From Thalassotalea hakodatensis (GTDB taxonomy: Bacteria; Pseudomonadota; Gammaproteobacteria; Enterobacterales; Alteromonadaceae), in contig NZ_AP027365.1 in assembly GCF_030295995.1 (NCBI RefSeq), positions 2,078,066 through 2,142,065 on the forward strand: DNA of 64,000 nucleotides. Reading direction: 5' to 3'. Positions 1 through 64,000 of this stretch are shown here, piece after piece. Made by a program: the position numbers and the translations under genes. The notes beneath the pieces were generated by a model, which was given only the letters and a program-made list of their open reading frames with translations, made no database searches and had not been told where the DNA came from. Position 1 is the first letter of the stretch; every line of letters begins with the position of its first letter.

Positions 1-1746
1 GACAGTGTCAGTTTAGTTCATACAGGTGCTACAACAATTGTTAGAACCAAGGTCGAGCCAGACATTGATACTAATCAGGTTAAAGTGCTTACCACGGTTA
101 AAAACAGTAGTAATCAATCAGTAGAAATCTCATTAGGCCAACAGGTTTCTGAGTGGCAATCTAAAATAGTTTCAGCTATGCCTGTTGAAACCACATTAAC
201 CTTAAAGCCACAAGAAACAACAGTTGTAGAGCAACTTATTACTCTTGAATCACCGAATTTATGGTCACCTGAATCGCCATTTCTTTATAGTGTTAAGGCT
301 CATATCAAAGAAAACGGTGTTGACTCAGATGATCGAGTGACACGCTTTGGTATGCGTAAATTTGAGTGGAAGTCTGGCGAAGGTAAAGGTTTTTTCTTAA
401 ATAATAAACGCTACTATTTGCGCGGCTCTAATATTGCATTGCACAGGTTTTTTGAAGACCAAGATCGTAAAGCTCTGCCGTGGGATAGAGAGTGGGTTCA
501 TAAACTTTATTCAGGCCACATGAAAGACTTTAATTGGAATACCTTTAGATTTCACAATGGTCGCGCGCCAAATTTTTGGTACGATTTAGCAGATGAAGTA
601 GGTCTTATCGTGGTAGATGAATACCATATATTTGCGCCAATTAATCGACTGGTTGAAGGGCGAGCAAACTCACTTAATTGGTCATTAACAGAATTAGAGA
701 AAGAGTATACTTCATGGGTTCAAGAGAACTGGAACCATGCTTCAATTGGCTGGTGGGATGCGTCGAATGAAACTCACAATCCATTACCTTATGAAGCGGT
801 ATCATTGGTTCGCCATTTAGACCCAACTCGTGCATGGGATGCTGGCAGCTATCGTGCACCGAATGGTCCCAATGACCCACTAGAAGAGCATCCGTACAAA
901 TTTAGTGGCGCTCATTTCTTAAACAGCACTAAGGTTGATCACGAACTAAAAGATCTCGATGATTTTAGCCGTATACCTCCGATGACTAATGGCCCCATTT
1001 TTAGAACCTTTGATGGCGAAGGCGCGAGAGAACATCCTTATATTAATAACGAATATGGTTGGTTGTGGCTAACCCGTGACGGCAGCGACCCTACAGAAAT
1101 TTCTGGCATCGCTTTTGACTTATTAGCGCCGGGAGTTGATCTAACCCCTGAACAACGCCGTGAAGTTTATGCCTACTTTATTTCTGAGTTAACTGGATAT
1201 TGGCGCGCAAAAAGAGGTTATGCAGGGATTAAACATTTTGTTTATTTAAGTAAATGTTCAGACAAAGATACTATTCCAGAAGATTGGGCGTTAAAAGAAC
1301 CCAGTGTCACTTGTGATAATTTTGTCGATGTTAAAAATTTAACGATGGAGCCTAAATGGCAGTTTTGGGCACCTCATGCCTTTGCGCCTGTGGGTATAAA
1401 TATCGACAGGTGGAACGACGAATTTTACTCGCCGGGTAGAAAGGTACCGGTTCCTGTGGCGCTTATTAATGATACTTACGAAGGCGGTTTAGTGACGGTG
1501 ACATTAATAGCGGCAGATAAAAACGGCAAAGTATTGTCAAAAGCGATAAAAGAAAACGTTTCATTAGCAGCGCTTGAAGCGAGAACACAAAGTTTTGATA
1601 TTCATTTACCTAAAGCAAATGAGTTTGTTTTATACGCTCAATTGTCGGCTGATTGGATTAAAACACCGGTGTTAAGTCGTCGTAAAATTGGTTTAGAACA
1701 TATCGGTATAGAAACCAAGTTACCTGCTGAATTTGCAGTAAACTAA
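1..1746 (+). CDS. Glycoside hydrolase family 2 protein (5' end outside window)
   Basis: The reading frame is open from base 1, so the gene starts upstream and this is the C-terminal part, at least 581 residues. Order seen: the end of an N-terminal beta-sandwich, an immunoglobulin-like GH2 domain ending in ESPFLY and the FGMRKFEW turn, then the TIM barrel opening with FFLNNKRYYLRGSN. The likely acid/base Glu is in the SNE motif (codon at 769). The likely nucleophile Glu is in NNEYGW (codon at 1051). Such enzymes cleave beta-galactosidic, mannosidic or glucuronidic linkages with retention, and the specificity cannot be read from sequence. The sulfatase gene follows 16 bases after the stop, suggesting one operon acting on a sulfated polysaccharide. 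The signal peptide, if present, lies outside the window. Confidence 0.85.
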   Translation, partial: DSVSLVHTGATTIVRTKVEPDIDTNQVKVLTTVKNSSNQSVEISLGQQVSEWQSKIVSAMPVETTLTLKPQETTVVEQLITLESPNLWSPESPFLYSVKAHIKENGVDSDDRVTRFGMRKFEWKSGEGKGFFLNNKRYYLRGSNIALHRFFEDQDRKALPWDREWVHKLYSGHMKDFNWNTFRFHNGRAPNFWYDLADEVGLIVVDEYHIFAPINRLVEGRANSLNWSLTELEKEYTSWVQENWNHASIGWWDASNETHNPLPYEAVSLVRHLDPTRAWDAGSYRAPNGPNDPLEEHPYKFSGAHFLNSTKVDHELKDLDDFSRIPPMTNGPIFRTFDGEGAREHPYINNEYGWLWLTRDGSDPTEISGIAFDLLAPGVDLTPEQRREVYAYFISELTGYWRAKRGYAGIKHFVYLSKCSDKDTIPEDWALKEPSVTCDNFVDVKNLTMEPKWQFWAPHAFAPVGINIDRWNDEFYSPGRKVPVPVALINDTYEGGLVTVTLIAADKNGKVLSKAIKENVSLAALEARTQSFDIHLPKANEFVLYAQLSADWIKTPVLSRRKIGLEHIGIETKLPAEFAVN

Positions 1747-1762
1747 ATAGGAATTGTAATTG

Positions 1763-3346
1763 ATGAATAAATTGATAAAGGTATCACTTGGGCTAGTTTG
1801 TTCTGCATTAATACAAACAGTTAATGCGAGTGAACAACAGCCAAATATATTGTTTGTATTTTCTGATGACCATGCAACGCATTCGATTAGTGCATACGGT
1901 TCAAAAATCAACCAAACACCTAATATTGACCGTTTGGCTAATGAAGGTATGTTGTTTAGAAGTGCTTTTGCTACCAACTCTATTTGTGGGCCAAGCAGGG
2001 CGGTGATCTTAACTGGAAAGCATAGCCATATGAATGGCTTTATGAATAATGAGTGGGGTGGCGATTTTGACGGCTCACAACAAACTTTCCCTAAGCTTTT
2101 GCAAAAAGCAGGTTATCAAACATCCTTAATTGGTAAATGGCATTTATTCAGTAAACCGACAGGTTTTGATCATTGGGAAATTTTACCCGGGCAAGGGCGT
2201 TATTATAATCCGCGCTTTAAAAGTGAGTTGGGAACACAAGAGATCACTGGCTATACTACTGATGTTATTACCGACAGGGCACTTGATTGGTTAGATAAGC
2301 GTGATAAAAACAAACCTTTTATGTTGATGTATCAGCATAAAGCGCCACATCGTGAATGGGCACCAGGTCCTGATCATATCGACAAATATAAAGATATTGA
2401 AATTCCTGAGCCAGCGACACTTTTTGACGATCACAAAGGTCGTGCAGCATCACTTAGCCCAGATTTAGAGATGTCGATTTCTCATTTCTTAACAAAAGCA
2501 GATTTAAAGCTTGAACCACCTGCTTATTTAAATGAAGAGCAAGCGGCTAATTGGAACAGAGCATATGCCGCTGAGAACAAGGCTTATTTTGAAAATAAAC
2601 TACAAGGCGATGCCAGAACAAAATGGCGATATCAAAGGTACATCAAAGACTACATGCGCTCGGTTGATTCGATTGATGATAACTTAGGCCGCGTGATGGC
2701 TTATTTAAAAGAAAATAACCTTGAAGAAAACACCATTGTAATTTATAGCTCAGATCAAGGGTTTTTCTTAGGGGATCATGGCTGGTTTGATAAGCGTTGG
2801 ATGTATGAAGACTCAATCAATATGCCGCTTATTGTTAAGTGGCCGGGTAAAATTAAGCCGGGCAGTGAAAATAATGATTTAGTCCAAAATCTTGATTTCG
2901 CCCAAACGTTTTTGGATATTGCGGGTGTTAAAGCGCCAAGTGATATGCAAGGTAAAAGTTTAGTGCCTTTATTAAGGCAAGAGAGACAAGACCAAGACTC
3001 TAGTGACAAAGCACCATTTCGTGATGCCATTTATTACCACTTTTACGAAAATCCAGGCTGGGCGTTTGTACCACGCCATTATGGTGTACGTACCGACAGA
3101 TATAAGTTAATCCATTTTTATAAGCTAGGTACGTGGGAGTTTTATGACTTAGTAAATGACCCTAATGAACTTAACAATTTGATAGGAGATAAATCCCAAT
3201 CTGCGATTATTTCACAATTGAAAACGCGATTAACTCAGTTACGAAGCGAATATCAAGTGCCTGAGGAAGATCCCGAGCCTACGCTAATGGAGCGATTTAA
3301 GTTTTGGATTATGCACAAAGGGCTTTCTTCACAACTTGAAGATTAA
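1763..3346 (+). CDS. Family S1 sulfatase, Cys-type, secreted
   Basis: Hydrolyses sulfate esters, here probably on algal polysaccharide. I start at the ATG at 1763 because an AGGA lies about 10 bases upstream; a TTG at 1760 is less likely. Residues 1-23 form a signal peptide ending near VNAS. The metal-binding stretch FVFSDDHATH follows. The maturation motif CGPSR (Cys75 to formylglycine) begins TLTG-type sequence RAVILTGKHS. A later SSDQGFFLGDHG segment is typical of the second metal-binding half. At 527 residues it is normal for S1. The sulfatase-maturing enzyme is not in the window, so it must be encoded elsewhere. Likely co-transcribed with the upstream GH2; a terminator lies 56 bases after the stop. 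Confidence 0.92.
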   Translation: MNKLIKVSLGLVCSALIQTVNASEQQPNILFVFSDDHATHSISAYGSKINQTPNIDRLANEGMLFRSAFATNSICGPSRAVILTGKHSHMNGFMNNEWGGDFDGSQQTFPKLLQKAGYQTSLIGKWHLFSKPTGFDHWEILPGQGRYYNPRFKSELGTQEITGYTTDVITDRALDWLDKRDKNKPFMLMYQHKAPHREWAPGPDHIDKYKDIEIPEPATLFDDHKGRAASLSPDLEMSISHFLTKADLKLEPPAYLNEEQAANWNRAYAAENKAYFENKLQGDARTKWRYQRYIKDYMRSVDSIDDNLGRVMAYLKENNLEENTIVIYSSDQGFFLGDHGWFDKRWMYEDSINMPLIVKWPGKIKPGSENNDLVQNLDFAQTFLDIAGVKAPSDMQGKSLVPLLRQERQDQDSSDKAPFRDAIYYHFYENPGWAFVPRHYGVRTDRYKLIHFYKLGTWEFYDLVNDPNELNNLIGDKSQSAIISQLKTRLTQLRSEYQVPEEDPEPTLMERFKFWIMHKGLSSQLED

Positions 3347-3402
3347 TGCTTAACTTAATAATCTAACGCTATTACTTTACCTTGATAGCATAAAAAAAAG
3401 TA

Positions 3403-3441
3403 AAACCTGATGTGAATTAATTGTTTGCATCAGGTTTTTTT
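3403..3441 (+). terminator. Intrinsic terminator after GH2-sulfatase operon
   Basis: A 10-bp perfect stem, AAACCTGATG (3403-3412) with CATCAGGTTT (3428-3437), has a 15-nt loop and runs into a T tract. It ends the GH2-sulfatase transcript before the ThuA-like gene. Confidence 0.8.
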
Positions 3442-3478
3442 ATATTTCTAATCGTTATTCTAAAGGTTTGAATTATCT

Positions 3479-4318
3479 ATGTTTAAAAAACTAATTATTG
3501 GCTTTTTTGTCTTTCTTTTTATTATGGCAGTTAGTCTTTTTGTGTATGCAAAATATTGGGGCATGATACCTCGTCATGATTATGAAACCGTTGCGCCAGT
3601 TATTCCTAAAATGTCAAAGCCTGCGGTACTTATTTTCAATAAAACTAACGGCTATATTCATCACGATGCACTACCTGCAGCACAAGCTATGCTAGCTAAC
3701 ATTGCTAGAAAACATGGCTGGGATATTTACACAACGGATAATGGGGCTATTCATAATACTAACGATTTAGCACAGTTTAAGTTAATTGTTTGGAATAATG
3801 TATCAGGTGATGTGCTTACCATTAAGCAAAGACAAGCTTTTAAACAATGGTTAGAACAAGGAGGCGGTTGGCTAGGAATTCATGCTTCGGGAGGAGACCC
3901 TTCGTATCAATGGCAATGGTATGTCGATAGCTTAATTGGCGCCCAATTTATTGGCCATACTATGCACCCACAATTTCAAAATGCAAAAATAAATGTAACT
4001 GATATACAAGAGCCACTAACAAACCACCTGCCGAGTGCATGGTTATTTCCTGATGAAGAATGGTATGCATTCGATCGCAACCCAAGACATACCGGCCATG
4101 AAATCTTATTAACAATTGACGAAGGCTCTTATCAAACGGTAGGTAAATCCTTCTTAGGCAATGACCAAATGGTTGGGGAGCATCCGCTTGTTTGGCGAAG
4201 CACAATCGGTCAAGGACGTGCATTTTATTCCGCCATAGGGCATCAAGCCAAAAGTTACCAAATTAAAGAATATGTTGAACTCATTGATAAGGCATTAGTT
4301 TGGTTGATGGGGGAATAA
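3479..4318 (+). CDS. ThuA-like domain protein, membrane-anchored
   Basis: Residues 1-25 form a strong hydrophobic segment with a short Lys-rich start, an uncleaved anchor or signal peptide. The rest is a ThuA-type (class I glutamine amidotransferase-like) fold: FNKTNGYIHHDALPA, then VWNNVSGDVL, GGGWLGIHASGGD, and VWRSTIGQGRAFYSAIGHQ near the end. ThuA domains occur in marine polysaccharide loci, often next to sulfatases and glycosidases, and are thought to act on sugars or sugar derivatives; no reaction is firmly established for this form. The Cys nucleophile of true amidotransferases is not visible. It has its own transcription unit behind the terminator at 3403. Confidence 0.8.
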   Translation: MFKKLIIGFFVFLFIMAVSLFVYAKYWGMIPRHDYETVAPVIPKMSKPAVLIFNKTNGYIHHDALPAAQAMLANIARKHGWDIYTTDNGAIHNTNDLAQFKLIVWNNVSGDVLTIKQRQAFKQWLEQGGGWLGIHASGGDPSYQWQWYVDSLIGAQFIGHTMHPQFQNAKINVTDIQEPLTNHLPSAWLFPDEEWYAFDRNPRHTGHEILLTIDEGSYQTVGKSFLGNDQMVGEHPLVWRSTIGQGRAFYSAIGHQAKSYQIKEYVELIDKALVWLMGE

Positions 4319-4426
4319 ATCCTCTTTTCTCCATTTGTACCTAAAGGAAAATGGCGTTATTTGTTCAGGTTGTTTTCATTTTAACCCTTTACCTTTATGG
4401 CTAACTTCTTAAAAGGTAATCTATTC

Positions 4427-4912
4427 ATGGCTCAAAATATTCACTACATCAAAAAACAAACCACTATTCAGCTTATTGCCAATTTTATTATTGGTGGTGT
4501 TATCGCTTATTTCATGACCAAAGAATTGCCACAAGTCAATTTATGGTTAGACACTAACAATATCGCCCAAACCAACATTGCTGTTGATCTCATCATGGGT
4601 AGTTTCTTTATGGCGTTAATACTTAGCTTGGTTTATTCAATGTTAACAAAAAGTGCTAAAAACAAAGGTGAGTTCTCCTTACAAACAAGCCATAAACTAT
4701 TAGCCAAACTGCCAAATAACTTTCTTAAACGTGCTTTATTTGTCGGTGGGTTATTTCTGTTTAGCTTTGGTTTTTTCGCAATTGCCATGTTTAGTTTAAT
4801 GGGCATCGAAGGCCTTAGCCCAACGGCTTTTGTTTTTCTCAAAGCTGTGCTCTCTGGCATAGAGGCTGCTCTAGTCACCTTCATCATTATTCATAAAGAA
4901 CTAAGCCATTAA
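4427..4912 (+). CDS. Unrecognised four-helix membrane protein
   Basis: I do not recognise a family. The protein has about four hydrophobic helices: IQLIANFIIGGVIAYF, VDLIMGSFFMALILSLVY, ALFVGGLFLFSFGFF and VLSGIEAALVTFIII. I prefer the ATG at 4427 (161 residues) because AAAGGT lies about 9 bases upstream; the ATG at 4397 has no visible ribosome binding site. It stands alone between the ThuA-like gene and the SDR gene, and nothing in the context gives a function. Confidence 0.6.
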   Translation: MAQNIHYIKKQTTIQLIANFIIGGVIAYFMTKELPQVNLWLDTNNIAQTNIAVDLIMGSFFMALILSLVYSMLTKSAKNKGEFSLQTSHKLLAKLPNNFLKRALFVGGLFLFSFGFFAIAMFSLMGIEGLSPTAFVFLKAVLSGIEAALVTFIIIHKELSH

Positions 4913-4987
4913 TCAATTTTATGTGGCATAAGTTTTAATTAATTTAGAAGAAAAAATAATCTTACATACCATGAAAGGATATTATTA

Positions 4988-5848
4988 ATGATTAAATTTC
5001 AATCAATTAATTTTAAAGAAAAATATGGCCCTTGGGCTCTAGTTGCTGGCGGCGCCTTGGGTTTGGGGGAGTGTTGGTGTAATGAATTAGCGAGGCGTGG
5101 TCTTAATATTATTTCTATTGACCGTGATCCGGAAGCCTTAAAAAAGCAAGAATCTGTATTGCGAAATGACTTTGGTATTGAAGTGATATCAATCCAAGCC
5201 GATTTGTCTAATGAAAATGTTATTGATGTTATTAAACACAGAACAGGTGATATAGAGGTTGGTCTTATGGTATTTAGTGCTGCGATGACAACAGATCCTG
5301 CTATCGTAAGGCCTCATTTATTTCATGAAGGTAGTTTAAGTTACCACCAAAAGCTTATTAATCTAAATATTAGTGCGGTTAGTGACTTTTCCTATCATTT
5401 TGGTCAGTTAATGAAAAAAAGAAAAAAAGGCGGTATCGTATTAATTTCCTCCGGAGCTGATGGGCAAGGAGCGCCATTTAATGCGCATTATGGTGCATCA
5501 AAAGGGTATCAAACATTATTAGGGGAAGCCCTATGGTTTGAATTAAAACCTTACAATGTAGATGTTATCGCTGCTCCTTTGGGGATGACCAACACCACGG
5601 CAATGGATAAATTTCAAGATAAAGAAAATTTAGCTCGATTAAAGCCTATGGACCCAACTGAAGTTGTTATAGAGATAATGCAAAATTTGGGCAAACAGCC
5701 ACAAATAATTCCAGGGAGAAAGAATAGAATAGGCCAATTAATCATGAAAAGATTCATGGGACGAGAGAGTGCAATTAGGGCGATGGCAAATATTTTTCTA
5801 GATAAGTTTCTTATCGGTGAAAAACAATATGATATTTATCGTAAGTAA
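4988..5848 (+). CDS. Short-chain dehydrogenase/reductase (SDR)
   Basis: An NAD(P)-dependent oxidoreductase of 286 residues with a classical SDR layout. The nucleotide-binding glycine motif is GGALGLGE (residues 21-28), a variant of TGxxxGxG. Asp46 after the second strand suggests NAD preference. The catalytic set is Ser154/155 (LISSGAD), Tyr168 and Lys172 (YGASK). AAGGA precedes the ATG by 8 bases. It lies inside the polysaccharide region but in its own unit, so a role in sugar oxidation is possible but unproven. The substrate cannot be read from sequence. Confidence 0.85.
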   Translation: MIKFQSINFKEKYGPWALVAGGALGLGECWCNELARRGLNIISIDRDPEALKKQESVLRNDFGIEVISIQADLSNENVIDVIKHRTGDIEVGLMVFSAAMTTDPAIVRPHLFHEGSLSYHQKLINLNISAVSDFSYHFGQLMKKRKKGGIVLISSGADGQGAPFNAHYGASKGYQTLLGEALWFELKPYNVDVIAAPLGMTNTTAMDKFQDKENLARLKPMDPTEVVIEIMQNLGKQPQIIPGRKNRIGQLIMKRFMGRESAIRAMANIFLDKFLIGEKQYDIYRK

Positions 5849-5994
5849 TCATTTTATCATCTGCATGATGCGTATTAGATCTTAGTATAATACATTGCAG
5901 GAATGCAATATGTGGAATGAGCCTATGTAAGAAGCTACCCTCTCGCTTGATAAGCACACTTGATAATACTAAATTGAGTTCAGGTTCATTTCAT

Positions 5995-6006
5995 TAAAGC
6001 GCTTTA
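5995..6006. promoter_or_regulatory. Perfect palindrome, LacI/GalR-type operator candidate
   Basis: TAAAGCGCTTTA is a perfect 12-bp palindrome with a central CG, the form common to LacI/GalR-family operators. It lies 37 bases upstream of the esterase start. No LacI-family gene is present in the window, so the cognate regulator would be elsewhere. Confidence 0.35.
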
Positions 6007-6042
6007 GGTTACCTAGTATAGAAGACAATATAAAGGTTAGCC

Positions 6043-7008
6043 ATGAAAGTTAGTTTAAAGATGATCGACAAAGAGTTGCGTTTAGCCGGTTTTTTTGTAC
6101 GTCCGTTTTGTCGTCCTTCGTTAACGATGTTTAAATTTGTACAGAAGATGTGTATTAAATCTAGAGGGAAACTGATTGAAGGTTTGCACTGTGAACAGAA
6201 GTACATAGATAGAAAAAATAGCCAAGAAAAGATACGCGTTTGTATTTACAAACCCTTAAATCCTAGTGATAAACCATTACCGGTTATACTCTATTGTCAT
6301 GGTGGAGGGTACGCATTAACCATACCTGAATTAGCCTCACCTCAAATAAAAGGTCTTCTTGATACACGAGATTGTATAGTAGTTGCACCTGATTACAGAA
6401 AGTCAATGGAAGCCCCTTACCCAGCTGCTTTGGATGATTGCTATGATACGTTAAAGTGGATTAAAAATAATACTAAGGAATTGGGGGCGAGAAGTGATCA
6501 AATCATGGTGGTAGGACACAGTGCTGGTGGTGGTCTAACTGCAGCAGTAACGCTACTAGCCAGAGATAAAAAAGAAGTGAATATTGCTTTTCAAATGCCT
6601 GTTTGTCCAATGATTGACGATCGCATGTTAGGAGACTCTGCAATTGATAACAACGCACCAATGTGGAATTCAAAACTTAATGCATTTGGTTGGGATTTAT
6701 ACCTAAAAGGCTTAAAAGATAATAACCAAGAAATACCTGAATATGCTGCACCTGCCCGAGCAACAGACTATACAAACTTACCCCCAACAGCAACTTATGT
6801 TGGTGACATAGAGCCTTTTAGAGATGAAACAATAGCTTATGTTGCAAATTTAAGAGCGGCTGGTGTCCCCACTGAGTTCAAATTATATAAAGGGGGCTAT
6901 CATGGCTTTGATGCCATTGTACCTAAAGCTAAAATAAGTCAGCAAGCGATTGAATTTATTCATGGTGAATTCAGTTATGCTGTTGATAACTATTTTGCCA
7001 AGCAATGA
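6043..7008 (+). CDS. Alpha/beta hydrolase, HSL-type esterase
   Basis: A 321-residue carboxylesterase or deacetylase of the hormone-sensitive-lipase type. The oxyanion motif HGGG is at residues 86-89. The nucleophile elbow GHSAGG carries Ser160. The acid is probably the Asp in GDIEPFRDE and the base the His in GGYHGFDA. There is no signal peptide, so it is likely cytoplasmic. AAAGG precedes the ATG. In this setting it could remove acyl groups from sugar oligomers or act on an unrelated small ester. A palindromic operator candidate lies just upstream. Confidence 0.85.
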   Translation: MKVSLKMIDKELRLAGFFVRPFCRPSLTMFKFVQKMCIKSRGKLIEGLHCEQKYIDRKNSQEKIRVCIYKPLNPSDKPLPVILYCHGGGYALTIPELASPQIKGLLDTRDCIVVAPDYRKSMEAPYPAALDDCYDTLKWIKNNTKELGARSDQIMVVGHSAGGGLTAAVTLLARDKKEVNIAFQMPVCPMIDDRMLGDSAIDNNAPMWNSKLNAFGWDLYLKGLKDNNQEIPEYAAPARATDYTNLPPTATYVGDIEPFRDETIAYVANLRAAGVPTEFKLYKGGYHGFDAIVPKAKISQQAIEFIHGEFSYAVDNYFAKQ

Positions 7009-7158
7009 CATAAAACTACTGTTCTAATGAAGTCACTCTAAAGTTTTCTGGTTTTTTCATGTGCTTAGCTGGCTTGTATGGCTAAGTGCTTGTTATTTTT
7101 CATTCTATTTTATCCATTTTTCCTTTCAGGATAGTTTCAGACTTCATTGTTAACCTAG

Positions 7159-7183
7159 GAGTATCTTTAAATATATGATACTC
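7159..7183. promoter_or_regulatory. Inverted repeat upstream of second sulfatase
   Basis: GAGTATC (7159-7165) and GATACTC (7177-7183) form an inverted repeat with an AT-rich 11-base centre, 17 bases before the sulfatase start. The motif GTTAACC occurs on both sides. Either an operator or a leader hairpin is possible; no regulator can be assigned. Confidence 0.3.
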
Positions 7184-7200
7184 AAATTGGATAGTTAACC

Positions 7201-8736
7201 ATGATAAATTCTTGGAAATTTGTGTCCATTGTTGCTGCTGTTTTTAGCGTTCTTTTACCTATAAGTTATGCAAAAGCAAGTGATGAAATAGCGGTTACAG
7301 AAGTACAAACTAAACCTAACATTATTTTCATTTTCGCGGATGATTTAGGCTATGGCGATATCAGTTCATTTGGTGCAACCGATATTAACACGCCCAATAT
7401 TGACCAAATAGGCGAGCAAGGAATCAAGTTTACCAACTTTTATTCCGCTGCCAATATTTGTACACCGTCACGAGCTTCGCTATTAACAGGTCGTCACTCG
7501 GTACGCATGGGGATCTCAGCCGTTTTCGCTGAAAGCAGCCCTGAAGGTATGCCGTTAAGTGAAATTACTATTGCTGAAGCGTTAAAGCCACAAGGTTACA
7601 AAACCGGTATGGTTGGCAAGTGGCACCTTGGCCATCATGACCGTTTCATGCCTTGGAATCAGGGTTTTGAAGAGTTTTATGGTGTTCCTTTTAGTAACGA
7701 CATGTCAAATTTCTTCTGGTATGAGAACCAAGAGGTAACCTATACCGAAATTGACCAACAATATCTCACTAAACGTTATACCGACAAAGCGATCGACTTT
7801 ATCGACCGTCATCAACATCAACCGTTCTTTTTGTACCTTGCCCATAGCATGCCGCATGTGCCGCTTTATGCTTCACCTGAATTTCAAGGCAGTAGTGAAC
7901 GAGGTTTATATGGCGATGTGGTGCAAGAGCTTGATTGGTCTGTTGGTGAAATAATCAAGACCTTAAAAGCTAAAGGGTTATGGGAAAATACTTTATTAGT
8001 CTTTTCAAGTGATAACGGGCCATGGCTAATGATGGGCGAAGACGGTGGCTCAGCAGGTGAATTACGTAATGGCAAAATGACAACCTTTGATGGTGGTCAC
8101 CGCGTACCAACGGTTGCTCACTGGCCTGCTGGTATTGAGCCTCGTCAATATGACGGCGTGTTATCTATGCTTGATTGGTTTCCTACCTTTGTTGAACTGA
8201 GTGGCGGCTCATTGCCAACCGATCGCGAAATTGATGGTAATAACATTACCCGTGTACTCAGCGGAGAAAGCGACAACCAAGAGGGCGTTTATGTTTATTT
8301 CGATCGCCTCAATAAACAAGTTCAAGCGGTGCGTAAAGGAAACTTTAAATTAAAGCTCGCTCATGGCTTGGGGTTAAATATTTATACAGGTAACGGTATT
8401 ATCGCCAATATGACTGCATACAGTCATCCATTATTACTAATCGACTTATCAAAAGACCCTTTTGAAAGTGATAATTTAGCAGACCAATACCCAGAAAAGG
8501 TTGCTGAATTAAAAGAAATTATTGCAAAGCATCAATCAATTAAACCAGAGCAACGATGGTTATTAATGGGCGGCACAGCGAGTGATAAAAAAGGTTATGG
8601 GCCATTTTTCACTACAATGGCAATCATGGCACTGATTTCATTAATCATTCTTGTCGGTATTATTTATGGTGTATTTAAATTGCTTAGACGTGGTTATCGC
8701 CGTATCAAGTCATCAACACAAAAATCTTCAAACTAG
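7201..8736 (+). CDS. Family S1 sulfatase (arylsulfatase-like), Cys-type, membrane-tethered
   Basis: A second sulfate-ester hydrolase, 511 residues. A signal peptide (about 1-27) is followed by the metal-binding IFADDLGYGD and the maturation motif CTPSR (Cys87 to formylglycine) in CTPSRASLLTGRHS. GKWHLGHHDRFMP and SSDNGPW give further active-site residues. The C-terminus carries a hydrophobic helix (MAIMALISLIILVGIIYG, about residues 475-493) followed by a basic tail, so the enzyme is probably tethered to the inner membrane and faces the periplasm. It is followed after 10 bases by the GH3 gene, suggesting coupled removal of sulfate and sugar. It is only distantly like the sulfatase at 1763, so the two probably differ in substrate position. 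Confidence 0.92.
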   Translation: MINSWKFVSIVAAVFSVLLPISYAKASDEIAVTEVQTKPNIIFIFADDLGYGDISSFGATDINTPNIDQIGEQGIKFTNFYSAANICTPSRASLLTGRHSVRMGISAVFAESSPEGMPLSEITIAEALKPQGYKTGMVGKWHLGHHDRFMPWNQGFEEFYGVPFSNDMSNFFWYENQEVTYTEIDQQYLTKRYTDKAIDFIDRHQHQPFFLYLAHSMPHVPLYASPEFQGSSERGLYGDVVQELDWSVGEIIKTLKAKGLWENTLLVFSSDNGPWLMMGEDGGSAGELRNGKMTTFDGGHRVPTVAHWPAGIEPRQYDGVLSMLDWFPTFVELSGGSLPTDREIDGNNITRVLSGESDNQEGVYVYFDRLNKQVQAVRKGNFKLKLAHGLGLNIYTGNGIIANMTAYSHPLLLIDLSKDPFESDNLADQYPEKVAELKEIIAKHQSIKPEQRWLLMGGTASDKKGYGPFFTTMAIMALISLIILVGIIYGVFKLLRRGYRRIKSSTQKSSN

Positions 8737-8746
8737 GTAAATTATT

Positions 8747-10753
8747 ATGAATAAATGGCTCAAATATTCTGCAATTGCTGTTGCAGTTCCCGTGGGGTTA
8801 GCGGCATTAGGTGCAGCTAAGATCTTTTGGCTAGATACGCTTTTAGCAAAAAGTGATATTGGCCCTGAAGCACCAACATTAACTGCTAATGGCTATACTT
8901 ATCGCGATCTAAATAAAAATGGTCAATTAGATGTCTATGAAGACTCACGTCAACCCATTGACCGTCGTGTCAGTGATTTGATTGATCAAATGAACATTGA
9001 AGAAAAAGCGGGCCTAATGTTTCAACCGCCAATAACGTTTGGTGAAAATGCTGAAATTATTGAAGGAATGAATTTTTCAATTGGCTACGGTACCTACGAT
9101 GTTATTAATTCTCGTTTAATTAACCATTTCAATTTAATGGGCTCAGCGCCAATAAAAGAAATGGCTCGCTGGCACAACGATATTCAAAAGCTTGCCGAGC
9201 AAACCCGTTTAGGTATTCCAATTACCATCTCAACGGATCCTCGCCACAGTTTGCGTGATGGCAAAAGTGCAACCTCAGTACGCACTGAAGGTTTTTCATT
9301 ATGGCCTGAGCCTATTGGTTTTGGTGCGATAGGTGATGAAAAAGTCGCCGAAGAGTTTGGCCGTATAGCCAACATTGAATACCGCGCTGTAGGTATTCGT
9401 TTAGCACTGCACCCAATGGCAGATTTAGCCACAGAGCCGCGTTGGGCTCGGGGTATAGGTACCTTTGGTGAAGAAGCAGAATTATCGTCTAAATTGGTTG
9501 CTGGTTATATAAAAGGTTTTCAAGGCGCTAACATTGGCAAATCAAGTGTGTTAACTATGGTTAAACACTTTCCAGGTGGAGGCCCACAACGTGACGGTTT
9601 AGATGCGCATCAATTCTACGGCGCAGAGCAAGCATACCCTGGTGATAACTTTGATTATCACTTGAAACCTTTTCAAGCAGCATTTGATGTAGGCGCTGCT
9701 CAAGTTATGCCTTATTACGGCATTCCTAATGGCCAAACATCAGAAGATGTTGCTATGAGTTACAACAAAGAGATTATCACCGATATGCTGCGTGGTGATT
9801 TTGGTTTTGACGGTGTTGTTTGTACAGATTGGGGTATTGTTACTTCAAAAATGGCGGGCCCTGTAGTTGCCATGCGCGCAAGAGCTTGGGGCTTAGAAGG
9901 TTTATCTGAGTCTGATCGCTTTAAAAAAGCACTTGATGCTGGTGTTGACCAATTTGGCGGTGAAGAATTACCTGAATTCATTGTTGATCTAGTCGAATCT
10001 GGACAAGTTTCTGAAGGGCGTATAAATACCTCTATTCGTCGTATCTTAAAAGACAAATTCCGCTTAGGACTATTTGACGACCCTTATGTCGATATGGCAA
10101 TGGCGGATAAAATAACTGGCACAGACGAGTTTATGAAAGCAGGCGCCTTGGCACAACGTAAATCTTTAGTGTTGCTGAAGAACCAAAAAGAGACCGTTGC
10201 ACAAAGTACTTCACAAAGCAGTATTCAAAATAAAGAATATGCTTTGCCATTAGCTAAAAATATTAAGGTCTATATTGAAGGTCTTAGTAAAGAGTCAACC
10301 AGCAAATATGCGCAAGTGGTCGATAATTTAGATGATGCCGATGTTGCTATTTTACATGTTAAAGCGCCACACCGTCCGCCAAGAACTGATTTAGGCTTTG
10401 GTGAAAATATTATCGAAACCATATTAAACCAAGGTGATCTTGATTTTAAAGGTGAAGAGTTAGCGCATATCAAAAAAGTGATGGCAACTAAACCAACCGT
10501 TGTGGTGATTTATTTAGAACGCCCATCAGTTATTCCAGAAATCGCTGAAAACGCTGTTGGTATATTAGCGGAATTTGGTGCCACTGATGAGGCGATGTTA
10601 GATGTTTTATTTGGTGATTTTAACCCAACCGGCAAATTGCCATTTGAAATGCCAAGTTCTATGGCGGCCGTTGAAGCGCAGTTTGAAGATGTGCCTTTTG
10701 ACTCCGTTGATCCGTTATTCAACTTTGGTCACGGTTTGTCATACAAGCAGTAA
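8747..10753 (+). CDS. Glycoside hydrolase family 3 exo-glycosidase
   Basis: A retaining exo-beta-glycosidase of 668 residues. An N-terminal hydrophobic segment (about 6-28) serves as signal anchor or signal peptide. A short calcium-loop-like stretch (YRDLNKNGQLDVYED) precedes the catalytic barrel. VKHFPGGGPQ holds the conserved KH of GH3. The nucleophile is Asp361 in CTDWG. The C-terminal sandwich domain ends with FNFGHGLSY, as in beta-glucosidases and xylosidases. It is co-transcribed with the upstream sulfatase (10-base gap). GH3 enzymes in algal polysaccharide loci often release xylose or glucose from oligosaccharides, but the sugar cannot be assigned here. Confidence 0.9.
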   Translation: MNKWLKYSAIAVAVPVGLAALGAAKIFWLDTLLAKSDIGPEAPTLTANGYTYRDLNKNGQLDVYEDSRQPIDRRVSDLIDQMNIEEKAGLMFQPPITFGENAEIIEGMNFSIGYGTYDVINSRLINHFNLMGSAPIKEMARWHNDIQKLAEQTRLGIPITISTDPRHSLRDGKSATSVRTEGFSLWPEPIGFGAIGDEKVAEEFGRIANIEYRAVGIRLALHPMADLATEPRWARGIGTFGEEAELSSKLVAGYIKGFQGANIGKSSVLTMVKHFPGGGPQRDGLDAHQFYGAEQAYPGDNFDYHLKPFQAAFDVGAAQVMPYYGIPNGQTSEDVAMSYNKEIITDMLRGDFGFDGVVCTDWGIVTSKMAGPVVAMRARAWGLEGLSESDRFKKALDAGVDQFGGEELPEFIVDLVESGQVSEGRINTSIRRILKDKFRLGLFDDPYVDMAMADKITGTDEFMKAGALAQRKSLVLLKNQKETVAQSTSQSSIQNKEYALPLAKNIKVYIEGLSKESTSKYAQVVDNLDDADVAILHVKAPHRPPRTDLGFGENIIETILNQGDLDFKGEELAHIKKVMATKPTVVVIYLERPSVIPEIAENAVGILAEFGATDEAMLDVLFGDFNPTGKLPFEMPSSMAAVEAQFEDVPFDSVDPLFNFGHGLSYKQ

Positions 10754-10796
10754 GGGAATATCCTAACGCGTTAACTTTTGCGTTTAGTTCCCTCAA

Positions 10797-10824
10797 GGCC
10801 TTTTCATTATCCGATGAGAAGGCC
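10797..10824. terminator. Hairpin between convergent genes
   Basis: GGCCTTTTCAT (10797-10807) pairs with ATGAGAAGGCC (10814-10824), with one wobble and a six-base loop. It lies between the converging GH3 and phosphoesterase genes and probably ends one or both transcripts, although the U tract is weak. Confidence 0.45.
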
Positions 10825-10911
10825 ACTTAATTTCCAATTATAACAAACCATTATTAACTAAAGCTCAATCAGAATCTGACTTTGCTTTTTGTTGATGTGT
10901 TTGCTTTATTC

Positions 10912-12012
10912 TTACCATAACCACTGCTGATAAATTGGTGATGCTTGATTAATGGTAAATACTTTCAGTAATACGCCTTGCTCAAGTACATCTATTTCGA
11001 TAAAACCTTCTTGCGATGTAGCAAATTGCGTTTGCTCGTTATAACTTACGCCGCTAAGTTTTGCGCTATTGGCTGCGCCGCTGACTAGGTTGTAGTGCGT
11101 TTTATTTTCATCTTTTTGTTCAAACACCTGCAAACTGTGATCATGTCCTGCAGCAAAAATTGTTTTGGGATAAGGAATAAGCTGGGAGTTCATGCCATTT
11201 ATTAAACGCTGGTACTTTAGGCTATCTACATCTTGTTGGTTGTTATTAAAAAATGTCACAATGCTGACGTAAAGTTGATAGCCTAAGCTCGAATAGTAAC
11301 CGCCATGAGGCCCCATGGTTTCAATCGGGTGATGGCCATTTAATACAATGATATTGTCAGGAAACGCTTGGTAGCTCTTGGTTAGCAATGACGATAAATG
11401 TTCCAGGGCCTTGTTAAAGTCGTTTTGACTAGCCTTTATTAACCACATGGTATCTAAAAAAACTAAGCTGACACCGTCACGTAATATCATTTGAGGTAGA
11501 GGAGATGAAGCTTCTTGATAAGGAACAAACATGGCTGATAGTTTGTTGGTGCTAGCATAGTTTTCTATATATTCCGCTTGTGTGTCGACCTGTGTTGCAT
11601 ACCAGTCATGGTTGCCGGGAACGATGAACATTTCAGCGCCACTTTGTTTCGCTATTTGAAGTTGTGCTTCTAAAAAACTGATGTGTTTCAATTGCTTGCT
11701 GGTAAATACTTGCTGCTCAGGAAGTTTATTGGGAAAACCTGATGGGTAAATATTATCACCTAACATGATCACTGCCGTTTTTTCGGGAGATTTTTCTGCA
11801 TGTTCAACTGCTTTCTGAAGACTTGCTTGTAAGGGCTTAATCGACGATAAACCAGCGTCGCCTAATAGTATAATGCGTTGCTTTAATTCACCTTGTGCTT
11901 TAATAGACTGTTGAATGTCTGGGTTGATATAAACCTTATGGTTTGTTGAGCTTTTATAAGCGCATGCAGATAAAAGTAGGGTGGTGATTAATGTGAATAA
12001 TCGCAATGTCAT
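10912..12012 (-). CDS. Calcineurin-like metallophosphoesterase, lipoprotein
   Basis: A 366-residue protein with a lipoprotein signal (LLLSAC, lipidated Cys17). The metallophosphoesterase motifs appear in order: GDAGLSS, GDNIYP, GNHDW, GHHPIET and GHDHSLQ. These bind the two-metal centre. The family includes phosphatases and nucleotide hydrolases. The export signal places it in the periplasm or outer membrane. It lies opposite to the GH3 gene. A role in recovering phosphate from organic esters is plausible, and a link to the polysaccharide locus is only positional. An AGAGGT ribosome binding site precedes the ATG. Confidence 0.85.
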   Translation of the reverse strand: MTLRLFTLITTLLLSACAYKSSTNHKVYINPDIQQSIKAQGELKQRIILLGDAGLSSIKPLQASLQKAVEHAEKSPEKTAVIMLGDNIYPSGFPNKLPEQQVFTSKQLKHISFLEAQLQIAKQSGAEMFIVPGNHDWYATQVDTQAEYIENYASTNKLSAMFVPYQEASSPLPQMILRDGVSLVFLDTMWLIKASQNDFNKALEHLSSLLTKSYQAFPDNIIVLNGHHPIETMGPHGGYYSSLGYQLYVSIVTFFNNNQQDVDSLKYQRLINGMNSQLIPYPKTIFAAGHDHSLQVFEQKDENKTHYNLVSGAANSAKLSGVSYNEQTQFATSQEGFIEIDVLEQGVLLKVFTINQASPIYQQWLW

Positions 12013-12119
12013 CGAGACCTCTTAAGAAGGTATTGTTAGTGGTAAATGAGTGGTCAATAATAGGGGGGGCGCCTGAAGTAGAGCTGAAAATAAAGAAGAA
12101 TTAGTAGTAGAAGTTTGAA

Positions 12120-12922
12120 TCAATCTTTATTGATTTTATAGCATTGTACATTTTCTTCGTCGTTCAGTTTTGTTCGTTCAAAATCATAAAGATTTGCTAA
12201 TATTTTAGCCTTTTCTTTCCCAAAGTATTGATGAGAAAAGCCAGGGTACATACTTGCTGTTCCTAAGGTTATTATACTTTTTATTTCATCCTGACTATTT
12301 AGATTGATGCTAGCAGATAAGTAGTCAAGCTCTGATGCAATGACGATATCAATTCTATTTTTGAGTAAGGCCTAAAGGCAGAAAGCGAATTAATATAAAA
12401 ATGATAATTTTCTCTGCCTTCTACAGTAAATTTTTTCACATCATGGGTATATATGTTTCTAACCAATCCAATTCGATAATTGGCACGCCAGTTGGGGCTG
12501 TTCATCTCTATATTGATGTCTTTTCTGCTGTAAAAAGAAATGGGTACTGTTACAAAAGGGGTGGAGGTTAAGGCTAGACCTTGTGAGCTTGTTTTGGGTT
12601 TGACAGTTGTTTTAAAGTTAGGTAAACCAATTAAAGCCAGTGCCATATTACCATTTCTTGTTTCGGTAAATGCCCTCATTATTGGATGTTCAATTTCTTT
12701 AAGCAAATAGCCCATATTCTCGAAAGTTTTATTCATCAGACAGTAAGCATGCTTCTTTACTTCAAGCCTTAGAGATTCAGGTACAGCAAAGGTAAGTGTT
12801 TTCTTTGTCGATGTAGTGGTTGTCGTACTTTGTTCGGACTTGTTATTAATGGCAAGGCAATTAGAACTTAACGTAGTTAAGAAAGAAAATAGCAACAATC
12901 TTAACCTTAGTGATTTTGCCAT
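12120..12922 (-). pseudogene. Periplasmic substrate-binding-like protein, frameshifted
   Basis: The gene starts at 12922 with a signal peptide (SFLTTLSSNCLA) and reads as a family-3-type periplasmic binding protein (LTFAVPESLRLEVKKHAYCLM, then TFENMGYLLKEIE). Around 12370 the frame runs into a wrong C-terminus that stops at 12299. In the next frame the expected continuation is present, ALLKNRIDIVIASELDY and about 80 more residues, ending at TGA 12120-12122. One missing base after the SAF codons would restore a protein of about 267 residues. Either the gene is recently broken or the sequence has an error. There is no permease or ATPase nearby, as is usual for the stand-alone forms in Alteromonadales. 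Confidence 0.7.
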
Positions 12923-12938
12923 CAGGGTTACCTAAAAT

Positions 12939-12975
12939 AATTAATCTTCCTTTTATAATAGAAGGAAGATTAATT
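12939..12975 (-). terminator. Long perfect hairpin after second GH2
   Basis: A 14-bp perfect inverted repeat (12939-12952 with 12962-12975) has a 9-base loop and lies 41 bases past the GH2 stop. The following bases are only moderately U-rich, so it is a probable but not textbook terminator. Confidence 0.5.
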
Positions 12976-13015
12976 AGAGCAAATGTAATGGGTTTTTATT
13001 TGATTAAAAAATAAT

Positions 13016-16000
13016 TTAGTTAGCGAAAAAATAGCGCTCAGATAGTGTATTTGATTTATCGGTAACAATTAGCTGGCTATGCTTATCAAGCATAGCTTCA
13101 TTGCTTAAGATTGTATTATTAGCATTAACAACTTTTATCGATCCACCTGTAATCGGTTGAATTAGTTTTAAAGCATCTGCAACTGTATGCAGTTTTTCTG
13201 CACTAATTGTTTTATTCTTGTAGTTAATGTCGATGGTGTCAGATTTAAGTAATCCACCAATAACAGATATTTCTTCCGCTCCGTATATTGGATATTTCCC
13301 GACAATAGGCGCATCGGCAAAGGTTTGGGTTTTTAGTAACTTGACACGAATAAAACGAGCCGTTTTTGCTATACTATCGCTGGTGGTGCCAATAACCGTA
13401 TTGCTCTCTTGGTTAACAGCTACTTGGTAGCTCTCAGAAAATACATCAAAAGTTTGTTTGAAATCTTTTGCACTTTCGATGCTATACGCCATAGGGCCAA
13501 CGTTGAGCATGTCGATATGTTGTGGCCAGACAATTTCAACGCGATCAATATAATATTCGGCGCCTAAGTCGACTTTCCACCAGTGCGGTGCTTTGCCCAT
13601 AGCATTCCAAATATTAACGTCTTCCATATCATCAACCATACCGGTAATGATGTTATCGTTTGCTTTGGCTGCACTCATGATAGGAATATCAATTGGCCCA
13701 ATAGATAAGTTAGCAGCTATTTCAGCACTGGCAGATGTTGGTTTAAAAGCCGATAGGGCTGCACTATCAAATGTATATTCTTGGCTGGTTTTGCCATCTT
13801 GCGCCGTTACTTTAATGATATCGCCACTATTAAGAGCAAGTTCATGTTGACCTTTTATCAATTCGACGCTGCTATCGCGCGGATATTCAAGCACAGTAGG
13901 TAAAGTTGAAAAACTGATGCCATGAGGTAAGTTATAAATTTTCCCATTTACGGTATCTATGCCCAAAAGCTTAGCGCTAATTTTGGTATCAGTGCTGTTC
14001 ACGCGTGTTAAGTGAATGCTATCAACGATCTTTCCTTGATTGTTTGCCACTTCAATAAGGTTATCACCAAGTGTTAGCTCAACTTGTGGCCAAATAATTT
14101 TTTTATTGCCATTAAGCTCAAGCTTACCAAGAGATTGTTTATTAACGAACAACTCAAGTTCAGCTTGGTTACTGTACACTTTAATGTCTATTAGCGCTTG
14201 GGTTCGAGTTGAAAAGCGGCGACCAGTTATATGAGTAACAGGCTCTTTTGCCCAGTTAGCTTTATACCAAAAGAAGGCATCCTTTTTTACTTTTCTATCA
14301 AAGGTGACCAAGCCTTTATCATTACGACCGGGTGTATCACCTTCATCACGGTTATCAACGGCAAAGTCAGCCAATACCCACAAGAATTTGCCCCAAACAT
14401 AGTCTCTATCTTGTAAGTCTTGCCAATAGTGTTCATGAAAAATGGCTTGATATTCTTCACTGTGATCTTGCATGGTTGGCGTATCAGTGTGAATTTTGTC
14501 ACTGGCTCCGGCGCCAAATTCACTCAGCGCGATAGATAAATCGGGCGCGCTTTCACGGGCATGATCCATAAATTTGGTAAAATCACTAAAACTGCCGTAA
14601 TACCAAGCATAGTAGCGATTAAATGAGGTGATATCCGTTGTTGTCGCCAGCGGATCTTGTAATGCCTTTTCGCCGCTTGCCGCAACGGCTGCTGTGGTAA
14701 GGCGATTAGGATCTTCAGCTTTTACTAAAGTATTTAGCTCTTTTACGATTGGTCTTGGATCAGGCCCTGGTTTTAAGGTGATTTCGTTGAACAACCCCCA
14801 AAACATTATCGAACTGTGGTTATAGTTTTGTCTGACCAGCTCTAAAGCTTGCTGTTTTACGTTATCAGTAAAGGCTTGATTAGTGTTAATGCGGTTAATC
14901 AATGGCACTTCTGCCCATATTACTAAGCCTATTTCATCAGCGCGCTGATAAACATAATCATCACGTTGTTGGTGGCCTAAACGTACACCTGTAGCGCCTA
15001 ACTCCAACATTAGCTGAATATCTCGTTCGTGATCTTCTTGATTAATTGCTGTGCCTTTTTTCGGGAAATCAGCCATACGGTTTATGCCGTAAAGCGGATA
15101 AGGTTTACCGTTTAAAATAAACCCTTGGTCTTTATCGACACGGAAATAACGTAAGCCCAATTGTTGATTAATTTGATCAACCACTTTGCCGTTATGACTG
15201 ATTGTGGTTTCTCCTTGGTATAAATAAGGATCGTCTAAACCATGCCATAAATGAGGGTTTTCAAGCGCAATTTGGCTAGTATATTCAACAGATGCTTGCG
15301 CCTTTATCTGAAGTTGTTCACTGGTTTTGGCAACAATAGTATTGTTAGCATCACGCAATAAGTTGGTAATAGTAATGGTTGCAGCTTCACTATTTTCATT
15401 AAAAAGTTTAGTACGTACATCGAGTTCAGCCTTTTCATTGCTTATATTAGTTTGTGACCAATAAACGCCACTTGAGGCATAGTCTAAATTGTCTATGTGG
15501 ATGTTATTACTGGCAATTAAACGAACCTTGCGATACAAACCGCCAAAAAAAGTAAAGTCAGCAGAAAGCGGGGCAACGGTGTCGTCTACTTCATTGTTAA
15601 CGGTTACCACCACGATATTATCTTGGCCAAGTTTTACCTGCTTAGTAATGTCAAAACGAAATGCGGCATAGTTACCTTTATGTTGACCGACTTCTTTGCC
15701 ATTAACATAAACAGTTGCCGTGGTGGTTGCGCCATCAAAATGCAGGTAGATTTTTTTATTGGTAAACTTTTCATCTAAGGTGAATGTACGTTTGTATGTG
15801 CCTGTGCCGCGGTAATAATCGCCACCACCGTCTTGGCCATCTTTTGCGTTCCAAGTATGCGGTAAATTAACTGTTTGCCAATTTTCTTTAGCAATACTAT
15901 GCGCTATGACAGGCGAGGTTTTGCTAAATTGCCATTGGTTATTTAGTGGCTGAATAACACGACTATTTACGATAAATGATTTTTCTTTTGGAAGTACCTC

Positions 16001-16075
16001 ATCCGAAGCACCGAAAAAAAAGTATGCAAATAAACTGATTAAAGTGACGGCAAGTCCGATGATAAACTTATACAT
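13016..16075 (-). CDS. Glycoside hydrolase family 2 (beta-galactosidase-like), with C-terminal discoidin-like domain
   Basis: A 1019-residue exported GH2 with a signal peptide or anchor (about residues 3-22). Domains in order: sugar-binding sandwich (NLPHTWNAKDG, YYRGTGTYKR), immunoglobulin-like domain, TIM barrel from about 310 with acid/base Glu431 (GLFNEIT) and nucleophile Glu519 (ALSEFGAG), then a DUF4982-like domain. A C-terminal F5/8-type C (discoidin-like) region follows, with HWWKVDLGAEYYIDRVEI and ARFIRVKLL. The long form and appended domain suggest action on polymer-derived oligosaccharides. It is transcribed in the same direction as, and downstream of, the sugar porter but behind a terminator. 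The exact sugar is not assignable, though galactose is the best guess from family resemblance. Confidence 0.88.
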   Translation of the reverse strand: MYKFIIGLAVTLISLFAYFFFGASDEVLPKEKSFIVNSRVIQPLNNQWQFSKTSPVIAHSIAKENWQTVNLPHTWNAKDGQDGGGDYYRGTGTYKRTFTLDEKFTNKKIYLHFDGATTTATVYVNGKEVGQHKGNYAAFRFDITKQVKLGQDNIVVVTVNNEVDDTVAPLSADFTFFGGLYRKVRLIASNNIHIDNLDYASSGVYWSQTNISNEKAELDVRTKLFNENSEAATITITNLLRDANNTIVAKTSEQLQIKAQASVEYTSQIALENPHLWHGLDDPYLYQGETTISHNGKVVDQINQQLGLRYFRVDKDQGFILNGKPYPLYGINRMADFPKKGTAINQEDHERDIQLMLELGATGVRLGHQQRDDYVYQRADEIGLVIWAEVPLINRINTNQAFTDNVKQQALELVRQNYNHSSIMFWGLFNEITLKPGPDPRPIVKELNTLVKAEDPNRLTTAAVAASGEKALQDPLATTTDITSFNRYYAWYYGSFSDFTKFMDHARESAPDLSIALSEFGAGASDKIHTDTPTMQDHSEEYQAIFHEHYWQDLQDRDYVWGKFLWVLADFAVDNRDEGDTPGRNDKGLVTFDRKVKKDAFFWYKANWAKEPVTHITGRRFSTRTQALIDIKVYSNQAELELFVNKQSLGKLELNGNKKIIWPQVELTLGDNLIEVANNQGKIVDSIHLTRVNSTDTKISAKLLGIDTVNGKIYNLPHGISFSTLPTVLEYPRDSSVELIKGQHELALNSGDIIKVTAQDGKTSQEYTFDSAALSAFKPTSASAEIAANLSIGPIDIPIMSAAKANDNIITGMVDDMEDVNIWNAMGKAPHWWKVDLGAEYYIDRVEIVWPQHIDMLNVGPMAYSIESAKDFKQTFDVFSESYQVAVNQESNTVIGTTSDSIAKTARFIRVKLLKTQTFADAPIVGKYPIYGAEEISVIGGLLKSDTIDINYKNKTISAEKLHTVADALKLIQPITGGSIKVVNANNTILSNEAMLDKHSQLIVTDKSNTLSERYFFAN

Positions 16076-16134
16076 ATTGAAGCCTGTTGTTAATTATGTA
16101 TTGTTATCATGTCATGGCAAACTGAAGTGTATCT

Positions 16135-16163
16135 TAAAAAAAAGAGCCCCATAAAGGAGCTCT
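16135..16163 (-). terminator. Intrinsic terminator of sugar porter gene
   Basis: On the minus strand AGAGCTCC, a five-base loop and GGGGCTCT form an 8-bp stem with one G-U pair, followed at once by a run of eight U. It lies 25 bases past the transporter stop and before the GH2 promoter region. Confidence 0.85.
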
Positions 16164-16187
16164 GTTGTTTATCGTCTTAATTCATTA

Positions 16188-17660
16188 TTAGGCTAAAGAT
16201 TTCTTAGCAACAACATTTTCTGAACTGGTGTCGTTGTCCCATAACTTCTCCATTTCTTCTAAGGATTTTCCTTTTGTTTCAGGAACAAACTTCCAAACAA
16301 ATAATGCCGCCAATAAACTCATACCGCCGTAAATCCAATAAGCAAAACCATGATTAAATTGCTCTGTTAAATAGGTATTGTTGTTCATTAGTGGGAAGCT
16401 CCATGACACTAAATAATTGGTGATCCATTGTGCAGCTACCGCGACAGACATTGCTAAACTACGAATTTTATTCGGGAAAATTTCAGACAGTAACACCCAA
16501 CATACTGGTCCCCATGATAGAGAAAAGAAGGCGACGTAAGCTAACATGGCGATTAAAACAGAAATACCCATGCTCTCGGTATAGAAGCTAAATCCTAGTG
16601 CCGTCATTGCAACGCACATGCCGAGCGCACCAATGATCATTAGTGGTTTTCGACCAAATTTGTCTACGGTGAAAATAGCTACCAAAGTGAATATCACATT
16701 AAAGGCGCCAACAATAATGGTTTGTAGCATTGCTGCATTAGTACCTGAACCCATATTCTTAAATATTTCAGGCGCATAATAAAGCACGGCATTTATACCA
16801 ATGAGCTGTTGAAACATTGACAGCAAAATACCAACAACAAGCACCATTAATCCAAAAGAGAATAATTTACCTGAAGTATGATGACTCAATGATTCTTTAA
16901 TTTCAGAAAATTCAAGTTCAGCTTCTTTTGGCCCATGTAATTTAGCTAGCGTATTTCTTGCTTCTTTATCATGACCATTTATTGCATGCCAACGAGGACT
17001 TTCAGGAACCGTAAATAATAAGAAAAAGAAAAGGGCTGCTGGTAGCATTTCAGAGGCGAACATATAGCGCCATCCTAACGTTTGTATCCATGACTCACCA
17101 CCTTGTAATGCGATAAGGTAGTTAACAAAGTAAACGACAATAATACCTGTAACAATAGCCATTTGGTTAAATGAAACTAAACGTCCACGAATTTTTGCCG
17201 GTGCAATTTCTGCAATATAGAGCGGCGAAAGCATTGATGCCATACCTACGCCAACACCACCCAAAATACGATAAAAAATGAACTGAGGTAAGGCTTGATT
17301 AGCTTCTGAACTACCAATGGCATAAAAACCCATTTCAGGTATCGCTGAGCCTAAGGCGGAAATAAAAAATAATGCAGCACTAACAATTAACATTTTCTTA
17401 CGGCCATACTTTTGACTAAGTACTCCGGCAATTGCTCCACCAATGACACAGCCAATTAATGCGCTTGATACCAATGTACCCAGCAGTGAGTTAGCTTCGT
17501 ATTCAGCTAAGCCTAAAGGAGCAATAAAAAAGGCATCAAGGGAGCTAACTGTTCCTGAGATTACAGCGGTATCCCAGCCGAATAGCATGCCCCCAAGGGC
17601 TGCTACTAATGTTAATAGTGTGATGTAGCCTGAACTCTGGTTATCTTGTTGATTCGTCAT
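16188..17660 (-). CDS. MFS sugar porter (XylE/GLUT-type)
   Basis: A 490-residue inner-membrane sugar:proton symporter with twelve predicted helices. Sugar-porter signatures are visible: GWDTAVISG in helix 1, GRKKML between helices 2 and 3, PLYIAEIAPAKIRGR, VPESPRW, QQLIGINAVLYYAPEIF in helix 7, DKFGRKP, SEIFPNKIR and VPETKGKSLEEME. The QQ and NAVLYYAP residues line the sugar site in XylE. It probably imports the monosaccharide released by the GH2 or GH3 enzymes. It is divergently transcribed from the AraC-type regulator, which is the likely controller. Confidence 0.93.
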   Translation of the reverse strand: MTNQQDNQSSGYITLLTLVAALGGMLFGWDTAVISGTVSSLDAFFIAPLGLAEYEANSLLGTLVSSALIGCVIGGAIAGVLSQKYGRKKMLIVSAALFFISALGSAIPEMGFYAIGSSEANQALPQFIFYRILGGVGVGMASMLSPLYIAEIAPAKIRGRLVSFNQMAIVTGIIVVYFVNYLIALQGGESWIQTLGWRYMFASEMLPAALFFFLLFTVPESPRWHAINGHDKEARNTLAKLHGPKEAELEFSEIKESLSHHTSGKLFSFGLMVLVVGILLSMFQQLIGINAVLYYAPEIFKNMGSGTNAAMLQTIIVGAFNVIFTLVAIFTVDKFGRKPLMIIGALGMCVAMTALGFSFYTESMGISVLIAMLAYVAFFSLSWGPVCWVLLSEIFPNKIRSLAMSVAVAAQWITNYLVSWSFPLMNNNTYLTEQFNHGFAYWIYGGMSLLAALFVWKFVPETKGKSLEEMEKLWDNDTSSENVVAKKSLA

Positions 17661-17819
17661 GTTAGCAATTAAATTCCGAAATAATAGTTTGTACCCTATA
17701 GATAACCCTACAAAGCTTAAATAAGCCTGAATAGGGCATTTCAGGTAGAATTCAGTTTGACTGAATAGACTAACTTATATGGTGAATATCGAACGCTTTA
17801 ACATTGCAGGGAGTTAGTT
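17661..17819. promoter_or_regulatory. Divergent promoter region, porter / AraC regulator
   Basis: A 159-base intergenic region holds the promoters of both divergent genes. Two inverted repeats are visible: CCTGA-N10-TCAGG (17726-17745) and ATTCAG-N5-CTGAAT (17750-17766). The shared TCAG/CTGA half-sites make them candidates for regulator binding, although AraC proteins more often use direct repeats. Confidence 0.4.
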
Positions 17820-18716
17820 ATGGAACCTACTTTTGAAAATGTACAGACTAATGAGGGAAGCTCATTTTGTTGCTTCAAGGTTAAATGTCATGATTTAAAC
17901 GAAGATCATAGTTGGCACTTTCACCCTGAGTATGAACTTGTCTGGAACATTAGTGGTGAAGGTACGCGCTTTGTAGGCGATAGTGTCGATACTTATCTAC
18001 CAGGAGATATGATTCTCATTGGCCCAAACGTACCTCATTGTTGGCAAAGTAGTACAAATAAAGGTCATAAAGAATCAGAATTATTGGTTATTCAGTTTAA
18101 ACCAAGTTGTTTTGGTGACGGTTTTTTGCAGTTACCTGAAGCGGGTTTAATTAGTCGTTTATTAGATAATGCAAGTAAAGGCCTTGAAATATTTGGGGAA
18201 ACATCAGAAAAAATAGCAAAGCAGCTTAGTTTTTTGTACCAACAACAAAGTATAGATAGATTACTCTGTCTTATTAAAATTCTTGATCAGGTTGCAAATT
18301 CAGATGACGTAAAAGTGTTAACTACACCAGAATACGATCTTCATTCTGATATTAATAATACAAATTTAAGACGAATAGAAACTATTTATAGTTATGTCAG
18401 AGCAAATCTAGGTGATGATATCAATCAAACTGAAATTGCCAATAAAGTAGGCCTGACTACTCAAGGGTTCAGTCGATTTTTTAAAAAATATACAGGTCTG
18501 ACATTTGTAAAATTTGTTAATACCTTAAGAGTAAATGAAGCTTGCCGTTTATTAGTTAGAGAAAATTACGATGTAACCCAAATTGCTTATATGTGTGGAT
18601 ATCAAAATATATCTAATTTTAATCGCCGTTTTCAAGAAATTAAAAGCTTAACCCCAAGTGAATTTAGAAGTGGATACCGTCAAGGTAATAAAGTGCCTTA
18701 CTCAAAAGCAAGTTAA
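17820..18716 (+). CDS. AraC-family transcription regulator with cupin sensor
   Basis: A 298-residue regulator. The N-terminal cupin (about 25-80: WHFHPEYELVW, GDMILIGPNVPHCW) would bind a sugar effector. The C-terminal AraC DNA-binding domain has two helix-turn-helix units (TEIANKVGLTTQGFSRFFKK and VTQIAYMCGYQNISNFNRRF) and ends with LTPSEFR. It is divergent from the sugar porter and is followed 14 bases later by the cytochrome gene, with which it may be co-transcribed. It is probably the local activator of the polysaccharide genes. Confidence 0.88.
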   Translation: MEPTFENVQTNEGSSFCCFKVKCHDLNEDHSWHFHPEYELVWNISGEGTRFVGDSVDTYLPGDMILIGPNVPHCWQSSTNKGHKESELLVIQFKPSCFGDGFLQLPEAGLISRLLDNASKGLEIFGETSEKIAKQLSFLYQQQSIDRLLCLIKILDQVANSDDVKVLTTPEYDLHSDINNTNLRRIETIYSYVRANLGDDINQTEIANKVGLTTQGFSRFFKKYTGLTFVKFVNTLRVNEACRLLVRENYDVTQIAYMCGYQNISNFNRRFQEIKSLTPSEFRSGYRQGNKVPYSKAS

Positions 18717-18730
18717 GAGAGATTTTGATT

Positions 18731-20926
18731 TTGAATACAGTTCGCTTTATTAGTCTTGCACTTGTTTGTTTGTTATCAGTTTATTCTGTATACGCCACAG
18801 AGAGTGTAAATCATGATTTTCAAAAAGAAACTCATCTATCAAACAAGCAATGTATTTCGTGTCATAAGCAATCACAACACGATTGGAATCAATCTGATCA
18901 TGCTAAATCAATGGCTATAGCGGATAAAACCACGGTGCTTGCTAATTTTGATAATGTAAAAGTAGAGCACTACGGCCAAAAAGCACATTTCTTAGTTAAG
19001 GGTGGTTTTTATCAGGTAACTATTTCTTATGATGATAAAATAACTACCTATCCAATAATATACACGTTTGGTCATTTTCCATTGCAGCAGTATTTAGTTG
19101 AAACGGAGCAGGGAAAGCTGCAAGTATTACCTTTTGCATGGGACAGTAGAGCCAAAGAAGAGGGCGGTCAACGCTGGTATCACAATTATAGCCATGAAGA
19201 AATTCGTCCAGAGGACAGATTACATTGGCGTCAACCGTTACAAAACTGGAATGGTATGTGTGCTGATTGTCATTCAGATGGTTTGATTCGACAATATAAT
19301 CCAGAAATGAATGGTTTTAATAGTCAGTTTGATAACATTAATGTCGGTTGTTTATCTTGCCACGGAGATATGTCAGAGCACGCTAATAAAAGTACTAATC
19401 GTAATGTTGTGGCAGATACTATTTCAAATAAACATCCAACAGGAAAATGGCTTCGAAGTATTGGTGAGAAAACGGCTCATTGGGAAGGTAAAAAGCGTGA
19501 TAATCGCTTTATGGATGGGTGCTTTGCATGTCACTCATTACGAACGTCATTGACTGATGGGATTACACCTAAAGCAGCTTTTTTAGATCAATTTACCCCT
19601 CAGCTTTTATCATCACCAAATTATCATGCTGATGGTCAAATAAAAGAAGAAGTCTATGTTTATGGTTCTTTCTTACAAAGTAAAATGTTCACTGCAGGTG
19701 TTAATTGTTTAGATTGTCATGACAAACATACTATGAAGCTTAAGTTTGAAGGCAATACCACTTGTCTGCAGTGTCACGGAGCTGAAACTTATAACGCAAA
19801 ATCTCATCATCAACATGAAGAAATGAGTGAGGGAGCACAATGTGTAAATTGCCATATGCCAACCAATCGGTATATGGGGGTAGATGACAGGCGTGATCAT
19901 AGCTTCAAAATTCCAAGACCAGATCTATCAATTCAATTTTCTACCCCTAATGCATGTACACAGTGCCATATTGAAAAAACTAACCAATGGGCGGTTGAAA
20001 GTTTAGAAGAGTGGCACGGTAAGCCAAATGCACTATCTAAGAATAAGCAGTTATTAATGGCTTTAAATAATGGTCAAGCTATTAATCTTGAAGATCACTT
20101 AAGTATTATTGCTGATGAAGACCTTGATGTGATCAGTAGAGCAAGTGCACTTCAGATGCTGAGTTTTACTACACCATCACTTTCTGGTGAAGTACTTAAG
20201 CCATACTTAACTCATCAGGAGTCATTATTCAGGTTAAGTGCTGTGAATGTTGGTGCGTTACTTTCACCAACGGAAAGGAAACTACATATTAGCCCTTTGT
20301 TAGGGGATAAATTTAAATCTATTCGCGTAGCGGCAGCAAGAACATTAGCGTCGAGCTATGACTCTGATGATAATAGCCCAGACTTTGATAAAGCATTTAA
20401 CGAGTTAATTCAGGCGAATAATATCAATAGCTGGCGTGGTGAAGGTTTGGCTAATCAAGGCGTCTTAGCAATAGAAAGGAACAAATTAATGGATGCGGAA
20501 AAATCGTTTAAGCAGTCGATTAAAATAGATCCTTATTTTGAAGCTAGTTATATTAACTTAGCGGATTTATATCGTGTTCAACAGAAACCTTTTCTAGTCG
20601 ATGCTATTTTGAAAAAAGGGATTAAATATAACCCAAAATCAGCAGATTTACATTACGCTTATGCCTTATATTATGTTCGTCAGAAAAAACTAGGTAAGGC
20701 ATTGGTGTTTTTGGATAAATCAATGTTCTTGATGCCTAGCAATGCGCAATACGCTTATACTTATATTTTGGCGTTAGACGGCGCTGGTCTGGGTAAACAA
20801 GCTTTGAATAAGTTGAAAACAATAATTATAAATTATCAAAACAATGCACAACTGAAAGAATTAGGTTTGTATTTATCGCATAAATTGAATTCGAGAACAG
20901 AATACGATTGGTTTATGAAAATATAA
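18731..20926 (+). CDS. Octaheme c-type cytochrome with HEAT-like and TPR repeats
   Basis: A secreted multiheme protein of about 731 residues. I prefer the TTG at 18731, 9 bases after AAGAGAG; the TTG at 18725 is too close to that site. A signal peptide ends near VYA. Eight CxxCH motifs are present: CISCH, CADCH, CLSCH, CFACH, CLDCH, CLQCH, CVNCH and CTQCH. After residue 430 there is an alpha-helical HEAT-like section, then at least three TPRs (for example AEKSFKQSIKIDPYFEASYINLADLY). The family is annotated only as multiheme cytochrome with TPR, and I cannot name a reaction. Its place directly behind the AraC gene ties it to the polysaccharide locus, perhaps for periplasmic redox chemistry. 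Confidence 0.85.
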   Translation: MNTVRFISLALVCLLSVYSVYATESVNHDFQKETHLSNKQCISCHKQSQHDWNQSDHAKSMAIADKTTVLANFDNVKVEHYGQKAHFLVKGGFYQVTISYDDKITTYPIIYTFGHFPLQQYLVETEQGKLQVLPFAWDSRAKEEGGQRWYHNYSHEEIRPEDRLHWRQPLQNWNGMCADCHSDGLIRQYNPEMNGFNSQFDNINVGCLSCHGDMSEHANKSTNRNVVADTISNKHPTGKWLRSIGEKTAHWEGKKRDNRFMDGCFACHSLRTSLTDGITPKAAFLDQFTPQLLSSPNYHADGQIKEEVYVYGSFLQSKMFTAGVNCLDCHDKHTMKLKFEGNTTCLQCHGAETYNAKSHHQHEEMSEGAQCVNCHMPTNRYMGVDDRRDHSFKIPRPDLSIQFSTPNACTQCHIEKTNQWAVESLEEWHGKPNALSKNKQLLMALNNGQAINLEDHLSIIADEDLDVISRASALQMLSFTTPSLSGEVLKPYLTHQESLFRLSAVNVGALLSPTERKLHISPLLGDKFKSIRVAAARTLASSYDSDDNSPDFDKAFNELIQANNINSWRGEGLANQGVLAIERNKLMDAEKSFKQSIKIDPYFEASYINLADLYRVQQKPFLVDAILKKGIKYNPKSADLHYAYALYYVRQKKLGKALVFLDKSMFLMPSNAQYAYTYILALDGAGLGKQALNKLKTIIINYQNNAQLKELGLYLSHKLNSRTEYDWFMKI

Positions 20927-21060
20927 GTAATCCTAGCTCATAGTGGGGGCGTATTCGTCATCGATTCTTTAATCTAAAATACACAGGTTTAGTTAAATAA
21001 CTAGTTGGCGCTTTTTATCTTCATGTTTCTGTACCTTCTGAAATTGATATAGCATCTTCA

Positions 21061-21620
21061 ATTTCAACGTATAAACGTATAGTTATTACCCGCATTCTGT
21101 AGTTTTGAATGCCCAAGAAGCAACTGTATCGCTCTTAAGTTTTTTGTTAAAGCGTAAATCAATGATGCTTTGATATGACTGAGAGAGTGTGTGTCATACT
21201 GAGCTATAACTAGGCCTAGTTTTGACACCCAATTCTTTACGATATTAGCATAATAGTGATAACAAATATGGTGACCTGATTTTCTTGAGTTAGGAAATAA
21301 AAAATCAGACAAAGATAGTTCATTTGTACAAATCCATTGATTCTCAAGCATTGTTGAGTCTTGGGTGTTATTTCAAATTGAATTTCTTTATGAATTTTTC
21401 TTGCTCTATCATCGCACAAGATTGAACTAGTGATGCGGATGATAAATCTCGAACTTTTAAACTTATTAAGTCACAAGATCTAAGTTTACTATCTATGGCT
21501 AAATTAAAGAAAACTAGTTGCTCAAGTTTGTTTTCAATTTCTAGTCGAATCCTAATCAACCAAATTTCTTCAAGTTTAAATGCTTTCTTTTGTCCTACAC
21601 GCTTACCTTTATTTCAAGCT
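21061..21620 (-). pseudogene. Decayed tyrosine recombinase (integrase)
   Basis: Three overlapping frames on the minus strand together match one phage-type integrase. The N-terminal part is KGKRVGQKKAFKLEEIW then RIRLEIENKLEQLVFFNLAIDSKLRSCDL. The middle is KEIQFEITPKTQ. The C-terminal part has FLFPNSRKSGHH, THSLSHIKASLIY and LRAIQLLLGHSKLQ, which hold the R-H-R region. At least two frameshifts separate them and no start codon is visible. The final Tyr region is degraded (NNYTFIR). It is a relic of an integrated element just upstream of the tRNA-Met array. Confidence 0.75.
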
Positions 21621-21640
21621 GTTATTGCTAATTCCCGTAA

Positions 21641-22165
21641 TAAATATTGAACTAAAAGTTAAGTCAATTATTTACTCAATAAAAGATCATAAATGTCACA
21701 AAATTATTTTGAAGTTTTTAGAGAGATATGAATTCCCTTAAGCCACAACCAACTGTTTTTAAATAAAATATAATAAATGTTTAATTGAATGCTTGATGTA
21801 AGTTTAGGTATGTTAAGAACGCTCTAGGTCACGTTTTTTTTGTGACGAGGAATGCTGGAAATATAAATAGCCCTAAGGTCAAAAATTGCATATTTATGCA
21901 CTTTTTGATTGATTTACGCAAAGGTAAAAAGTGCAAAACGAGACGAAATGTCTCACTGAGGTCACAAATGAGCTTTCAACTGTATTTTGTTTTTTTTGTA
22001 AAGATAAATAAAACTAAGGAAAATGAAAAATATTTAACCAAAACATTTAAATTAGTAATCTATTTTACGTGACGTAATTCTATGTCACATTACACTGATT
22101 TTGATAAAAGTAGAGTAGTGCAATAAACTTTGTTTCTTTAATTGATTGATTTTAAGTGGTAAAAT
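21641..22165. other. Non-coding stretch with several hairpins
   Basis: I see no credible gene. Small inverted repeats are present: TGCACTTTTT (21897-21906) with AAAAAGTGCA (21926-21935), GAGAC-GAAAT-GTCTC near 21945, and GTGAC-N10-GTCAC near 22070. A small RNA is possible but unsupported beyond these structures. Confidence 0.3.
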
Positions 22166-22242
<77 letters not shown>

Positions 22243-22288
22243 ACAGGATATCTTTTACTTTTGGTATTAGATATTTTTATGAAAAATT

Positions 22289-22365
<77 letters not shown>

Positions 22366-22489
22366 TCCGAATGACCTACAAAAAGTAGGAAAGCCAAGTT
22401 GTTTTGATTCAAACTTAAGAAAGGAACTGACGACCTAAGGTCGTACATCCCGTTTAAGCTTTATTTTAATTCTAAACTTAGTAAAGAAT

Positions 22490-22566
<77 letters not shown>

Positions 22567-22690
22567 TCCGAATGACCTACAAAAAGTAGGAAAGCCAAGT
22601 TGTTTTGATTCAAACTTAAGAAAGGAACTGACGACCTAAGGTCGTACATCCCGTTTAAGCTTTATTTTAATTCTAAACTTAGTAAAGAAT

Positions 22691-22708
22691 TGGTTGCGGG
22701 AGCCACTA
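22691..22708 (-). pseudogene. Remnant 3' end of a tRNA-Met copy
   Basis: Only the CCA end and acceptor strand of another initiator tRNA remain (TGGTTGCGGGAGCCA on the plus strand). The rest of that copy has been deleted, leaving a 97-bp truncated unit between copies 3 and 5. Confidence 0.8.
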
Positions 22709-22787
22709 TTTTGAAGAGAGTGAACTGATGACCTAAGGTCGTACATCCCATTTAAGCTTTATTTTAATTCTAAACTTAGTAAAGAAT

Positions 22788-22864
<77 letters not shown>

Positions 22865-22898
22865 CCTGTATCTTCCAACCTTGTTGAAAGCGAGGCGT

Positions 22899-22927
22899 AT
22901 GTTAGTGATACTTGGTTGAGAATGCAA
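22899..22927 (-). promoter_or_regulatory. Promoter of tRNA-Met array
   Basis: On the minus strand TTGCAT and TAACAT are spaced by 17 bases and followed by the GC-rich ACGCCTCGC, a stringent-type discriminator typical of stable RNA promoters. It lies 35 bases before the first tRNA. Confidence 0.65.
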
Positions 22928-23075
22928 GGCGTTTTCGTAATTTTTTTTCTGTTCGTACGTTAGTTAAGCAACTCGTTCTTTTTTTCTTCTTTTATCACCC
23001 CCTTTAACTGAAAAGCACTATTCGTATCTATGCTTATTGTTTATAATTGCGCTCTACTCTCATTTGGAACCCTGT

Positions 23076-25226
23076 ATGGAAATCAACTCTACACAACAAT
23101 TTTTAGCATTAACGTCACCTGGTATTGAAATACTATTAGCGCAGGAGCTTAGTTCACTTGGTGCAGAGAATGTCGTACAAAAACCTGAGGGTGTTTATTT
23201 TTCAACGTCAATTTCGCAGGCTTACCATATATGTTTATGGACTCGATATGCTTCTAGAGTATTATTACAGTTGTCTTCTAGTGATGCGGATAATAAAGAA
23301 ACATTGCATCAAGCTGCTAGTGAAGTTGCTTGGTCAGAAGTCTTTGAAAGTGATACAAGTTTTGCAGTTGATTTTGTCGGTAAAAGTAGTGAAATAAGAA
23401 ACAGTCAATTTGGTGGTTTAACGGTCAAAGATGCCATTGTAGATCACTTTCGCGATAGTGGCTTAGCTCGTCCAAATGTTGATAAGTATCAGCCAGAGAT
23501 AAGAATTCAAGCAAGATTGCTAAAAGGGCAGGTGCGCTTTTATCTTGATTTTTCAAGTCGTTCATTGTTCCAGCGTGGTTATCGTGAAACTACGGGTGCT
23601 GCACCCCTTAAAGAAAATCTTGCCGCTGCAATTATCACGAGAAGTGGTTGGTTAGACAATCAAAATAAACCCTTGATTGATCCAATGTGTGGTTCGGGCA
23701 CATTATTGATTGAAGCCGTGTCGATGGCCATTGGTTGTGCTGCAAATATTCGTCGTGAAAACTGGGGCTTTGCGCATTGGTTACAACATAATGAACAATT
23801 ATGGCAAACACAATACGACCAAGCTTACGAAGCAACGGAAGAAGCACTTAAGCAGTTTAATGGGAAAGTTTATGGATACGATTCAGACGGGCGTGTTCTA
23901 AAAGCAGCAAAACAAAATGCACGTAACGCTGGGTTTTCAGATTTTATCGAGTTTACCGAAGCAGATGCAAACCACTTAACAAATAAATTTAGTGAAGATG
24001 GACATATTGTATTCAATCCACCTTATGGTGAACGGATAGGTGAATTACCCGAGCTTGTTGAAACATTTGTTCATTTAGGTCAGTCATTTAAAGAAAATTT
24101 TGATCAGTGGAAAATAGCAATTTTCACTGCGAATACGGAATTACTAACACTATTAAAGTTGAGTAGTAAAAAACGCTATAAATTTAAAAATGGACCTTTA
24201 GATTGTCAACTTGCTTGTTATGACATCAATGATAAACAACGAGAAAAAGATCAAATAACGCCTCAATCTGATTTTGATGGTAAAGACTCAGCGTTTGCTA
24301 ATCGCTTATTAAAAAATCGTAAGAACCTAAAAAGTTGGCTTAAAAAAGAACACGTTGAATGTTATCGCCTTTATGATGCTGATATTCCAGAATACAATGT
24401 AGCTGTTGATGTATATGGTGATTATCTTGTTATCCAAGAATATGCCGCACCTGCAAATATTGATCCTAGTAAAGCCGCAAAACGGTTGCAAGAAGTGCTT
24501 TACTTTGCCCCTAAAACACTCAATGTACCGGCTGATAAAGTCGTTATTAAAACCAGAGAAAAACAAAAGGGCACTAATCAGTATCAAAAATTAGCACAGA
24601 AAAAACAAGCCATTACGTTAACTGAATATGGTGCGAAATTTTCAATTAATCTATGGGATTACCTTGATACAGGGCTTTTTCTTGATCACCGAAAAACACG
24701 CCAGCTTGTTGCAGAAAAAGCAAAAAATAAATCATTGTTAAACTTGTTTGCTTACACGGGTTCTGTGTCTGTTCAAGCGGCATTGCATGGTGCTAAATCA
24801 ATTACAACCGTTGATATGTCAAATACTTACTTATCTTGGGCACAAGAGAACTTTCGCCTTAATAACTTATCGGGTAAACAGTACCAGTTTGTTCAAGCAG
24901 ACTGCTTAGCCTGGCTAAAAGAAAATAAACAATCGTTTGATGTTATTTTTATCGATCCGCCAACATTCTCAAATTCAAAACGTATGGAAGACAGTTTTGA
25001 CGTACAACGAGACCATGTAGATGTGATACGCGATGCCCTTAATTGCTTAAGTGAAAATGGTGAAATTATTTTTACCAATAATAAACGCAACTTTAAAATA
25101 GATCACGAAGGCTTATCGGCATTAGGTTTTACTGCAAAGAATATTTCTGATCAAACACGTGATAAAGATTTTCAGCGTAATAAACATATTCATAACAGTT
25201 GGCTAATTACGCGAGCATCTAAATAA
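23076..25226 (+). CDS. rlmL: 23S rRNA m2G2445/m7G2069 methyltransferase RlmKL
   Basis: A bifunctional rRNA methyltransferase of 716 residues that modifies G2445 and G2069 of 23S rRNA. The ATG at 23076 fits the family N-terminus; an in-frame start at 23037 would add a non-conserved leader. A THUMP domain (about 50-160) is followed by the first Rossmann domain with DPMCGSGTLLIEA and NPPYGERIGE. The second domain, about 520 onward, has NLFAYTGSVSVQAALHGA and FIDPPTFSNSKRM. The next gene starts directly after its stop codon, and the uup gene overlaps that one, so the three form an operon. Confidence 0.95.
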   Translation: MEINSTQQFLALTSPGIEILLAQELSSLGAENVVQKPEGVYFSTSISQAYHICLWTRYASRVLLQLSSSDADNKETLHQAASEVAWSEVFESDTSFAVDFVGKSSEIRNSQFGGLTVKDAIVDHFRDSGLARPNVDKYQPEIRIQARLLKGQVRFYLDFSSRSLFQRGYRETTGAAPLKENLAAAIITRSGWLDNQNKPLIDPMCGSGTLLIEAVSMAIGCAANIRRENWGFAHWLQHNEQLWQTQYDQAYEATEEALKQFNGKVYGYDSDGRVLKAAKQNARNAGFSDFIEFTEADANHLTNKFSEDGHIVFNPPYGERIGELPELVETFVHLGQSFKENFDQWKIAIFTANTELLTLLKLSSKKRYKFKNGPLDCQLACYDINDKQREKDQITPQSDFDGKDSAFANRLLKNRKNLKSWLKKEHVECYRLYDADIPEYNVAVDVYGDYLVIQEYAAPANIDPSKAAKRLQEVLYFAPKTLNVPADKVVIKTREKQKGTNQYQKLAQKKQAITLTEYGAKFSINLWDYLDTGLFLDHRKTRQLVAEKAKNKSLLNLFAYTGSVSVQAALHGAKSITTVDMSNTYLSWAQENFRLNNLSGKQYQFVQADCLAWLKENKQSFDVIFIDPPTFSNSKRMEDSFDVQRDHVDVIRDALNCLSENGEIIFTNNKRNFKIDHEGLSALGFTAKNISDQTRDKDFQRNKHIHNSWLITRASK

Positions 25227-25469
25227 ATGCAGGCTGAATATTATTTATATAGTAGTGAAGGCTGTCATTTATGTGAGCAAGCGTTACAGATGTGTAACCC
25301 TTTTATTGCAAATGGAAAGCTAAGTGTGATTGATATTGTTGAGCAAGAAGAACTTGTTGAACAGTACGGGGTTCATATTCCTGTTTTAGAACGATTAGAT
25401 AACGGCGAAAAACTTTACTGGCCATTTACACCACAACAAATAAATGAATTAATAACAGAATGGAATTAA
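25227..25469 (+). CDS. Glutaredoxin-like family protein (DUF836)
   Basis: An 80-residue thioredoxin-fold protein with a CHLC redox motif near residues 13-16 (SEGCHLCEQA) and the cis-Pro turn in HIPVLER. It starts at the base after the rlmL stop and overlaps uup by 10 bases, so it depends on translational coupling. This gene order is common in gammaproteobacteria. Its partner is unknown. Confidence 0.85.
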   Translation: MQAEYYLYSSEGCHLCEQALQMCNPFIANGKLSVIDIVEQEELVEQYGVHIPVLERLDNGEKLYWPFTPQQINELITEWN

Positions 25470-27376
25470 TAAGAATTACACAAGGCGAATTAGCTTTTGG
25501 TACTGATAGCATACTCGATCATGCTGAACTAAGAATAAAGCAAGGTGAACGTGTTTGTTTAGTTGGCCGCAATGGTGCTGGTAAATCATCATTATTAAAA
25601 ATTATTAATAAATCGCAATTACTTGATGATGGTGAATTTGTTATATCAAATGATGTTCGTGTCGCCATGCTTGAGCAAGATCCGCCTGAATCATGTGATA
25701 TGTCGGTTTTTGACTATGTTGCACAAGGTATTGCCGAAAATGCGGAGCTGATCCAGCAATATCATCATTTAATTGCGGTTATTGCAGAATCACCATCAGA
25801 AGCAAACTTAGAAAAACTTTCTGTCATTCAACAAGCACTTGAACAAGCCAATGCTTGGCAAGATGAGCAACGTATTGAGCAAGTATTAACAACGTTAGCT
25901 CTTAATGCTGAAAGTAAAGTCAGTGAGCTATCAGGGGGATGGTTACGCAAACTTGCTTTGGCAAAAGCGTTAGTATCAAATCCTGAAATATTATTACTAG
26001 ATGAGCCGACCAACCATTTAGACATTAACAGTGTGTTATGGCTAGAGCAATTCTTAAAAGAGTTTAAAGGTACTATTGTTTTTATTAGCCATGACCGAGC
26101 ATTTATTCGTCGTTTAGCAACACGAATTGTTGATTTAGATCGTGGTAAACTCACCAGCTACCCAGGGAATTATGATGTGTATGTTGAACAAAAACAGCAT
26201 GATTTACAGGTTGAAGCACAACAAAATGCACTTTTCGATAAAAAATTAGCTGAAGAAGAAGTGTGGATAAGACAAGGTATAAAAGCGAGAAGAACTCGCA
26301 ACGAAGGTAGGGTTAGAGCACTAGAAAAGCTTCGAAGCGTTCGAAAGCAGCGCCGAGAATTAACGCATCAAAGTGATATGAAAATATCTACAGGTGAACG
26401 TTCGGGCAAGTTAGTGTTTGAATCCGAGCAATTAACCATTGCTTTTGACGATAAAGTGATTATTAATCAGTTAGATTTATTAATTACTCGTGGCGATCGG
26501 TTAGCGTTCATTGGTGCTAATGGCACAGGTAAATCAACACTGATCAAGTGTTTAATGGAGCAATTAACGCCAACTAAAGGAAAAATGCGTAGCGGTGTTA
26601 ATCTAGACATTGCTTATTTTGATCAGCATCGCGAGGCGTTAGATCCCGATAAAACCGTGCAAGATACCGTAGCAGACGGTAAGCAAGATGTTACGGTTAA
26701 CGGTCGAACTCGACATGTTTTAGGTTACCTTCAAGACTTTTTATTTAGTCCTAAGCGGGCAAGAACCCCAGTTAGAGCTTTATCAGGTGGCGAAAAAAAT
26801 AGATTATTACTTGCACGGTTATTTTTAAGACCAAGTAATTTGTTGATTTTAGATGAACCAACCAATGACTTAGACATAGAAACTTTGGAATTATTGGAAG
26901 AAGTCGTTGCAAATTATGCAGGAACCGTTATTTTAGTCAGCCATGATCGCGATTTCGTTGATAATTGTGTCAATGCTTGTTTGTACTTTGATGGTACCGG
27001 CAACATTACCCAGATTGTGGGAGGATATGATGATGTTGAACATTATGTTGCACGTGTTGAAGCTTCTCGTAAAGCTCATCATGGCAACGAAGATAATACA
27101 CATCATTCCGTTACAAAAGATAACAGTCAGCAAGAACAACCAAAGCAAGCGGTTAAAAAGAAGTTATCGTATAAAGATTCAAGAGAGCTCGACGCTTTAC
27201 CCGAGCTTATCGATAATTTAGAAAATGAGATAACAGAATTACAAGCACAAGTGAATAAAGGTGATTTTTTCACGCAAGAACAAAACGTCACGCAGAAAAT
27301 ATTGAACCAGCTTGAAGAAAATGAGTCGAAACTCGAAGTTGCCTATGCAAGGTGGCAAGAATTAGATGAAATATAG
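25460..27376 (+). CDS. uup: ABC-F ATPase Uup
   Basis: A 638-residue soluble ABC-F protein with two ATPase domains and no membrane segments. Walker A motifs are GRNGAGKSS and GANGTGKST. Signatures are LSGGWLRKLALAKAL and LSGGEKNRLLLARLF. Walker B motifs are LLLDEPTNHLD and LILDEPTNDLD. A basic linker joins the domains, and a C-terminal coiled coil (about 560-635) is the DNA- or ribosome-binding tail of Uup. It acts on translating ribosomes and on precise excision of transposons. Confidence 0.94.
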   Translation: MELIRITQGELAFGTDSILDHAELRIKQGERVCLVGRNGAGKSSLLKIINKSQLLDDGEFVISNDVRVAMLEQDPPESCDMSVFDYVAQGIAENAELIQQYHHLIAVIAESPSEANLEKLSVIQQALEQANAWQDEQRIEQVLTTLALNAESKVSELSGGWLRKLALAKALVSNPEILLLDEPTNHLDINSVLWLEQFLKEFKGTIVFISHDRAFIRRLATRIVDLDRGKLTSYPGNYDVYVEQKQHDLQVEAQQNALFDKKLAEEEVWIRQGIKARRTRNEGRVRALEKLRSVRKQRRELTHQSDMKISTGERSGKLVFESEQLTIAFDDKVIINQLDLLITRGDRLAFIGANGTGKSTLIKCLMEQLTPTKGKMRSGVNLDIAYFDQHREALDPDKTVQDTVADGKQDVTVNGRTRHVLGYLQDFLFSPKRARTPVRALSGGEKNRLLLARLFLRPSNLLILDEPTNDLDIETLELLEEVVANYAGTVILVSHDRDFVDNCVNACLYFDGTGNITQIVGGYDDVEHYVARVEASRKAHHGNEDNTHHSVTKDNSQQEQPKQAVKKKLSYKDSRELDALPELIDNLENEITELQAQVNKGDFFTQEQNVTQKILNQLEENESKLEVAYARWQELDEI

Positions 27377-27400
27377 AAATCAAAAGAGTTAAGTAGTTAC

Positions 27401-29149
27401 ATGAAAACATTGGTAAGATCGGTCTTAACACTCAGCATTAGTAGTGCATTAGCCCTAACAACGGCACAAGCAGCCACTTATAAAATTATTGATAAGGGTG
27501 CTGCAGATAAATTTAAATTTACGTATTCTCAACAAGAAAATAATGTTGGCCAAATGGCTATATCAGCAACAGATGCTTATAATTTTCCTGTTCAGTTTCA
27601 GTATTTTGACGAAAATGATTACGATAACATTGTTCTTTCTGCAGAACGTAGTCATGAATTAGTCAGCGGTATCAATGATATTGAAGATGAAACTGCTTTA
27701 CGAAATGGTAACCCAACAGCCAATGATTTGTTTTGGGCGATTTATTACTTAAAAGACACCCAAAAAAGCAGTTTGTTCTATCAAAAGTACGGCGATATTG
27801 TTGCCATGACAAATTCTGGCCAAGAGTCCACAGAGTTTACTGTTTTTGATGTCAACTTTGATGGTACTGATACCTTAACGCGATCAACCGTTGATTATAT
27901 TAATGGCATAACTGATCAAGGTTGGGTGTATGGCAACGGCTCTGCGCCATTCTTACCGGTTGATTTTACTGATTCAAATGATAACGAAGTAACGTTATGG
28001 TTAAGTGAGTTCACTACGCGTGGCTTCTTATCCACTGATGGTGGGAACTCAATTATTCCTATACTACCGCCAGAAACAACTTATGGTGGCGAGTCTGCAG
28101 TGTTAGATATCAGTAATAACGGCATTGCGGTAGGGTACGCAAGTACCAGTATCGTTGAAGAAGTACTGGAAGTCATTGAAGATGAGTCTGGTGGGTGTCG
28201 AGACCCAGAAGTGTTAGATGATTTACCTTTTGAAGCTTGCGTGCAATTACGTGCCAATGGCATGTATAACAACGAGGCATTTAAATGGTACGTAGATGAA
28301 AGTGGCGAGATTTCAAAGGAGACGTTAGGCTTTTTAGTGACTCCACATCCTGATGATCCAAGACAACATGTAAGCATTGCACAAGCTGTAAACAGTAGCG
28401 GTGTAGCTGTTGGCTATGCCACGGGTTGGCAAGATGAAACAGAAATGAACCCTAGCGAATTAGAACCTACAAGCCTATATGCCGTAGTTTTCAAAGATGG
28501 TGTAGTAAAAGACTTTACTGAAGATCATACGGAATACTTTGACTCAAGAGCTTATGATATTAATGATGCAGGTATTGCAGTCGGGCATGCAACTACTTTA
28601 AGTAATGGCTCTTATCGAAAAAAATTCTATTACGTAGATACCAATCAGGAAAGCCCTCAAATGGTACTACCGCAAGATTTCTTTACCGGTTCATCTAGTT
28701 CAGCTCGAGCAATTAATGAGCATGGCATTGTAGTAGGTCAAGGTGAAGTAGAAACACACAATGATAGTTCATCAAACCCTCGCCGAACTCATGGTTTTAT
28801 GTACGATATTAATACTGATACCTTTACGAATTTAAATGAATTATTATCATGTGACTCTCCATATACCATTATTGAAGTGAGAGATATTAATGAAAATAAT
28901 GAAATTTCGGGCTCTGCTGTAATAAAAGTGGAACGACGAGATGCGAAAGGCAACATAATGTATGATGAAGATGGTGACGCATTGACAGAAGATGTTGTAC
29001 GAGCGATTAAAATGCAACCTATTGCTGGTGAAGTCGAAGATTGTGCAAAAGTCGTTGAAGATGTTGAACGTAAAGGTGCAAGTACAGGCATTATCAGTTT
29101 AATGCTGTTAAGTTTATTAGGCTTTGCAAGACGCTTTACTAAAAAGTAA
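27401..29149 (+). CDS. DUF3466 family exported protein
   Basis: A 582-residue protein with a signal peptide ending at AQAA. Repeated short units (INDAGIAVGHAT, INEHGIVVGQ, ISNNGIAVGYAS) resemble the beta-propeller-like repeats of this family, which also contain Val-Gly turns. The C-terminus has a short hydrophobic stretch and a basic tail (STGIISLMLLSLLGFARRF), similar to a GlyGly-CTERM sorting signal but with a weak Gly motif. The function of DUF3466 is unknown. It lies 24 bases behind uup, as in related Alteromonadales. Confidence 0.82.
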   Translation: MKTLVRSVLTLSISSALALTTAQAATYKIIDKGAADKFKFTYSQQENNVGQMAISATDAYNFPVQFQYFDENDYDNIVLSAERSHELVSGINDIEDETALRNGNPTANDLFWAIYYLKDTQKSSLFYQKYGDIVAMTNSGQESTEFTVFDVNFDGTDTLTRSTVDYINGITDQGWVYGNGSAPFLPVDFTDSNDNEVTLWLSEFTTRGFLSTDGGNSIIPILPPETTYGGESAVLDISNNGIAVGYASTSIVEEVLEVIEDESGGCRDPEVLDDLPFEACVQLRANGMYNNEAFKWYVDESGEISKETLGFLVTPHPDDPRQHVSIAQAVNSSGVAVGYATGWQDETEMNPSELEPTSLYAVVFKDGVVKDFTEDHTEYFDSRAYDINDAGIAVGHATTLSNGSYRKKFYYVDTNQESPQMVLPQDFFTGSSSSARAINEHGIVVGQGEVETHNDSSSNPRRTHGFMYDINTDTFTNLNELLSCDSPYTIIEVRDINENNEISGSAVIKVERRDAKGNIMYDEDGDALTEDVVRAIKMQPIAGEVEDCAKVVEDVERKGASTGIISLMLLSLLGFARRFTKK

Positions 29150-29171
29150 TTGTTTGATGTTTAATGTTGTG

Positions 29172-29202
29172 AAAAGCGCTATATTTAGATAGCGCTTTTT
29201 TT
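29172..29202 (+). terminator. Intrinsic terminator after DUF3466 gene
   Basis: AAAAGCGCTAT (29172-29182) pairs with ATAGCGCTTTT (29189-29199), with a six-base loop and a following T run. It ends the rlmL-uup-DUF3466 operon. Confidence 0.88.
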
Positions 29203-29526
29203 GTCCAAAAATTTAATCATGTGCTCAGTCAAGGTTATCTAGGGTGTTGAAATTACGGGTTGTCGTTTAATGCATTTAATAGAATTGGTATAAGTAACTC
29301 TTTTTGCGTTTATTGTTAATTCTTTTTAACTTCATAACAATTAATGTAGAGCGGTCAACACTTTTTCATATAAAAAAAGTCACTGTTTCGCTTAGCATAG
29401 CTGAGTATTGTTTATAGTGTTGAACGGTAGGAAAATCTAAAATAGTGCAAGGAAGGAAATATTTACGTTGTATGATGTAGCATTACTACATCATACAAAA
29501 TCATGATATAAGCCGTAAAAGCTTAA
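29203..29526. other. Intergenic region before gapA 3' end
   Basis: There is no gene here. A 12-bp perfect hairpin lies at 29469-29497 (stem TGTATGATGTAG, loop CATTA) just past the gapA stop and may end or stabilise its mRNA. A short AATTGGTATA sequence near 29285 resembles one end of the MITE found at 61081. Confidence 0.4.
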
Positions 29527-30612
<1,086 letters not shown>

Positions 30613-30773
30613 TTAACGTGAATTTAATTACAGATAAATAAAAATATACTACATTTTTAAAAAATATCGCTAAATAGGCTAGGAACTATTAAAAATACCG
30701 TGATAAAATGTACTGCAAAGTATAAAAAAATAATGATTCTTAACATTTATATTAGCGACCCTCTGGAAATTAC

Positions 30774-32294
30774 ATGACACAAGAACAACAACTTTGCGAT
30801 ATAGGATTTATCGGGCTAGGCGTAATGGGTAAAAACTTAGTGTTAAACCTAGCTGATAATGGTTATAGCATTGCTGCATTTGACCTAGACCACGAAAAAG
30901 TCAAAGAAGCTATCGCACTTGATAAAGAAGAAAACACCTCTGAAGTGGCACGAGTAACGGGCTGCTTTTCTTATACGGAACTACTTTCTAAACTTAAGGC
31001 TCCGCATCTTATTGTGCTATCTGTACCTGCAGGTGAGCCTGTTGATCAAGTCTCAGAAAGCTTAATTGGAGCTGGCATACAGCCAGACGACATAGTAATA
31101 GATACCGGTAATAGCTTATGGGTAGATACAGTTGCACGTGAAGAAAAGTATAAAAATAATTTTATTTTGTTTTCTTCAGCAGTATCAGGTGGTGAAGAAG
31201 GTGCACGATTTGGTCCATCTTTAATGCCAAGTGGCTCACCATATGCTTGGACACGAATCAAGCCTATTTGGGAAGCTATTGCCGCTAAAGTTGATCCAAG
31301 TACAGGAAAACCTTTAGAAAGAACAAAGCCTGGACAAATTGTTGAATCAGGCGATCCTTGTACAGCGTATATTGGTCCTGCTGGAGCAGGTCATTATGTT
31401 AAAATGGTACATAACGGTATTGAATACGCTGACATGCAAATAATTTGTGAGGCATATCACGTACTTCGTAATGGTTTATCGTTACCTACCGAAGAAATTG
31501 CGGATATTTTTGCAAAATGGAATCAGGGCCCGTTAGATAGCTATTTAATGGAAATATCGGTGGATGTGTTACGTCACAAAGTTGATGGTGAACCTTTAGT
31601 TAATTTGATTTTGGATACTGCCGGCCAAAAAGGAACAGGACTTTGGACTGCTGTTAGTAGTTTACAAGTAGGAGCACCTGCACCAACAATTTCACAAGCG
31701 GTATATGCACGTTCAATATCTTCTTTCAAATCACTGAGAGAACAGGCAAGTGAAATTTTAACCGGGCCTGTACAAAAACATTATTCTGATGAAGAAAAAG
31801 CAACCTTTATTAATGAACTTCATGACGCAATATATTGTGCTAAAATTTGTGCATATGCGCAGGGTTTTCAATTAATGAAACAAGCTGAGAAAGAGCACGG
31901 TTGGAAGTTAGATTTTGCCAGTATAGCTAAAATATGGCGTGCAGGCTGTATTATTCGAGCAGTATTTTTACAATCTATTACTGATGCATTCGAGCGCAAT
32001 GATGACTTAGAGAATTTATTATTAGATGAATTCTTTGCTAAACAACTTAATGAAAATCAGCAGTCTTGGCGTCATGCAATTGCGAATATTACCTTAATGG
32101 GGATTCCTGCTGGGGCGTTATCTTCTGCGTTGTCTTATTACGATTCAATGCGATCTGACGTATTACCAGCTAATTTACTGCAAGGGCAGCGTGATTATTT
32201 CGGTGCACATACCTTTGAAAGAGTAGATAAACCTAAAGGTAAGAAATATCATGTGCAATGGTCTACTGATACCAAAGAGATGATAAAGGTATAA
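30774..32294 (+). CDS. gnd: 6-phosphogluconate dehydrogenase, decarboxylating
   Basis: The oxidative pentose phosphate enzyme, 506 residues, slightly longer than the usual 468. The nucleotide-binding motif is GFIGLGVMGKNL (about 12-23). The substrate and catalytic residues are in SGGEEGARFGPSLMPSG, GHYVKMVHNGIEYADMQ and GTGLWTA. The C-terminal tail closes with AHTFERVD. It shares an intergenic region with gapA and is coupled to msrB, which begins one base after its stop. Confidence 0.93.
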   Translation: MTQEQQLCDIGFIGLGVMGKNLVLNLADNGYSIAAFDLDHEKVKEAIALDKEENTSEVARVTGCFSYTELLSKLKAPHLIVLSVPAGEPVDQVSESLIGAGIQPDDIVIDTGNSLWVDTVAREEKYKNNFILFSSAVSGGEEGARFGPSLMPSGSPYAWTRIKPIWEAIAAKVDPSTGKPLERTKPGQIVESGDPCTAYIGPAGAGHYVKMVHNGIEYADMQIICEAYHVLRNGLSLPTEEIADIFAKWNQGPLDSYLMEISVDVLRHKVDGEPLVNLILDTAGQKGTGLWTAVSSLQVGAPAPTISQAVYARSISSFKSLREQASEILTGPVQKHYSDEEKATFINELHDAIYCAKICAYAQGFQLMKQAEKEHGWKLDFASIAKIWRAGCIIRAVFLQSITDAFERNDDLENLLLDEFFAKQLNENQQSWRHAIANITLMGIPAGALSSALSYYDSMRSDVLPANLLQGQRDYFGAHTFERVDKPKGKKYHVQWSTDTKEMIKV

Positions 32295-32295
32295 T

Positions 32296-32676
32296 ATGAA
32301 AACTGACGACGAATATAAAAAGCAGCTATCACCCGAAGCCTTTAACGTTTGTCGTCAAGGGGCGACCGAAATGCCTTTTTCGGGCAAGTATAATGATCAC
32401 TGGCAAAAAGGTGTTTATCATTGTGCTTGCTGCGAACAACCTTTATTTGACTCAACGGCAAAATTTAATGCCGGTTGCGGCTGGCCGAGCTTTTTCCAAA
32501 GTATTGAAAATCAGGTTAATTATTTACCTGATCATACACATCATATGGTCAGAACCGAAATTCAGTGTAAACATTGCCAGTCACACTTAGGGCATGTATT
32601 TGAAGACGGTCCAAAACCAACGGGCAAACGTTATTGTGTTAATTCATTAAGTTTAAACTTTATTGCTGATCAGTAA
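32296..32676 (+). CDS. msrB: Peptide-methionine (R)-S-oxide reductase MsrB
   Basis: A 126-residue reductase of methionine-R-sulfoxide in proteins. Zinc ligands are Cys43/Cys46 (CACC) and Cys91/Cys94 (CKHC). The catalytic Cys114 is in RYCVNSLSLNF, with GCGWPSFF forming the substrate pocket. It has no signal peptide. It directly follows gnd, whose pathway makes the NADPH that feeds the thioredoxin system used by MsrB. Confidence 0.94.
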   Translation: MKTDDEYKKQLSPEAFNVCRQGATEMPFSGKYNDHWQKGVYHCACCEQPLFDSTAKFNAGCGWPSFFQSIENQVNYLPDHTHHMVRTEIQCKHCQSHLGHVFEDGPKPTGKRYCVNSLSLNFIADQ

Positions 32677-32695
32677 CGAAAATTGCCTATTGCTG

Positions 32696-33502
32696 TTAAA
32701 ACTTCGGCGCAATAAATTGTAATGATTCAATTTTATTGAGAGTTGCTTCAGCCACCTGATCTAAAAATTCATAATCTAAATCATGGGTTGCAATATAATT
32801 TTCTAGTGCATTATGATTTAGCACTGGATCTTCAGGGTCATAAAGACTCAGCACCTTTAACCAAATATAGGCTTGCTTAGCTTTATTTTTTTTCGCAAAA
32901 ATTGATGATAATGATTTAAATACCTCGTCATTAATATCGGTACTATCTTCTAAAAGCTCTAGTGATCGAAACAGTAGTTGTAATGTTTTCGTTGGATCTC
33001 TTTTTATATAATACGTGGCTAATTCATATTGAGACTCTGATGTTTCAAGCGCTTTAGTTCCTTCTAACGCTAAAAATTTTTCAAGTGCTTGTTCGTCAAG
33101 CTCTCTTGTCCAATGATAATATAACAGGCGAGGGTGTTCTGAGCTTTTAGTGCTTTGGGTTAATTCTTCTATTCTTGCTCGCGCCAGTATCATATTATTA
33201 ATGCGGCGTGTTTTCTTTTCTTTTAACTTTATATGTTCAATTTTTGCTGCATGCGAAATACACTTCTCATAACCTTCGTAAGCAATTAGTTGATTAAATT
33301 TTGGTAAGTCATTATTTGGTGATAGTTTTGCTTCCACGTTAGCGACTCCTACCGCAATTCGCTCACGTTTACACCAAGAATCTTCAGTAAACTCTTCACA
33401 AATCTCAGGGTTTTCTTTACATAATGTGGCAAAATTAGGGCCAGAATCACAGGCGGAAAGATATAAAAAAGCTGTAAAAACAACTAGGTAACGAATTATC
33501 AT
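32696..33502 (-). CDS. DUF2989 family lipoprotein
   Basis: A 268-residue lipoprotein from the ATG at 33502 (a GGA lies upstream), or four residues longer from 33514. The lipobox is YLSACD with lipidated Cys18. The mature part opens with a Cys-rich stretch (ATLCKENPEICEEFTEDSWCKRER), as in DUF2989, followed by helical TPR-like repeats (QYELATYYIKRDPTKTLQLL). The function is unknown. It lies between msrB and the long-form GAPDH on the opposite strand. Confidence 0.75.
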   Translation of the reverse strand: MIIRYLVVFTAFLYLSACDSGPNFATLCKENPEICEEFTEDSWCKRERIAVGVANVEAKLSPNNDLPKFNQLIAYEGYEKCISHAAKIEHIKLKEKKTRRINNMILARARIEELTQSTKSSEHPRLLYYHWTRELDEQALEKFLALEGTKALETSESQYELATYYIKRDPTKTLQLLFRSLELLEDSTDINDEVFKSLSSIFAKKNKAKQAYIWLKVLSLYDPEDPVLNHNALENYIATHDLDYEFLDQVAEATLNKIESLQFIAPKF

Positions 33503-33585
33503 TGGTAAATCCATTATGTTGCGACAAATATTATGTAATCTATAGAGAAAACTTTCATATTCGATTACAATACGCGCCGCAATTC

Positions 33586-33619
33586 ACTATTATTAATTAA
33601 CACTATAATTAATAATAGT
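33586..33619. promoter_or_regulatory. Perfect 13-bp inverted repeat before long GAPDH gene
   Basis: ACTATTATTAATT (33586-33598) and AATTAATAATAGT (33607-33619) form a perfect 13-bp inverted repeat with an 8-base loop. It lies 38 bases before the start codon, in the leader or promoter. It is AT-only apart from the ends, so it suits protein binding more than a stable RNA stem. Confidence 0.45.
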
Positions 33620-33656
33620 ACGTGGTTCAATTGACTGAAATAAAAAGGTTTAAGCA

Positions 33657-35105
33657 ATGACTTCTCATTTAGAGGAACAGTATCAAACAAGTTGGCTAGA
33701 ACGCCAAACTTTCGCGGAAAACATGCAACCTATTATAGGGCAGCTATTTCGTAATAAAGGTATAGAAATCACCGTTTATGGTCGTCCTTTGGTAAATGCT
33801 TCTGCTATTGATATTATCAAAGCGCATAAGTCGGTAGCGTTACATGAAGAAAGCAAACTTAGATTGCGTGAAAGCTTTCCTTTTATAGAAGCATTAACAA
33901 AAATGTCTTTAGCACCGGCCCGCATCGATGTTGGTAAACTTGCTTACCGGTATTTATTTAAAGGTGAGGCCAATGGTGTATCAATTGAACAATTTCTTGA
34001 AAAAGAATTAACTCAGATTTGTAAAAACGTACAAGAAGAAGAGCCACGTGATGTTGTACTTTACGGGTTTGGCCGTATTGGTCGTTTACTTGCTCGTTTA
34101 TTAATAGAACGTACGGGGCCAAGCTCTAAACTACGTTTACGTGCTATTGTTATTCGTCCGGGTAAAGATGGTGATTTAGCAAAGCGTGCAAGTCTATTAC
34201 GCCGTGATTCTGTACATGGTGCATTCAACGGCAGTATTACTATCGATGAAGAGCATAATGTAATAAAGGCAAATGGTGCTTTTATACAAGTGATTTATGC
34301 GAAATCACCTGCTGAAATTGACTACACTAAATATGGAATTAATAATGCTTTAGTCGTTGATAACACGGGTATTTGGAGTGACGAAGAAGGTCTTGGCCAA
34401 CACTTGCAATCAAAGGGTACCTCAAAAGTATTATTAACAGCCCCTGCAAAAGGTGATATCAAAAATATCGTTTACGGTGTAAACCAAGATATGATCTTGG
34501 CGGAAGATAAAATTATTTCAGCAGCAAGTTGTACAACCAATGCAATAACTCCTGTTTTAAAAGCACTAAATGATCGTTTCGGTATTAAAAATGGCCATGT
34601 TGAAACAGTACACTCTTATACTAATGACCAAAACTTAATCGATAACTATCATAAATCACCTCGTCGTGGCCGAAGTGCGCCGTTGAACATGGTGATCACG
34701 TCTACGGGCGCAGCAAAAGCAGTTGCTAAAGCTTTACCAGAATTAAAAGGTTTATTAACAGGTAATGCGATTCGTGTGCCTACGCCAAATGTTTCAATGG
34801 CGATAATGAACCTAAATTTAAAAGAAACAACAACAACTGAAGAGTTAAATGATTATTTACGTAATATTTCTTTAAATTCTGATCTACAAAACCAAGTAGA
34901 TTATACCGCTTCAACTGAAATTGTTTCGACTGATCTCGTGGGCTCTCGTTATGCTGGTGTGGTTGATTCACAAGCAACGATTGTTGAAGATGACCGAGCA
35001 GTTTTATATGTTTGGTATGATAATGAGTTTGGTTATAGCTGCCAGGTTGTTCGTGTAATGCACGAAATGGCAGGGATCAACGTTCCTACATTACCGAGTA
35101 AATAG
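33657..35105 (+). CDS. Long-form glyceraldehyde-3-phosphate dehydrogenase
   Basis: A 482-residue GAPDH with an N-terminal helical extension of about 125 residues before the Rossmann motif (YGFGRIGRLLARLL). The catalytic Cys292 is in SAASCTTNAITP, and WYDNEFGYSCQ lies near the end. This long form is usual in Shewanella, Vibrio and relatives beside a normal gapA, and is often named gapB or gap-like. It may serve gluconeogenesis or NADP use, which cannot be decided here. AAAGG precedes the ATG. Confidence 0.88.
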   Translation: MTSHLEEQYQTSWLERQTFAENMQPIIGQLFRNKGIEITVYGRPLVNASAIDIIKAHKSVALHEESKLRLRESFPFIEALTKMSLAPARIDVGKLAYRYLFKGEANGVSIEQFLEKELTQICKNVQEEEPRDVVLYGFGRIGRLLARLLIERTGPSSKLRLRAIVIRPGKDGDLAKRASLLRRDSVHGAFNGSITIDEEHNVIKANGAFIQVIYAKSPAEIDYTKYGINNALVVDNTGIWSDEEGLGQHLQSKGTSKVLLTAPAKGDIKNIVYGVNQDMILAEDKIISAASCTTNAITPVLKALNDRFGIKNGHVETVHSYTNDQNLIDNYHKSPRRGRSAPLNMVITSTGAAKAVAKALPELKGLLTGNAIRVPTPNVSMAIMNLNLKETTTTEELNDYLRNISLNSDLQNQVDYTASTEIVSTDLVGSRYAGVVDSQATIVEDDRAVLYVWYDNEFGYSCQVVRVMHEMAGINVPTLPSK

Positions 35106-35124
35106 TTGATAGTCATAGATTTTA

Positions 35125-35152
35125 AAAAAGGCGCTTAATTGCGCCTTTTTTA
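35125..35152 (+). terminator. Intrinsic terminator after long GAPDH
   Basis: AAAAAGGCGC and GCGCCTTTTT form a 10-bp stem with loop TTAATT, followed by a T run. Confidence 0.9.
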
Positions 35153-35220
35153 ATCAAGAAAATTGAGTTACAGTCGATAAAGAAATGGTTAGTAAACGTA
35201 GTCGTTAGAAGAGAGGTTTT

Positions 35221-35418
35221 ATGTCAATAACAATTTCAAACACGGTTGATGCTGTTCAACAAAATACCACTAAAGGCGGTGGCGTTATTGTGGCTAAGAA
35301 AGCAAATGATCAACAAGCGTTAGAAGGACAAATGGCGTTAAAATTAATTGAATCGAGCGTCATCAACACGCAAACACCAGTAGGAAATAGCGGCCATAAT
35401 ATCAATGTTAAAGCTTAA
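35221..35418 (+). CDS. Small YjfB-like putative motility protein
   Basis: A 65-residue protein behind a good ribosome binding site (GAGAGGTTTT). The middle (VAKKANDQQALEGQMALKLIES) and the end (PVGNSGHNINVKA) match the pattern of the YjfB putative-motility family, which ends in a Gly-x-x-hydrophobic-Asn/Asp-Val-x-Ala tail. There is no signal peptide or membrane segment. No flagellar gene is nearby, and the function is unproven. Confidence 0.6.
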   Translation: MSITISNTVDAVQQNTTKGGGVIVAKKANDQQALEGQMALKLIESSVINTQTPVGNSGHNINVKA

Positions 35419-35435
35419 ATGATAAACGTTCTACG

Positions 35436-35768
35436 TTAAATACAGCGTGCAGGTTTAGGTAAGCCTGCATACTTTGTTGCTTGTTTTGCTGGCCCATCCG
35501 GGAATAACCGATACAGATATCGACTATTTGCTTTCTCTTCACCAAACTCAATCTTCATTGCTTTGGTTAATGCACGAATTGCTGGTGATGTGTTGTATGT
35601 TAGGTAAAACTCACGTACAAAACGTATGACTTCCCAATGGTTTTCAGACAAAGTAACACCATCTTTTATTGCTAATTGACTCGCGATATTCTCATTCCAA
35701 TCATGCACATTTAATAAATACCCTTGTTTATCTAAATCAATTGCTTTGCCGTTGAATTCAATTGTCAT
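35436..35768 (-). CDS. tusE: Sulfur relay protein TusE (DsrC-type)
   Basis: A 110-residue DsrC/TusE protein, the last sulfur carrier of the relay that feeds 2-thiouridine synthesis by MnmA. The conserved penultimate Cys109 in PARCI carries the persulfide. The second DsrC Cys, needed for sulfite reductase, is absent, so this is the tRNA-thiolation type. It is last in the tusDCBE operon. Confidence 0.94.
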
Positions 35769-35770
35769 TG

Positions 35771-36049
35771 CTAATTCCAGGTAATATTGTTTGTATGCTT
35801 AAATAGTTGTTTTGGTAGTTGTTTAGCGGTTATTTCCATCACGCCTTCTGGTGCGGTTAATCCTCTTGCTTGCATGTGCTCTGTCACCACGAAAATACGC
35901 TTGGTAGGAAGAGTGACTAACCATAGGATATTAACGTTGTAACAGCCATCATCCATTAAAATAACGTCATCATCTACACTAACGAGTGATTGATAATGAT
36001 CAAAATTGTTATTTAACGCAGATCCTCTAATTAAATGTAATGTCGACAT
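35771..36049 (-). CDS. tusB: Sulfur relay protein TusB (DsrH-like)
   Basis: A 92-residue subunit of the TusBCD hexamer. [14 protein letters not shown] opens the DsrH fold, and [12 protein letters not shown] holds a conserved Cys region. It lies between tusC (4-base gap) and tusE (2-base gap), in the usual order. Confidence 0.9.
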
Positions 36050-36053
36050 AAGA

Positions 36054-36416
36054 TTAAAAATTCAAAATAAAGTGGTGTTGTTTTAAAGACGCGGCAAACT
36101 CTGCTTCATCTAATAGTGTTATACCCGCTAAGCTTTTTACCGCTTTTAATCCACGCTGTACTAAACTTTGTTTGCAGACATAAATGTGTTCGATATCGTA
36201 AAAAGAAAACGCCTCAAACGTTTTTAAAAAATTCTTAATGCCAAGTATCTCGGGTTGAGTGCCATCAACTAACTGCCAAACACCATCTCCATGAAAATAT
36301 AAACAAGTAGGTTGTTCATAACTTCCCATAATCAATGCAATATCTAACGAATCTTTTGCCGAAGAGTGGCTAAATGGTGCAGTTTGGTTAAGGATTGCTA
36401 ATGTTTTATTTGTCAT
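36054..36416 (-). CDS. tusC: Sulfur relay protein TusC (DsrF-like)
   Basis: A 120-residue DsrEF-fold subunit of TusBCD. It opens with a short strand and APFSHSSAKDSLDIALIMG, typical of TusC. Its ATG overlaps the tusD stop by four bases, so the two are translationally coupled. Confidence 0.9.
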   Translation of the reverse strand: MTNKTLAILNQTAPFSHSSAKDSLDIALIMGSYEQPTCLYFHGDGVWQLVDGTQPEILGIKNFLKTFEAFSFYDIEHIYVCKQSLVQRGLKAVKSLAGITLLDEAEFAASLKQHHFILNF

Positions 36417-36790
36417 AATTGCACTACTTTATCAGCGTTATTCATTAACGAAACTAATTCACCGAGCCCAGAAGGTTGGAAGCCATCTTGTAGGGTATCT
36501 TTTGCAGGTTGGCCATTTTGAAGGTAACAGGTTAAACCAAAACGCTCAGCGGCGGTACTACATAAATGCATGGGAATTTTACTTTCTTGAGCAAATGTAC
36601 TCCAGCTAACGGCTATATTAACTTCATCACTGGCAATGTCGATATTGCGAGCAGCATTAAGCACTCCAGATTGATAAAAAAATACACCTATCACGTTATA
36701 CTGTTCTTCAGCATCTTTGACAAACTGCAATGCAGTTTTAGTTAAATGACTTGTTGGTGGAGTAGTAATTATAACCGCAATTTTTTTCAC
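36413..36790 (-). CDS. tusD: Sulfurtransferase subunit TusD (DsrE-like)
   Basis: A 125-residue DsrE-fold subunit that accepts persulfide sulfur from TusA and passes it to TusE. The active Cys77 lies in HLCSTAAERFGL. It is the first gene of tusDCBE. TusA is not in this window. Confidence 0.92.
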   Translation of the reverse strand: MKKIAVIITTPPTSHLTKTALQFVKDAEEQYNVIGVFFYQSGVLNAARNIDIASDEVNIAVSWSTFAQESKIPMHLCSTAAERFGLTCYLQNGQPAKDTLQDGFQPSGLGELVSLMNNADKVVQL

Positions 36791-36803
36791 ATTAACCTCA
36801 TAA

Positions 36804-36830
36804 AAAAAGCCTCGTTAAATGAGGCTTTTT
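36804..36830. terminator. Bidirectional-looking terminator between yccA and tusD
   Basis: AAAAAGCCTC and GAGGCTTTTT form a 10-bp stem with loop GTTAAAT. The A and T tracts on the two sides allow termination in either direction. On the minus strand it ends yccA before tusD. Confidence 0.85.
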
Positions 36831-36855
36831 ATTATAAACAAATTTTCAGACAAAT

Positions 36856-37524
36856 TTAATCGTCGCCGCCAAATGCACCTAATAAATGTAATAGGCTAGT
36901 GAAAATATTGTATATATTAAGGTATAAACCTACGGTTGCACGAATATAGTTAGTTTCGCCACCGTGAATAATTCTACTGGTATCAAATAAAATCAAACCA
37001 GACATTATCATAATAATGGCTGCACTTAATGCTAATGACAATGCAGGAATTGCAAAGAAGATATTTGCAATAGCTGCAACAATAACAACAAGTAGGCCAA
37101 CCATTAAGAAGCCGCCCATGAATGAGAAGTCTTTCTTACTTGTTAATGCATAACCAGACAAAGCAAAGAAGATAAGGGCTGTACCACCAAGTGCTTGCAT
37201 TATCATGCTACCGCCATTTGCCATTGACAGGTAGTAGTTAAGGATAGGGCCTAAAGAGGCACCCATTAAACCTGTAAAAGCAAATATCCAAAAGATACCG
37301 CTTGCTTTGTCAGCTTGTTTATTAACAACAAACAGTAAACCGAATGCAACTAATGTCATGACTAAGCCAGCCATATGAGACAAGCCCATGGCCATAGAAA
37401 CACCGGCAGTAACGGCACTAAAAGCTAAGGTCATTGACAATAACAAGTAGGTGTTCTTCAACACTTTGTTGATTTCAATCGCAGAGCTTCTGCTCGCCGT
37501 TTGAAAACTCATATCAGGTCTCAT
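36856..37524 (-). CDS. yccA: Bax inhibitor-1/YccA family membrane protein
   Basis: A 222-residue inner-membrane protein with seven predicted helices. The BI-1 pattern starts with LKNTYLLLSMTLAFSAVTAGVS and ends with the Asp-bearing segments LILFDTSRIIHGG and YLNIYNIFTSLLHLLGAFG. E. coli YccA binds and restrains the membrane protease FtsH. The start at 37524 is supported by AGAGGA seven bases upstream. It is next to tusDCBE, as in E. coli relatives. Confidence 0.9.
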   Translation of the reverse strand: MRPDMSFQTASRSSAIEINKVLKNTYLLLSMTLAFSAVTAGVSMAMGLSHMAGLVMTLVAFGLLFVVNKQADKASGIFWIFAFTGLMGASLGPILNYYLSMANGGSMIMQALGGTALIFFALSGYALTSKKDFSFMGGFLMVGLLVVIVAAIANIFFAIPALSLALSAAIIMIMSGLILFDTSRIIHGGETNYIRATVGLYLNIYNIFTSLLHLLGAFGGDD

Positions 37525-37656
37525 ATATATTCCTCTAAGAACTTTTACATTGTAATTTTAAGATAAGGCCAAATTTAAGAAGTTCAAGTTAAATATCTTC
37601 TTATTAACACCTTGTGACATATTATGACATACGAATTATAAATTGCTATCGCTTTT

Positions 37657-38253
37657 TTACTGATCAAAGCTATCTATTATTTGTTGCTTTCGATAACAGT
37701 TCACACTGTGGTCGTTAATCATGCCGCATGCCTGCATATGAGCATAACATATTGTTGAACCAACAAATTTAAACCCTCGTTTTTTTAAATCTTTACTAAA
37801 AGCATCAGACTCTGCTGTTGTTGCGGCATAATCTTGTAATGTAATAGGGCAGTTAACAATGGTTTTATGATTGACAAATTGCCATTGATATTGACTAAAG
37901 CTACCAAACTCGCCTTGAATCTCAATAAATCGTTGAGCATTATTAATAGTCGCTTCGATTTTTTTTCTGTGTCGAATAATGCTTGTATCTTGCACCAATC
38001 GATCAACATCGTCTTCGCTCATTTTAGCGACAAGCACCACATCAAAATTGTGAAATGCTTTTCGATAACCCTCTCTGCGTTTTAAAATAGTGTACCAACT
38101 AAGCCCTGCTTGCGCTGACTCAAGTGTTAGGTATTCAAATAACTTAACGTCATCATAAACAGGCACACCCCATTCTTTATCATGATATTCAACGTAATCA
38201 GGTTTGGTTTCATCGAGCCAAGGGCATCGACATTGTGGTTGTGTTTCAGACAT
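37657..38253 (-). CDS. tag: DNA-3-methyladenine glycosylase I
   Basis: A 198-residue base-excision enzyme that removes 3-methyladenine. I use the ATG at 38253; a TTG five codons upstream is weaker. CPWLDETKPDYVEYHDKEWG and the AGLSWYTILKRREGYRKAF helix are diagnostic. The zinc-binding Cys and His residues near the two ends are present (CRCPW, ICYAHMQACG, INDHSVNC). Confidence 0.94.
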   Translation of the reverse strand: MSETQPQCRCPWLDETKPDYVEYHDKEWGVPVYDDVKLFEYLTLESAQAGLSWYTILKRREGYRKAFHNFDVVLVAKMSEDDVDRLVQDTSIIRHRKKIEATINNAQRFIEIQGEFGSFSQYQWQFVNHKTIVNCPITLQDYAATTAESDAFSKDLKKRGFKFVGSTICYAHMQACGMINDHSVNCYRKQQIIDSFDQ

Positions 38254-38342
38254 TATTATTATCTTCAATTGTGTATTGTGGTTGAATGCTATGCAAAATG
38301 ATTAAATTTTTAGCAAACAAGCAACCTTAGTGAAATTAACCC

Positions 38343-38371
38343 TTTACAAGCGGGTAGGGACACTTTAATAT
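38343..38371 (+). promoter_or_regulatory. Promoter of first tRNA-Ser
   Basis: TTTACA (38343-38348) and TAATAT (38366-38371) have exactly 17 bases between them and are followed by the GC-rich TCGCCCCG discriminator, typical of stringently controlled stable RNA genes. Confidence 0.75.
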
Positions 38372-38403
38372 TCGCCCCGTCTTTAAGCAAGACATGTTTT
38401 TCA

Positions 38404-38494
38404 GGTGAGATGGCTGAGTGGTCGAAAGCACCGGTCTTGAAAACCGGCAAGGGTTTGTAGCCCTTCTAGGGTTCAAATCCCTATCTCACCGCCA
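38404..38494 (+). tRNA. tRNA-Ser (UGA), copy 1
   Basis: A 91-nt gene with encoded CCA, the long variable arm of serine tRNAs and anticodon UGA in CTTGAAA. It is identical in sequence to the second copy. Confidence 0.95.
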
Positions 38495-38499
38495 TATAT

Positions 38500-38529
38500 A
38501 AAAGCCTCGCGAAATCGAGGCTTTTTACT
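38500..38529 (+). terminator. Intrinsic terminator of first tRNA-Ser
   Basis: AAAAGCCTCG (38500-38509) pairs with CGAGGCTTTT (38516-38525), with loop CGAAAT and a T run, five bases after the CCA. Confidence 0.9.
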
Positions 38530-38551
38530 TTAAAAAAACATGTAAAAATGC

Positions 38552-38580
38552 TTTACAACAGACGAGCGAATTATTACTAT
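38552..38580 (+). promoter_or_regulatory. Promoter of second tRNA-Ser
   Basis: TTTACA (38552-38557) and TACTAT (38575-38580) are 17 bases apart and followed by TCGCACCGC. It is an independent copy of the promoter type upstream of the first tRNA-Ser. Confidence 0.7.
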
Positions 38581-38609
38581 TCGCACCGCTTTTATAAAAG
38601 CGAATATTT

Positions 38610-38700
38610 GGTGAGATGGCTGAGTGGTCGAAAGCACCGGTCTTGAAAACCGGCAAGGGTTTGTAGCCCTTCTAGGGTTCAAATCCCTATCTCACCGCCA
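38610..38700 (+). tRNA. tRNA-Ser (UGA), copy 2
   Basis: A 91-nt serine tRNA with encoded CCA. Unlike copy 1 it has no terminator directly behind it. The 3' end abuts the decayed serine recombinase. A matching trailer and terminator are found at 55152-55197, which supports insertion of a genomic island at this site. Confidence 0.95.
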
Positions 38701-40061
38701 TATTGATATGAGACTGGGCACTCCTTCGGGGGGCCCACCCTTGTTGTTTGCAAAGTTAGCTAATAACGGCAAATAACCACCTCTGACTTCAACCTTATCC
38801 TCATATACTTTAATATCTTTAACCAGAGCCAGAAGTAGGGCTTTAGTAGCTTCAATGTTATTTCCTAATAAAATTTTGTCACATGATTCAACGAATCGTC
38901 CTATGTGATCTTTCCCAAAACGCATTATAGGTAAAGCAGTTTTTTTATCTAATGTATTTATTGAGGCTTCGATTGAGCTTAATTTATCCTCATAAATTTT
39001 TAAATGTCTTTGTATTACACCTGATATAGATAATTTGTTGTCAGCTAAATTACTTATAACGGTAGAAATTTGATTATCGACTTGATTCCATTTACGTTGT
39101 AAATTTGCTTTTTCTATAGAGTTTCGTTTTCTTTCTTAGGCTAATAATGACTTTAGTTCTTCGTAATTACCTTCAATAAATTCATTAGTGAATATTTTTT
39201 TCTTGAGAGAATCAAGTACTGCTTTTTCTATTTTTTCCCTTGGTAAATTTGGAGTATTACATACGTGAATTGAGTGCTTAATTTTATCTCTACACTTGTA
39301 ATAATCATAACGGCCACCTTTACCAGTGTTTATTACCATATTACAGCCGCATTGTTCACACTTAATTAAGCTCGTTAGTAACTTTGGGGATTTCACTGCT
39401 TTGTTTGAAGGTTGCGATTTATTTGGTGCTCTACTTTTCAATATTTTTTGAATTTCTTCAAAATCTTCTTTTTTTACTATCGCTGGAACAGGGATTATAA
39501 CAACGCCAGTGTGTAAATCCTTTCTAAGTCTTTTTTCCCGTACTGTCTTTCTCCATAATACGTAGTATTAGTTAAAATTGTATGTACTAAATTGGGTGTC
39601 CATCGGCTACCGTTTTTCAGTAAGTTTTTGTTATTAAGATACGCTGCAATTTTTTTTACACCATATGAACAGCCTGATTCACCTTTGAGTGCTAGTGTAA
39701 AAATCTTTTCAACAATTTCAGCATTTGCTGGATGTAATGCATACACTTTACGCTTTTTACACCCATCTAGATTGGGAGCTTCAATTGTTTGATATCCAAA
39801 TGGCGGGATAGCACCAGTAGAGTATCCTTGTTCTGCTATACTATTTAACTTAATAGCCGATTTTTTGCTATTTTTTCTACTGAAGCTTTCAGCAAATAAG
39901 CCATTTATTCCTCTCATGATAAAAGCATCATCTACATCTTCAGGTATACAATCTAAGTATGAATATATTGCAACCCCATTTTTTTCTAGAATATCTTCAG
40001 CTTTATATCTAATAGCTTCTTTACGGCTAAATCTAGACGCATCATAAAATGTTCTGCGCAA
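38692..40061 (-). pseudogene. Large serine recombinase, truncated and broken
   Basis: The remaining part shows the end of the resolvase domain (DASRFSRKEA), the recombinase domain (YSTGAIPPFGYQTIE, KIAAYLNNKNLLKNGSRWTPNLVHTIL), a zinc ribbon (CEQCGCNM and CRDK with a later Cys) and a coiled-coil tail (IEKANLQRKWNQVDNQIS). Lesions: the N-terminus with the catalytic Ser is missing at the IS3 boundary, a frameshift lies between 39441 and 39495, and an in-frame TAA is at 39136. The last codons overlap the 3' end of the tRNA-Ser. It is a dead integrase of the island. Confidence 0.8.
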
Positions 40062-40066
40062 CTAAA

Positions 40067-40900
40067 TCAGGACACTTTTCTTAAGGAACTTTGTTCATAC
40101 TCTACTGGCGACAGATCACCATTAGCTGTATGAAGTCGTTCTAAGTTGTAATAACGCATATACGCCATTACATCATTTCTCATATGCCCACGAGTTGGCT
40201 GCGGTACTTTCAGCAACCAATCATGTTTTAAGCTGCCGAAGAACCTCTCAACCACTGCATTATCCTAACACGCACCTACATCGCCAATGCTCGCTCTAAT
40301 TCCGTAGTTGGCTAACAGTTTACGATAATGCTTACTGGTATATTGTGAGCCTCTATCGCTGTGAAATACTAAGCCTTCTGGTGGCTGACGTAAGTTATAC
40401 GCTTTCATCATTGCCTTGTTCACTAAATCAGTCGTCATACGTTTATCAATGTGCCAGCCTACAATACGACGAGAATATAAGTCCATGACAATGGCTAAGT
40501 ACATCCAGCCTTCGCCTGTTCTTAAGTAAGTCACATCACCAGCCCATACTTGATTAGGTGCAACAGGATTAAAGTTTTGGTTCAGTAAGTTATCAGCAAC
40601 CGCATCGCTATGTTTGCGTTTAGTTGTGACCTTGTAGGTAACTCGTTGGGTAACAACTAAACCAAGTGTTGCCATTAATTTCTGTACGTCATAATCACTG
40701 ACGTTAAAACCCTCACTGCGTAATTTCTTTCTAAGCTCTCGATAACCTAAGCTATTTCTGCTTTTCTCGAAGAAATACTTGGCCTTTCGATATAAGTTCA
40801 GTTGCTCAGCGGTAATAATTTTTGCTGGTCGTTTAAGCCAAGCGTAATAAGCACTTCGGCTTACTTTCATTACTTTGCAGAGCTTAACCACGGGAAACAC
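40067..40900 (-). pseudogene. IS3-family transposase OrfB with internal TAG
   Basis: The catalytic integrase-type protein. The HTH-like start (VVKLCKVMKVSRSAYYAWLKRP) and the DDE domain (WAGDVTYLRTGEGWMYLAIVMDLYSRRIVGW, then FHSDRGSQYTS) are intact. A TAG at 40265-40267 lies exactly where the family has an aromatic residue before DNAVVERFF, so the final catalytic Glu is cut off. The same frame continues for 62 residues to the normal end (HTANGDLSPVEYE). Confidence 0.88.
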
Positions 40901-40929
40901 CGAAGATAACTGCTTAATTGTTTTGAATG

Positions 40930-41217
40930 TTACTTGGTTTCCTTTAGCAGGAGGGCGTTGGCCTTTTTTAATATCTCTTTTTCCATCCTTAGCTCTTTAT
41001 TTTCCTTGCGTAGCTTTAGCAGCTCGGCTCGTTCATCCGCGTTTAAACTGGCACCTGATTGCTCAGATTCAAACTTGGCTTTCCAGTTATAAAGTAACTT
41101 ATCTGTAATACCTAAAGACGCAGCCGCCTTTGGTACGCTGTAACCTTGCTCGGTTACTAATGCGACAGCTTCTTGTTTAAATTCTGTCGTATAACTTCTG
41201 TTTGTTCGTTTTGTCAT
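40930..41217 (-). CDS. IS3-family transposase OrfA
   Basis: A 95-residue DNA-binding protein with a helix-turn-helix (EAVALVTEQGYSVPKAAASLGITDKLLYNWKAKF) and a C-terminal leucine zipper (LLKLRKENKELRMEKEILKKAN). It is intact, unlike the paired OrfB. Confidence 0.9.
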   Translation of the reverse strand: MTKRTNRSYTTEFKQEAVALVTEQGYSVPKAAASLGITDKLLYNWKAKFESEQSGASLNADERAELLKLRKENKELRMEKEILKKANALLLKETK

Positions 41218-41270
41218 TTAACACCTCAATAATTGGATTATATTCCATTATTAAAGTGTCCTGTTTAATT

Positions 41271-41557
41271 AAAGCAGATCACTAAGATTGCTTATTAGAA
41301 AAGTGAGCAATACCGTGGAAGGATAATGTGCAATAGGACACTAAATTGTAATGAACACAACGGTAAAAGATTGGTACATTATTAGTGTCATGGATGGTGA
41401 GTAATTAATCGTTGAGGTGCTGTATAGTATAGTGCAAAACGATCATTTGAAGTCAATGAATTATTATTTACAAGCATGTTTAATAGTTAAGTAAGTTTGA
41501 AAATCATACAAATGATGCTAACATTTTATCCTTTAAGTCAGATTGCGGATTAGATCG
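41271..41557. other. Region between IS3 and coiled-coil gene
   Basis: I see no gene here. It probably holds the promoter of the kinase cassette, but no convincing pair of promoter boxes stands out. The stretch is AT-rich. Confidence 0.3.
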
Positions 41558-43558
41558 ATGTCTAACTTATCGCCAGAGCAGTTCGTAGAAGAAGAAACTA
41601 GAAAACTCAATGCTGAAGGTTTGCAGTGGGATGACCCTATTGTCTATGACATAAAATTGAGAGCCATTGAAAGAAAAGCTGAGGAAATGCGTGAATCAAT
41701 AGAAGCTGAACAGCAGCGCATTGAAAACGATAAAACAGATCCTGCTCATGATCAAAACACACGGTTAGACGCATATGAAGATAAGTACGGAGCAAGCTAC
41801 CTTCCAAAAGACTACCAACCAACAGAAGCTGAGCAAAATAACACATGGTTAAGTGATGTTGTGCAGGCTAAGCAGCTAAGTACTTCAGAATTAGAGCAAA
41901 AAATTATCAATTCAAATTCAGGTCTTAATCCAGCAGAAAGTAAAGTTTATGCTGAGCGTATGGCTGAAACTAATGTTCACCACGGGCGCTATATCGAGAA
42001 AGTTGAATCAGGAGAAGCTGATGCCGCTGAAATGGGCGCAACTTTAATGTCTATCGAAAGGCTAGATGCATACAGCCAAGGTGAAGAAGCATATAGAGCT
42101 GTGTTACAAAAGCAGCAAGACCAAACCCCCAGTGATGCATATAGAAGCCACATGGCTGAACAAAGTGGTGATGTTGAAAATATTCGTCAAGAAATTTTAG
42201 CGAAAAACGTTCAGGTAGAACAAGCTTTAAATGAATCACAAGCTTCCTTAAATGGCGTAAGAGGAATGTATGATGAAAGCTCCGCTTATAGTGCTCAAAC
42301 GCGTTCAAGCGCCAATGATTCTGAAAGTGCATCTCAGCGTTCTCAAGAAAGTGCAAACAACATCAATAATATAAATAACGCTGCTTCAGAAAGTACTCAA
42401 TCGATAGAACAAAGTGAATCGAGAGCTAAAGTGGCGACTGACGCTTCTGAGCAAGCCTTAAGTACTAGCCAACAACATGAAAGTCATGCCGCCAACGCAT
42501 CTCAAGCTACTGATAGTTATTCTCAAAATGCTCAGTCATCAAGTAATCAAGCATCTGAACACAGCCAAAATGCGCAATCCGCAAGTGAACAAACTGTCGA
42601 GCAAAGTCAAAAAGCTCATCAATTTTCAGAAGAAGCACGAGCCTCTTCTATGGATGCAGAGTATTTTAATTCCGATGCTAAAACTAGCAGTCATGACGCG
42701 CAGTCATTTTCCACTGAAGCAAAGATTTACAGCGAATTTTCTGAAGGTCATTCTAGGCAAAGTGAAGATAGTTCAAACATAGCATCTGATTCAGCTCGAT
42801 CCGCTGATAGTTACTCAGGTTTTGCTCAAGAAGCAAAAGATAGTACGGTTAGCTTTTCACAAACAAGTAGAGATGCCAGCAGTGATTCGATAAATCATTC
42901 TTCATTATCAAAAGATGCAAGTCTGGATTCTGCCAAATCAGCAGAGGACACGGCTAATAAATCTGGTGATGCTGAAGGCCACAGAGCAAATGCAGAAGAA
43001 TCCGAGCATGTATCAAGATCGAATGCATCAGAAGCTGAACGCCATAGTGCACATGCCAATCAACAAGCTAATTTAACAGAAAACGAAAAAAACCTAGCAA
43101 CACAATCTGCAAATGAGGCCAGAACTGAAGCTCAGCAAACTCACGCCAATAAAGAAGTTAGTGAAGGTGCAATGAGTTCAGCGTTAGCTGCTTCACAAGC
43201 AAGTGAAATTGCAGCCGAAGAAACCAAGAATCTACAGTCTACAGCTACCGACTTAGTAAACGATATAAATGGACAACTGGTTGAGTCCACTCAGATTAAA
43301 GAAGAAGCCAATAGTACGCTTATTCAAATTCAAGGTGTTCTTCAACAAGCGTTAGCAGAATTAAAAGCAGCTCAAGCAGCTCGTCAAGAAGCTGAAACAA
43401 TGCGCAACCAGATTAAAGATGAATTAGCATCAGCTATGGATACAAGGCGAGATATAGAACAACAGTCAATGATGGCGAAAGATTTTACTCGTGATATTGA
43501 AAGACGCTCAAATGAGTCTTCCGATTTACTTTCTAAGCAAATAAATAACATTGCTTAA
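41558..43558 (+). CDS. Giant Ser/Ala-rich coiled-coil protein, first gene of cassette
   Basis: A 666-residue protein that I do not recognise. I prefer the ATG at 41558; a TTG at 41543 would add five residues. Residues 1-180 are charged and helical (PEQFVEEETRKLN, YAERMAETNVHHGRY). Residues about 200-560 are a long low-complexity helical repeat, with Ala or Ser every three to four positions (SQNAQSASEQTVEQSQKAH style). The last 110 residues are a denser coiled coil (LQQALAELKAAQAARQEAETM). There is no signal peptide or membrane segment. The abundance of Ser makes it an obvious possible kinase substrate, which is inference. It is followed by PP2C after 32 bases. Confidence 0.75.
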   Translation: MSNLSPEQFVEEETRKLNAEGLQWDDPIVYDIKLRAIERKAEEMRESIEAEQQRIENDKTDPAHDQNTRLDAYEDKYGASYLPKDYQPTEAEQNNTWLSDVVQAKQLSTSELEQKIINSNSGLNPAESKVYAERMAETNVHHGRYIEKVESGEADAAEMGATLMSIERLDAYSQGEEAYRAVLQKQQDQTPSDAYRSHMAEQSGDVENIRQEILAKNVQVEQALNESQASLNGVRGMYDESSAYSAQTRSSANDSESASQRSQESANNINNINNAASESTQSIEQSESRAKVATDASEQALSTSQQHESHAANASQATDSYSQNAQSSSNQASEHSQNAQSASEQTVEQSQKAHQFSEEARASSMDAEYFNSDAKTSSHDAQSFSTEAKIYSEFSEGHSRQSEDSSNIASDSARSADSYSGFAQEAKDSTVSFSQTSRDASSDSINHSSLSKDASLDSAKSAEDTANKSGDAEGHRANAEESEHVSRSNASEAERHSAHANQQANLTENEKNLATQSANEARTEAQQTHANKEVSEGAMSSALAASQASEIAAEETKNLQSTATDLVNDINGQLVESTQIKEEANSTLIQIQGVLQQALAELKAAQAARQEAETMRNQIKDELASAMDTRRDIEQQSMMAKDFTRDIERRSNESSDLLSKQINNIA

Positions 43559-43590
43559 CCATTGTAATAAAGATAGTGACATAAGCACTT

Positions 43591-44289
43591 ATGAAGGGAT
43601 TTGGACTTACACACAAGGGGCTGGTACGAACAAACAATCAAGATGCTTTCTATTACAACGAAGAAAACGTTGCAGCGGTTTTTGATGGTGTTGGTGGCGC
43701 CAAATTTGGAGAGGTAGCTAGTAAAATCGCGGTTGATGTTGTCAGCCAATCTGGACAAACAGAACCTTTAGTTGAACTGCTAACTAAAATTCAACAAACT
43801 ATTACAGAAACGCAGGCAGTTGAACCGAAGTATGAGGGTATGGCAACAACAGCCGTTATAGCGAGGTTTAAACGAGGGTATATAGAGTATTCATGGTCAG
43901 GTGACTCTAGGTTATATATGCTAAAAGGCTGTAAACTCGTGCAGTTAACGAAAGATCATACGATAGCGCAAGATTTCGTTGATCGAAAAGTACTGACAAA
44001 AGAAGAAGCTAAGACGAGCAATATTTCTTCACACTTAACATCTTGTTTAAGCGCTAATGATAAATTTTTTAAACCATGTCAAGGGAAGGTATCATTTAAA
44101 ACTAAAAAACGATTTTTGTTCTGTTCTGACGGTTTAACTGATGCTGTACAAGATGAAATAATATTGCAGCTTATAAAAAATAAATCGGTTACTAAAGCGG
44201 GTGAGCTATTGCTAAATGCGGCATTAGGAAACGGTGCACCAGATAACGTCACTATCATTATTTTCGATGTGCCCGGTAAATATTTATAG
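43591..44289 (+). CDS. PP2C-type Ser/Thr protein phosphatase
   Basis: A 232-residue metal-dependent phosphatase. Motifs in order: VRTNNQDAFYY, VFDGVGGAKFGE (metal Asp), MATTAVIA, SWSGDSRLYML, LTKDHTI, CSDGLTDAV and APDNVTIIIF. All key acidic residues are present, so it is likely active. It has no membrane part. It is the natural partner of the two kinases downstream, removing phosphates they add. The gap to the first kinase gene is 50 bases. Confidence 0.92.
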   Translation: MKGFGLTHKGLVRTNNQDAFYYNEENVAAVFDGVGGAKFGEVASKIAVDVVSQSGQTEPLVELLTKIQQTITETQAVEPKYEGMATTAVIARFKRGYIEYSWSGDSRLYMLKGCKLVQLTKDHTIAQDFVDRKVLTKEEAKTSNISSHLTSCLSANDKFFKPCQGKVSFKTKKRFLFCSDGLTDAVQDEIILQLIKNKSVTKAGELLLNAALGNGAPDNVTIIIFDVPGKYL

Positions 44290-44326
44290 ATAACAATCAA
44301 AGTTAGTAAAATTAAAAAAAAAGTAA

Positions 44327-45845
44327 CAGGACTTTTAACATGGACAAGAACGATTTTCTCAATGACCTGCCGCAGGCCAAACCGAGCTATACACCAGCTC
44401 CTGATGGTCAGGCACCGGGTAAAGGACTAGTCATTGAGTCAGGAACCTTGTTAGCAGAACGTTACGAAGTCAAAGAACGTATTGGTGCAGGTGGCATGGG
44501 AGCGGTATTTAAAGCCTTTGATAGGAACCGCGATAAAGATATTGCCATTAAAGTATTACTTCCTGATTTATTTTCCAATGAAGCAGCGAAAGAGCGTTTT
44601 ACCCAAGAAGCTCAAATCTCATCAGAATTATCTCACCCTAATATTGTTAATGTGTTTGATATTGTAGTCACAGGCGACTTAACATTTTTAACAATGGAGC
44701 TACTTGAAGGGCAAAACCTTCGAGAATACATGGATGCCCAACATCGAGGCATGGACCAAGAAGAAGCTATCGGTATTATCCAAGATGTAGTTAAAGCTTT
44801 GGAATATGCCCATCAGAGCATGGTGCATCGCGACATCAAACCAGAGAATATCTTCATTTGTGATGATGGCTCCATCAAACTGATGGACTTTGGTATCGCC
44901 CAAGCACAATCATTCAGTCGCGCATCTAAAGTAGGCATGTCATTGGGTACGGCCTATTACATGGCACCAGAGCAATTAAAAGCTAAAGGTAAGGTTGATG
45001 CAAGAGCTGACCAATATGCCTTAGCAGTGCTTTGTTATGAACTTCTTATTGGTGAGCTACCAACAGGCGCAGTTAAAAAACCTCACGAACTTAAAAAAGA
45101 TATTCCTAAAAAGCTGTCAAACGTCATTATGAAAGGTATGGAGCCAAGTGCGGATGAACGATTTACTGATGTAGCAAGCTTTGGTAAAGCACTAGCAGGT
45201 AAAGGCCGTGTGTCTGGTGGTTTGTCAACTAAATGGCTAATGGGCGCAGGAATTACTGTGATTACATTTTCAGCATTCTTTTTTGGCTCAGGTAATTCGA
45301 TAGACTTAGACTTTTCATCATCAAACACAGCGAATACCTCTAGCGGCTCAGATGAAACAAGCTTTATTGATTCAATTAAAGAAACTTTTTTTCCAGACCC
45401 TGCTATTGAGCAAGAAGCGATAGCTTTGAGTGCAGAGCTTGAAACATTAGGTAAAGCAATAGAACGATCAGAAAAACAACTTAAAGAAAAGAAACAAGAA
45501 ACCAAGGCTGAAGTAAACCGCATAGAGTCCTACCTTCGCACCGCGAAGGGGGAAGAAAAAGAATCATTAACGAGTTCGCTTAATCAAGCAAATGTCGAAG
45601 CAGAAGCGTCAAATAATGCTTATGAACTTTTCGCGGACCTGTCCACATCAAGTGACCAGTTTATTGAAGGGCAAAAACAAAAATCGACTGCTGATGCTTT
45701 GTTAAAAGCAGGGAAGTTTAAACAAGCGATTCAAGAATACAACTCAGCTAAAATTGCGTTTACAAAAATATCATCGGTATCTGATGATATTCACGACTAT
45801 GCGTTAAATAAAGCAAAGCTTAATGCCTTCAAGAATGACGTCATA
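44327..45845 (+). repeat. Duplicated kinase segment, copy A
   Basis: A 1,519-base block that repeats at 50417-51935 (offset 6,090). It starts 13 bases before the ATG and ends in codon 502. By eye the only difference is A versus G at 44421/50511. Beyond both ends similarity drops at once. Confidence 0.9.
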
Positions 45846-46982
45846 TCTTTTAATACTTCAAATAATAAACCAATTAAAAACATTAAGGACTTTATTGAAA
45901 ATGTGATGTCGGCAATGAGGAATGCTGATAGCGATGCTGCTAAGTTAAGGTTTGAACAAGCATCAAAAAAATTACTGGTTTTTGAGTTGTTGCAGCAAAC
46001 ATTCCCTGATATTAAAGAACAATATGTACTTAAAAATGTTGAATCGTTAGTTCAGATCTATAGCGAATGCGATTTAGCGAGTGAGTCTGGTGATGAAAGC
46101 TTTGATGAATGCAGTGTCGCAGATGATTTAGCTTTTGCCATAGCGAAAGAAAAAAACAGTATTTCAGCATACGGGCAATATGCACAGAGTAATGGTGCGC
46201 ATACTGATCAAGCAGATGAGTTGAGTGGAAAACGTATGGACTCTCTCAAAACTTATGATGCGTTGACTGTTTATAAAGAGTGGTTTCCTCAAGGAATGTT
46301 TATTAACTGGGTGGATGAGCAGTTTGAAAAACGAGATAAAGAAATTGAAAAAAGCAAACGAGCTGAACAGGCTCGAAAAGACAAAGAAAAAGCAGAACTA
46401 GAAGCTAAAAACGCTCAAACTAGTGCCAGTTTAAATCGTCTAGCCAATCAGCTTTCTGGAGTTTACAGGTTCGAAAAACGTATATACGGAAATAGACAAA
46501 ACGACGGAACAACTAGAGGGTATTATAGAGAAGCTGGGGAGATTAAACGTCGCAGTAATTGTGGATTCGAATTATACCGTTCTCGTGTATTTGTTATTTC
46601 TCCTAAGACTATTAACGTCGAAGGCAATAAAATAACATTTAAAATCATTTCTCAATATTTTAGCAAAAAATGGCTATACAAAGCTTGGGATTCTAGCTAT
46701 GCCGAATACCAGCAGTGCTATTTTGACGAAAGTTTGAATACAAAATATGCTTGGCGAAAAAAAGATTTTGAAGGTGAATTTACACTTACAAACGATTCAT
46801 TGAAATATGGATTTATAGATCTATCTTCAGTTAGGTTTATTATTAAAACCAATGACTATTCACATTCGAATTATCGATTTAGTTCATCCGATGATAGAGT
46901 GGGACAATCTTATAAATATTATGATTTAAACCTCAGAAACGGTGTTATTCATTATGATATTGAAAAACACCAAAAGCAGTAG
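44340..46982 (+). CDS. Membrane Ser/Thr protein kinase A (PASTA-less, STPK)
   Basis: An 880-residue Hanks-type kinase. The glycine loop is GAGGMG (49-54), the ATP Lys is Lys71, the catalytic HRD has Asp165 in HRDIKPEN, and the metal Asp183 is in DFG; all are intact. A transmembrane helix at about 299-317 (WLMGAGITVITFSAFFFG) is followed by a coiled coil (about 355-460) and a helical region (SAYGQYAQ, YKEWFPQG). The unrecognised beta-rich C-terminal domain starts near 700. With the kinase inside, the tail would face the periplasm and act as a sensor. Residues 1-502 equal those of kinase B except position 28 (Lys here, Glu there). Confidence 0.92.
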   Translation: MDKNDFLNDLPQAKPSYTPAPDGQAPGKGLVIESGTLLAERYEVKERIGAGGMGAVFKAFDRNRDKDIAIKVLLPDLFSNEAAKERFTQEAQISSELSHPNIVNVFDIVVTGDLTFLTMELLEGQNLREYMDAQHRGMDQEEAIGIIQDVVKALEYAHQSMVHRDIKPENIFICDDGSIKLMDFGIAQAQSFSRASKVGMSLGTAYYMAPEQLKAKGKVDARADQYALAVLCYELLIGELPTGAVKKPHELKKDIPKKLSNVIMKGMEPSADERFTDVASFGKALAGKGRVSGGLSTKWLMGAGITVITFSAFFFGSGNSIDLDFSSSNTANTSSGSDETSFIDSIKETFFPDPAIEQEAIALSAELETLGKAIERSEKQLKEKKQETKAEVNRIESYLRTAKGEEKESLTSSLNQANVEAEASNNAYELFADLSTSSDQFIEGQKQKSTADALLKAGKFKQAIQEYNSAKIAFTKISSVSDDIHDYALNKAKLNAFKNDVISFNTSNNKPIKNIKDFIENVMSAMRNADSDAAKLRFEQASKKLLVFELLQQTFPDIKEQYVLKNVESLVQIYSECDLASESGDESFDECSVADDLAFAIAKEKNSISAYGQYAQSNGAHTDQADELSGKRMDSLKTYDALTVYKEWFPQGMFINWVDEQFEKRDKEIEKSKRAEQARKDKEKAELEAKNAQTSASLNRLANQLSGVYRFEKRIYGNRQNDGTTRGYYREAGEIKRRSNCGFELYRSRVFVISPKTINVEGNKITFKIISQYFSKKWLYKAWDSSYAEYQQCYFDESLNTKYAWRKKDFEGEFTLTNDSLKYGFIDLSSVRFIIKTNDYSHSNYRFSSSDDRVGQSYKYYDLNLRNGVIHYDIEKHQKQ

Positions 46983-47048
46983 TAAAAAGCAAATAATCAT
47001 TTGGTTATTGTGAGTCTAGTACTAATATCAAATAGAGAGATAGTTTAA

Positions 47049-48869
47049 TTGAGTCAATTACAAGGTGTTGCTTTAGCATTTAGACAAGAAACCTTCGAAT
47101 ACGAAAAAGGACAAGCTCATCAACCTATATCTGATGAGGTTTTGTCACTTATTTCTCAAATTGAAGAACAGAATACTTCAGTTATCTGTATTTCTAGCGA
47201 CTTTGAATTGGAAAAAGGTTTTTATAGTACGTTATTGAGTGATGAGGTTTTTCAGGTTTTAGCTTCGATAGTAAGCAAGAATGTTACAAAAATTGACTTT
47301 AGCGATAGCTCGATATCATTAACTAAAGATCATGATGAACCATCTGCCTTTAATAGTTTAGAAGCACTAAAAGAATACTTTATCAACACACAACCGCACG
47401 ATGATATTGTTAGTTACCGATTGAACTTGCCATCTAACTTCAGTGCTAAGTTTGATTCAATAACGTTTTGCAACCTTGATAAAGAAAACCTATTTTCTGA
47501 TGCATCATTACTTCGCAACCTAAAGAACAATAACTCTGTTTTCATTTCAAAGGGTTTACTTAATAAACAATCAGCGCTTAAAGAGTTATTTTGTGATATT
47601 GATTGTGCTTTTATTTTATCTTCAGGCGCTAATGATAAAGGCGAAGCTAGCTCTAATTTAGCGTTTTTGCCTTATGTTGACGTAATCAAACTAGATAAGT
47701 TTGAACCATCTCAAATTAAAGCAATTCAACAACCAATAAACGTAGCTAACAATATTAGATTAACTAAAAAATTATCTTCGATTATAGAGGCTGTTAGGGG
47801 CGAATCTTCCGCATCTACTGAAAAGTTAACCAAACAAAAAAAGCGTGAAGAGCAAAAGTTAACTGCAATTTCTGGTGGTGGGTTTTCTACCAACTCAGAT
47901 TTGCAAAGTAAATTAAATACATTGGTAAACAATGAGTTTAGTCAAGCACAAACAAAGCTTGAACAAGAGCTTAAATTACAAAGTAGACAAAAAAATATTA
48001 TTGATAGTTTCAATTCCACCGTTGTCGATAAATTTACCTTATTTGATTTGGCGAGAGAGAAAAAACACAATGGCTTTAAACTAACTATTCAAGAGTCGCT
48101 AATTGAAAATGTACAAGGTTTGTTGCATAGAGCCTTTGAAAAGCAATTAAAGCAAAGCTTAAAACTTTATCAAAGCTTGGGTGAATCAATACTTAAATCA
48201 GTTAAAGAAGAGCTTGCAAAAACTGATGTAAATGCCTCAAACCTTGAGCTTAGCTACCCAAAAGAAAGTGAGTTTTGGCACACTGCTCAATACATTTTTG
48301 AATTTGAATCTGATTATTCTGGCGAGCTAAAGAAAAGAGGCTTTTTAAAACGTTTATCTGAAGGTAGACGAGCAGTTTTTAGTTTATTAATGGTAGTGTC
48401 GCTTGGCGGTACTATGTTTGGTTTATCCAACTTACGATCAAATAAATTGATTGGTTTGGCATTGTTTTTAACTTTTATCTTTTCAGTTGTATTTACTTAC
48501 CGTTCATGGCGAGCTGAAGATAAAGAAACGGAAGAAAAAGAGATTGATCGCGCTAAAGAATCGATTAAACGAAGTGCGAGCCAATGTATCTCAGAAGCTG
48601 AAAGAGATTGTGCACAGTGGATTAAAACTGAATTTGATAAGCTTAAAAAACACATTCTGCAATCAATTATTGATGCCACTAAAAATAAATCTGAGCAAGA
48701 AAGTAATCAGCAAAAAGCAGTGCGAGACAAAGCAGAAGCATTGCTGCGAAACATCAATAAAAAACTAGATGAATCGGTAACTCTCAGCCGCAAGCTTGAA
48801 TCAATTTACCAAGAGGTTAAAAAAGAAGAGGCTGATACTCGGCGTCAGCTAATGCCTTTAAAGAAATAA
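47049..48869 (+). CDS. Membrane coiled-coil protein, possible degenerate dynamin-like
   Basis: A 606-residue protein with TTG start after AGAGAGATAG. I do not recognise it firmly. Residues 1-230 look like an alpha/beta domain (SVICISSDFELEKGF, YRLNLPSNFSAKFDSITFCNL, CAFILSSGANDKGEA). The order recalls the GTPase of bacterial dynamins, but no P-loop GxxxxGKS is present. Residues 240-430 are helical. Two hydrophobic segments at about 445-490 (RAVFSLLMVVSLGGTMFG and LIGLALFLTFIFSVVF) form a membrane hairpin, then a coiled coil follows to the end. Next to the Hsp70 gene (3-base gap), it may be a membrane partner of that chaperone. Confidence 0.6.
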   Translation: MSQLQGVALAFRQETFEYEKGQAHQPISDEVLSLISQIEEQNTSVICISSDFELEKGFYSTLLSDEVFQVLASIVSKNVTKIDFSDSSISLTKDHDEPSAFNSLEALKEYFINTQPHDDIVSYRLNLPSNFSAKFDSITFCNLDKENLFSDASLLRNLKNNNSVFISKGLLNKQSALKELFCDIDCAFILSSGANDKGEASSNLAFLPYVDVIKLDKFEPSQIKAIQQPINVANNIRLTKKLSSIIEAVRGESSASTEKLTKQKKREEQKLTAISGGGFSTNSDLQSKLNTLVNNEFSQAQTKLEQELKLQSRQKNIIDSFNSTVVDKFTLFDLAREKKHNGFKLTIQESLIENVQGLLHRAFEKQLKQSLKLYQSLGESILKSVKEELAKTDVNASNLELSYPKESEFWHTAQYIFEFESDYSGELKKRGFLKRLSEGRRAVFSLLMVVSLGGTMFGLSNLRSNKLIGLALFLTFIFSVVFTYRSWRAEDKETEEKEIDRAKESIKRSASQCISEAERDCAQWIKTEFDKLKKHILQSIIDATKNKSEQESNQQKAVRDKAEALLRNINKKLDESVTLSRKLESIYQEVKKEEADTRRQLMPLKK

Positions 48870-48872
48870 TTT

Positions 48873-50378
48873 ATGAATATAGGAATTGATTTAGGCACCA
48901 CATTTACCTTATGCGCCTATATGAATGAAAAAGGTATTCCTGCACTAGTGCCAGATAGATATGACGCTAATGCCTTTAGAACGCCATCAGTCATGTTGAT
49001 TGATGACAGCGGAGTTCATGTTGGAGATACTGCTAATGAGTTATGTGAGGAAGACACAACCTCAAACCTATGGCGAAATGCCAAACTCGATTTAGCCAGT
49101 GATAAATTGTTTCAAGCTATAGATGGTAAGGCGTGGAAGCCTGAATCAGTATCGGCAGTAGTCATTTCGAAGGTACTAGCAGATTGCCAAATGTACTTAA
49201 CGGAAAGTATTAAACATGTGGTTATTACCGTACCAGCCAACTTCAATGCCGAACAACGAAAGGCAACCAAGTTAGCTGCTCAAATGGCAGGGCTACTTAA
49301 AGTGTCTTTGGTAGAAGAGCCAGTGGCTGCGGCAACTTTCTATGGCTGCGTAAACAATATTCCCAAATCTACTGTGTTAACTTATGACTTTGGTGGTGGC
49401 ACCTTTGACGCTTCTATATTGGAAGTCAACGCGGGTAACTCAAAAGTTATTGCTTCGGATGGTAGCAATAGTTTAGGTGGTAACGATATTGATGAATTGA
49501 TCCAAAACTTGGTATTTTCTGAGTTCAAAGTAGAATTTGGTTTAGACATAAGCCAAGATCAAGAATCACAAGTGAAAGTGCAAAAGCTGGCTGAAAAAAT
49601 AAAAGTAGGCTTTTCACGGCCAACCATTAGACAAGTAAAAAAATCAATTGTTTTGCAAGGTAGAGCCTTCGAGTTTCTGCTCACAAGAAGTCAATTTGAA
49701 GAACTATTACAACCAATTATCGATAAAACACTGGTAGTTTGTGAGTCGTGTTTAGCGGCTGCCAAAATGAACTGGAGCAGTATCGATGAGGTTCTGTTTG
49801 TTGGTGGTAGCAGTATGCTGGCACTAGCTAAGGAAAAGATACTCGCTGTATCGGGTAAAGACGCTAGCACAATAATTCAAAACCAGCCTCATCAAGCGGT
49901 AGCATTTGGAGCGGCTATTATCGCTGAGCAAATTGGTGGTGGTGTGGCTGATACAAACTTTCAATATGGCGCTACAAGTAAAGCTATTGGTATAAGTGTC
50001 ATCAATAAAACAACTGGTGAAGCTGATATGGAAGAGCTGATAGCGCAAAATACACCATTGCCAGCAAAAGTTGAACGCACTTTTTTTACTCAGCGAAATG
50101 ATCAACAGTATCTGGTTTTTGAAATACTCCAAAAAGGTAATAATGAAATTCAGCCGAGTAGCTTGGGTTACTTTAAATTTGGGCCATTTTTAAACCCTAA
50201 GAAAAATTTGCCTATTAAATTAACCTTGAACTGTGATACCGAAGGTATAGTTCATGCTACCGCTACTGATGAGGGTAGCGGACAGGAGTTGCAAAAAATC
50301 CTATCGAAAGAAATGGAAAATGCTGAATGGATTGAAGAGCAAAAGCAGCTTGTAGAATATGCTAAACATTATGTTTAG
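48873..50378 (+). CDS. Hsp70-family protein without lid domain
   Basis: A 501-residue Hsp70 homologue, shorter than DnaK (about 640). The ATPase half is complete: GIDLGTTFTLCAY (phosphate 1), TVPANFNAEQRKATKLAAQMAGL, EEPVAAATFYG, DFGGGTFDASIL (phosphate 2) and LFVGGSSMLALAKEKI. The beta substrate-binding half is present but short (LIAQNTPLPAKVERTFFT through LNCDTEGIVHATATDEGSG). The helical lid and C-terminal tail are missing. It is likely a specialised chaperone or signalling ATPase, not the housekeeping DnaK. It is co-translated with the gene 3 bases upstream. Confidence 0.9.
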   Translation: MNIGIDLGTTFTLCAYMNEKGIPALVPDRYDANAFRTPSVMLIDDSGVHVGDTANELCEEDTTSNLWRNAKLDLASDKLFQAIDGKAWKPESVSAVVISKVLADCQMYLTESIKHVVITVPANFNAEQRKATKLAAQMAGLLKVSLVEEPVAAATFYGCVNNIPKSTVLTYDFGGGTFDASILEVNAGNSKVIASDGSNSLGGNDIDELIQNLVFSEFKVEFGLDISQDQESQVKVQKLAEKIKVGFSRPTIRQVKKSIVLQGRAFEFLLTRSQFEELLQPIIDKTLVVCESCLAAAKMNWSSIDEVLFVGGSSMLALAKEKILAVSGKDASTIIQNQPHQAVAFGAAIIAEQIGGGVADTNFQYGATSKAIGISVINKTTGEADMEELIAQNTPLPAKVERTFFTQRNDQQYLVFEILQKGNNEIQPSSLGYFKFGPFLNPKKNLPIKLTLNCDTEGIVHATATDEGSGQELQKILSKEMENAEWIEEQKQLVEYAKHYV

Positions 50379-50416
50379 TTTTTAATTAATATTATTTAAT
50401 ACCAGTACAGTAATAG

Positions 50417-51935
50417 CAGGACTTTTAACATGGACAAGAACGATTTTCTCAATGACCTGCCGCAGGCCAAACCGAGCTATACACCAGCTCCTGATGGTCA
50501 GGCACCGGGTGAAGGACTAGTCATTGAGTCAGGAACCTTGTTAGCAGAACGTTACGAAGTCAAAGAACGTATTGGTGCAGGTGGCATGGGAGCGGTATTT
50601 AAAGCCTTTGATAGGAACCGCGATAAAGATATTGCCATTAAAGTATTACTTCCTGATTTATTTTCCAATGAAGCAGCGAAAGAGCGTTTTACCCAAGAAG
50701 CTCAAATCTCATCAGAATTATCTCACCCTAATATTGTTAATGTGTTTGATATTGTAGTCACAGGCGACTTAACATTTTTAACAATGGAGCTACTTGAAGG
50801 GCAAAACCTTCGAGAATACATGGATGCCCAACATCGAGGCATGGACCAAGAAGAAGCTATCGGTATTATCCAAGATGTAGTTAAAGCTTTGGAATATGCC
50901 CATCAGAGCATGGTGCATCGCGACATCAAACCAGAGAATATCTTCATTTGTGATGATGGCTCCATCAAACTGATGGACTTTGGTATCGCCCAAGCACAAT
51001 CATTCAGTCGCGCATCTAAAGTAGGCATGTCATTGGGTACGGCCTATTACATGGCACCAGAGCAATTAAAAGCTAAAGGTAAGGTTGATGCAAGAGCTGA
51101 CCAATATGCCTTAGCAGTGCTTTGTTATGAACTTCTTATTGGTGAGCTACCAACAGGCGCAGTTAAAAAACCTCACGAACTTAAAAAAGATATTCCTAAA
51201 AAGCTGTCAAACGTCATTATGAAAGGTATGGAGCCAAGTGCGGATGAACGATTTACTGATGTAGCAAGCTTTGGTAAAGCACTAGCAGGTAAAGGCCGTG
51301 TGTCTGGTGGTTTGTCAACTAAATGGCTAATGGGCGCAGGAATTACTGTGATTACATTTTCAGCATTCTTTTTTGGCTCAGGTAATTCGATAGACTTAGA
51401 CTTTTCATCATCAAACACAGCGAATACCTCTAGCGGCTCAGATGAAACAAGCTTTATTGATTCAATTAAAGAAACTTTTTTTCCAGACCCTGCTATTGAG
51501 CAAGAAGCGATAGCTTTGAGTGCAGAGCTTGAAACATTAGGTAAAGCAATAGAACGATCAGAAAAACAACTTAAAGAAAAGAAACAAGAAACCAAGGCTG
51601 AAGTAAACCGCATAGAGTCCTACCTTCGCACCGCGAAGGGGGAAGAAAAAGAATCATTAACGAGTTCGCTTAATCAAGCAAATGTCGAAGCAGAAGCGTC
51701 AAATAATGCTTATGAACTTTTCGCGGACCTGTCCACATCAAGTGACCAGTTTATTGAAGGGCAAAAACAAAAATCGACTGCTGATGCTTTGTTAAAAGCA
51801 GGGAAGTTTAAACAAGCGATTCAAGAATACAACTCAGCTAAAATTGCGTTTACAAAAATATCATCGGTATCTGATGATATTCACGACTATGCGTTAAATA
51901 AAGCAAAGCTTAATGCCTTCAAGAATGACGTCATA
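50417..51935 (+). repeat. Duplicated kinase segment, copy B
   Basis: Second copy of the block at 44327-45845, 1,519 bases. It includes the shared CAGGACTTTTAAC leader before the ATG, the whole kinase domain, the membrane helix and the coiled coil. Confidence 0.9.
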
Positions 51936-52988
51936 ACTTTTAATGACAATAATAAAAAAGTTATTAGTGATTTATCTAATTTTATCGAAGATGTAATGGA
52001 AGCATTTCGATTATCCGACAGACAAGCCAGTAAGTTAAATTTTAAACGCGCATTGGATTTTTTAAGTGAATTTAAAGCCTTTAGCGACAACTGGGTTGAT
52101 ATAAAAAAAGGCTATTTAGATAAAAATATAGAAAATTTGATCGATATTTATAAGAACTGTGAGGTTTACGCTAAAAGAAATCAATATGATTACTGTCATA
52201 TACCTGATGGTTTGGCCCTTGCTATCGCTAAAGAGAAAAACACTATTTCAGCTTACGGTCAATATGCAAAAGGAGGTGGTAGCTATACTGACATAGCTGA
52301 TGATATGGCTGCTGATAGAGTAAAAGAATTATATTCTGATGATGCCTTTCAAGTATATTTAAAATGGTTTCCTCAAGGGAATTATAGCGAGTCAGTGAGT
52401 AAGGTAGCATCTGATAGGCGAAGCAAACTTGATGAAACGGTTTCTAAATTGAAGAATTGGCAGCATTCATATAGTGCATGGTTAACCTTCAAAAGAGAGG
52501 CTCAATATTATGATAGAGGGTTGCACAATTACTACAGAGATGGAGATTATGTATACATAAATATTAGGTATGATTTTGGCTTGGATGTAAAATACAAAGA
52601 TTATAATAAAGAAGAAAATTATGCCGTTTATGAATTGCTGCTAACCTCAGAAGGACAAGTTAAACACTCTGAGAGCTACCGTGATAAGTATTTCCACGAA
52701 ATGCTATTGCGATTCGAGTTAATTTTAGAGTTTGATGATAATTATGCAGTTTCATTTAATGATGGAAAGGTTCTAAACTGCAAAAATGGTGGAGATGATT
52801 CCAAGTATTATAATAGATATGTTGATTACTTGATGAAGTGCCCTGCTTTGGGAGCGGATATAGAAATAGTACGTTGGCTACCAATTAAAAGTCTTGGTTT
52901 TTCTCACTCGGCAGGCTTTAACTTGATTGGTTATAATTCTACATTTTTGAAAAATACTACAATTCCTCTGAGTATTAAAGGTAAGTAA
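50430..52988 (+). CDS. Membrane Ser/Thr protein kinase B with different tail
   Basis: An 852-residue paralogue of kinase A. Residues 1-502 (kinase domain, membrane helix, coiled coil) are the same as in kinase A except Glu28. After residue 502 only distant similarity remains (AIAKEKNTISAYGQYAK, YLKWFPQGNY), and from about 670 the tails are unrelated; this one has KLKNWQHSYSAWLTFKRE and a beta-rich end. So both kinases share one cytoplasmic output but present different periplasmic tails. The gene follows the Hsp70 gene after 51 bases and is 8 bases before the EEP gene. Confidence 0.92.
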   Translation: MDKNDFLNDLPQAKPSYTPAPDGQAPGEGLVIESGTLLAERYEVKERIGAGGMGAVFKAFDRNRDKDIAIKVLLPDLFSNEAAKERFTQEAQISSELSHPNIVNVFDIVVTGDLTFLTMELLEGQNLREYMDAQHRGMDQEEAIGIIQDVVKALEYAHQSMVHRDIKPENIFICDDGSIKLMDFGIAQAQSFSRASKVGMSLGTAYYMAPEQLKAKGKVDARADQYALAVLCYELLIGELPTGAVKKPHELKKDIPKKLSNVIMKGMEPSADERFTDVASFGKALAGKGRVSGGLSTKWLMGAGITVITFSAFFFGSGNSIDLDFSSSNTANTSSGSDETSFIDSIKETFFPDPAIEQEAIALSAELETLGKAIERSEKQLKEKKQETKAEVNRIESYLRTAKGEEKESLTSSLNQANVEAEASNNAYELFADLSTSSDQFIEGQKQKSTADALLKAGKFKQAIQEYNSAKIAFTKISSVSDDIHDYALNKAKLNAFKNDVITFNDNNKKVISDLSNFIEDVMEAFRLSDRQASKLNFKRALDFLSEFKAFSDNWVDIKKGYLDKNIENLIDIYKNCEVYAKRNQYDYCHIPDGLALAIAKEKNTISAYGQYAKGGGSYTDIADDMAADRVKELYSDDAFQVYLKWFPQGNYSESVSKVASDRRSKLDETVSKLKNWQHSYSAWLTFKREAQYYDRGLHNYYRDGDYVYINIRYDFGLDVKYKDYNKEENYAVYELLLTSEGQVKHSESYRDKYFHEMLLRFELILEFDDNYAVSFNDGKVLNCKNGGDDSKYYNRYVDYLMKCPALGADIEIVRWLPIKSLGFSHSAGFNLIGYNSTFLKNTTIPLSIKGK

Positions 52989-52996
52989 CACTAGAT

Positions 52997-53761
52997 ATGG
53001 TGAAGAATTTTCTTAAAATTGCTTTTTCAGTAATACTTTTGTTTGTTGGTTTTGCAAATGGGGGAGAACCTGAACCAATAAAAATATTTAGTTATAATGT
53101 TTATTTTGATGATGAAACAGGTGCTGAACGCTATCCAACAATATTAAATTATATTGCAAAACAAAGTGATGATGTTGTTTTGCTTCAGGAATGCACGCCT
53201 ACATTTTTAAGTTTACTTTCGAGAGAGCCTCGATTTAATAAGTATTTTATCAAACATGGAAATAAACAAGGTGGTTACACCAATATTATTTTAACTTCAT
53301 TGCCAATTATTGCCGCTGGTGATATTAAACTGAAAACGAATATGGGGCGTTCAGCGCCATATATAACGTTTAAAGACTATGATCTTTCTATAGTCAACGT
53401 ACATTTGGAAAGCGGCATTTTGGACTGAGGTGTTCGCAAGGAGCAGCTAAAACAAATAAAAGCGTTTGATGGGCTTGCTTCAAATGTCATTATTGCAGGA
53501 GACTTTAATTTTGCCGATGGCGATGATGAAGAACTTTTACTGAGTGACTTTATTGATTTAGGTAAGCAAGCCAATGAAGTAACCTACGATGTTGAAAATA
53601 ATGGACTAGCCAAAGAAACCAAATTTCCGTTCGAATCCAGTAAACGTTTGGATCGCATATTTTTAAAGTGCCCAAGTTGTCGAACCACTGGCTTTCAAAC
53701 GCATAAAACTAATCACTCCGATCACTGGCCCATCTCAAGCGAAATACAGCTTAATCAATAA
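52997..53761 (+). pseudogene. Secreted EEP-fold hydrolase with in-frame TGA
   Basis: An endonuclease/exonuclease/phosphatase-family protein of 254 residues if read through. A signal peptide ends near FANG. Motifs: FSYNVYF, VVLLQECTP (metal Glu), VHLESG, then TGA at codon 144 (53426-53428), then in the same frame GDFNFAD, RLDRIF and HSDHWPI. All catalytic motifs survive on both sides, so the TGA is recent or is read through. A single change from CGA or TGG would restore it. Substrates of the family range from DNA and RNA to inositol phosphates. It ends the cassette and overlaps the next, opposite gene by 11 bases. Confidence 0.85.
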
Positions 53762-54290
53762 CTTTTATTTTAAAAAGGTTGTCCGCATAATATTTTCTTG
53801 TCTCGCTAGCCGATAAATCGCCAAATGTTACGTCATATTTATAATTAAAAGTGATTTCGTATTTTTTGCCAATTAGATGCTCCATATTTTTTCTATAATC
53901 TGGCCCATGTCCCGTGAACCATCCGTCAAATATATCTTCAAGGTACTTATCTATATTTTGATTGATTTTGCATTCATCAATAAATCGTACTTTTTTTAAA
54001 TTTCTCTCTGAAATATATTCAAAATGTTTCCCAAGTTCAGACCTGTCAACCAACTCTATGGCTGTTGGCCTATAATTTTCATTAAGTTGAAATTCATAAG
54101 TGACCCATCCATCAAATTCACTGCTACTATTATAGTGCTCAACGTGGTGTCCTAATCTCCAACGAGTTGGAATAATTCTAAGCTTTATTTCATCTGCTTT
54201 ACAATGTGTGCTTGTTGGGCTGCTTGATGCAAAACTAGATAAAGATAAAAGCAGAGAAAAAACAACGCCGCTAAAAACACTTTTATTCAT
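53751..54290 (-). CDS. Exported protein with TonB-C-like domain
   Basis: A 179-residue protein with a signal peptide (VFSLLLSLSSFASS). The central part (GWVTYEFQLNENYRPTAIELVDRS with following helix NLKKVRF) has the strand-strand-helix pattern of the TonB C-terminal domain, though there is no TonB membrane anchor. The function is unknown. It is convergent with the EEP gene, overlapping it by 11 bases, and lies inside the island. Confidence 0.5.
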   Translation of the reverse strand: MNKSVFSGVVFSLLLSLSSFASSSPTSTHCKADEIKLRIIPTRWRLGHHVEHYNSSSEFDGWVTYEFQLNENYRPTAIELVDRSELGKHFEYISERNLKKVRFIDECKINQNIDKYLEDIFDGWFTGHGPDYRKNMEHLIGKKYEITFNYKYDVTFGDLSASETRKYYADNLFKIKVID

Positions 54291-54390
54291 TGGTTAATCC
54301 TTTATATGATTCGAATTCGTAGTGAGTAGTCGAAAGAACATATAACATATATTAGGCTAAAAATTTTAATTATAGTAAGTTGAAAACAAT

Positions 54391-54843
54391 ATGTATGGAA
54401 GATTAGCTTTGGTACTGTGTGCAGTTACTGTCGCCTTTGATGCTCAGTCAAACTCATTGCATAAGTCAAAACTAGCGTTTGATAAATTGATCAAAGTATG
54501 TGATCCATATGAGTTTGTTCAAAATGAAAGCAATTTTGAAAACACATTAGCGAAAGAAATTAGTAAGTTAGATACATATCAACAAGAACAATTGCTATAT
54601 AAAGAAAGTGAATCTAGAGTTCTTCTTAGCTACTTTGGTATTCCCTATTTAGATCATAAGGTCAAAGGAGCTAACCATTTAAAAACTTGCTGGGCAATGA
54701 AGTATGAAATTACTTTAAGAGCTAATGCTAAGGCCAAATTAGATGCAATAGACAAATGGTATTCAAGCACTCAAGGAGTTCATAACACAGAATTAGAGTT
54801 GTTAAAAAAGTACTATAGTTGTCACAAGGACTCTTTAAAGTAA
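54391..54843 (+). CDS. Small exported protein, unrecognised
   Basis: A 150-residue protein with a weak signal peptide (LALVLCAVTVAFDAQS). It is mostly helical and has Cys residues near positions 37, 109 and 144 that could form disulfides in the periplasm. I know no family. It is the last intact gene before the right end of the island. Confidence 0.5.
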   Translation: MYGRLALVLCAVTVAFDAQSNSLHKSKLAFDKLIKVCDPYEFVQNESNFENTLAKEISKLDTYQQEQLLYKESESRVLLSYFGIPYLDHKVKGANHLKTCWAMKYEITLRANAKAKLDAIDKWYSSTQGVHNTELELLKKYYSCHKDSLK

Positions 54844-55149
54844 AGCAGAACAATAGTTTAGTTACATTTAAAATTTTAAGTCTTGTTAAATGAACGCCCC
54901 TGAACTTGAAGGGCTACATCGACATTTCCCAGCCGTTCTTGGTAAAAAACCTCGCCAAAACCAGAAGACCACAAAAAGTCCCCACCATCGATACTGGAAT
55001 GACTAGAAGACAAAGACTGAAGTACTCTTAAGTTTTTGCAACAGACCAATTAGTCTGTTGCACTACAACAGTTTATATTGAGGTTTAAATTTTTATTCCA
55101 ATGGCAATTTTATTGAATAAAACCAGTGCCCATACTCGTCCCATTCCTC

Positions 55150-55161
55150 CCGCCATATATA
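55150..55161. other. Putative right attachment site
   Basis: CCGCCATATATA matches the 12 bases at the end of the first tRNA-Ser and its trailer. The same core without the last ATA is at the left junction (38696-38704). It marks the likely right end of the island. Confidence 0.5.
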
Positions 55162-55162
55162 G

Positions 55163-55197
55163 AAACCCGTTGAGCGAAAGCTTAGCGGGTTTTTTGC
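55163..55197 (+). terminator. Strong terminator, probably displaced from tRNA-Ser 2
   Basis: AAACCCGTTGAGC and GCTTAGCGGGTTT pair over 13 bp (with wobbles) around a GAAA tetraloop, followed by T residues. No gene directly upstream needs it. Its place two bases after CGCCATATATA matches the tRNA-Ser trailer layout. Confidence 0.8.
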
Positions 55198-55430
55198 TTT
55201 CTAGCGTTTAACACGTTATCACAATGCTTTAATGATTAATGCGGTCACCTTATAAAAAGGTCTGTTTTTTATCAAGTAAAGTCGCTTTTTAATAGATAAC
55301 CGATAATCATTAATTTTGACTTTGTTAACCATTAGGCTTTCTCATGTTATATTGCGATTAAAGCCAAGGAAGCTTATATCAATGATGATTAAAAAATAAC
55401 CTCAATTTTTCGCAACAATAGGTATTCATA

Positions 55431-55928
55431 ATGCCTTTTACACCGATACATATGGGGCCAGGAATTTTCATTAAAGCTATTTTACAAAGTAGTTTTAGTT
55501 TGATGGTTTTTGGTTGGACTCAAATTGTGATGGATATTCAACCGTTAATAGTGATGATTACCGGCGAAGGGCATTTACACGGTTTCACTCATACTTATGT
55601 TGGCGCGGTATTGATTGCGATATTTTCTGCCCTAACAGGAAAGTACCTATCTGAATTTGGTTTAAAAATATTAAGGATCTCTAAACACGAAAATCCTATA
55701 TCAATTGTCTGGTGGGTTGTATTCCTCAGTGCTTTTATTGGCAGCTTTAGCCATGTTTTACTTGATAGTATAATGCATATTGATGTCGAGCCATTTTTTC
55801 CTATTATTCTCGCGAACCCCTTTTTAGATTTAATGTCAGTGCCTATATTACATAAGATTTGCCTGTATAGTGGACTGATCGGCGCAGCCATTTATTATGG
55901 GATACATTGGCGGTTAAAAGCCAATTAA
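55431..55928 (+). CDS. YdjM-like inner-membrane metal-dependent hydrolase family
   Basis: A 165-residue membrane protein. The start MPFTPIHMGPG and the inner HLHGFTHTY and FSHVLLDSIMHID segments hold His and Asp residues as in the YdjM/DUF4184-type putative hydrolases. About four hydrophobic helices are present. The family is linked to LexA control in E. coli, but no LexA box is visible here. It is the first gene of a run of small membrane genes. Confidence 0.65.
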   Translation: MPFTPIHMGPGIFIKAILQSSFSLMVFGWTQIVMDIQPLIVMITGEGHLHGFTHTYVGAVLIAIFSALTGKYLSEFGLKILRISKHENPISIVWWVVFLSAFIGSFSHVLLDSIMHIDVEPFFPIILANPFLDLMSVPILHKICLYSGLIGAAIYYGIHWRLKAN

Positions 55929-55941
55929 CTCTGTTAAAACA

Positions 55942-56334
55942 ATGAGGTTAGCTTTGACATCAATACAAATTGCAAGATTCATCATTACGTTTAGTTGGTT
56001 ATATCATGGAATATTCCCAAAACTTGTGCATATATCCCCTTTAGAGAAAGTCATGACTGCAAGCATTGGTCTGTCAAATGAACTTTCTTATTTAGTGACA
56101 AAATTAGCGGGTGTGAGCGAAGTTATTTTTGGCATGGTATTTTTTGTTTACTACCGTAATAAGTATATAGTGTTATTAAACATTCTTGGGCTTTCTGGCT
56201 TATTAATCTTTGTTGCGATATTTCAGCCTCAACTGCTTATTGAAGCATTTAATCCAGTTACCACCAATATTGCTCTAATCGGTTTTAGTTTTATTATACT
56301 TAACGCGTTAAAAGACGAGTTTAACAATGAGTAG
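55942..56334 (+). CDS. DoxX-like membrane protein
   Basis: A 130-residue four-helix membrane protein. RFIITFSWLYHGIFPKL in the first helix is the DoxX-like pattern. The start may be the ATG at 55942 or a TTG at 55954 that has GAGG seven bases upstream. The function is unknown. It lies between the YdjM-like and DCC genes, in the same direction with short gaps. Confidence 0.65.
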   Translation: MRLALTSIQIARFIITFSWLYHGIFPKLVHISPLEKVMTASIGLSNELSYLVTKLAGVSEVIFGMVFFVYYRNKYIVLLNILGLSGLLIFVAIFQPQLLIEAFNPVTTNIALIGFSFIILNALKDEFNNE

Positions 56335-56348
56335 ATAACGGAGAAAGT

Positions 56349-56801
56349 TTGAACGCTGAAAAATATCCTCCTAATATTGGTGCCGATGATCGTGTGATTT
56401 TATTCGATGGTGTTTGCAAGTTATGTAATGCTTGGTGTCAATTTATTATCAAGTACGATAAACAGCAGCATTTTAAATTATGCAGCGTACAATCACCTGA
56501 AGGACAGCAAATACTAGCGCATTTCAATCTTGCAACTGCTCACTTTGATACAATGTTGTATGTTGAAGATAATCATTATTTCGATAAAAGTGATGCATTT
56601 TTTCATGTTATAAACAAACTTGGGTTTCCGTGGCGAATATTGTCTGTAGGTAAAATTATTCCTAAAAGAATAAGAAATTGGCTTTATGATCGTATAGCAC
56701 TTAATCGATATGCGTTATTCGGTCAATATGATACATGCCAGCTACCAAACTCAGAAAGTGATCATCGGTTTTTGAGCGCTAAAGAGCATTCTTCACGCTA
56801 G
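56349..56801 (+). CDS. DCC-family protein (DUF393)
   Basis: A 150-residue thioredoxin-like protein with TTG start behind GGAGA. The family motif DGVCKLCN (about 20-27) contains the CxxC pair. RNWLYDRIALNRYALFG near the end is also typical. It is proposed to act in thiol-disulfide exchange. It follows the DoxX-like gene after 14 bases, a pairing seen in other genomes. Confidence 0.82.
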   Translation: MNAEKYPPNIGADDRVILFDGVCKLCNAWCQFIIKYDKQQHFKLCSVQSPEGQQILAHFNLATAHFDTMLYVEDNHYFDKSDAFFHVINKLGFPWRILSVGKIIPKRIRNWLYDRIALNRYALFGQYDTCQLPNSESDHRFLSAKEHSSR

Positions 56802-57013
56802 GTATAAAAACCGTAACGCGAAGTGTATTATTTTACCGCCCTGAAACGTTTAAATACTCGGAGTATTCACATTATACAAATGATTTTTGTTGAAAAAACA
56901 AACATTACGCTTGAAAAATATTAAATAAATGTTTAAATAATAATCTGGGCATCTAAAAAGCCTATTACATAATAATAATGAAAAATTGTAACAAGTTAGA
57001 AGGGGAAGTGAAG

Positions 57014-57235
57014 ATGGGAAATGCGAATAACGATTTGTTAATTGAAAATGAAAATTTATTTCGAGCGTTATTTTCTGCCGTAGGGGCAGTGTTGTTTACC
57101 GTACTCGCGGTAAATTTTGTTATGTCAGCAGGTCTTTTGTTATTTAAAGTGTTATTTGTACTTGCTGCTTTGTACTTTTCTTTGAGCACGCTGGCATACG
57201 CAGCGTATTATACCAATGACCTTCAAGGCGACTAA
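57014..57235 (+). CDS. Small two-helix membrane protein
   Basis: A 73-residue protein starting at the ATG at 57014 behind a strong AAGGGGAAGTGA site. Two hydrophobic segments (LFSAVGAVLFTVLAVNFVM and LFKVLFVLAALYFSLSTLAY) form a hairpin. No family is recognised. An 11-bp hairpin without T run (57247-57274) follows. Confidence 0.6.
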   Translation: MGNANNDLLIENENLFRALFSAVGAVLFTVLAVNFVMSAGLLLFKVLFVLAALYFSLSTLAYAAYYTNDLQGD

Positions 57236-57246
57236 CGTTATATGTG

Positions 57247-57274
57247 TTTCACCAGTAAATTTATACTGGTGAAA
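57247..57274 (+). terminator. Hairpin after small membrane gene
   Basis: TTTCACCAGTA and TACTGGTGAAA form a perfect 11-bp stem with loop AATTTA. There is no T tract, so it is a weak terminator or mRNA-end structure. Confidence 0.5.
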
Positions 57275-57429
57275 TGCTTGACTGAGCTATTGAACACAAC
57301 AATTCTTTTATCTTCTACTAAACCCTACATCTTATTCTTGCTGATTGTTACACCTTCTAACGTTTTAAACATGTAATAACCGTATAATTTTTGCTAGCCT
57401 AAATATTCTAATTTTTAAAGGAATAACCA

Positions 57430-57876
57430 ATGACGAATCAAGCCAGCAATAAATTACTCTTGATAGCAGCAACTTGCTGTATATTGGCTGCTCTGGCGCA
57501 CATTGGCTGTATTGTTTTCGGTAGCGAATGGTATCGAATGTTAGGTGCAGGAGAGCAAATGGCTCTAATGGCTGAACAGGGGCACTGGTATCCTACAATA
57601 GTTACCTCTGTTATTGTTGTTGTGTTGAGTCTTTGGGCGTTATATGGATTATCAGGCGCTGGTGCGATAAAGCCTTTACCGTTTCTAAGGTGTGCGCTCA
57701 TTATTATCAGTAGCATTTTTTTACTGCGTGCAGGTGCTTTTGTTTTTCTAATGCCTGTGTTTCCTGAAAATAGCCAAACGTTTTGGTTTGTTAGTTCATC
57801 TATTTGTTTATTCATTGGTGGAGTATTCTTTATTGGCACTTTCCAGCAATGGAAACAGCTTTCAAAGCACAATTGA
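57430..57876 (+). CDS. Four-helix membrane protein, unrecognised
   Basis: A 148-residue inner-membrane protein with helices LLLIAATCCILAALAHIG, TIVTSVIVVVLSLWALYG, CALIIISSIFLLRAGAFVF and FVSSSICLFIGGVFFIG. No catalytic motif is seen. It is followed 58 bases later by another small membrane gene, and the two may form a pair. Confidence 0.65.
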   Translation: MTNQASNKLLLIAATCCILAALAHIGCIVFGSEWYRMLGAGEQMALMAEQGHWYPTIVTSVIVVVLSLWALYGLSGAGAIKPLPFLRCALIIISSIFLLRAGAFVFLMPVFPENSQTFWFVSSSICLFIGGVFFIGTFQQWKQLSKHN

Positions 57877-57934
57877 TAATTTTAAGCCTGAAATTGATAA
57901 ATAATACTTTAGATTTTACAAAAGGAATGATGAC

Positions 57935-58345
57935 ATGCTTTCTCAAATATTATTAATCATAGGTGCTGCTATATTTGGTTTATTAGGCAGCGTGCACCTT
58001 ATTTATACCTTTTATTCTAATAAATTTAATGCGTTTGCACCGGAAGTAACAGAAGCCATGAAAGGTACTTCGCCGGTCATAACAAAAGAAACAACTCTTT
58101 GGCAAGCGTGGGTAGGTTTTAATGCAAGCCATAGTGTAGGCTTGATCACGTTTGCATTAATTTATTTACCATTAATTTGTTTACATATGTCACTTTTGAA
58201 ATCTAGTCTTTGGTTGATGTGTCTCCCTATCCTTGTAAGTGGTGCTTACTTATTATTAGCAAAAAAATATTGGTTTAAAGTGCCATTTTTAGGTTTTCTT
58301 ATTGCAACATTTTGCTTTATCAGTGCTTATGTCGTTAATATTTAG
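57935..58345 (+). CDS. Membrane protein, LIC_13387-like
   Basis: A 136-residue protein with four helices. The N-terminal LLIIGAAIFGLLGSVHLIYTF and central TLWQAWVGFNASHSVGLI resemble the LIC_13387-type family, whose function is unknown. AAAGGA lies upstream of the ATG. Confidence 0.6.
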   Translation: MLSQILLIIGAAIFGLLGSVHLIYTFYSNKFNAFAPEVTEAMKGTSPVITKETTLWQAWVGFNASHSVGLITFALIYLPLICLHMSLLKSSLWLMCLPILVSGAYLLLAKKYWFKVPFLGFLIATFCFISAYVVNI

Positions 58346-58707
58346 TGAGCTACGTTAATTCATTAAGTAGAAGAGCATAAATCATTATCATTTTGCTATC
58401 GATTAGATCTTAAACTAGTGGTAAATATCATTGATTTTCTTTATTTAATTCATCAAGATTTTTTATGTGTTTTATGGTAAAGTATTTGTAAACATTGAAA
58501 AAATAGTTGTTTATATAAGCGTTAAGTATTATCGGTTGTTTTGCTTGCAACTACTGTATATATCTTATTTAACCTGAGCTCGGGTTAGTTATTATCATTT
58601 TCCTAAGTTGGCGACTAAAGTTACCGAACGGTTTGCTATTGGTTTTAATGTTTTTATAACGTCACTTTCTCCGTTCAATTTTTGTTTTTCTTTTTGGGTA
58701 GGTAATT
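58346..58707. other. Intergenic region before marC-like gene
   Basis: No gene is visible in these 362 bases. An 18-bp imperfect palindrome, TAACCTGAGCTCGGGTTA, lies at 58570-58587 and could be an operator for the MarC-family gene. The rest is AT-rich. Confidence 0.35.
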
Positions 58708-59325
58708 ATGTTAGATAATGTATTACACGACTTCTTAATTATTTGGGCTACCGTTGACCCTATCGGTACTATGGCACTTTTTGCCGGGCTCACTGCAAAA
58801 CTCACCGCAAAAGAGCGAAGAAAAACAGCCTATAAAACCATATTATATGCTGCGCTCATTTTAATAGGAGCGATTGTTGTTGGCCAAGTTATTTTGAGTG
58901 CGATGGGAATTAGTTTGTTGTCTTTTCAATTAGCCGGCGGTGTGATTTTATTTTTGTTCGGGCTTCAAATGATTTTTGCAAGTGATACTCACGAAGATGA
59001 AGTAGATGCAAAACATGATATATCGGTTTTCCCTTTAGCCATACCTGCTACTGCGTCGCCAGGGGCTATTCTTGCTGTTATTTTAATTACTGATAATTCA
59101 ATTTATTCTATCGAACAACAAGTAGTTTCAGCGATAACTATGTTGTCGGTATTACTCGTTACCTTAGTTCTACTATTGTTTTCTGGCGCAATTATTAGAG
59201 TTATAGGTACGGGTGGTGCTTCGTTATTAACACGTATAATGGGCATGATTTTGGCTGCATTATCTGTCGAATTTATAATGGAAGCGCTTGGCATAGGGCA
59301 GTGGGTTAATAACATTCCAACATAA
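58708..59325 (+). CDS. MarC-family (UPF0056) membrane protein
   Basis: A 205-residue inner-membrane protein with six helices. The family patterns are clear: LIIWATVDPIGTMALFAGLT at the start, LLSFQLAGGVILFLFGLQMI, then PLAIPATASPGAILAVIL, and the end LTRIMGMILAALSVEFIMEAL. No transport function is proven for MarC; the old link to antibiotic resistance has been withdrawn. Confidence 0.9.
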   Translation: MLDNVLHDFLIIWATVDPIGTMALFAGLTAKLTAKERRKTAYKTILYAALILIGAIVVGQVILSAMGISLLSFQLAGGVILFLFGLQMIFASDTHEDEVDAKHDISVFPLAIPATASPGAILAVILITDNSIYSIEQQVVSAITMLSVLLVTLVLLLFSGAIIRVIGTGGASLLTRIMGMILAALSVEFIMEALGIGQWVNNIPT

Positions 59326-59916
59326 TATATTTATTAGCTCTTCTATATTGCTCAATTACGCTTTCGATGTATTTTATTCGTGTTAAGGAGTAAAAGTGAT
59401 CTCTACTACTTATAATGAAATGTGGGATCGCTTTACTGATTCGGCAAAATCAAATCGTTTAATCGTAGATCCCTTAATACATTCAACACAAGATACGAGG
59501 CGTGGTATTACTGCACTTGCTTATCTTGACAAAAACAACAAGCAAGTCATTGATAAAATCAGTAAATTTTTAACCGCAGTAAACAAAATTGAACCAGAAC
59601 AATATTTTTACCCTCGTACTGATTTACATGTAACAATTCTTTCGATTATTTCGTGTATTGAAGGTTTTACTTTATCTACGATAAATGTTGATGATTATAT
59701 TAAGGTATTTAATCACGTAATGGCAGAGTGTCCCCCTATAGCAATTAACTTTAATGGTGTTACAGCATCTGAAAGTTGCATAGTAATTCAAGGGTTTCCC
59801 GTAAAAAATTAAGACAAGCATTTAAAGGGTTTCCAAATGCAACGTTTTGTCCACTTCCCTTAAACTGAGACAGACATAATTAGAGTTTTCTGTAATGATT
59901 AATGCAGGAGACGACT

Positions 59917-60186
59917 ATGAAAAAATCACGCTATACAGAATCTCAGATCATCGCAGTATTAAAAGAAGTTGATGCTGGTAGAAAAGTCGAGGAAGTGTGC
60001 CGTCAACACGGTATCAGTAGTGCAACCTATTACAACTGGAAGTCCAAATACGGTGGGATGGAAGCCTCTGACGTCAAACGGTTGAAGGAGCTGGAAGAAG
60101 AAAACGCCAAGCTTAAAAAGATGTTTGCGGATGTCAGTCTAGAAAATCATGCGATTAAGGAGCTTTTCGCAAAAAAGGGCTGGTGA
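59917..60186 (+). CDS. IS407-like transposase OrfA
   Basis: An 89-residue helix-turn-helix protein (MKKSRYTESQIIAVLKEVD, then CRQHGISSATYYNWKSKYGG) with a leucine zipper tail. GGAG lies before the ATG at 59917. Near its end the heptamer A-AAA-AAG (about 60170-60176) is in the right phase for a -1 frameshift into OrfB. Confidence 0.93.
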   Translation: MKKSRYTESQIIAVLKEVDAGRKVEEVCRQHGISSATYYNWKSKYGGMEASDVKRLKELEEENAKLKKMFADVSLENHAIKELFAKKGW

Positions 60187-61025
60187 CAGCGGATAAACGA
60201 GAATGCGTCAGCGTAATGGTTGGTGCGGGGCTAAGTATCGTAAGGGCTTGTCTGTTTGTTGGCATTGGCCGTTCGACCTTTTATCGCCCTGAACGAGACT
60301 GGCGTAAAGCAGATGCTGCTGTCATTGATGCTATCAATGCCGTACTTGAAAAGTCGCCACGAGCAGGCTTCTGGAAGTGTTTTGGCCGAATGCGCTTCAA
60401 AGGCTTTCCGTTCAACCATAAGCGCGTTTATCGCGTGTATTGCCAGATGGGGTTGAATCTAAAACGAAGAACTAAACGTGTGCTACCCAAGCGAATTGCT
60501 CAGCCTTTAGAAGTGCAGGAGCAAGCCAACCACCAATGGGCGCTCGATTTTATGCATGACACATTGTATTGCGGTAAACGATTCAGAACGTTGAATGTGG
60601 TGGACGAAGGAACGCGAGAATGCCTCGCTATAGAAGTGGACACCTCGTTGCCCGCTGGCCGTGTAGTTCGCGTGTTAGAGCAGTTAAAAGATGAGCGCGG
60701 GTTGCCCAAACAGTTGCGTGTAGACAATGGCCCAGAACTTATCTCTGCGACACTAACAGATTGGTGTGAGATCCATAATATTGAATTGGTATATATCCAG
60801 CCAGGTAAGCCACAGCAAAATGGCTTTGTTGAACGCTTTAACGGTTCATTCCGCAGAGAGTTTCTTGATGCCTACTTGTTTGAGAATCTCAGCCAAGTGC
60901 GAGATATGGCTTGGTTCTGGCGATTGTATTATAACGAAGAAAGAACACATGAGAGTCTGGGTAACCTGCCGCCGGCAGCTTACCGAGAAAAACTGGAAAA
61001 TTCTAATTTAGAACTGTGTCATTAA
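60183..61025 (+). CDS. IS407-like transposase OrfB (DDE)
   Basis: A 280-residue catalytic part in the -1 frame of OrfA, overlapping it by four bases (GTGA). The DDE residues are visible: Asp in QWALDFMHD, Asp in VDNGPELIS and Glu in NGFVERFNGSFRREFLD, with RTHESLGNLPPAAY at the end. It is probably made as an OrfAB fusion through the slippery heptamer, the normal strategy of IS3 elements. Confidence 0.93.
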   Translation: MTADKRECVSVMVGAGLSIVRACLFVGIGRSTFYRPERDWRKADAAVIDAINAVLEKSPRAGFWKCFGRMRFKGFPFNHKRVYRVYCQMGLNLKRRTKRVLPKRIAQPLEVQEQANHQWALDFMHDTLYCGKRFRTLNVVDEGTRECLAIEVDTSLPAGRVVRVLEQLKDERGLPKQLRVDNGPELISATLTDWCEIHNIELVYIQPGKPQQNGFVERFNGSFRREFLDAYLFENLSQVRDMAWFWRLYYNEERTHESLGNLPPAAYREKLENSNLELCH

Positions 61026-61080
61026 TGGGGAAGTGGACAGTTTGATTCAAGATATAAGTTAATTACGGCACATTGTTCAA

Positions 61081-61248
61081 TACCAATTCGCATAAAGATT
61101 AAGTCAGTTCAGAGCGATGTCAGAGGTGGGAGAATAAGCGAAACGTGTGCAGGTATAGTTGTTCTACATCAAACACGTTTTGCGCAATTATCGTGCCTCT
61201 AAAGCGTTTAATTCTCGCTGAATGACCGAATATTTATGCGAATTGGTA
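61081..61248. mobile_element. 168-bp MITE-like element
   Basis: TACCAATTCGCATAAA (61081-61096) and its exact complement (61233-61248) bound a 168-bp non-coding element. An internal inverted repeat (GCGAAACGTGT with ACACGTTTTGC) is present. Removing it restores an open frame (TCA ATA ATT AGG) in the 2H gene. It has no coding capacity and would need a transposase elsewhere. Confidence 0.8.
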
Positions 61249-61621
61249 TAATTAGGTTTTGTCGACCTATATCAGATAGCCAAAGGCTATTTGATCTTTG
61301 CCAAGCAAATAGAGAACGAAACTTCGGCTCTATCGTCTTTAATCAATTTGAATTGGTATTTAATAACTGGTATCAACAACGAATACACACACAACTTCTC
61401 GCTTCTTCAAGGCCTATTAATCGTTAAATCAGTTTATATTTTTAGCATCACACTTGGCATGAAAAAATTACTTACTGATAGGGTGATAGTTACAATCATC
61501 AGCTCTTTAACTTAAATGTGTTTTATATTTATTTAATTTAAAAACAGTGGTTTAAGTTTATATTCTGTTTTAGGAATGCTATTTGCTTATCTAGTTATAT
61601 TTAGTCGGGATAAGGCAATAT

Positions 61622-62371
61622 ATGAAAAGTAAAAAGCCAAAAATCGCAGTCACTGGGCCAAATTCGGGTGGATTAATGGCTTGGCTCTTTACCGCATTAA
61701 ACGTCAAACTTGCTGGTGGAGCTCCTGTTAGGGTGACCCCAAATTCGTTTGATGGGGATTTAGCATTCGATGGTTATATTATCGGCGGAGGCTCAGATAT
61801 TCATCCAAAAAATAGAGAAATAGAGAATGTGCCTCATTATCCTCGAACCCTAACCACAAAAATAAAAGAGGCTATGTTATACCCAATGGAGTTTATTGCG
61901 GGTTTTGGTGGGGTGAAATACGATAAACAACGTGATGAAATGGAAAAGCAATTTATTAAAAATGCATTACTAAATGATATTCCAATTCTAGGTATCTGTA
62001 GAGGACACCAATTACTAAACGCACATTGTGGCGGGACCTTGTATGCTTCCACCTTAGACGTACTAAAAGAAAAAGTACGTGCTCGTTCTGTGTTTCCAAG
62101 AAAAGAGGTGTTTGTTACCAGAAAGAACTCTCTTATTCGTGATATAGCTGGTAAGTCGCCTGTATCTGTTAATGCAATACATTCTCAAGCAATTGCAAAA
62201 CCAGGTAATAACCTACGCGTAACGGGTATTGAAAAGTCAGGTATTGCTCAAGTACTTGAAGCAAAAGATAACAGTCCTGTGTTAGGTGTTCAGTGGCACC
62301 CTGAATACTTACCTTATTTGCAAACCCATCGTGCCATTTTTGCTTGGTTAGTTAATGAGGCGTCATCATGA
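61622..62371 (+). CDS. Class I glutamine amidotransferase-like gamma-Glu hydrolase (C26)
   Basis: A 249-residue hydrolase of the PuuD type. The triad is Cys126 (ILGICRGHQLLN), His226 and Glu228 (VQWHPEY). GGGSDIHP near residue 56 is the usual start of the family. It probably cleaves a gamma-glutamyl bond, but the substrate is not known. It overlaps the next gene by four bases (ATGA). Confidence 0.88.
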   Translation: MKSKKPKIAVTGPNSGGLMAWLFTALNVKLAGGAPVRVTPNSFDGDLAFDGYIIGGGSDIHPKNREIENVPHYPRTLTTKIKEAMLYPMEFIAGFGGVKYDKQRDEMEKQFIKNALLNDIPILGICRGHQLLNAHCGGTLYASTLDVLKEKVRARSVFPRKEVFVTRKNSLIRDIAGKSPVSVNAIHSQAIAKPGNNLRVTGIEKSGIAQVLEAKDNSPVLGVQWHPEYLPYLQTHRAIFAWLVNEASS

Positions 62372-63042
62372 AACATAAAAAAAATATCTTTAGAGTGCTC
62401 GCGGTAATAATTGCAATAGGCGTACTTGTAGCGATTTACTTCTTCACGCCCATAAATGATTATTTAACAGTCGATAAAGTTAAAGAATTAACCAATGATG
62501 TGCCGCAAGATTGGACAACCGCATTAATATTCTTATTAGTCTTTGCTGTAGGGGGGGCATTGTTAATTCCCATTCCACTGATGGCATTTTCAATCAGTTT
62601 AGTGTTTGATCTTTGGTTTGCTGTTCCTATTGCTATTGTTGGCTTTACCCTTGCGAGTTTGTCAGGTTATTTTATTGGCCGGTTTATCGGTGTCAATGCA
62701 TTAGGTTCGTTCTTAGAGAAGCCCTTAAATGCTATTGAAGCTAAGCTTGACCATAAAGGCGGATGGGCTGTTTTTGCACTTCGGTTAGCGCCAACACCGC
62801 CTTTTACCGTCACAAGTATTATTAGTGGCACATTAAAAATTAACGCGACCCAATACTTGGTAGGTTCAACTCTTGGTATAGCTCCTTTAGGCCTTAGTGC
62901 TGTTGTTTTTGGTAAAGGTGCATTAGAAATAATGAAAAATCCGTCTAGTTTGGCAATAACTTTCATTATTGCGGCAACCATTATTTATATCTTTTACCGT
63001 GCATTACAAAAAAAACAGGCGTCAAAAAAAGAGAGCGCATAA
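62368..63042 (+). CDS. TVP38/TMEM64 (DedA-like VTT) membrane protein
   Basis: A 224-residue inner-membrane protein. The VTT-domain patterns are FAVGGALLIPIPLMAFSISLVFD, LASLSGYFIGRFIG and FALRLAPTPPFTVTSIISG, with re-entrant loops around Pro and Arg. Related proteins act as lipid scramblases or transporters. It is translationally coupled to the amidotransferase-like gene. Confidence 0.9.
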   Translation: MKHKKNIFRVLAVIIAIGVLVAIYFFTPINDYLTVDKVKELTNDVPQDWTTALIFLLVFAVGGALLIPIPLMAFSISLVFDLWFAVPIAIVGFTLASLSGYFIGRFIGVNALGSFLEKPLNAIEAKLDHKGGWAVFALRLAPTPPFTVTSIISGTLKINATQYLVGSTLGIAPLGLSAVVFGKGALEIMKNPSSLAITFIIAATIIYIFYRALQKKQASKKESA

Positions 63043-63060
63043 GAAATAAAGGAGGCCACC

Positions 63061-64000
63061 GTGTTAAAAAAATCCAATATAGCGGTATATTGTTTAATTG
63101 CTTTGTGCTTGATTTTTGCGTTGCGTGTTGTTGCGCCTGATATTATTAAATACTCGATAAATCAAAAGCTAGCTAATACTAAAGGAATCAAAGGGCATAT
63201 AGATGATATTGATTTAGCTTTATTTAGAGGGGCTTATCAAATTCAAGGATTAGAACTTTATTTACAGCCTAATATAAAAACAACACCAACGATATCTGCC
63301 GACGAAATTGATATATCTATGCTTTGGTCAGCTCTTTTCAAAGGTGTTGTTGTAGCCAAGGTACATATCAATTCAACGACATTTTCCTTTGTCGACGAAC
63401 CAAAAGAACAGAACAAAATTGATCCAAAAGCAAAACAGCCTGATACTTGGTTAACCTTGATTAATTTTGCCAGCCCTATCAATATAGATGAAATACGCAT
63501 TAGCGAAACTAAAATCCGGCTATTAAACGAGATTGAAGGGCAACAACAAGCGCATTATGTAAGTAATATTTTTGGGATAGTCACTAATATTACTAATAGT
63601 AGTGAGTTATCTGGCAGTTCAGTTGCAAATTTTCACCTTACTGGTGATTTAATGGGGCAAGCGCAAGTTCAGTTAAAAGGGTTTATTAACCCTGAAACAG
63701 TAGATCCAACATTTGATATTAACTTTAGTATGAAAAAGTTACCTGTTGATAAGATTGCTGGCTTAATTGAAGTTTATACGCCGATAGATATCGAGCAAGG
63801 AACTGTCGATGCTGCTATAGAATTATATACATTAAATGGTAAAGTGAATGGCTACATGAAAGCGGGTATTTATAATCCAAATATATTCACATGGAGAGAA
63901 GATATCGTGAAAGATAATGATGGTTTATTCACGGGTATTTATGAGGGGATCATTGACGGTCTTGCCGCTATATTTGAAAGTGATGAAAAAGGCTTGGTTG
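63061..64000 (+). CDS. AsmA-like DUF748 protein (3' end outside window)
   Basis: A GTG start at 63061 follows AAGGAGG. The frame stays open to the window end, at least 313 residues. An N-terminal hydrophobic segment (IAVYCLIALCLIFALRVVAP) anchors it in the inner membrane. The next part (LANTKGIKGHIDDIDLALFRGAYQIQGLEL) is the classic start of DUF748/AsmA-like proteins, large periplasmic lipid-transfer bridges. It may cooperate with the VTT-family protein upstream in lipid handling, which is inference. Confidence 0.8.
   Translation, partial: MLKKSNIAVYCLIALCLIFALRVVAPDIIKYSINQKLANTKGIKGHIDDIDLALFRGAYQIQGLELYLQPNIKTTPTISADEIDISMLWSALFKGVVVAKVHINSTTFSFVDEPKEQNKIDPKAKQPDTWLTLINFASPINIDEIRISETKIRLLNEIEGQQQAHYVSNIFGIVTNITNSSELSGSSVANFHLTGDLMGQAQVQLKGFINPETVDPTFDINFSMKKLPVDKIAGLIEVYTPIDIEQGTVDAAIELYTLNGKVNGYMKAGIYNPNIFTWREDIVKDNDGLFTGIYEGIIDGLAAIFESDEKGLV

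Follow-up and report, generated by a model that had tools for sequence, protein, structure and literature searches.

We analyzed a 64,000-nt window (the whole stretch of Thalassotalea hakodatensis DNA under study) and identified, by reading the sequence, a collinear run of six intact genes on the + strand at 41558-52988, located on an island beside tRNA-Ser(UGA) together with a recombinase remnant and an IS3-type element. The features identified were as follows:

38404..38494, + strand, tRNA-Ser(UGA), first copy of an identical pair (ARAGORN), marking the side of the island
38610..38700, + strand, tRNA-Ser(UGA), second copy (ARAGORN), with the island beginning directly after it
39136..40061, - strand, large serine recombinase remnant in two frames (39136-39441 and 39495-40061)
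40062..41281, - strand, IS3-type element with a transposase frame at 40265-40900 (rve, HTH_21) and an inferred left edge
41558..43558, + strand, Ser/Ala heptad coiled-coil protein of 666 aa, an orphan in the searches made
43591..44289, + strand, PP2C-type Ser/Thr phosphatase (Stp1-like) of 232 aa, from Pfam, NCBIfam, and motifs
44340..46982, + strand, kinase A of 880 aa, with a Hanks kinase domain, a probable TM at 299-317, a coil, and an A-specific C-terminal tail
47049..48869, + strand, 606-aa membrane protein with an N-domain, long predicted helices, a hydrophobic hairpin at 442-484, and a helical C-end
48873..50378, + strand, lidless Hsp70 of 501 aa, with ATPase and substrate-binding beta domains
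50430..52988, + strand, kinase B of 852 aa, with a kinase A-like 5' half and a different C-terminal tail
52997..53428, + strand, EEP hydrolase gene, 5' piece, not intact, ending at an in-frame TGA (53426-53428)
53429..53761, + strand, EEP gene, 3' piece in the same frame, covering the second part of the family
53751..54290, - strand, further island gene, function unassigned (open frame, Pfam)
54391..54843, + strand, further island gene, function unassigned (open frame, Pfam)
55161..55194, + strand, terminator-like hairpin of 15 pairs, located shortly before the right edge of the island

The gene order with gaps of 3-66 nt given in the original prediction was borne out for the six intact genes, with successive gaps of 32, 50, 66, 3, and 51 nt, followed by 8 nt to the EEP frame. 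A candidate promoter site was identified at 41497-41524, upstream of the coil gene, and promoter-like sites in the region numbered 30 against a mean of 42.7 in shuffles, i.e., fewer than in the shuffles. No J-protein or GrpE was matched by Pfam in the gene run. The EEP gene, previously read as an intact secreted hydrolase up to 53761, is interrupted within that frame by the in-frame TGA; its 5' piece matched the Exo_endo_phos profile at 2-112 (27.5 bits, above the cut-off) and its 3' piece at 134-225 (19.4 bits, below the cut-off). Since the last gene of the run is broken, the island may be decaying.

The island at tRNA-Ser(UGA)

The tRNA-Ser(UGA) pair forms a 94-nt direct repeat, with congener DNA matches stopping at the second copy, and comparison with congeners placed the right island edge at about 55289. 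Congener matches at 55150-55245 also contained short sequences similar to the hairpin area. The island occupies about 16.6 kb here versus 221 nt in G275 and 585 nt in G274, and in G276 the matches stop at 38705 and restart at 56965 with 338 nt between them (match coordinates); three congeners were without the island beside tRNA-Ser(UGA). No match to 41558-53761 was listed in the four other genomes of the genus.

The recombinase remnant matched the Pfam Recombinase and zinc-ribbon domains, with its resolvase domain unmatched in Pfam and its N-terminal part missing, apparently because of the adjoining IS3-type element. The conspecific G777 also has the tRNA-Ser pair, with an intact 535-aa serine recombinase related to the remnant directly beyond it; over 38392-40048 of this genome, the G777 DNA is 77% identical. 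The G777 cargo at the tRNA-Ser site includes NYN/LOTUS, HEPN, putative AbiC, and GmrSD_N genes, these defense-like genes being context from outside the cassette. The proposed island setting was thus supported by the empty site in congeners and by other cargo with defense-like genes in the conspecific.

Proteins of the cassette

Both kinases had been predicted correctly, in a description left incomplete by overlooking their near-identical first 502 codons. Kinases A and B are identical in 1,505 of their first 1,506 coding nt (one base differs), and the identity also covers 13 nt just upstream of the coding start. Over residues 502-660, 69 of 157 aa are identical (44%), and beyond residue 660 there is no similarity above that of shuffles. 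These comparisons indicate an old duplicate pair whose kinase-TM half was recently homogenized, joining one output domain to two different tails.

The kinase domain, at about 40-285, contains the glycine loop, Lys, HRDxKxxN, DFG, and APE elements of Hanks-type Ser/Thr kinases (GAGGMG/AIK/HRDIKPEN/DFG/APE). Its best NCBIfam match, over 35-285, was the PknB/Stk1-type model, at 257 bits and below the equivalog cut-off of 450. The kinase tails matched no family, PASTA included, and a sequence search of the PDB with the kinase A tail returned nothing at E up to 0.1. A probable TM was identified at residues 299-317, a stretch under the 1.6 hydropathy cut-off of the scan, with Lys/Arg before it and Asp/Ser-rich sequence after it, which suggests that the kinase lies inside and the tail outside.

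The PP2C protein contains the metal-binding Asp motifs of its family (NQD/DGVGG/GDSR/SDG/GAPDN), with the Stp1-type model as its best NCBIfam match (165 bits, below the equivalog cut-off of 230). The Hsp70 matched Pfam HSP70 at 283 bits and has the conserved phosphate motifs (GIDLGTT/DFGGGTFD/VGGSS/EEPVAAA). Its alignment to DnaK in the PDB covers the ATPase domain and the substrate-binding beta domain as far as residue about 486, and the chain stops about where the alpha-helical lid would begin, so that this lid is absent. A hydrophobic interdomain linker is important in DnaK, whereas the cassette protein has NFQYGATSK where DnaK aligns LLDVTPLS-type sequence. At 263 bits versus a cut-off of 822, and without the lid and linker motif, it is not a canonical DnaK. 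A separate YegD relative, 48% identical (blastp), is encoded elsewhere in the genome. The original PP2C, Pkinase, and HSP70 assignments passed Pfam cut-offs with the searched motifs present, and reversible phosphorylation, put forward from the kinases and PP2C, is well supported by sequence.

Residues 226-620 of the coil protein show a heptad period (3.5 residues). This signal exceeded the best of 100 shuffles for the classes Ala, Ala+Ser, acidic/amide, and hydrophobic; it did so only just for Lys/Arg and not for Ser alone, with the shuffles scanned on a coarser period grid than the real sequence. The hydrophobic hairpin of the 606-residue protein (442-484) is flanked on each outer side by basic residues. 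AlphaFold models of the whole protein and its N-part had mean pLDDT of 40 and 37 and were unusable, and a sequence comparison with the PDB gave a single chance-level row.

We considered a degenerate dynamin-like identity for the 606-residue protein, as a membrane remodeler worked by Hsp70, with a GTPase fold without nucleotide motifs, helices, and a TM-hairpin paddle, and judged this very unlikely. The arrangement of its parts (an alpha/beta-like N-part, then helices, the hydrophobic hairpin, and further helices, as read from a secondary structure whose model has very low confidence) is dynamin-like, it resembles by eye the motifs of bacterial dynamins (G1, G3, and the following strand), and PADLOC returned a weak LeoBC match (E 0.0012) to its helical part only (residues 237-331). 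However, the N-part gave no Pfam row at E up to 10 (HMMER filters on), the GxxxxGK[ST] motif of Dynamin_N is absent, and hhalign gave a probability of 0.2% against dynamins, equaled by two control cassette proteins. With a profile of five CrfC-clade proteins (a short Acinetobacter one of the six fetched was left out), the protein fell outside the best 22 of 208 sequences, 20 of these being its own shuffles. The CrfC clade is far from TM-bearing dynamins, which limits this test; the resemblance found no support from Pfam, profile, or hhalign with this clade.

Searches for relatives and comparison with known systems

We found no second copy of the gene set within the searches made, so that conserved linkage, the usual proof of genes working together, is missing for the cassette, and the expectation of a recurrent system with homologues together in other genomes has failed so far. 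The genome sets searched overlap with each other, and diverged copies would escape both the limit of 1e-60 for Hsp70 and the contig scans, which relied on exact 8-residue patterns. The 606-residue protein matched only itself in 274 class genomes and 147 related genomes and had no match in plasmids, phages, genome_contigs, and viral_contigs; its N-part gave one chance-level match in plasmids at E up to 10 (E 7, BrxC gene). The coil N-part retrieved only itself from 247 order genomes and nothing from plasmids and viral contigs. For the kinase tail, the 2 cassette genes were retrieved in 147 and 303 genomes along with 2 weak partial matches (G310 and G344, E about 3e-4), with no plasmid match, and kinase A had no viral-contig match; the kinase domain alone matched 922 plasmid records, all <60% identity and hence uninformative.

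At E<=1e-60, the Hsp70 matched only itself in 147 genomes and nothing in genome_contigs and viral_contigs, and 398 phylum genomes yielded four others of 34-35% identity, whose open frames (639-659 aa) make them DnaK-sized. A further 249 plasmid and 40 phage records matched, all <60% identity; among the 4 plasmid or phage neighborhoods examined, no kinase or PP2C was listed in the three annotated ones, the fourth being without annotation. PP2C relatives were identified in 76 of 147 genomes. Their short loci (up to 3.7 kb) had a kinase match in 5 of 29 and an Hsp70 match in 0 of 29, and regions of 19.5 kb had a kinase match in 10 of 20, 3 of them adjoining the PP2C, with no Hsp70 match in 20 at E<=1e-4; these 20 regions represent the upper part of the list, with 8 higher or equal rows skipped (short contigs, second hits included). 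The rows listed in a PF00012 survey of the 147 relatives were the top, DnaK-type ones, and the survey is silent on other Hsp70s.

Loci with a kinase, PP2C, and Hsp70 are already described, whereas the full six-gene set was not found described in the literature searched, consistent with the original prediction, although coverage of that literature was partly weak. In the E. coli yegD-yegI-(yegJ)-pphC-yegL locus, the gene for an Hsp70-family protein of only 450 aa adjoins those for a Ser/Thr kinase of the membrane and for a PP2C phosphatase. In contrast, the cassette Hsp70 scored only 45 bits against YegD, and its kinase and PP2C were at chance level against YegI and PphC (blastp); the vWA-type YegL is without a cassette counterpart, and there is one kinase there versus two here. 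A yeg-type orthology of the cassette (YegD, YegI, PphC, YegL) was rejected, blastp giving no close kinship. A 2026 paper reports that YegI, a Ser/Thr kinase in the membrane, is a dephosphorylation target of PphC, and it still gives no condition turning on yegI and pphC (PMC13232886).

GAP1-N2 GTPase-centered and DO-GTPase conflict systems have been described (Kaur et al. 2020, PMC7159879); some contain an Hsp70 and others a catalytically active kinase (sometimes with a TM) plus PP2C, these being separate themes there. Unlike these systems, the cassette had no Pfam match for a GTPase, their core, or for tubulin, GrpE, or vWA. PknB/Stk1-type kinases with Stp1-type PP2C supply the best NCBIfam models for the cassette kinase and PP2C but differ in that the cassette proteins score under the equivalog cut-offs and the tails have no PASTA match. 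Plasmids of Vibrio rumoiensis, Sinorhizobium medicae, and Pseudanabaena galeata likewise have an Hsp70-family gene among hypothetical genes, in runs with an AAA ATPase, methyltransferase, or GrpE rather than a listed kinase or PP2C (gene tables incomplete). PADLOC gave domain-level matches for the kinases (among the best 25 of 30 and 25 of 33) and PP2C, with the MkoA match on kinase B spanning 37 to 516, the Hsp70 match at chance level, and the LeoBC match of the 606-residue protein weak; no full system model matched, and among the matches listed none went beyond shared domains.

Possible roles of the cassette

We tentatively favor a phospho-switch, acquired by horizontal transfer, that would take two inputs, deliver one output, and, together with a lidless Hsp70, act on a membrane/coil assembly. 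Each kinase tail would sit in the periplasm and respond to a cue of its own, and gene conversion, by keeping the two catalytic halves identical, may give both kinases the same phosphorylation partners. PP2C would keep the switch off at rest, the phosphorylation target could be the Ser-rich coil, the 606-residue membrane protein, or both, and Hsp70 may load or reset the target assembly without the usual lid. Remodeling of the membrane protein by Hsp70 and the Ser-rich coil as target, both suggested in the original prediction, are likewise conjectural. The site alone suggests defense or an envelope-stress response as the likeliest role, via triggered membrane or filament assembly.

Phage defense proper, in which the kinases would fire upon sensing of infection and unleash a membrane protein/coil effector, otherwise restrained by PP2C and Hsp70, to arrest or kill the cell, is possible if somewhat unlikely. 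It is consistent with the AbiC-like, HEPN, NYN, and GmrSD-like genes at the same tRNA-Ser site in G777, with the matches to kinases of PADLOC defense models, as kinase domains only, and with conflict systems that have Hsp70 in one theme and kinase plus PP2C in another (PMC7159879). However, the intact genes contain no known effector domain (Pfam), the external-looking tails would be on the wrong side for a phage replication cue, and PADLOC matched no complete defense system. The same tails, with PP2C, Hsp70, and the membrane protein, would suit a phage-independent envelope or protein-stress module, in which two surface-facing kinases watch the periplasm and set Hsp70/coil function, with yegD/yegI/pphC as a precedent (PMC13232886). 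Orphan parts on a recent island would nevertheless be unusual for housekeeping, and the genome already has its own YegD relative, and we consider this module unlikely.

A chance neighborhood of independent cargo (kinase pair and PP2C; Hsp70 and 606-residue gene; coil) would explain why conserved linkage was not found in the searches made and would fit an island with an IS3-type element, an integrase remnant, and a broken last gene. Against this stand the six closely spaced same-strand genes and kinase B, which lies past the Hsp70 and has the 5' half of kinase A, tying both ends of the run together; we regard mere juxtaposition as improbable. A bolder reading, equally improbable, is that the cassette forms a new type of bacterial device for immunity or stress: gene conversion would keep one kinase output identical in two sister kinases while their sensor ends diverge, and this output would feed a phospho-controlled filament/membrane assembly that a lidless Hsp70 sets and resets.

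A mere pile-up of cargo would still mark a swap site at tRNA-Ser, with defense-like genes in the sister strain. If the six genes act together, they would provide a compact model of two sensors feeding one phosphorylation output, in which recombination keeps the kinase output constant while the sensors drift, and would join Hsp70 chaperones to Ser/Thr phospho-signaling on a mobile island, as yegD/yegI/pphC hint.

Composition of the cassette

We identified six intact, collinear genes on the plus strand, separated in order by 32, 50, 66, 3, and 51 nt, with a broken EEP (Exo_endo_phos-type) hydrolase gene behind them.

Intact genes of the cassette
41558-43558, plus strand, 666-residue Ser/Ala coil protein
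43591-44289, plus strand, PP2C; Pfam match above curated cut-off
44340-46982, plus strand, kinase A; Pfam kinase match above curated cut-off
47049-48869, plus strand, 606-residue membrane protein
48873-50378, plus strand, Hsp70; Pfam HSP70 match above curated cut-off
50430-52988, plus strand, kinase B; Pfam kinase match above curated cut-off

The Pfam matches bear out the PP2C, kinase, and Hsp70 identities of the original prediction, which had described a run of seven genes; six stand intact and in that order, and the seventh reaches 53761 only by reading through a TGA at 53426-53428. This TGA ends the EEP frame, which starts 8 nt after kinase B. The piece before the TGA matches the first part of a Pfam family, and the piece after it matches the remaining part with a score under the cut-off, so either the gene is interrupted in this genome or the TGA arose from a sequencing error. 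Pfam gave no match above cut-off for the coil, the kinase tails, or the 606-residue protein.

Ser makes up 15% and Ala 14% of the coil protein, and across residues 226-620 a period of 3.5 residues exceeded the best of 100 shuffles, which were scanned with a coarser grid than the coil itself, in the Ala, Ala plus Ser, acidic/amide, and hydrophobic classes; the Lys/Arg class was borderline, and Ser alone did not exceed the shuffles. In the 606-residue protein, residues 442-484 make up a hydrophobic hairpin, possibly flanked by long helices according to a model of very low confidence. A dynamin-like identity appealed by eye and was unsupported by the tests run, which covered one dynamin clade. 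The Hsp70 retains the ATPase motifs and shares approximately 28-35% identity with DnaK-type proteins (30% with the one encoded in the same genome); it is lidless as predicted, with the substrate-binding beta domain present; the DnaK linker sequence is not conserved, and Pfam found neither a J-protein nor GrpE in the run.

Twin kinases

The one solid new fact, absent from the original prediction, is that the two kinases are twins with converted halves. From 13 nt upstream of the start codon through codon 502 they are nearly identical: of the 1,506 coding positions a single one differs, giving K28 in kinase A and E28 in kinase B. Identity then drops abruptly to about half. Residues 502-660 are identical at 69 of 157 positions, well over shuffles, which makes the genes old duplicates; past residue 660, similarity between the tails does not exceed that of shuffles. 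The sharp edge at codon 502 indicates that one gene recently received the kinase, transmembrane, and coil half of the other, through gene conversion or a comparable exchange that left the tails distinct. The simplest reading is a single output with two inputs. The probable transmembrane segment (residues 299-317), preceded by Lys/Arg and followed by an Asp/Ser-rich stretch, would place the tail on the outer side of the membrane; it is absent from the hydropathy scan output because its mean lies under the chosen cut-off of 1.6.

A cargo-swapping island at tRNA-Ser(UGA)

Behind two identical tRNA-Ser(UGA) genes (38404-38700) lie, in order, the remnant of a serine recombinase, split over two frames, then an IS3-type element, the cassette, and two further genes, until approximately 55289. 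The predicted island setting held: the flanks lie 221 nt apart in congener G275, with one tRNA-Ser, and the right flank begins 585 nt past the tRNA-Ser end in congener G274. In congener G276, DNA search rows show the match stopping at 38705 and restarting at 56965 after 338 nt. Among the matches listed, 41558-53761 had none in the other four of the five genus genomes; as the best 40 of up to 154 first-look candidates per genome were scored, a match may have been overlooked, which for near-identical DNA is unlikely.

The conspecific G777 carries the same tRNA pair and then an intact 535-aa serine recombinase, with 77% DNA identity over 38392-40048, tRNAs included. Farther along lie NYN/LOTUS, HEPN, putative AbiC, and GmrSD_N genes, and PADLOC called AbiP and AbiC weakly and NsnA at 213 bits. 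With different cargo behind the same tRNA pair, the site exchanges cargo, defence-like in one sister strain. G777 is a draft of approximately 90 contigs, and the cassette may sit in an unsequenced gap there.

On that island (G777:C72:48000-59263, 1301-11021), a second resolvase frame follows the recombinase, and then, in one run, come NYN-LOTUS, HEPN, another protein, putative AbiC, and a protein of 770 aa in which GmrSD_N occurs twice; this may be an undescribed defence operon in its own right. At the right end of the window's island (53751-54843), two divergent small genes have signal-peptide-like starts by eye and no family match above cut-off. Elsewhere in the window, we found four tandem tRNA-Met genes (22166-22864, minus strand) and, within 59848-61251, an IS3-type element (59848-61039) with four more near-identical copies in the source genome, adjoined by a short repeat (approximately 61080-61251) that recurs dozens of times in this genome and the conspecific.

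Rarity and known relatives

Co-occurrence of cassette homologues in other genomes, the check set out with the original prediction, was not seen: no copy of the orphan parts turned up outside the source genome, and no conserved linkage emerged within these searches. Genome searches placed the 606-residue protein (among 274 and among 147 genomes), the coil N-part (among 247), and the kinase tail (among 303) in their own genome only; among the 147, the kinase tail also had a weak partial match in each of two further genomes. Contig scans for the 606-residue protein, the coil N-part, kinase A, and the Hsp70 gave no match either; they rely on exact short peptides and reach close relatives only. By tblastn, the 606-residue protein was absent from plasmids and phages, and the coil N-part and kinase tail from plasmids. 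Around 20 chosen PP2C relatives, a kinase match occurred in 10 and an Hsp70 match in none.

In Escherichia coli K-12, yegD (Hsp70), yegI (kinase), pphC (PP2C), and yegL share one locus, likewise placing Hsp70, kinase, and PP2C side by side. YegI is reported to be a Ser/Thr kinase of the membrane and a substrate of the phosphatase PphC, and no condition that promotes yegI and pphC expression had been defined (PMC13232886). Orthology of the cassette proteins to the yeg proteins was ruled out by blastp. A separate 463-aa YegD relative (48% identity with E. coli YegD) lies away from the cassette at G000:C1:1717459-1717857 in the source genome. GTPase-centred conflict systems are described in several themes, one of which includes Hsp70 and a separate one a kinase together with PP2C (PMC7159879). 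On a Sinorhizobium medicae plasmid (L106, 3661-16621), Hsp70-family genes, perhaps one gene that the insertion split, flank a transposase in a run with hypothetical proteins and a DNA methyltransferase; a UvrD helicase lies on the opposite strand, and the whole looks defence-like. On a Vibrio rumoiensis plasmid (L097, 225-14326), an Hsp70-family protein of 832 aa shares a run with a sigma-54 regulator, hypothetical proteins, and an AAA ATPase, and a tyrosine integrase lies close by.

The claim that the full set is undescribed agrees with the full-text searches, whose listings gave no other description; they covered few subscription journals and no preprints, and some phrase searches were weak. 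Given the yeg locus and the conflict systems, kinase, PP2C, and Hsp70 form a known kind of neighbourhood; the present set adds twin kinases and three orphan parts, a variant unseen in print within the literature searched.

From their families, the kinases would phosphorylate, PP2C would reverse this, and Hsp70 would bind exposed segments. More speculatively, the kinase tails could be sensors, the coil or the 606-residue protein the substrate, and defence or stress the purpose. The parts, motifs, order, twin kinases, island, and cargo swap are shown at the sequence level. Both the gene run, an odd one, and the island that carries it are real; the setting fits a predicted role in defence well, and the searches gave no conserved linkage.
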